Shown here: one piece after another, positions 1 through 20,825 of the stretch
How the letters are laid out: each line of letters opens with the position of its first letter
Numbering within the stretch: position 1 is the stretch's first letter
Virus record (IMG/VR): IMGVR_UViG_3300043570_001110
Coordinates: 1 to 20,825 of that record
DNA length: 20,825 nt
From: a virus
Direction: 5' to 3' (one strand)
Program-made: the position numbers and the translations under genes
Notes under the pieces: generated by a model
The model's input: the letters and a program-made list of their open reading frames with translations, nothing else
The model's database searches: none
Told to the model about the DNA's origin: nothing

Positions 1-12
1 GAGAAACATAAT

Positions 13-16
13 AGGA
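13..16 (+). promoter_or_regulatory. Ribosome binding site for the spike gene
   Basis: AGGA lies seven bases before the ATG at 24, a usual Shine-Dalgarno spacing. An in-frame TAG at 12-14 overlaps it, so the ATG at 24 is the first start available in this frame. The other 5' bases (1-23) show no promoter box that I can recognise; the real promoter is probably upstream of the window. Confidence 0.5.
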
Positions 17-23
17 TATTATA

Positions 24-3000
24 ATGGCAGAAGACGTTTTTAAAGCTACAGGACCGCTAAAGTCAAGTAAGCCCGGCGCAGGTGGCGGAAGTACTTTAGA
101 GTATCCAGTAATAGGAGTTGTTAAGGACAACATTGACCCTACCCGCTCGGGTAAGATCAGAGTTCAACTTGAAGGTGCAACTAATAGCCAATCAGATAAT
201 GGAGACGGTTGGAAAACTGTACAATATCTCAGTACTTACTTTGGTATGGTTAAACCGACTGCCGGTCAGTCAGGCAATGGCGATTATGTAAGCAACCCAA
301 GTGCATATGGTCAATGGCAAAGCCCTCCTGATATCGGTACTAAAGTACTGTGCATCTTCGCTGAAGCAGATCCTAGTAGAGGATTTTATATAGGTGCTAT
401 TCCTGAACCAGAAGCACTACAAATGATTCCTGCTATTGGATGCAGTGACAATGTAGTACCTAATGAAGGAGAAGCACAAGGATTGGCGGGCGCAACCAGA
501 TTGCCAGTAACTAGTATCAACACAAACAACAAAGCACAATCTGATAGCACAAATTATCTTGATGCCCCTAAACCAGTACACAGTTATACTGCCAGCATCA
601 TGAGTCAACAAGGTATCATTCGTGATCCTATTCGCGGCCCAATCTCATCAAGTGCTTCACGAGAAGCAGTAAGTCGTGTGGGCTGGGGCGTTGCTACTCC
701 CGGTAGACCTATTATGGAAGGTGGGTACAATGATGAAAACTTACCTGAAAATTTGGACAGTAAAAATCAAGAGCAATTAAAAGTCACTGCCCGCAGAGGT
801 GGACATAGCATCGTTATGGATGACGGCGACATCATTGGTCGTGACCAGCTCATCAGAATTAGAACAGCATTGGGTCATCAGATTATGATGAGCGACGATG
901 GCCAAACATTAATGATCTTACATAGCAATGGTCAAAGCTTTGTTGAATTGGGCAAAGAAGGCACGGTCGATATATTTTCTACCAACTCATTCAATGTGAG
1001 AACACAAGGAGATATCAACTTCCACGCTGACCAACACATTAATTTTCATGCCAGTGAGAATATGAATATTCAAGCAAAAAATCTTCATATCAATACAGAA
1101 GAAGATTTTAAAATGCGTTCTGGTCAAAACTTGCAGCTATATTCAGTAGAAAACTTTACTGTAAAAAGTTTAGGTGCGGCGGCTATTAAAGCAGGCGGGC
1201 AAGCAAGTTTTGCAAGCTCAGGAATGACATTTATTAATGGATTAAAGGTAAACTTAAACACAGGTAAATCTAGTGTTAACCCAAAGAAAGTTCCCATCAT
1301 TACTCTTATCACTCAAACTGATACATTACATGATGAGCAAAAAGGGTTCATCGCTGCACCGGGTAAGCTACTTACGGTTACTACAAGAACACCGGCCCAC
1401 TATCCTTGGACTAATGCAGGTCAAGGGGTTGATGTCAAGAGTACACTAGATGCTACAAAAAGTCTTCCGGTAACACCGTCGAGTAGTGTTCAAAAAGCCA
1501 ATCAAGAAGGTCTAGCATCAGGCGCTATTGCACCTGCTATTGCAACTGTTGCATCTGCGCCGGATACTAAAACAATATCTAAGTCTATGGACAAGACTGT
1601 TACTAATGCAGTTATGGGTAGCGTTGCTACTAGTGCTGCAACTGGTATTGCTAAGAAAGCTGTAACGACAGGCGCTGCTATTGTTAAATCAACCGGTGGT
1701 GTAATTTCAGGCGAAGGCAATATCGTCGCTGTAGGTACATATGCTCAAACTCCTACTCAGCTTGTTAACGCAAATATATTAAAGCCGGGTGCAGACACAC
1801 TTATTAATGGATTGGCACAACGAGCAGGAGCTACCATTGAAAGTATTATGCCTACGCAACTCTTCACCGGTAAGCCTGGCGCAGTAGATCTAAAGTCTTT
1901 CATATCAGATACCGCATCACAGACTACAGCCGTTATTACAACAATGCAGAAAGCTCAAAATACTCTGGGCAAGATCGGCGCACTGACCGGCAAAGAAGCA
2001 TCGACTCAAACAGCAGGAATAGTTGCAGCCGCAGCCACAGTAGGTCTTACATCCACTATAAATGCAGTTAAGAGTATTTCAGGTGTAGCAACATCAGCGG
2101 TCAACAATATTCCTGGTTCATTATCAGCTACGGTGTCCGGCGCCTTAGGCTCAGCTACTTCAGGCATAACTTCAGAGGTTAACAAAGTTACTGGACAAAT
2201 TACAAACGTTGCCGGACAATTAACTGGCACGCTGGGTCAAGCAACTAACGCAATTGCTGCAATCGGTGCAGGAGCAGCCGCAGCTGGACTAGCAAATAAG
2301 CTAGGCGGTCTCGGTGGCATAAGCAATTCTATTAAGGGCCTTAGTAAGGGTCTCGGTGGGCTTAAGGGTCTTGGTGGCAAACTTGGTGGATTGTTCGGCG
2401 GCGGCGGAGGCGACGGTCCTTCGTTCACTGATCTAGTAGAATCAGTTAAGGGACCTGCTGGCGCTGCATTCACATCTATCAGAGACTCACTGAAGCCATT
2501 ACAAGCCGGAGTACCTCAGAATCTTACTGCAATAGCTAAAGCTTCGGCGGCAACTATTGCAGGTATATCAAGTAGCGCAAGCGGAATAGCCGGCGTTGGT
2601 GACCAACTATTAAAGAGTTTTGTCGATCAAAACAACATCACCTCTATTACTGACCTTAATGAACTAATCGATAATAATACTGTTGCCGGAATTACTGGAT
2701 CATTTAGACAAATAAAAGCTCAATTAGGATCAGTAGGGGATAGCTTATCAAGTCAGTCTGCTGATTTAATAAATCAATTTGGTGCCCTATCATCCAATAT
2801 AAACGGAGGTATTAATATTGATTTACTATCTCAATTTGGAGGAAATGCAGTTTCTACTGTAACTAGTTTAACTAAGGCGTTAACCAATACTCCAAACTTA
2901 ATTAATGGAATACCTGATAATTTAGGATCGATAGTGAATCCTATGAACACTCTGAATAATATTTTTAATGATATCAATACTGATGTCACTGGAATAAGAA

Positions 3001-4139
3001 GTACATCACCCTTAGTTCCATCTAGTGTTGAAAATGCAATTACCGATATTAATAATGCAGTAAAGGACATAAGTGGTATTGCAGGCGCTGCATCCGCTAT
3101 TGCTAAGGGGGATATGACAGAATTAAGCAATGCTGCTAACGCTATCCAATCAGGCGCAAGCGCAGCTATGTCATCTGCATTGGCTAGTGGTATTAATAAT
3201 TTACCAGGTGGATTAAAAGCAGTCAGTGCAGTTATGAATAATGCCGAAGGCGCACTCAACCGTCTTCCGGGTACTGAGATGCTAGGAGACATAGTTAATA
3301 ATCTACAAACCTCAGCTATCAACGAAGTAAGCAAAACCGTCGACGGCATCACTAACTCAATTAATAGTAAATTGGGAGGAATATTAGGTAAAGAAGGCGG
3401 ACTTACTAATTTGATATCGTCGGCTTTACCCTTAGGTAAAGCAGCAGGACTACTCTCAGGACTATCAGCATTGGGCGCAGGCGGCCCTGCAAAAATAAAA
3501 TTACCTACGATAAGTTTCAATACATTTGATAGACTGGGAGTAGATTCACAGGTTAAAACTCTATTGAGCAATCCTAAGATTCCTTTACCAAATCTAGTAG
3601 GAGAAATCAAAGCGGGAGTGGTCAATCAGGTAGAGCAGTTGATTAAGAAGAATAAAGACGCATTTAAGATTTTTGATGAGCTAGAAAACTGGGATCAAAA
3701 AATCAAAGAAGCAACTGACAAATTATTTGAAGCAGAATCTAATTTCCCTGCCGGAGATAGAGGAATAGCATCAGCACAGGGCATATTAGATTCTGTATTG
3801 AATGATTCGGAATTAGTATCCTTACGCAAGAAAGCAGAATCGTTTGGTGAAAATGCAGTAGATGATGTTAGATCATTGATGTCATCTGCAAGTCAAACAG
3901 CAACAAATATGCTTAACAGTGCTAATTTAGGAAGTGCGGTTAGCACAATAAAAGCCAGTGCAATGGAAGTAATGCAGCAAACCAATAGTAACCCAACGAA
4001 GAACACTGTGAAGTCAATAGCTGGTCAGGGTTCAACTGCAATTACACAGTTACAGGCTAGATCGTCTTCTTCGCAGACCGATATCAATAATTCTATTGCA
4101 GGAATTATAGGACCATCAGATAACACTACTTTCATATAA
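24..4139 (+). CDS. 5: Baseplate central spike (T4 gp5-like), lysozyme-less, with long C-terminal extension
   Basis: This is a 1371-residue homologue of the T4 gp5/VgrG-type central spike, the trimer at the centre of the baseplate that pierces the cell envelope. Residues about 26-130 form the OB-fold domain: it opens YPVIGVVKDNIDPTRSGKIR, contains PPDIGTKVLCIFAEADPSRG and ends GFYIGAIPEP. Residues about 250-414 carry the spike stem: an RRGGHSIVMDDG entry strand, then eight-residue repeats typical of the triple-stranded beta-helix. T4 gp5 (575 residues) has a lysozyme domain between these parts. Here only about 120 linker residues lie there and I see no lysozyme motifs. After a TPAHYPWTNAG segment (about 457) comes an extension of about 880 residues, rich in Ala, Ser, Gly and Thr. 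Start: first ATG after an in-frame TAG, with AGGA upstream. The OB-fold and helix assignment is firm. The extension is unrecognised; a fused tape-measure-like or needle-tip segment is possible. Confidence 0.88.
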   Translation: MAEDVFKATGPLKSSKPGAGGGSTLEYPVIGVVKDNIDPTRSGKIRVQLEGATNSQSDNGDGWKTVQYLSTYFGMVKPTAGQSGNGDYVSNPSAYGQWQSPPDIGTKVLCIFAEADPSRGFYIGAIPEPEALQMIPAIGCSDNVVPNEGEAQGLAGATRLPVTSINTNNKAQSDSTNYLDAPKPVHSYTASIMSQQGIIRDPIRGPISSSASREAVSRVGWGVATPGRPIMEGGYNDENLPENLDSKNQEQLKVTARRGGHSIVMDDGDIIGRDQLIRIRTALGHQIMMSDDGQTLMILHSNGQSFVELGKEGTVDIFSTNSFNVRTQGDINFHADQHINFHASENMNIQAKNLHINTEEDFKMRSGQNLQLYSVENFTVKSLGAAAIKAGGQASFASSGMTFINGLKVNLNTGKSSVNPKKVPIITLITQTDTLHDEQKGFIAAPGKLLTVTTRTPAHYPWTNAGQGVDVKSTLDATKSLPVTPSSSVQKANQEGLASGAIAPAIATVASAPDTKTISKSMDKTVTNAVMGSVATSAATGIAKKAVTTGAAIVKSTGGVISGEGNIVAVGTYAQTPTQLVNANILKPGADTLINGLAQRAGATIESIMPTQLFTGKPGAVDLKSFISDTASQTTAVITTMQKAQNTLGKIGALTGKEASTQTAGIVAAAATVGLTSTINAVKSISGVATSAVNNIPGSLSATVSGALGSATSGITSEVNKVTGQITNVAGQLTGTLGQATNAIAAIGAGAAAAGLANKLGGLGGISNSIKGLSKGLGGLKGLGGKLGGLFGGGGGDGPSFTDLVESVKGPAGAAFTSIRDSLKPLQAGVPQNLTAIAKASAATIAGISSSASGIAGVGDQLLKSFVDQNNITSITDLNELIDNNTVAGITGSFRQIKAQLGSVGDSLSSQSADLINQFGALSSNINGGINIDLLSQFGGNAVSTVTSLTKALTNTPNLINGIPDNLGSIVNPMNTLNNIFNDINTDVTGIRSTSPLVPSSVENAITDINNAVKDISGIAGAASAIAKGDMTELSNAANAIQSGASAAMSSALASGINNLPGGLKAVSAVMNNAEGALNRLPGTEMLGDIVNNLQTSAINEVSKTVDGITNSINSKLGGILGKEGGLTNLISSALPLGKAAGLLSGLSALGAGGPAKIKLPTISFNTFDRLGVDSQVKTLLSNPKIPLPNLVGEIKAGVVNQVEQLIKKNKDAFKIFDELENWDQKIKEATDKLFEAESNFPAGDRGIASAQGILDSVLNDSELVSLRKKAESFGENAVDDVRSLMSSASQTATNMLNSANLGSAVSTIKASAMEVMQQTNSNPTKNTVKSIAGQGSTAITQLQARSSSSQTDINNSIAGIIGPSDNTTFI
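1008..1265 (+). repeat. Octad repeats of the gp5 beta-helix needle
   Basis: Residues about 329-414 of the spike fall into roughly ten consecutive eight-residue units, for example GDINFHAD, QHINFHAS, ENMNIQAK, NLHINTEE, DFKMRSGQ, NLQLYSVE and NFTVKSLG. Hydrophobic residues alternate within each unit, with one register slip after the third. In T4 gp5 the C-terminal domain is an intertwined trimeric beta-helix built from octads (established knowledge). The same fold is inferred here. The repeat exists at protein level only; the DNA copies are not similar. Confidence 0.75.
1491..4136 (+). other. Ala/Ser/Gly/Thr-rich C-terminal extension of the spike protein
   Basis: Residues about 490-1371 follow the beta-helix and match no domain I know. 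Composition is low-complexity, with many short amphipathic or hydrophobic stretches rich in small residues, broken by Asn, Gly and Pro (NNIPGSLSATVSGALGSATS and similar). A glycine-rich hinge sits near 753-802. Residues about 1199-1310 are more charged and look helical or coiled-coil (VEQLIKKNKDAF, WDQKIKEATDKLFEAESNF, LVSLRKKAESFGENAVDDV). T4 gp5 has nothing comparable past its needle. The frame is intact and codon use looks like the rest of the gene, so it appears to be real coding sequence. Confidence 0.6.
2281..2430 (+). repeat. Glycine-rich GLGG/GLSKGLGG hinge in the spike extension
   Basis: Residues about 753-802 read as an Ala-rich hydrophobic run (AIAAIGAGAAAAGLA just before), then imperfect repeats of LGGLGG, GLSKGLGGLKGLGGKLGG and LFGGGGGDG. 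At DNA level the ggtctcggtgg / ggtcttggtgg units are imperfect short repeats. It could be a flexible linker or, with the preceding Ala/Gly stretch, a glycine-zipper-like membrane-active segment. The second reading is speculation. Confidence 0.6.
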
Positions 4140-4142
4140 ATT
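4135..4142 (+). promoter_or_regulatory. Possible T4-type late promoter before gene 25
   Basis: TATAAATT matches the T4 late consensus TATAAATA in 7 of 8 positions. It overlaps the stop codon of the spike gene (TAA 4137-4139) and lies 17 bases before the gp25 ATG, so transcription would begin just ahead of that gene. Late boxes inside or between baseplate genes are usual in T4-like phages. In AT-rich DNA a 7/8 match can occur by chance. Confidence 0.35.
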
Positions 4143-4159
4143 AGGGACTAAATAATACT

Positions 4160-4609
4160 ATGCCTCAGTACTATGGATATTCAAGCATCAATGCTAACAA
4201 ACCCAAAACAACTAATGCCATATCAGGAGCAGATGGGGGTCCTGGAGGCATAAGACAACCAATTTACTGGGGAAAGAAATTTACCTTAGTAGATGAGCAG
4301 CTAGTGATTCAAGATTTTATTAATGCGTTCAATATTAGACAGGGTACTAAGGTAGGTAAACCAGGATATGGAACCACAATGTGGGACTTTGTGTTTGAAC
4401 CAAATACGGCTGACATAGTACAGGCCATTCAAGCTGAAGTTCGTAGAGTTGCTTCCGCAGATCCAAGAATTCAAATTGCTAATATCAGCGTCTATCCAAA
4501 AGAGAATGGCATACTAATTGAATTAGAAATGGCAGTTACTCCTTTTAATCAAGCACAATTAATATCAGTGTTCTTGAATCAACAAACAGGCACTGCCGGA
4601 CCGCAATAA
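4160..4609 (+). CDS. 25: Baseplate wedge protein gp25 (GPW/gp25 family)
   Basis: This is a 149-residue member of the gp25/GPW family, slightly longer than T4 gp25 (132 residues). In T4, gp25 sits in the baseplate inner ring, bound to the gp6 core, where it helps nucleate sheath assembly; the family is related to the lysozyme-like wedge proteins of contractile systems. The diagnostic stretch is the segment IRQGTKVGKPGYGTTMWDFV at about residues 58-77, followed by FEPN and a helix (TADIVQAIQAEVRRV), then the paired strands IQIANISVYP and GILIELEMAV. A Gly-rich N-terminal leader of about 30 residues precedes the domain. An in-frame TAG at 4142-4144 makes ATG 4160 the only start. It has a poor ribosome binding site (AGGG, 13 bases upstream). 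It lies 20 bases after the spike gene and directly before gp6, its physical partner. Confidence 0.93.
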   Translation: MPQYYGYSSINANKPKTTNAISGADGGPGGIRQPIYWGKKFTLVDEQLVIQDFINAFNIRQGTKVGKPGYGTTMWDFVFEPNTADIVQAIQAEVRRVASADPRIQIANISVYPKENGILIELEMAVTPFNQAQLISVFLNQQTGTAGPQ

Positions 4610-4610
4610 G

Positions 4611-4631
4611 CTAAAAATCACGCTTTTTTAG
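4611..4631 (+). other. Small AT hairpin in the gp25-gp6 gap
   Basis: CTAAAAA (4611-4617) and TTTTTAG (4625-4631) are perfect 7-base inverted repeats around a 7-base loop, directly after the gp25 stop. The stem has only one G-C pair and no T-run follows as a tail, so it is a weak terminator candidate at best. It may instead be a processing or stalling element between two genes, or chance. Confidence 0.3.
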
Positions 4632-4634
4632 AAT

Positions 4635-4642
4635 GATAAATA
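4635..4642 (+). promoter_or_regulatory. Possible T4-type late promoter before gene 6
   Basis: GATAAATA matches the T4 late box TATAAATA in 7 of 8 positions, in the largest non-coding gap of the window (55 bases), 22 bases before the gp6 ATG. In T4 this box is read by the late sigma factor gp55 with gp33 and the sliding clamp. Being intergenic and correctly oriented makes it the best promoter candidate here. Confidence 0.45.
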
Positions 4643-4664
4643 CTTTTAAAGAGTATGAATCATT

Positions 4665-7600
4665 ATGGCAACAAGTTCTAGACAATCTGCTTTGTTCGGT
4701 TTGAATGACTGGAAGACTATCTACCAAACCTTCAGTGAAGCTGACTTTAGAAGTTATGACTATGAAACTTTAAGAAAAAGTTTCATTGACTACCTGCAAC
4801 TTTATTATCCCGAAACATTTAACGATTACACTGAATCAAGTGAGTTCATTGCATTGCTTGATGTCATTGCGTTTATGGGACAAGGTCTTGCATTTAGAAA
4901 TGATTTGAATGCTCGTGAGAACTTTATCGATACTGCTGAGCGTAGAGACAGTGTTATCAAGCTTGCCAATCTTGTCAGCTACACACCAAAAAGAAATATC
5001 GCAGCACAGGGTTACTTAAAGGTAACAAGCGTGTCTACTACTCAAAACATTTCTGACATTAACGGCCTAAATCTCAGTAACCAAACTATTCTTTGGAACG
5101 ACCCTGCTAACCCTAATTGGTTAGAACAGTTTAACACCATCATCAATGCGACCCTAATCGATACTCAAAAAATAGGAAAGCCAGGCAATGTGCAAGATTT
5201 GCTAGGAGTAACTACTGCTGAATACACGATGTCTATCCCTAATACTGTTTTGCCTATCGTGCCATTTGAAAGCACAGTTGATGGAGTCAACATGGGCTTT
5301 GAACTAGTAAGCGCAAGTTCGGTAGACACTGATTATGTGTACGAGATTCCGCCGGCCCCATCTGGACTATTCAATATTCTTTATAGAAATGATAAGTTAG
5401 GCTTTGGCAGCCCTCAAACTGGGTTCTTCTTTTACTTCAAGCAAGGGTCGCTTACTACATATGATTTTTCTTTCCAGCAACAAATTAGTAATCAAACTGC
5501 TGATATTGATGTGCAAGGAATCAACAACAGCGATACATGGCTATATCAGGTATTAGAAACCGGTAGTCTATCGCAGTGGACTCAGGTTGAAAATGTATAT
5601 GCAGATGCATATTTGCAGACCGAATCATCAAGTAGAGCAATCTTTTCTGTTGACTCTAGATTTAATGATCAGGTTACCTATGTATTTGGTGATGGCGTAT
5701 TCAGTGCTATCCCTGTAGGAAACTTTACTGCATATGTACGAGCAGGAAATGCGTTAAGCTACACGATTGATCCGCTAGAAATGGCCGGCGTTAGCGTAAC
5801 ATTTACATATTTGAGCAGAGTAAACAAGTTCGAAACTATTACTTTTAATCTAGAATTGCCTTTGCCGGTAACTACTGCACAGCAGCGTGAAGCACTAGAT
5901 GAAATTAAACTTCGTGCGCCTACTCGTTATTACACACAGAACAGAATGGTTAACGGTGAAGATTACAATAACTTCCCTTATACATTGTACAGTTCAATTA
6001 TTAAAAGTAAAGCAATCAATAGATCAAGCATCGGTGTAAGTAAAAACTTAGACTTACTAGATCCTACTGGTAAGTATTCAAGTACTAACAGCTTTGGTAA
6101 CGACGGAGCATTATATCAGGATGATAGTGATGGGTTCTTAACACTTACTATTAATACAACCAGTGACATCATTGCATTCTTTACTGATACACTATCAAGT
6201 GTGTTATCACTGAATCGGGCAACACAATACTATATTCAAAATTACACAAGATATAATCTGCCGTCTAGTCCAGCTAATCAAGTGGTATATTGGAAAACCA
6301 GTAGTGTAGATACTGGTGCGGAGTCAGGATATGTGTTTACTGTTTCTGGTTCACTAGAACAACCACAGAGTGTAGGCACATTCAATACTACTAATTTAAA
6401 ATACTTAACACCGGGCGCTATTCTGAAGTTCAATGCACCTGATGGTTATTATTTTGATCTTACTACAAATAGATTAGTCCCAGGTATTGCGCCTAGTAAT
6501 GAGAACACATATATTTGGTCTACTGTACTAAGTGTTGTCGGTGACGGTAGTAACAATGGAAGCGGTAGTTTTGCTAATGGAGCAGGCCCAATTAAAGTTA
6601 ACGGATATGTTCCTTCAGGGGTAATTCTCTCACAAATCATACCGGTCTTTGATAATTCGCTGTCTACTAATTTGATTCAAGAATGCTTGATTAAAATGGA
6701 ATTGCAACAAGACTTTTCTTTAGTATTCAATAATAGTTTATTAGTAAATGAAGAACGCTGGTCAATCAGTTCATTCAATGATTCAAATTACTTTGTAAAG
6801 TTTGACTCCACCGGTGCAAATACTTACACTATTACCTATAAAGCATTGACATATTACTTTGGTAGTGTGACTGACACAAGATTTACCTACAGTCCCAACG
6901 AGTTAGTGTACGATCCTTTCTCTGGAAAAATCATACAAGACTTCATCAATGTGTTAGCAATTAATAGTCAGTTTGGTTCAAACTCATCTTTGGGTCTCGA
7001 CATTAAAATGAATATATTAGGTCAGACAGTAGAAAGCGATGGATATGTTAACGACTTCCAAGTTGAGGTTGCAACTACTGATGTCAATAATCGCCAATTA
7101 ATATTAAATCCAGATTATTTTAATGAGATTACCGGATATCAAAATAACAACATTAATGTAGGTGTTTATGTATTTTTCGAAACAGTACAGGATCCTATTA
7201 ACTTAACTCGCCAGTATGTCATTCCATCTAGCGATGTCGTATATACCTATCCAAATAAAAGCCAAATCGAAGTCAACAAATATGACTATCCATTGGGCAC
7301 TTTGTTCTATGCTTATACAGAAAATAAGTTCTATAAGACAATACAAGATCAGACCAAAACAACTCCTGTCTATATTTTAACTGAACAGCTTCAATATTCA
7401 ATGAAGCCAGGTCGTCAAGGACTTAGCTACCAGTACCGACACAATAGTAACAACACTACAAGAATTGACCCAGTAACAACTAATATCATTGACTTGTATG
7501 TGGTTACTCAGTCTTACTATACCGCATATCAGAATTGGATTGTGGATACTACAAATACTATTCCAAAACCTACTAGACCTACTATCGGTGAACTACAACA

Positions 7601-8036
7601 AGAATACGGGCAGATTCAAAACTACAAAATGCTAAGTGATGCAGTTATAGTAAACAGTGTAGTATTCAAGCCTCTGTTTGGTGCTAAAGCAGATTCCGCG
7701 CTGCGTTCTACTGTTAAGGTTGTTAAAGCACCTAATGTAAACGCAAGTGATAGTGAAATTCGCAGTGCAGTACTTTCAGCCATGAATAACTATTTTAATA
7801 TTAACTTTTGGAATTTTGGAGACACTTTCTATTTCTCAGAACTCACTGCATATTTGCACGCAACTGTAGGAGAACTTATTAGTTCAGTCGTACTTGTTCC
7901 AAATGACCCATCTATGAGCTTCGGAGATTTATATGAAATAAAATGTATGCCCTACGAAATTTTTGTCAATGCAGCAACAGCAAATAATGTGGTTGTGATC
8001 CCAGCTCTCACACCCGCCGAATTACAGGTAAGATAA
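4665..8036 (+). CDS. 6: Baseplate wedge protein gp6 (long form)
   Basis: This 1123-residue protein is the gp6 wedge subunit, whose dimers form the iris-like inner ring around the hub; rearrangement of that ring starts sheath contraction (known from T4). The N-terminus (about 1-120) has the family layout: FGLNDWKTIYQTF, LRKSFIDYLQLYYPETFNDY, FIALLDVIAFMGQGLAFRND, and a segment ending NLVSYTPKRNIAAQGYLKV. A baseplate_J/gp6 signature lies near 415-435 (APTRYYTQNRMVNGEDYNNF). The C-terminus (about 1045-1065) has NFWNFGDTFYFSELTAYLH, the dimerisation/inner-ring end. T4 gp6 is 660 residues. The extra length here lies mostly between about 440 and 980, Asn/Thr/Ser/Tyr-rich and beta-like. An in-frame TGA at 4656-4658 makes ATG 4665 the start; the ribosome binding site is weak (AAAGAG, 11 bases upstream). 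It follows gp25, its partner, and ends eight bases before the giant ORF. Confidence 0.93.
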   Translation: MATSSRQSALFGLNDWKTIYQTFSEADFRSYDYETLRKSFIDYLQLYYPETFNDYTESSEFIALLDVIAFMGQGLAFRNDLNARENFIDTAERRDSVIKLANLVSYTPKRNIAAQGYLKVTSVSTTQNISDINGLNLSNQTILWNDPANPNWLEQFNTIINATLIDTQKIGKPGNVQDLLGVTTAEYTMSIPNTVLPIVPFESTVDGVNMGFELVSASSVDTDYVYEIPPAPSGLFNILYRNDKLGFGSPQTGFFFYFKQGSLTTYDFSFQQQISNQTADIDVQGINNSDTWLYQVLETGSLSQWTQVENVYADAYLQTESSSRAIFSVDSRFNDQVTYVFGDGVFSAIPVGNFTAYVRAGNALSYTIDPLEMAGVSVTFTYLSRVNKFETITFNLELPLPVTTAQQREALDEIKLRAPTRYYTQNRMVNGEDYNNFPYTLYSSIIKSKAINRSSIGVSKNLDLLDPTGKYSSTNSFGNDGALYQDDSDGFLTLTINTTSDIIAFFTDTLSSVLSLNRATQYYIQNYTRYNLPSSPANQVVYWKTSSVDTGAESGYVFTVSGSLEQPQSVGTFNTTNLKYLTPGAILKFNAPDGYYFDLTTNRLVPGIAPSNENTYIWSTVLSVVGDGSNNGSGSFANGAGPIKVNGYVPSGVILSQIIPVFDNSLSTNLIQECLIKMELQQDFSLVFNNSLLVNEERWSISSFNDSNYFVKFDSTGANTYTITYKALTYYFGSVTDTRFTYSPNELVYDPFSGKIIQDFINVLAINSQFGSNSSLGLDIKMNILGQTVESDGYVNDFQVEVATTDVNNRQLILNPDYFNEITGYQNNNINVGVYVFFETVQDPINLTRQYVIPSSDVVYTYPNKSQIEVNKYDYPLGTLFYAYTENKFYKTIQDQTKTTPVYILTEQLQYSMKPGRQGLSYQYRHNSNNTTRIDPVTTNIIDLYVVTQSYYTAYQNWIVDTTNTIPKPTRPTIGELQQEYGQIQNYKMLSDAVIVNSVVFKPLFGAKADSALRSTVKVVKAPNVNASDSEIRSAVLSAMNNYFNINFWNFGDTFYFSELTAYLHATVGELISSVVLVPNDPSMSFGDLYEIKCMPYEIFVNAATANNVVVIPALTPAELQVR

Positions 8037-8044
8037 GTATATAC

Positions 8045-11000
8045 ATGGCTAGAATCAGAACATTAGACTTCCTCCCGGAAATTTTTCAAACACCAAACAA
8101 CAGTGAGTTTTTGGCAGCTACGCTTGACCAAATCGTCAATCCCCCTATTACGGCTCGTATTCAGGGCTATGTAGGTAGCAAGCTGGGCTATGGAATCAAT
8201 GCAACTAATAACTATGTTACTGAACCAACAAAAATTCGTACCGATTATCAACTAGATCCAGCAGTTGTCTTTACTAAAACAGATGAATCCGTAGCTCAAG
8301 ATTTTATCAGTTACCCCGGTATGATCGATGCTTTGAATCTTCAAGGCGCAGTGTCGGACAACAATAGTAGATTGTTTGAAAGTCAATTCTATTCTTGGGA
8401 TAGTTTTACCAATCTAGACAAGCTAATCAACTACAACCAATATTATTGGCTACCTTTTGGTCCGCCCGCGGTAACCGTCGGTTCGGCAACAGTATTTTCG
8501 GCACAAGATTATGTTGTAACAGATTTATCAAATGGTTATAATATTAGTGAATTAGGGTCAGGTGCCGGTGCAGTAAATCCTACTCTTACTTTACTAAGAG
8601 GCGGTGTATATAATTTCTCAGTAAATCAAAATAGTCAGTTTTGGATTCAGGGCGAACCTGGCGTAACTGGATACAGTCCTGCTCAACCTAATCTTTATAC
8701 TCGTGATGTGTTAGGTGTATCTAATAATGGCGCTAGTCAAGGTATAGTTACATTTGCTGTGCCCAATAAAGATGCACAAGATCAATTTAATTTCCCATTT
8801 AATACTACAGTAGATGTCATTTCAGATGTGCCGTTCGATCAAATTAACGGTGCTAGATTAGCCGATCTTCCTTCAGGGATAGACGGTGTCACTGGATTGA
8901 ACGGTCTAACTGTTATGTTTTATAACACCGGTGTAGTGAATGAAACTGGTTATGTGAGTGCATATTTTGGTGAAACTGAATACGATACTAATCTTGGTTT
9001 AGTTCCCGATACGGTAGCAACTATAGGCAGCTGTAATACTACATCATTCTCTATGTCTGCCGGTACAACAGATTTGTTTTATGCAATCGATCCTAATACC
9101 GGAGTATTGATTTTTGCTCAACCAACTATTACTTTTGATAGCCCGGCATTTGGTGGAGTTATTCCAGGTCAGGTTTACTATGTAAGTAGCGTTCTGAACT
9201 CTACTGACTTTACAATTAGTCAAACCTTAGGTGGCCCTAATATCACATTGACTCCTGGTTCAGGAAGTATGCCAGCAAACATTAATCAAGGTTTGTATGA
9301 AGAAGGCTTCTATACTTCCGTAAGTCAGAATTTTTATCAAGTAGAATATGTCGGTAATCCTAGTGATCCAGTATTGCGTCTTAACCCAGCAGGGCTTGTA
9401 CCAATCAACACTAGAATTACACCGCTATATGGTAGAGAATATATTGGATTATCCTTCTATAAGTCAGTGGGCGGCGGAATCTCGCAAATACCATATCTCA
9501 GTGCAGTCAAGGACATTTTATATTATCAGGATAGCACAACTCCTAACAAGGTTGGTGTAATCCGCTTGATCGAAAGTAATGCTAAAAACACACTAGATGT
9601 TGAAACAGACATACTTGGACAAAAAAACTTCACTTCAACTAACGGAGTAGTTTTCACTAACGGTCTTAAGGTATCGTTTGACGGAGATGTAGTCCCTGCT
9701 AGCTATCTTACTGGAGAATACTATGTTGAAGGAGTAGGAACAGCAATGCAGCTTGTTCCTGTTGAATCGTTAATATGTCCTGAAGATTTTACTACTGGGG
9801 TGTTTAACCCATACGATGTTGCCCCATTTGATATTGGAAATTACGACAACAATTTGTTTGTTCCGGTCGACAAAGACTACATTACTATTGCTCGTAATAG
9901 CATAAGCAAGAATGCCTGGTCAAGAAGCAATCGTTGGTTCCACATTGATGTTATCAATGCTACTGCTTCATATAATAACAATCCTGCATTGATTACTGAA
10001 TTAGGAAATTACAATAACAAAGCACTTCGTCCTATTATTGAATTCTATCCTAATCTTAGATTATTCAATTCAGGATCAGCTGGTAAAAATCTTATCGATT
10101 TTTATGACACTAGACAAACTGATGCATTAAGTGTAATTCCCGGAACAAAAGCGTACTATCCAGATGTAGAGACATATACTGCCTATACAGCAACTATTGC
10201 GCCAGCAATCGCAACGACCTCAACTACAATTACTGTTGATGCAGATGATGTAACCGGAGCATTTCAAGTAGGAATGTATGTCGGTGATACTGATGCTGTA
10301 TTACCTACTAATAGCCAAATCACAAACATTACTGGTACAACCACATTAATAATCACAGTTGAATGGGAAAATGCAAAGACTTTTGCAGGAACAACCAATG
10401 CAAGTATTGTTGGTACTGATACTACTGTAAATAATTATGAGGTGTTTTCCGGCTCAAGAATCATATTCAGCGAAGACACTACTACTGGTACAAAAAATAA
10501 AATCTTTGTAGTTGAATTGGCAGAAGTTGTTGCTGGTCAAGGTCCAGTGATCACTCTCTCGCTTGCTGAAGATGCTGAAGTATTACCTGACGAACAAGTA
10601 GCTGTCCTCAGAGGCTATAATTATCAAGGTGATACTTTCTATTTTAATGGTATTGACTGGAATCAAGCACAGCTAAAAATAACAGTAAATCAAGCACCTT
10701 TCTTTGATGTATTTGACGAAAACAACATCAGTTTCGGTGACACCGCCGTTTACAATAGCTCATCTTTCCAAGGTAACAAACTATTTTCTTACGGCTTCAG
10801 TGACACTACAATTGATGATCCTATCTTAGGATTCCCGATTAGATTTTCTTCAATCGACAATGTAGGAGATATTAGTTTTGATGTTTCGTTGAACTTAGAT
10901 ACTTTTGATTATGTTGCTTTGGGTAATCCTATTACGCAAAAAGTCAACACCGGCTATGTGTATAACTATGATACTAGAACCGATTACAACAGACTATTAG

Positions 11001-14000
11001 GATGGGAAACTGCGGTAGCTCCTTCGACACAATATCAAGTGTTCAGCTTCCCTTATAATCAATTTAGTCAACCATCACAGTTCACTTGCGATATTGCAAT
11101 GCTTCCCGTATTAGGTTCGGATAAATTAGGCTGGCCTAGAATACAGGTATATTTCAATAACATATATCAAGCTCCAGAAAATTACTCAGTAAGCGTAGGT
11201 ACAGATTCAACAGTCGTTACTATTTTGACAACACCGGCTGATCCAAACAATACAGTAATTCAAGTTTTATTATTAAGTGATCAGGTAAGTGAAACAGCAT
11301 ACTACACTATTCCGATTAACTTGTCAAACAACCCATTCAATGGAGATGTAACTACTGTTAATGTAGGGGATGTTCGTCAACAATATCGTGATATCTTCAT
11401 CAATGCGCCTAACACTTCAGGTGAAATTTTTGGACCAAATAACTACCGCGATTTAGGTAATCTTAACATCTATGGTACAAAGATTATTCAAAATAGTGCA
11501 AGTCTTGTTCTGCCTGGTACATTCTTACGCAAGAAAGAACACGATCTATTCAACGCCCTACTATTCAACAGTCGTGAATATATCAAGTACAAGCAGTTAA
11601 TTGTTGATACCGTACAGAACACAGATTATGTGCAAAGATACACTCCTAGTGAAATCTTAGATGATGCACTTGATCAAATTACTGCGGCAAAAAGTCAACT
11701 CAACGCTTTCTTTTGGTCTGACATGTTGCCAAGCAAGAGTCCCTATAGATCAAACACTTATACATTTAATAACAGCTTAGATACATCAATCTATCCGTTA
11801 TCTAAAATCTATAACTTTGAAAACGCAAATTATAATGGTGTGTTAGTATACCTAACTAGAACAGTTTCAGGCCTAACCTTCCAGCAACAACTATTAAGTG
11901 ATGTAGATTACACTGTCAGTACCGACAGTCCTTCATTGACAATTACTTTAGATTTGCAGCCGGGTGATAAGATTGTAATCAAAGAATACAACCAAACATA
12001 TGGTTCATATGTTCCTAACACTCCTACTAAGTTAGGATTATATCAGGCATTTGAACCGGAAGTTGTTTTGGACATCAACTATAACACTCCTACTTATTTC
12101 ATCAAAGGACATGACGGATCATATACTAAACTATATGGGCAGTATCTACCTGAAGTGAATGTGCTAGTTGATTTCAGAGATCAAGCATTGCTTGAGTTTG
12201 AAAAGAGAATCTACAACAACTTAAAGTTAAGCACCGAAGTGCCTATTTACGATTACGAAGTTGTTCCGGGGTACTTCAGAGATTCAACCTACAGTTGGGA
12301 TGAATTCTTAGAAATGTATTCACCTGGATTCTTGAATTGGATTGGACAAAATAGATTAGATTATAAGACACAATTCTTTAATAAACTTAACGAATGGACT
12401 TATAACTATACTAATTCACAGAACAAGCTAGACCGCGCTCCTATACTTCAGGGCTATTGGAGAGGGTTGTATGAATATCTCTATGACACTACCACTCCTG
12501 AAACTACTCCGTGGGAGATGCTAGGGTTTGCAGAACAGCCTAGCTGGTGGACTCAGCGTTATGGTCCAGCTCCATATACTAGTGATAATGGTATTTTGTG
12601 GAGTGACCTAGAAGAAGGTTTGGTTTGGAACAACGGCGACAGCTATGTTATTCCTGAATTAGCTCGTCCTGGCTTGTCAAGTTTAATTCCTGTCAACAGC
12701 GCAGGTGAATTGTTGACTCCTTTTGTTAGCGTAGTTGCAAACTACAACCCAAGCACTTTCCAGAAAGATTGGAAGATTGGCGACATGGGTCCAGTAGAAC
12801 TAAGCTATCGTCGTAGTTCTTCTTGGCCATTCGATCTAGTCAAGCTATTTGCGTTGACAAGACCGGCCGAATTCTTTAATTTGGCCGTAGACCTAGACAA
12901 CTACAAATACAATCCAGAATTTAATCAATATTTGGTAAACAATCGTCAACACTTGATTATTAATGAAATTGAAATTTACGGAAATGGCACTGCCAAAACC
13001 TCATACATCAACTGGATTGTTGATTATGAAAAGCAACTTGGCATCACTGCTACTGAGAATATTACAACGCTGTTGGATAACCTTGATGTAAGACTAGCTT
13101 ATAGACTAGCAGGCTACAGCGACAAGACACTACTTAAGTTTTATGTTGAAAAGGGTTCACCTAACAGTAACAATGCTTCACTGCTAATTCCTGATGAAAG
13201 CTATCAGGTACTATTGTACGATAACCAAGCATATGATCAATTGATGTTTACTGGCGTAGTGATACAGAAAACTGCTCAAGGTTGGACAGTATATGGTAAT
13301 AGTCAAACTTTTGCGTATTTCAATACTTTGCAACCAGTCTATAGCGGAAACAATTTTGAAATTGCAGTTGACGGCGCATCAGTTAATATCACTAATAATT
13401 ATAGCTCCAAAGAAGTATTAGTGCCGTACGGTACTATATTCTACAGTTATCAAGAAGTAGCACAATTTATACTAAGCTATGCTGCTTATCTACAATCTAA
13501 GGGTATGATTTTTGATACCATCGAAAACGGCAGAGAAGTTAACTGGGAACTAATGGTACAAGATTTCTTGTATTGGGTACAGTTAGGTTGGGAAGTTGGC
13601 AGCGTACTCACAATAAATCCAGCAGCCGGTGGCATCAAGATCAATAAAGAAAGCACCGTAGTAGAACCATTAACTCTACAGCAACAGAATTTCATTCTGA
13701 ATCAGGATCTATACCCTATACAAATGAACAATCTTTCTGTGTACAGAAATGATACTGAGTTCAACGCAGTACCGCTAAACACGGGGGATTCTTTGAGCTA
13801 TGGACAATTTAACTTAAACAACTTTGAACATGCTATCGTGTTTAATAATGTGACCTTGTTCAATGATATCATCTATAATTTGGTTACTGGCTTAAGACAG
13901 AATAGAGTAACTGTCACTGGAACTAAAACTGCTGAATGGAACGGTACGGTAAATGCATATGGCTTTATTATCAATCAAGACAATATACAAGAGTGGTCAC

Positions 14001-17000
14001 CTAATGTAAAATACACTAAGGGAAGAATTGTCAAGTATAAAAACAGATATTATTCTGCACTACAAATCATTCAACCTGCATTAGTATTTGAAGAATTAAA
14101 CTGGGCATTGATTGACTACGAAAATATTCAAAAAGGAATGCTGCCTAACGCAAGCACTCGTGCGTATGAAAGCACTTTGTATTACGATATAAACAAAGCC
14201 AATCTTGAGCGAGATGCAGACTTGTTGAGCTATTCGCTTATCGGATATCGCCCACGAGATTACCTAGCTTTGGTAGACTTAACTGATGTAACCCAAATCA
14301 ATGTTTACAAAAACTTGATTAGAAATAAGGGTACTCGAAACGCCACTGTTGCATTTAAGGGAGCTAATCTCCCTCAGGGCGGAATTGATTATGATGTGTA
14401 CGAAAACTGGGCTATCAAATCCGGAGAATTCGGCGGCACACTAAATGATAATTTTGTTGAGTTTAAGCTTAGCCAACCTAGTTTAACAGGAAACCCTTCA
14501 ATTGTTGCATTAACTGAGGGAATCTACACACCTGGTGCTAATCAAGAAGTGCCAACATACAGTTTATATAACTATGGTCGTTCGATAACTAGCCCAAATA
14601 TTCTTAGTACTACATCATTAACCTATCCTAACCCATTATATCCAAATGCTGGATATGTGAACTTTAATGATGTTGAAATGGCATCTTATTACTTCTCTGG
14701 TTTACCAGCAGCAGTAGATGCTAACAGCATTGTTGTTCCAATCAATGAATTCTATGTTCGTGATTATATGTGGTTAGCTAACTTCAAAGAGAAATGGGGA
14801 GTGTTTTCTTGGAAGCCGATCGGACAAGTGCTACAGGTAGTGGGCAATCTTAATGGAACAGCAATTGTATCTTTTGCTCAACCTCATAATCTACAACGCC
14901 TTGACCCCCTATCAATCATTAATTTTGCTGCTAATGTAGATGGATACTATATCGTTACCGAAGTTTTAGGATTGAATCAGGTAGTTATTAATCTGTCTGT
15001 AGGAAACGCCACTAACAATGCAATTCAAGGTTTCGGCATCGGCTTGTCATTTGTTAATCAAAGAGTTGCAACTCCGGCTGATATTAAAAGTATTGATTTG
15101 CTTGAAGCAGAATTCCAAAAGAATACTGTATGGGTAGACGAAAATAATAATGGCGACTGGGCTGTATACCGCAAGAGCATCAACTATCAAAGCCAAGGTC
15201 AACTAGAAGTAGACAACTCTACCACATACGGTACTGCTGTTGCCTACACTCCTGACATGGGTTATCTAGTAAGTGACGCAGGCGCTGGAATTCTATATCG
15301 TTATAGTTATGACGATGTAAATGGTACATACGCTATCGGTGAAACTATCACTGAGGGTACATCATTTGGTACAAAGATTGTTTACGCTAATAACATTTAT
15401 GTAGTCTCTGAGCCAACAAGCGGTACACCGAAAGTATATGTCTATACATTGAACGATAGCGTATTGTCAGATGATATCGTAAGCTATCAGACAATTACAG
15501 CTCCAGTAGGTGTGACTAATTGGGGGACAGAACTAGCAATTAGTGATGACACTAACTGGATTTATATCAGTGACTTGACAACCGGTAAGGTCTATGTTTA
15601 TCGCAAGCAGAACATCAATCTAACTGCTGGTTATTTTGTTGCTGGTCAAACTTATACTATCACTGATGTAGGTAATACCAATTTTACTGCAATTGGTGCC
15701 ATTGAAAATAGTGTCGGTATTACCTTCGTAGCGACAGGAATTGGTTCTGGTACAGGTACTGCAATGCAGGTCACCTATGAACAGTCTGCAATCATTGATG
15801 GTTCAGTATTAGGCCTTGTCAGTGCTGATGGTTTTGCTAAATCTACGACAACAAATCAAACTGGTTCTGTACTCGTAGTCGGCGCGCCAAACAAGAACTT
15901 TAGCTCATTAATTCTTGACAATGGAGCTGCTTATCTCTATCAGCGAACCATACAAAATATCGAAGTACCGTTCAATTCTATTCCTAATACTCCGCAGACA
16001 TTCCAGCTAGCTTGGACTCCTACTACTGTAGGAACAACTGTATCAAGCACAACTGCTCCTAATACAGTTACACTAGCAAGTGCAGCAGGAATTGCTGAAA
16101 ACGATCCTATCATCTTTACTGGTGTGGGATTAGGCGGTACTGAGGTTGAAACTGATATGGTTTACTATGTTGCAGGTACACCTGTCGGTAACACCATTCA
16201 ACTTAAGACAAGTCGTTCTTCGTCAACTCCTATTACTGTAATAACAGATGGCTCAATTACCGGAGTAACCGCTACAGCACAAACCACCCCGCTTTATGTA
16301 ACCGTAAACAGCACATTAGTAGATGATATTAACTACGCAAGTGTTGGTAGCATGTTCTATTATACCGGAACACTTCAGGCAGGTGATATTGTAAATGTTA
16401 GTGACAATCAGTTCAATGTGATTCAAGTATTGAATAATGATTATGTTGACAGAACTAATATTCAATTTGGTTATGACCTCGATATTAACAAACAAGGATC
16501 AGATATTCTTGTAGGTAGTCCATTCGAAATCGATAGCAAGAATCGTGAAGGTGCAGTATATCGCTTTACTAACGGCGGAGCAAGACACGGTATTGTAGTT
16601 GGCACAACTGATTGTAATGTAGTAGGTAATCGTAATTTATTGATTAATGGTTTCTTAGTTCAGCTTACACCTGGCGACGCTACTCATATCGCTGCGACAA
16701 TTAACACTAACAACATCACTAATATTCAAGCAGCCGCATCTAACGGTAAATTGATAATTCAGGTTATTGATACTGACTTAACTATCAATAATGAAAAGTT
16801 AGTTATCACTGCGTTCGACGGAAGTACGTTGAATGAGCTTGGATTGCAAATCTTTACTAAGACTCAGATTATTAATTGTCCGCATGAGCAAGGCCCAACT
16901 CAGTTTGGTAGTGCAATCAAGATTAGTGATTCGGGTTCAGTAGTAATCAGTGCGCCTGTAGGAACTCGTTACGAAGGCACTACATTCGATTTTACCGACG

Positions 17001-20000
17001 ATGAACAACTAGACAACGACACGGTATTTGATAACAATGCAACTCGATTTGTAGAAAGTTATCCAAACGCAGGCGCAGTCTACATGTTTGATTTCTTGGG
17101 TCAGAACAATGAAAGCTTACTCAATCCTGGATCATATGTATATGCACAGTCAGTAAACAGTAATAGCCTAGATTATGGCTTTAATCCTCAATACGGCTAC
17201 TCACTAGATTTCAATGACAATATTGTATTAGTAGGTGCACCTAACATGCAAGGTGGATTGGTCACTGGCGGTCAAGTGGTTGTGTACAATAATTCAACTG
17301 GTATTCAAGATTGGGCCGTGTACCGTCAGAGTTCAGCAATAGTAGATATCGAAAAGATTCAAAATACACAAATCTTTAGTGCTGAAACTAATAACACCTT
17401 AATAAACTTAGATTACATGGATCCATTAAATGGCAAGTTGCTAGGTGCAGTAAGACAAGACATTGACTATGTAACGAGCGTAGACCCAGCAAAATACAAT
17501 AGTGATCTTGCACCCATTACTGGACAAGTTTGGGGAGCAGAACATGTGGGTGAAATTTGGTTCAATACAAATAACATTCGATTCTTGAACTATCATCAAA
17601 ATGATCCATCATATAATGCAAGATACTGGGGAACACTATTCCCAGGATCTGATGTTGCAGTCTTTACTTGGGTAGCAAGTAATGTTCCGCCTAATAACTA
17701 TCAAGGTACTGGCACCCCATTGAATTCTAATCTGTTTTCTGTGAGTAGCACATTAAATGCTTCTGGAATCGCAGTTCCTATATACTATTTCTGGGTAAGA
17801 AATAGCAACATCATTTCGCAAAAACTAGGCAAGAACTTATCTGACACTATTATTGCATCATATATTGCTAATCCAAGAGCAAGCGGCGTTGCTTATATGG
17901 CTCCGATCTTGCCAAATGCTTTTGCACTTTATAATTGCTCACCTTACATCAATGCTAACGATAGTGTGTTCCATGTAGGATTCGCTAACGGCACAAGTGA
18001 CGATGTTGCACACAATGAATTCACATTAGTTCGTGAAAATTATCCTGACGATTTCTTGCCGGGCTTGCCATCTACTATCGTCAAGACAAACAACACTGAC
18101 AATAATTTAGTACAAAGTTTGGGCAAGACTTCAGCACCATATGGCTTGTATGATAGAATGTTAGATTCTCTCAGCGGCTGTGATGAGTCTGGACAGGTTG
18201 TTCCTAATCCATTCTTGCCTAAAGCAGTTCAATCAGGTATTCTAGCAAGACCAAGACAAAGCTTCTTCTTCAACAGATTTAAAGCATTGAATAACTATTT
18301 GGTTTACGCTAATGAAGTTCTATCTCGTTTCCCTGTTGCAGAAACTCGTCCAGACGCAACATTCTTATTTGCCTCAGGTGAGTTTTACAACACCAGAGAT
18401 TATTGGGAGTATGTAAATTGGTGGGCTGCGGGTTACGATGACAATACTAAAACTCTATTAGTAGTACCTACTTATGCTGATTTATCGGCACTCAATGTAC
18501 CTAACGGAACACTAGTAACAGTTGAACAAAACGGTGCAGGTAAATTTGAAATCTATCGACTAGATAGTGATGTGCTTGCAGTTTGGACAAGAGTTGGTTT
18601 AGAAAACGGTACAATAAGATTTAAATCAAGTCTTTGGGACTATAGCGCAGCAAAATTAGGATATGGTGGAGATTTCTATGATACTACCGTATTTGATCTA
18701 TATCCCAGCGAAGAAACAAAATACATCATTCGTGCATTGAATGAGCAGATTTATGTTGACGAATTAGTTGAGTTTAGAAATAAGAGCTTGATTTTACTAT
18801 TTGAATTCATTCAAAGTGAAACAACCGAGTCCCAGAATTATTTGCCGTGGCTCAATAAGACTTCACTTATTGATGTTTCGCATACTATTCGTGAACTGTT
18901 GCCTATTGAAAATCTAAAAACTGACAATCAAGAATTTTTAGAAGGCTATATCAACGAAGTAAAACCTTACCATGTTGTAATCAAAGACTTCTTGTTTAAG
19001 TACACAGGCACTGATGTATTTCAGGGAGACATCACTGATTTTGACTTACCTGCTCAATACAGTGCGGAATACGAAAAGTTTATTACTCCTCAGTTAGTTT
19101 ACGGAGCATCTGACAATGAGTATGAATACAGTGTAGACGATACTATTTGGGAAGATACTGAATACAGTCAGTGGTTTGCTAATAGAGGATTGTCAATAGT
19201 TGGCGAACCAAATTATCAAATCACTACGCTTGCCTCATATGTAAGCACAAGTTCAAATTACTTTCTAGTTGACAACGCTAGTGGTTTCCCCACTAACGGG
19301 ACGATTAAAATTAATGATGAAGAAATTGCTTACTCATCAGTTGATAGAGCGTTGAATCTTATCGGAGGCCTCTTAAGAGGAGTAAACGGTACAGCTATTT
19401 CTGAACATATTCCCGGAGAACTTATCTATACTGATTTACCTCCGGTATTGTTGCTGGATAGCGGCAGAGGGTATCTAGAGCCTCCTAAAGTTACAGCATA
19501 TATAGACACTGCAATTTATCCGGCGCCTACTGTTCCTGCTCAATTAGAAGCAGTCATGAATTTGGATAGTGTGCTACAGATTAATGTCATTAATCCAGGA
19601 CAAGGTTATGCAGTTCTACCGCAAATCATTATTGATCCTGCATACTCAGTAGCATTCAACAACACAAATGTAAATAATTTACTTCACACTATTAACATTT
19701 ATGCACCGAATCTACGAACAGGTGATATCGTGCAATATAAGAAAGCTCCTGATGGTAGTACGATTACCAAGCTCGTTGATAATCAGTGGTATTATGTAGG
19801 TGTTCTTGAAAGTGATCCAGTAGCAGTAATTGCCCTATACACTAACTATGCAGATGCATTACAAGATCATGATAGAATATTGATTACAACTGCTGGCACT
19901 AGTGTCGGCATGACTCTTAACGCTGGAGCAAAGGCATCAGCAATTACCAGTGCTTCTCCAATCAGAGAAAACAACATCACTATCAGATTTGATAGAACAA

Positions 20001-20825
20001 CTTATAACTCTCAGGTTCTTGATTGGGAAACTGGTTCATATTATGGTTCGTTCTTTGCAGGAAATTACTTCAACAGTGAGGCAGTTTCTAGTTCTTCAAT
20101 TTTGCTCGACAATGAAAACCCAGACATTAGCACAATTTTAGCTAGTGCCCAGGGAGTTGCATTTGAAATTACAGATGTTGACAATGAAAGACAATTGACC
20201 TGGTCATCCTTCGTGAGAAGTGTAGAAAGAACCTTAGCAACTAATGATTCAATTAGACTTATACCTTCTGTAAAGACTTTTGTTGGTACAGCGTCAATCT
20301 CCGGTACAGTAATGAATATCACTGCAATCAATGAGGGTACTGTAATAATTGGTACATATGTGTATGGTCCAAATATTGATCCTAACACTCGTGTCGTTTC
20401 ACAGACAAGCGGTACAACAGGCGGCACTGGCTTATATGAAGTTTCAGTCAGCCAGTCATCGGCTAGTAATACAGTTAGCGGATATGAAGAACATGTGTCA
20501 GGAAGTACATTGGGCTTCTATTCAGGAATGCCTGTCAAATTTGAAGGCTTTACTGCAGGTACTGGTCTACAAGACGGTGTAGAATACTATGTAAAGGATG
20601 TGTTGAACGCATTTGACTTTACGGTTTCTGCTACAGACGGCGGCTCAACTTATGCACTCAATAGTATTGATATCGGTTTCCAAACATTGCTATGTTATTC
20701 TGGCGAAGTCGTTGACACTGCTATATTAACCGTAAACTATCCGGGCATTCTAGATGTAACTGCGACAACAGCAGGGACAAATACTTTGACTGTTCCTATC
20801 TCAGAGATAGGAACTGGCGGAACAT
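8045..20825 (+). CDS. Giant virion structural protein, more than 4260 residues, 3' end outside window (baseplate wedge/periphery, gp7/gp8 position)
   Basis: One open frame runs from ATG 8045 to the window edge without a stop: 4260 complete codons, C-terminus missing. ATG 8045 is the only start possible after the in-frame TAA at 7985-7987, since no ATG, GTG or TTG lies between. It begins MARIRTLDFLPEIFQTPNNS. A Trp/Tyr/Pro-rich core recurs: NYNQYYWLPFGPP (about 130-140), KDYITIARNS...WSRSNRWFH (610-633), VNQAPFFDVFDENN (881-894), PINLSNNPFN (1090-1099), FLRKKEHDLFNALLFNSREY (1160-1179), PWEMLGF (1490s), KTSYINWIVDYEKQ (1650s), LDYMDPLNGKLLGAVRQDID (3122-3141), ALNEQIYVDEL (3560s) and EVKPYH (near 3640). 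These recall very large structural proteins of environmental T4-like phages (memory, not a search). Between core blocks sit inserted beta modules and a seven-repeat FG-GAP array (2395-3085). No signal peptide, catalytic motif or coiled coil is evident. Position suggests a baseplate wedge or fibre-like role; homology to T4 gp7 (1032 residues) is not visible. Confidence 0.9.
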   Translation, partial: MARIRTLDFLPEIFQTPNNSEFLAATLDQIVNPPITARIQGYVGSKLGYGINATNNYVTEPTKIRTDYQLDPAVVFTKTDESVAQDFISYPGMIDALNLQGAVSDNNSRLFESQFYSWDSFTNLDKLINYNQYYWLPFGPPAVTVGSATVFSAQDYVVTDLSNGYNISELGSGAGAVNPTLTLLRGGVYNFSVNQNSQFWIQGEPGVTGYSPAQPNLYTRDVLGVSNNGASQGIVTFAVPNKDAQDQFNFPFNTTVDVISDVPFDQINGARLADLPSGIDGVTGLNGLTVMFYNTGVVNETGYVSAYFGETEYDTNLGLVPDTVATIGSCNTTSFSMSAGTTDLFYAIDPNTGVLIFAQPTITFDSPAFGGVIPGQVYYVSSVLNSTDFTISQTLGGPNITLTPGSGSMPANINQGLYEEGFYTSVSQNFYQVEYVGNPSDPVLRLNPAGLVPINTRITPLYGREYIGLSFYKSVGGGISQIPYLSAVKDILYYQDSTTPNKVGVIRLIESNAKNTLDVETDILGQKNFTSTNGVVFTNGLKVSFDGDVVPASYLTGEYYVEGVGTAMQLVPVESLICPEDFTTGVFNPYDVAPFDIGNYDNNLFVPVDKDYITIARNSISKNAWSRSNRWFHIDVINATASYNNNPALITELGNYNNKALRPIIEFYPNLRLFNSGSAGKNLIDFYDTRQTDALSVIPGTKAYYPDVETYTAYTATIAPAIATTSTTITVDADDVTGAFQVGMYVGDTDAVLPTNSQITNITGTTTLIITVEWENAKTFAGTTNASIVGTDTTVNNYEVFSGSRIIFSEDTTTGTKNKIFVVELAEVVAGQGPVITLSLAEDAEVLPDEQVAVLRGYNYQGDTFYFNGIDWNQAQLKITVNQAPFFDVFDENNISFGDTAVYNSSSFQGNKLFSYGFSDTTIDDPILGFPIRFSSIDNVGDISFDVSLNLDTFDYVALGNPITQKVNTGYVYNYDTRTDYNRLLGWETAVAPSTQYQVFSFPYNQFSQPSQFTCDIAMLPVLGSDKLGWPRIQVYFNNIYQAPENYSVSVGTDSTVVTILTTPADPNNTVIQVLLLSDQVSETAYYTIPINLSNNPFNGDVTTVNVGDVRQQYRDIFINAPNTSGEIFGPNNYRDLGNLNIYGTKIIQNSASLVLPGTFLRKKEHDLFNALLFNSREYIKYKQLIVDTVQNTDYVQRYTPSEILDDALDQITAAKSQLNAFFWSDMLPSKSPYRSNTYTFNNSLDTSIYPLSKIYNFENANYNGVLVYLTRTVSGLTFQQQLLSDVDYTVSTDSPSLTITLDLQPGDKIVIKEYNQTYGSYVPNTPTKLGLYQAFEPEVVLDINYNTPTYFIKGHDGSYTKLYGQYLPEVNVLVDFRDQALLEFEKRIYNNLKLSTEVPIYDYEVVPGYFRDSTYSWDEFLEMYSPGFLNWIGQNRLDYKTQFFNKLNEWTYNYTNSQNKLDRAPILQGYWRGLYEYLYDTTTPETTPWEMLGFAEQPSWWTQRYGPAPYTSDNGILWSDLEEGLVWNNGDSYVIPELARPGLSSLIPVNSAGELLTPFVSVVANYNPSTFQKDWKIGDMGPVELSYRRSSSWPFDLVKLFALTRPAEFFNLAVDLDNYKYNPEFNQYLVNNRQHLIINEIEIYGNGTAKTSYINWIVDYEKQLGITATENITTLLDNLDVRLAYRLAGYSDKTLLKFYVEKGSPNSNNASLLIPDESYQVLLYDNQAYDQLMFTGVVIQKTAQGWTVYGNSQTFAYFNTLQPVYSGNNFEIAVDGASVNITNNYSSKEVLVPYGTIFYSYQEVAQFILSYAAYLQSKGMIFDTIENGREVNWELMVQDFLYWVQLGWEVGSVLTINPAAGGIKINKESTVVEPLTLQQQNFILNQDLYPIQMNNLSVYRNDTEFNAVPLNTGDSLSYGQFNLNNFEHAIVFNNVTLFNDIIYNLVTGLRQNRVTVTGTKTAEWNGTVNAYGFIINQDNIQEWSPNVKYTKGRIVKYKNRYYSALQIIQPALVFEELNWALIDYENIQKGMLPNASTRAYESTLYYDINKANLERDADLLSYSLIGYRPRDYLALVDLTDVTQINVYKNLIRNKGTRNATVAFKGANLPQGGIDYDVYENWAIKSGEFGGTLNDNFVEFKLSQPSLTGNPSIVALTEGIYTPGANQEVPTYSLYNYGRSITSPNILSTTSLTYPNPLYPNAGYVNFNDVEMASYYFSGLPAAVDANSIVVPINEFYVRDYMWLANFKEKWGVFSWKPIGQVLQVVGNLNGTAIVSFAQPHNLQRLDPLSIINFAANVDGYYIVTEVLGLNQVVINLSVGNATNNAIQGFGIGLSFVNQRVATPADIKSIDLLEAEFQKNTVWVDENNNGDWAVYRKSINYQSQGQLEVDNSTTYGTAVAYTPDMGYLVSDAGAGILYRYSYDDVNGTYAIGETITEGTSFGTKIVYANNIYVVSEPTSGTPKVYVYTLNDSVLSDDIVSYQTITAPVGVTNWGTELAISDDTNWIYISDLTTGKVYVYRKQNINLTAGYFVAGQTYTITDVGNTNFTAIGAIENSVGITFVATGIGSGTGTAMQVTYEQSAIIDGSVLGLVSADGFAKSTTTNQTGSVLVVGAPNKNFSSLILDNGAAYLYQRTIQNIEVPFNSIPNTPQTFQLAWTPTTVGTTVSSTTAPNTVTLASAAGIAENDPIIFTGVGLGGTEVETDMVYYVAGTPVGNTIQLKTSRSSSTPITVITDGSITGVTATAQTTPLYVTVNSTLVDDINYASVGSMFYYTGTLQAGDIVNVSDNQFNVIQVLNNDYVDRTNIQFGYDLDINKQGSDILVGSPFEIDSKNREGAVYRFTNGGARHGIVVGTTDCNVVGNRNLLINGFLVQLTPGDATHIAATINTNNITNIQAAASNGKLIIQVIDTDLTINNEKLVITAFDGSTLNELGLQIFTKTQIINCPHEQGPTQFGSAIKISDSGSVVISAPVGTRYEGTTFDFTDDEQLDNDTVFDNNATRFVESYPNAGAVYMFDFLGQNNESLLNPGSYVYAQSVNSNSLDYGFNPQYGYSLDFNDNIVLVGAPNMQGGLVTGGQVVVYNNSTGIQDWAVYRQSSAIVDIEKIQNTQIFSAETNNTLINLDYMDPLNGKLLGAVRQDIDYVTSVDPAKYNSDLAPITGQVWGAEHVGEIWFNTNNIRFLNYHQNDPSYNARYWGTLFPGSDVAVFTWVASNVPPNNYQGTGTPLNSNLFSVSSTLNASGIAVPIYYFWVRNSNIISQKLGKNLSDTIIASYIANPRASGVAYMAPILPNAFALYNCSPYINANDSVFHVGFANGTSDDVAHNEFTLVRENYPDDFLPGLPSTIVKTNNTDNNLVQSLGKTSAPYGLYDRMLDSLSGCDESGQVVPNPFLPKAVQSGILARPRQSFFFNRFKALNNYLVYANEVLSRFPVAETRPDATFLFASGEFYNTRDYWEYVNWWAAGYDDNTKTLLVVPTYADLSALNVPNGTLVTVEQNGAGKFEIYRLDSDVLAVWTRVGLENGTIRFKSSLWDYSAAKLGYGGDFYDTTVFDLYPSEETKYIIRALNEQIYVDELVEFRNKSLILLFEFIQSETTESQNYLPWLNKTSLIDVSHTIRELLPIENLKTDNQEFLEGYINEVKPYHVVIKDFLFKYTGTDVFQGDITDFDLPAQYSAEYEKFITPQLVYGASDNEYEYSVDDTIWEDTEYSQWFANRGLSIVGEPNYQITTLASYVSTSSNYFLVDNASGFPTNGTIKINDEEIAYSSVDRALNLIGGLLRGVNGTAISEHIPGELIYTDLPPVLLLDSGRGYLEPPKVTAYIDTAIYPAPTVPAQLEAVMNLDSVLQINVINPGQGYAVLPQIIIDPAYSVAFNNTNVNNLLHTINIYAPNLRTGDIVQYKKAPDGSTITKLVDNQWYYVGVLESDPVAVIALYTNYADALQDHDRILITTAGTSVGMTLNAGAKASAITSASPIRENNITIRFDRTTYNSQVLDWETGSYYGSFFAGNYFNSEAVSSSSILLDNENPDISTILASAQGVAFEITDVDNERQLTWSSFVRSVERTLATNDSIRLIPSVKTFVGTASISGTVMNITAINEGTVIIGTYVYGPNIDPNTRVVSQTSGTTGGTGLYEVSVSQSSASNTVSGYEEHVSGSTLGFYSGMPVKFEGFTAGTGLQDGVEYYVKDVLNAFDFTVSATDGGSTYALNSIDIGFQTLLCYSGEVVDTAILTVNYPGILDVTATTAGTNTLTVPISEIGTGGT
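9128..9240 (+). repeat. GG...YYV beta module, copy 1, in the giant protein
   Basis: Residues about 362-399 read ITFDSPAFGGVIPGQVYYVS followed by SVLNSTDFTISQTLGG. The pattern (hydrophobic)-x-F-x-x-x-x-x-GG, then GxxYYV, then FTIS recurs twice more in this protein (16067-16211, 20501-20635). I recall it from many phage tail and fibre proteins. The role is unknown; it is probably a small Ig-like or beta-sandwich decoration unit. Confidence 0.55.
10202..10430 (+). other. Thr/Val/Ile-rich module inserted in the core of the giant protein
   Basis: Residues about 720-795 are Thr-rich and beta-like (TTSTTITVDADDVTGAFQVG, ITNITGTTTLIITVEWENAK). They interrupt core-type sequence: aromatic, charged PDVETYTAY before and VFSGSRIIFSEDTT...KNKIFVVEL after. 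The flanks read as one continuous core block if the module is removed, so I treat it as an insertion. No named domain is recognised. Confidence 0.4.
15620..15769 (+). other. AGQTYTI...GSGTGTA module inserted between propeller repeats 3 and 4
   Basis: Residues about 2526-2575 read LTAGYFVAGQTYTITDVGNT, then NFTAIGAIENSVGITFVATG and IGSGTGTAMQ. I recall closely similar short units (YTI-x-x-VG-x-T-x-FT-x-IGA...GSGTGTA) from many phage structural proteins, where they are spread as exchangeable parts. Here it interrupts the FG-GAP series, so it would sit in a surface loop of the propeller. Confidence 0.55.
16067..16211 (+). repeat. GG...YYV beta module, copy 2, between propeller repeats 4 and 5
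   Basis: Residues about 2675-2723 contain VTLASAAGIAENDPIIFTGV, GLGG, then DMVYYVAGTP and NTIQLKTS. It matches copies 1 and 3 in the PIIFTG-GG-YYV order. It lies in the roughly 510-base spacer between the fourth and fifth FG-GAP repeats, which also holds other beta-rich sequence (PLYVTVNSTLVDDINYASVG). Confidence 0.6.
16574..16900 (+). other. Flagellin-insert-like domain between propeller repeats 5 and 6
   Basis: Residues about 2844-2952 include LLINGFLVQLTPGDATHIAA, TINTNNITNIQAAASNGKLI and a following IQVID...LVITAF strand pair, then LNELGLQIF. The order (short strand, GD-start helix ending AATIN, I-x-x-IQA-strand, NGKL-II strand) resembles the small insert domains of flagellin and hook-associated proteins. 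This resemblance is by eye and moderate. Placement again implies a loop decoration on the propeller. Confidence 0.4.
19232..19430 (+). other. FPxxGxIxI...RGVNGTxxxxH module
   Basis: Residues about 3730-3795 read FLVDNASGFPTNGTIKINDE, then EIAYSSVDRALNLIGGLLRG and VNGTAISEHIPGELI. The FPTxGxIxI, E-I-x-Y, GLxRGxxGT and H-x-x-G positions match a compact unit I recall in many phage tail, fibre and structural proteins. Function is unknown. It starts just after the last clearly core-like block (YSQWFANRGLSI). Confidence 0.55.
19369..19380. repeat. 12-base perfect palindrome inside the giant gene
   Basis: CCTCTTAAGAGG is a perfect 12-base palindrome. It encodes part of the GLLRG motif of the FPxxG module, so protein constraint may explain some of it. 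No function can be assigned. Confidence 0.4.
19442..19645 (+). other. Paired GxGYxxxP module
   Basis: Two related units occur: LLLDSGRGYLEPPKVTAYID (about 3802-3821) and INVINPGQGYAVLPQIIIDP (about 3847-3866). Each is a strand, a G-x-GY turn, then P-x-(V/I). Phage and environmental structural proteins often carry GGSGYTSxPxV pairs, and this looks like a diverged example. It is followed by a more core-like aromatic block (NQWYYVGVLESDP). Confidence 0.45.
20285..20482 (+). other. GTASISGT...GTGGTGxYxVSxSQ module
   Basis: Residues about 4081-4146 contain GTASISGTVMNITAINEGTV, then a VYGPNIDPNT turn, SGTTGGTGLYEVSVSQSSAS and NTVSG. I recall this shape (A-x-ISGT-x-(L/M)-x-(V/I)TA ... GTGGTG-x-Y-x-VS-x-SQ-x-V) from many phage tail proteins, often in tandem. 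Only one copy is visible before copy 3 of the YYV module. Confidence 0.55.
20501..20635 (+). repeat. GG...YYV beta module, copy 3
   Basis: Residues about 4153-4197 read GSTLGFYSGMPVKFEGFTAG, TGLQDGVEYYVKDVLNAFDF, TVSAT. The order matches copies 1 and 2, with F-E-G in place of F-T-G and AGTG in place of GG. A further strand, TAGTNTLTVPISEIGTGG, begins near 20768 and could open another module beyond the window. Confidence 0.6.
20792..20814. repeat. Perfect 11-base inverted repeat inside the giant gene
   Basis: GTTCCTATCTC (20792-20802) and GAGATAGGAAC (20804-20814) are perfect inverted repeats around a single A. In RNA this gives a stem of about nine pairs with a UCAGA loop. It lies in frame within the TVPISEIGTG coding stretch. 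It has no T-run after it, at least within the remaining 11 bases. Confidence 0.6.

Follow-up and report, generated by a model that had tools for sequence, protein, structure and literature searches.

This study asked whether a stretch of a giant open reading frame (ORF) in a virus record encodes an integrin-alpha-like beta-propeller within a phage structural protein, and which role such a fold might have there. The window, by which we mean the whole stretch of DNA analyzed, is a 20,825-base virus record with four main ORFs on the + strand. Family matches assigned the first three ORFs to a gp5-like hub protein with a long tape-measure-like C-terminus (24..4139, +), the baseplate wedge protein gp25 (4160..4609, +), and a gp6-like baseplate wedge protein (4665..8036, +). 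The hub protein comprises 1,371 residues, and a weak tape-measure-like match to phrog_305 was observed at its residues 756-1148. The fourth frame (8045..20824, +) runs past the window end and encodes at least 4,260 residues of a giant virion protein of the baseplate cluster, which matches phrog_10938 (E 1e-283), a virion structural protein family homologous to it over both flanks of the propeller. The whole gene is intact in two relatives (G001 34949-55207 and G002 311335-329538), in which the protein has 6,752 and 6,067 residues, and the frame measures 6,419-6,726 residues in six further long records. In another relative (L024), the giant ORF is broken into two frames within the propeller, through either an assembly error or a real frameshift. 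The bacterial genomes scanned contained no close relatives and gave no host hints.

The giant protein was assigned to a T4-like baseplate cluster on the basis of family homology and of synteny with gp5-gp25-gp6, the homologues of which adjoin the giant ORF. The giant gene lies directly 3' of gp25-gp6 in PA5oct, 121Q, and two long relatives; the complete gp5-gp25-gp6-giant order of the window recurs in 121Q and the long relatives, and PA5oct shows gp25-gp6-giant. The record of the PA5oct homologue, gp355, bears an ESI-MS/MS virion note. These results agree with the earlier note on this DNA, which had placed the domain in a structural protein associated with a T4-like baseplate, and the giant protein probably sits in the tail baseplate. 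In T4, gp7 holds the gene slot directly after gp6. By synteny only, the giant protein occupies this gp7 wedge position, ahead of the distal baseplate and fibre genes; a gp7 role is read from gene order alone, because no sequence similarity to gp7 was detected. Neither flank profile gave any match in the PDB search, and hhalign comparisons with T4 gp6-gp12 or gp53, which used single T4 sequences and leave room for very distant homology, gave no match. A side observation concerns L080, L081, and the region 3' of the giant gene in G001/G002: Atu_ph07 and Phosso have annotated radical-SAM genes close to this gene, and in the uncultivated relatives ORFs with similar cysteine motifs were seen by eye behind it.

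The earlier note had read seven FG-GAP units by eye at 15227-17299. Our analysis delimited seven A-B-C repeat units (residues 2393-2424, 2438-2470, 2491-2522, 2594-2634, 2805-2844, 2951-3020, and 3047-3083), which span window positions 15221-17293 and agree with that reading nearly exactly. According to the repeat units and DSSP assignment of the predicted model, strands A-C of blades 1 to 4 lie at 15221..15316, 15356..15454, 15515..15610, and 15824..15946, and those of blades 6 and 7 at 16895..17104 and 17183..17293, all on the + strand; strands A-C of blade 5 (16457..16576, +) provide the best FG-GAP_2 match of the window. A clear GAP-like signature is limited to blades 4-7 (VVGAP, LVGSP, ISAP, and LVGAP, respectively, the four signatures that the earlier note had listed), whereas the motifs of blades 1-3 are degenerate (VSD, VSEP, and ISD). 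Blade profiles were built from 55 relatives and compared with each other by using hhalign. The blade-versus-blade scores averaged 19.8, and 11 of the 21 pairs (52%) exceeded 20; against 14 random flank segments of the same protein, the mean was 8.2 and the maximum 14.1, and none of the 98 comparisons exceeded 20. Because the blade-blade scores are far above these controls, the similarity of the seven repeats exceeds chance.

The per-repeat search with FG-GAP (PF01839) that the earlier note had proposed revealed no match in the window record; the sister family FG-GAP_2 (PF14312) matched instead. It was found in 47 of the 55 relatives (best E 7e-10). The propeller of the window itself scored 21.0-21.7 bits, just under the curated Pfam cut-off of 23 bits, which was exceeded by the relatives L188 (55.4 bits), L189 (63.5 bits), and L190 (35.0 bits). 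When the propeller was compared with PHROGs, one weak match in a single member was obtained, and in a search of 50,697 phage records its matches were confined to the small module here termed insert 1.

An AlphaFold2 model of the window domain with 55 aligned sequences had a mean pLDDT of 85.4 and a pTM of 0.87, and its DSSP strands group into seven A-B-C-D blades. The strand at residues 2382-2390 (15188..15214, +), assigned by DSSP of the model, is likely the outer strand of blade 7 and would provide the usual velcro closure. Because the inserts depressed the TM-scores of the full window model, we folded L077, a relative with fewer insert residues (pLDDT 83.9, pTM 0.87). The Foldseek hits of this model were led by integrin alpha-V and alpha-5, with integrin alpha-V chains at the top (4um8, E 5e-10). 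The TM-score was 0.48 by target for 8w30 (integrin alpha-V; rmsd 7.7) and 0.74 by target length for CIAO1, a seven-bladed WD40 protein; the modest raw values are explained by the inserted modules that the L077 model still holds. The weak GAP motifs of blades 1-3 and the uneven blade lengths could point to a solenoid or a string of unrelated beta-domains. Nevertheless, two models at a pTM of 0.87, a Foldseek list led by integrin alpha chains together with the CIAO1 score, and the presence of seven units in relatives nearly free of inserts make such an arrangement scarcely credible. On the evidence of sequence and structure prediction, residues ~2382-3095 form a closed seven-bladed beta-propeller of the FG-GAP_2 type. 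A closed propeller with seven blades, on which the earlier note had staked its reading, is thus what the AlphaFold and Foldseek analysis it had suggested predicts. The fourth strands, the N-terminal closing strand, three inserted modules, an acidic loop in blade 6, and the insertion between DWAVYR strands were missing from that note.

The likeness to integrin alpha (alpha-V, alpha-5, and alpha-4) consists of the seven FG-GAP-like blades and the top PDB fold matches. In a PDB profile search, the best match of the propeller was integrin alpha-4, at a sub-threshold E of 0.027. Integrin alpha chains carry Ca2+-binding DxDxDG loops in blades 4-7. By contrast, the pattern D.[DN].[DNS]G is absent from all blades of the window, in which a DxDxDG-like motif occurs only in the entry hairpin preceding the propeller; among the 55 relatives, a Ca2+-loop-like motif was found outside this hairpin only once (L072). 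The phage propeller further differs from integrin alpha in its ~10% identity, its three inserted modules, its location within a viral baseplate protein, and its lack of a beta-chain partner. The term integrin-alpha-like used in the earlier note therefore holds for the fold and the blade count but not for the Ca2+ loops: the propeller is integrin-like in fold and architecture only and is no integrin.

Approximately one third of the propeller region consists of three inserted modules, which follow strand C of the consecutive blades 3, 4, and 5 and, according to DSSP, occupy their C-D loops. Insert 1, the TYTITDVGNTNFTAIGA... module in blade 3 (15611..15763, +), is present in 56% of the relatives and is substituted or missing in the remainder. 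Insert 2 in blade 4 (15980..16384, +) is an NDPIxFxG module, and insert 3 lies in blade 5 (16577..16843, +). Modules resembling insert 1 recur elsewhere in the giant protein, and many further copies of the NDPIxFxG module are spread along it; the giant protein holds many copies of both small modules found inside the propeller. The B-C loop of blade 6 (16973..17065, +) carries the invariant acidic motif TTFDFTDDE..DNDTVFDNNAT and is the most conserved stretch of the propeller, with many invariant columns. AlphaFold assigned this loop a low pLDDT of 35-40. Such low model confidence suggests a loop that is ordered by a partner.

Two near-identical strands bound the propeller: DWAVYRKS at its start and, as the counterpart, the exit strand DWAVYRQS at its end (17306..17329, +). 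The entry hairpin VWVDENNNGDWAVYRKS (residues 2361-2378; 15125..15178, +) contains a DxNxDG-like motif in 47 of the 55 relatives. The upstream conserved flank (residues 1086-2330; 11300..15034, +) is common to cultured jumbo phages to approximately residue 2203, and the downstream conserved flank (residues 3096-3800; 17330..19444, +) directly follows the junction in these phages, the match of which ends at residue 2203 (PA5oct) and resumes at 3073 or 3089. PA5oct, 121Q, SCTP-2, Atu_ph07, and Phosso have kept both flanks but are devoid of the propeller. Because their flanks match and the propeller is missing, these phages serve as natural no-propeller controls. The stretch between the flanks comprises 254 residues in PA5oct, 228 in 121Q, and 416 in SCTP-2, compared with ~850-955 in the window; in Atu_ph07 and Phosso, it comprises 1,534 and 1,512 residues of unrelated repeats, and their giant homologue has no FG-GAP_2 match. 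PA5oct has the short hairpin KVWIDSINSDNDWAV, a counterpart of the entry hairpin, where the window has the propeller. According to these sequence comparisons, the propeller was inserted into a conserved giant virion protein as a single unit, with one DWAVYR strand on either side. A LamG-like domain suspected by eye at the SCTP-2 junction was supported by neither the Pfam nor the PDB search. In the upstream flank of the window, a weak sub-cut-off match to CBM_5_12 (chitin-binding type) was observed at 13991-14065 (residues 1983-2007), and a PA5oct-like homologue is annotated as a 'chitin-binding type-3 domain-containing protein'.

We then selected relatives through alignment of the downstream flank and inspected the best 80 of 483. 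The propeller covered more than 600 of the 790 model positions in 79 of these 80 relatives, and the remaining one ends at a contig edge. As judged from these sequences, the propeller seems fixed in the uncultivated group to which the window belongs. It occurs across a large group of uncultivated jumbo phages with no cultured close relative. At the identical site, L189 (6840-8042) and L190, the flanks of which are ~31% identical to those of the window, carry a propeller that is almost free of inserts and measures ~400 residues; the L189 sequence shows seven FG/GAP units. Such distant relatives provide the clearest evidence for the propeller. L188 carries an alternative version of the propeller with different inserts.

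Seven-bladed propellers are already known from phage tails. PhiKZ gp131C (PDB 4GBF) is a seven-bladed propeller at the periphery of a jumbo-phage baseplate (PMC4901313); it shares the blade number and the jumbo myophage baseplate with the window propeller but is the C-terminal domain of another protein, and the PDB search revealed no sequence match between the two. The SU10 nozzle protein contains a propeller of seven blades, of which blade 1 bears a loop that docks the short tail fibre, and additional domains are inserted in the chain after blade 2 and before blade 3 (PMC9509320). The window propeller resembles it as a seven-bladed tail-protein propeller with inserted domains and a putative dock loop extending one blade, although a nozzle ring of a short-tailed phage differs from a myovirus wedge. 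The phrog_10938 proteins PA5oct gp355, 121Q gp582, and Atu_ph07 gp180 are homologous to the giant protein and share its flanks and gene order, but their junction lacks the FG-GAP propeller. FG-GAP_2 repeats do occur in related jumbo phages, namely in the 'hemagglutinin protein' gp320 of Atu_ph07 and in proteins of Sinorhizobium phage Phosso; however, these are separate proteins encoded at other loci, whereas the repeats of the window are inserted in the baseplate giant. Two neighboring hypothetical proteins of more than 3,000 residues in Phosso (48338-68978; L100 2339-22979) are full of FG-GAP_2 and lie away from the baseplate cluster. The earlier note, which knew of no characterized T4-like baseplate protein with this domain, had overstated the novelty in view of PhiKZ gp131C and the Atu_ph07 and Phosso repeats. 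The open-access literature searched contained no paper joining FG-GAP with phage and baseplate. The apparent novelty lies in an FG-GAP_2 propeller that is interrupted several times and is fixed within a baseplate protein of more than 6,000 residues.

Regarding its role, we consider it fairly probable that the propeller inserted at the gp7 position is a rigid platform that bears exchangeable modules together with a conserved loop for docking. As extrapolated from T4, six copies of the giant protein would surround the baseplate, each presenting its propeller as a rigid, disc-shaped platform. The conserved blade-6 loop would dock a conserved virion partner, which may be a fibre, a neighboring wedge, or an accessory protein. 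The modules on blades 3-5, which change faster, would face outward, where they could contact fibres, neighbors, or the cell surface. We read the blade-6 loop as a docking loop because its mean consensus is 83% (residues 2977-3007), compared with 61% over the whole propeller. The SU10 nozzle propeller, with its dock loop and inserted domains, is a working analogue of this platform.

By analogy with other phages, the propeller itself could instead be a receptor-binding domain that grips a glycan or protein of the host surface. We give clearly less credence to this possibility, which the earlier note had raised by proposing a receptor-binding platform. Phage host-recognition proteins include propellers, a host-receptor role has been speculated for PhiKZ gp131C, and the structure of the phi11 propeller, which has five blades, makes such a role plausible there (PMC4901313). 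Moreover, median identity to the window is lower in the blade cores (0.54) than in the upstream (0.635) and downstream (0.60) flanks, and the lowest consensus is found in inserts 1 and 2 (0.39 and 0.53, respectively). However, the most prominent loop is nearly invariant, which is atypical for a host-range determinant, and it resembles an internal docking loop more than a variable site of host contact; the propeller is present in all of the best 80 of the 483 flank-selected relatives; and no integrin-type Ca2+ site was detected. The strong and sequence-specific conservation of the blade-6 loop also argues against a mere spacer or stabilizing baseplate domain that has no specific partner and is one of many growth beta-modules, as does the occurrence of the propeller across lineages with ~30% flank identity. 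Although related cultured phages manage without the propeller, Atu_ph07 and Phosso fill the same site with other, unrelated repeats, and the giant protein is rich in recurring small modules, we consider the spacer role very unlikely.

The platform with a docking loop remains our preferred reading. We consider it rather unlikely that the propeller is a host-contact hub, in which six integrin-like discs surround the baseplate, each bearing three exchangeable modules on consecutive blades and held by one invariant docking loop; if true, this arrangement for host recognition would have no described counterpart among T4-like phages. The locus further indicates that a baseplate protein of a contractile tail can exceed 6,000 residues through the insertion of a whole domain at one hairpin. 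For a large uncultivated group of jumbo phages, the propeller offers a concrete candidate platform for docking or adhesion that can be put to the test.
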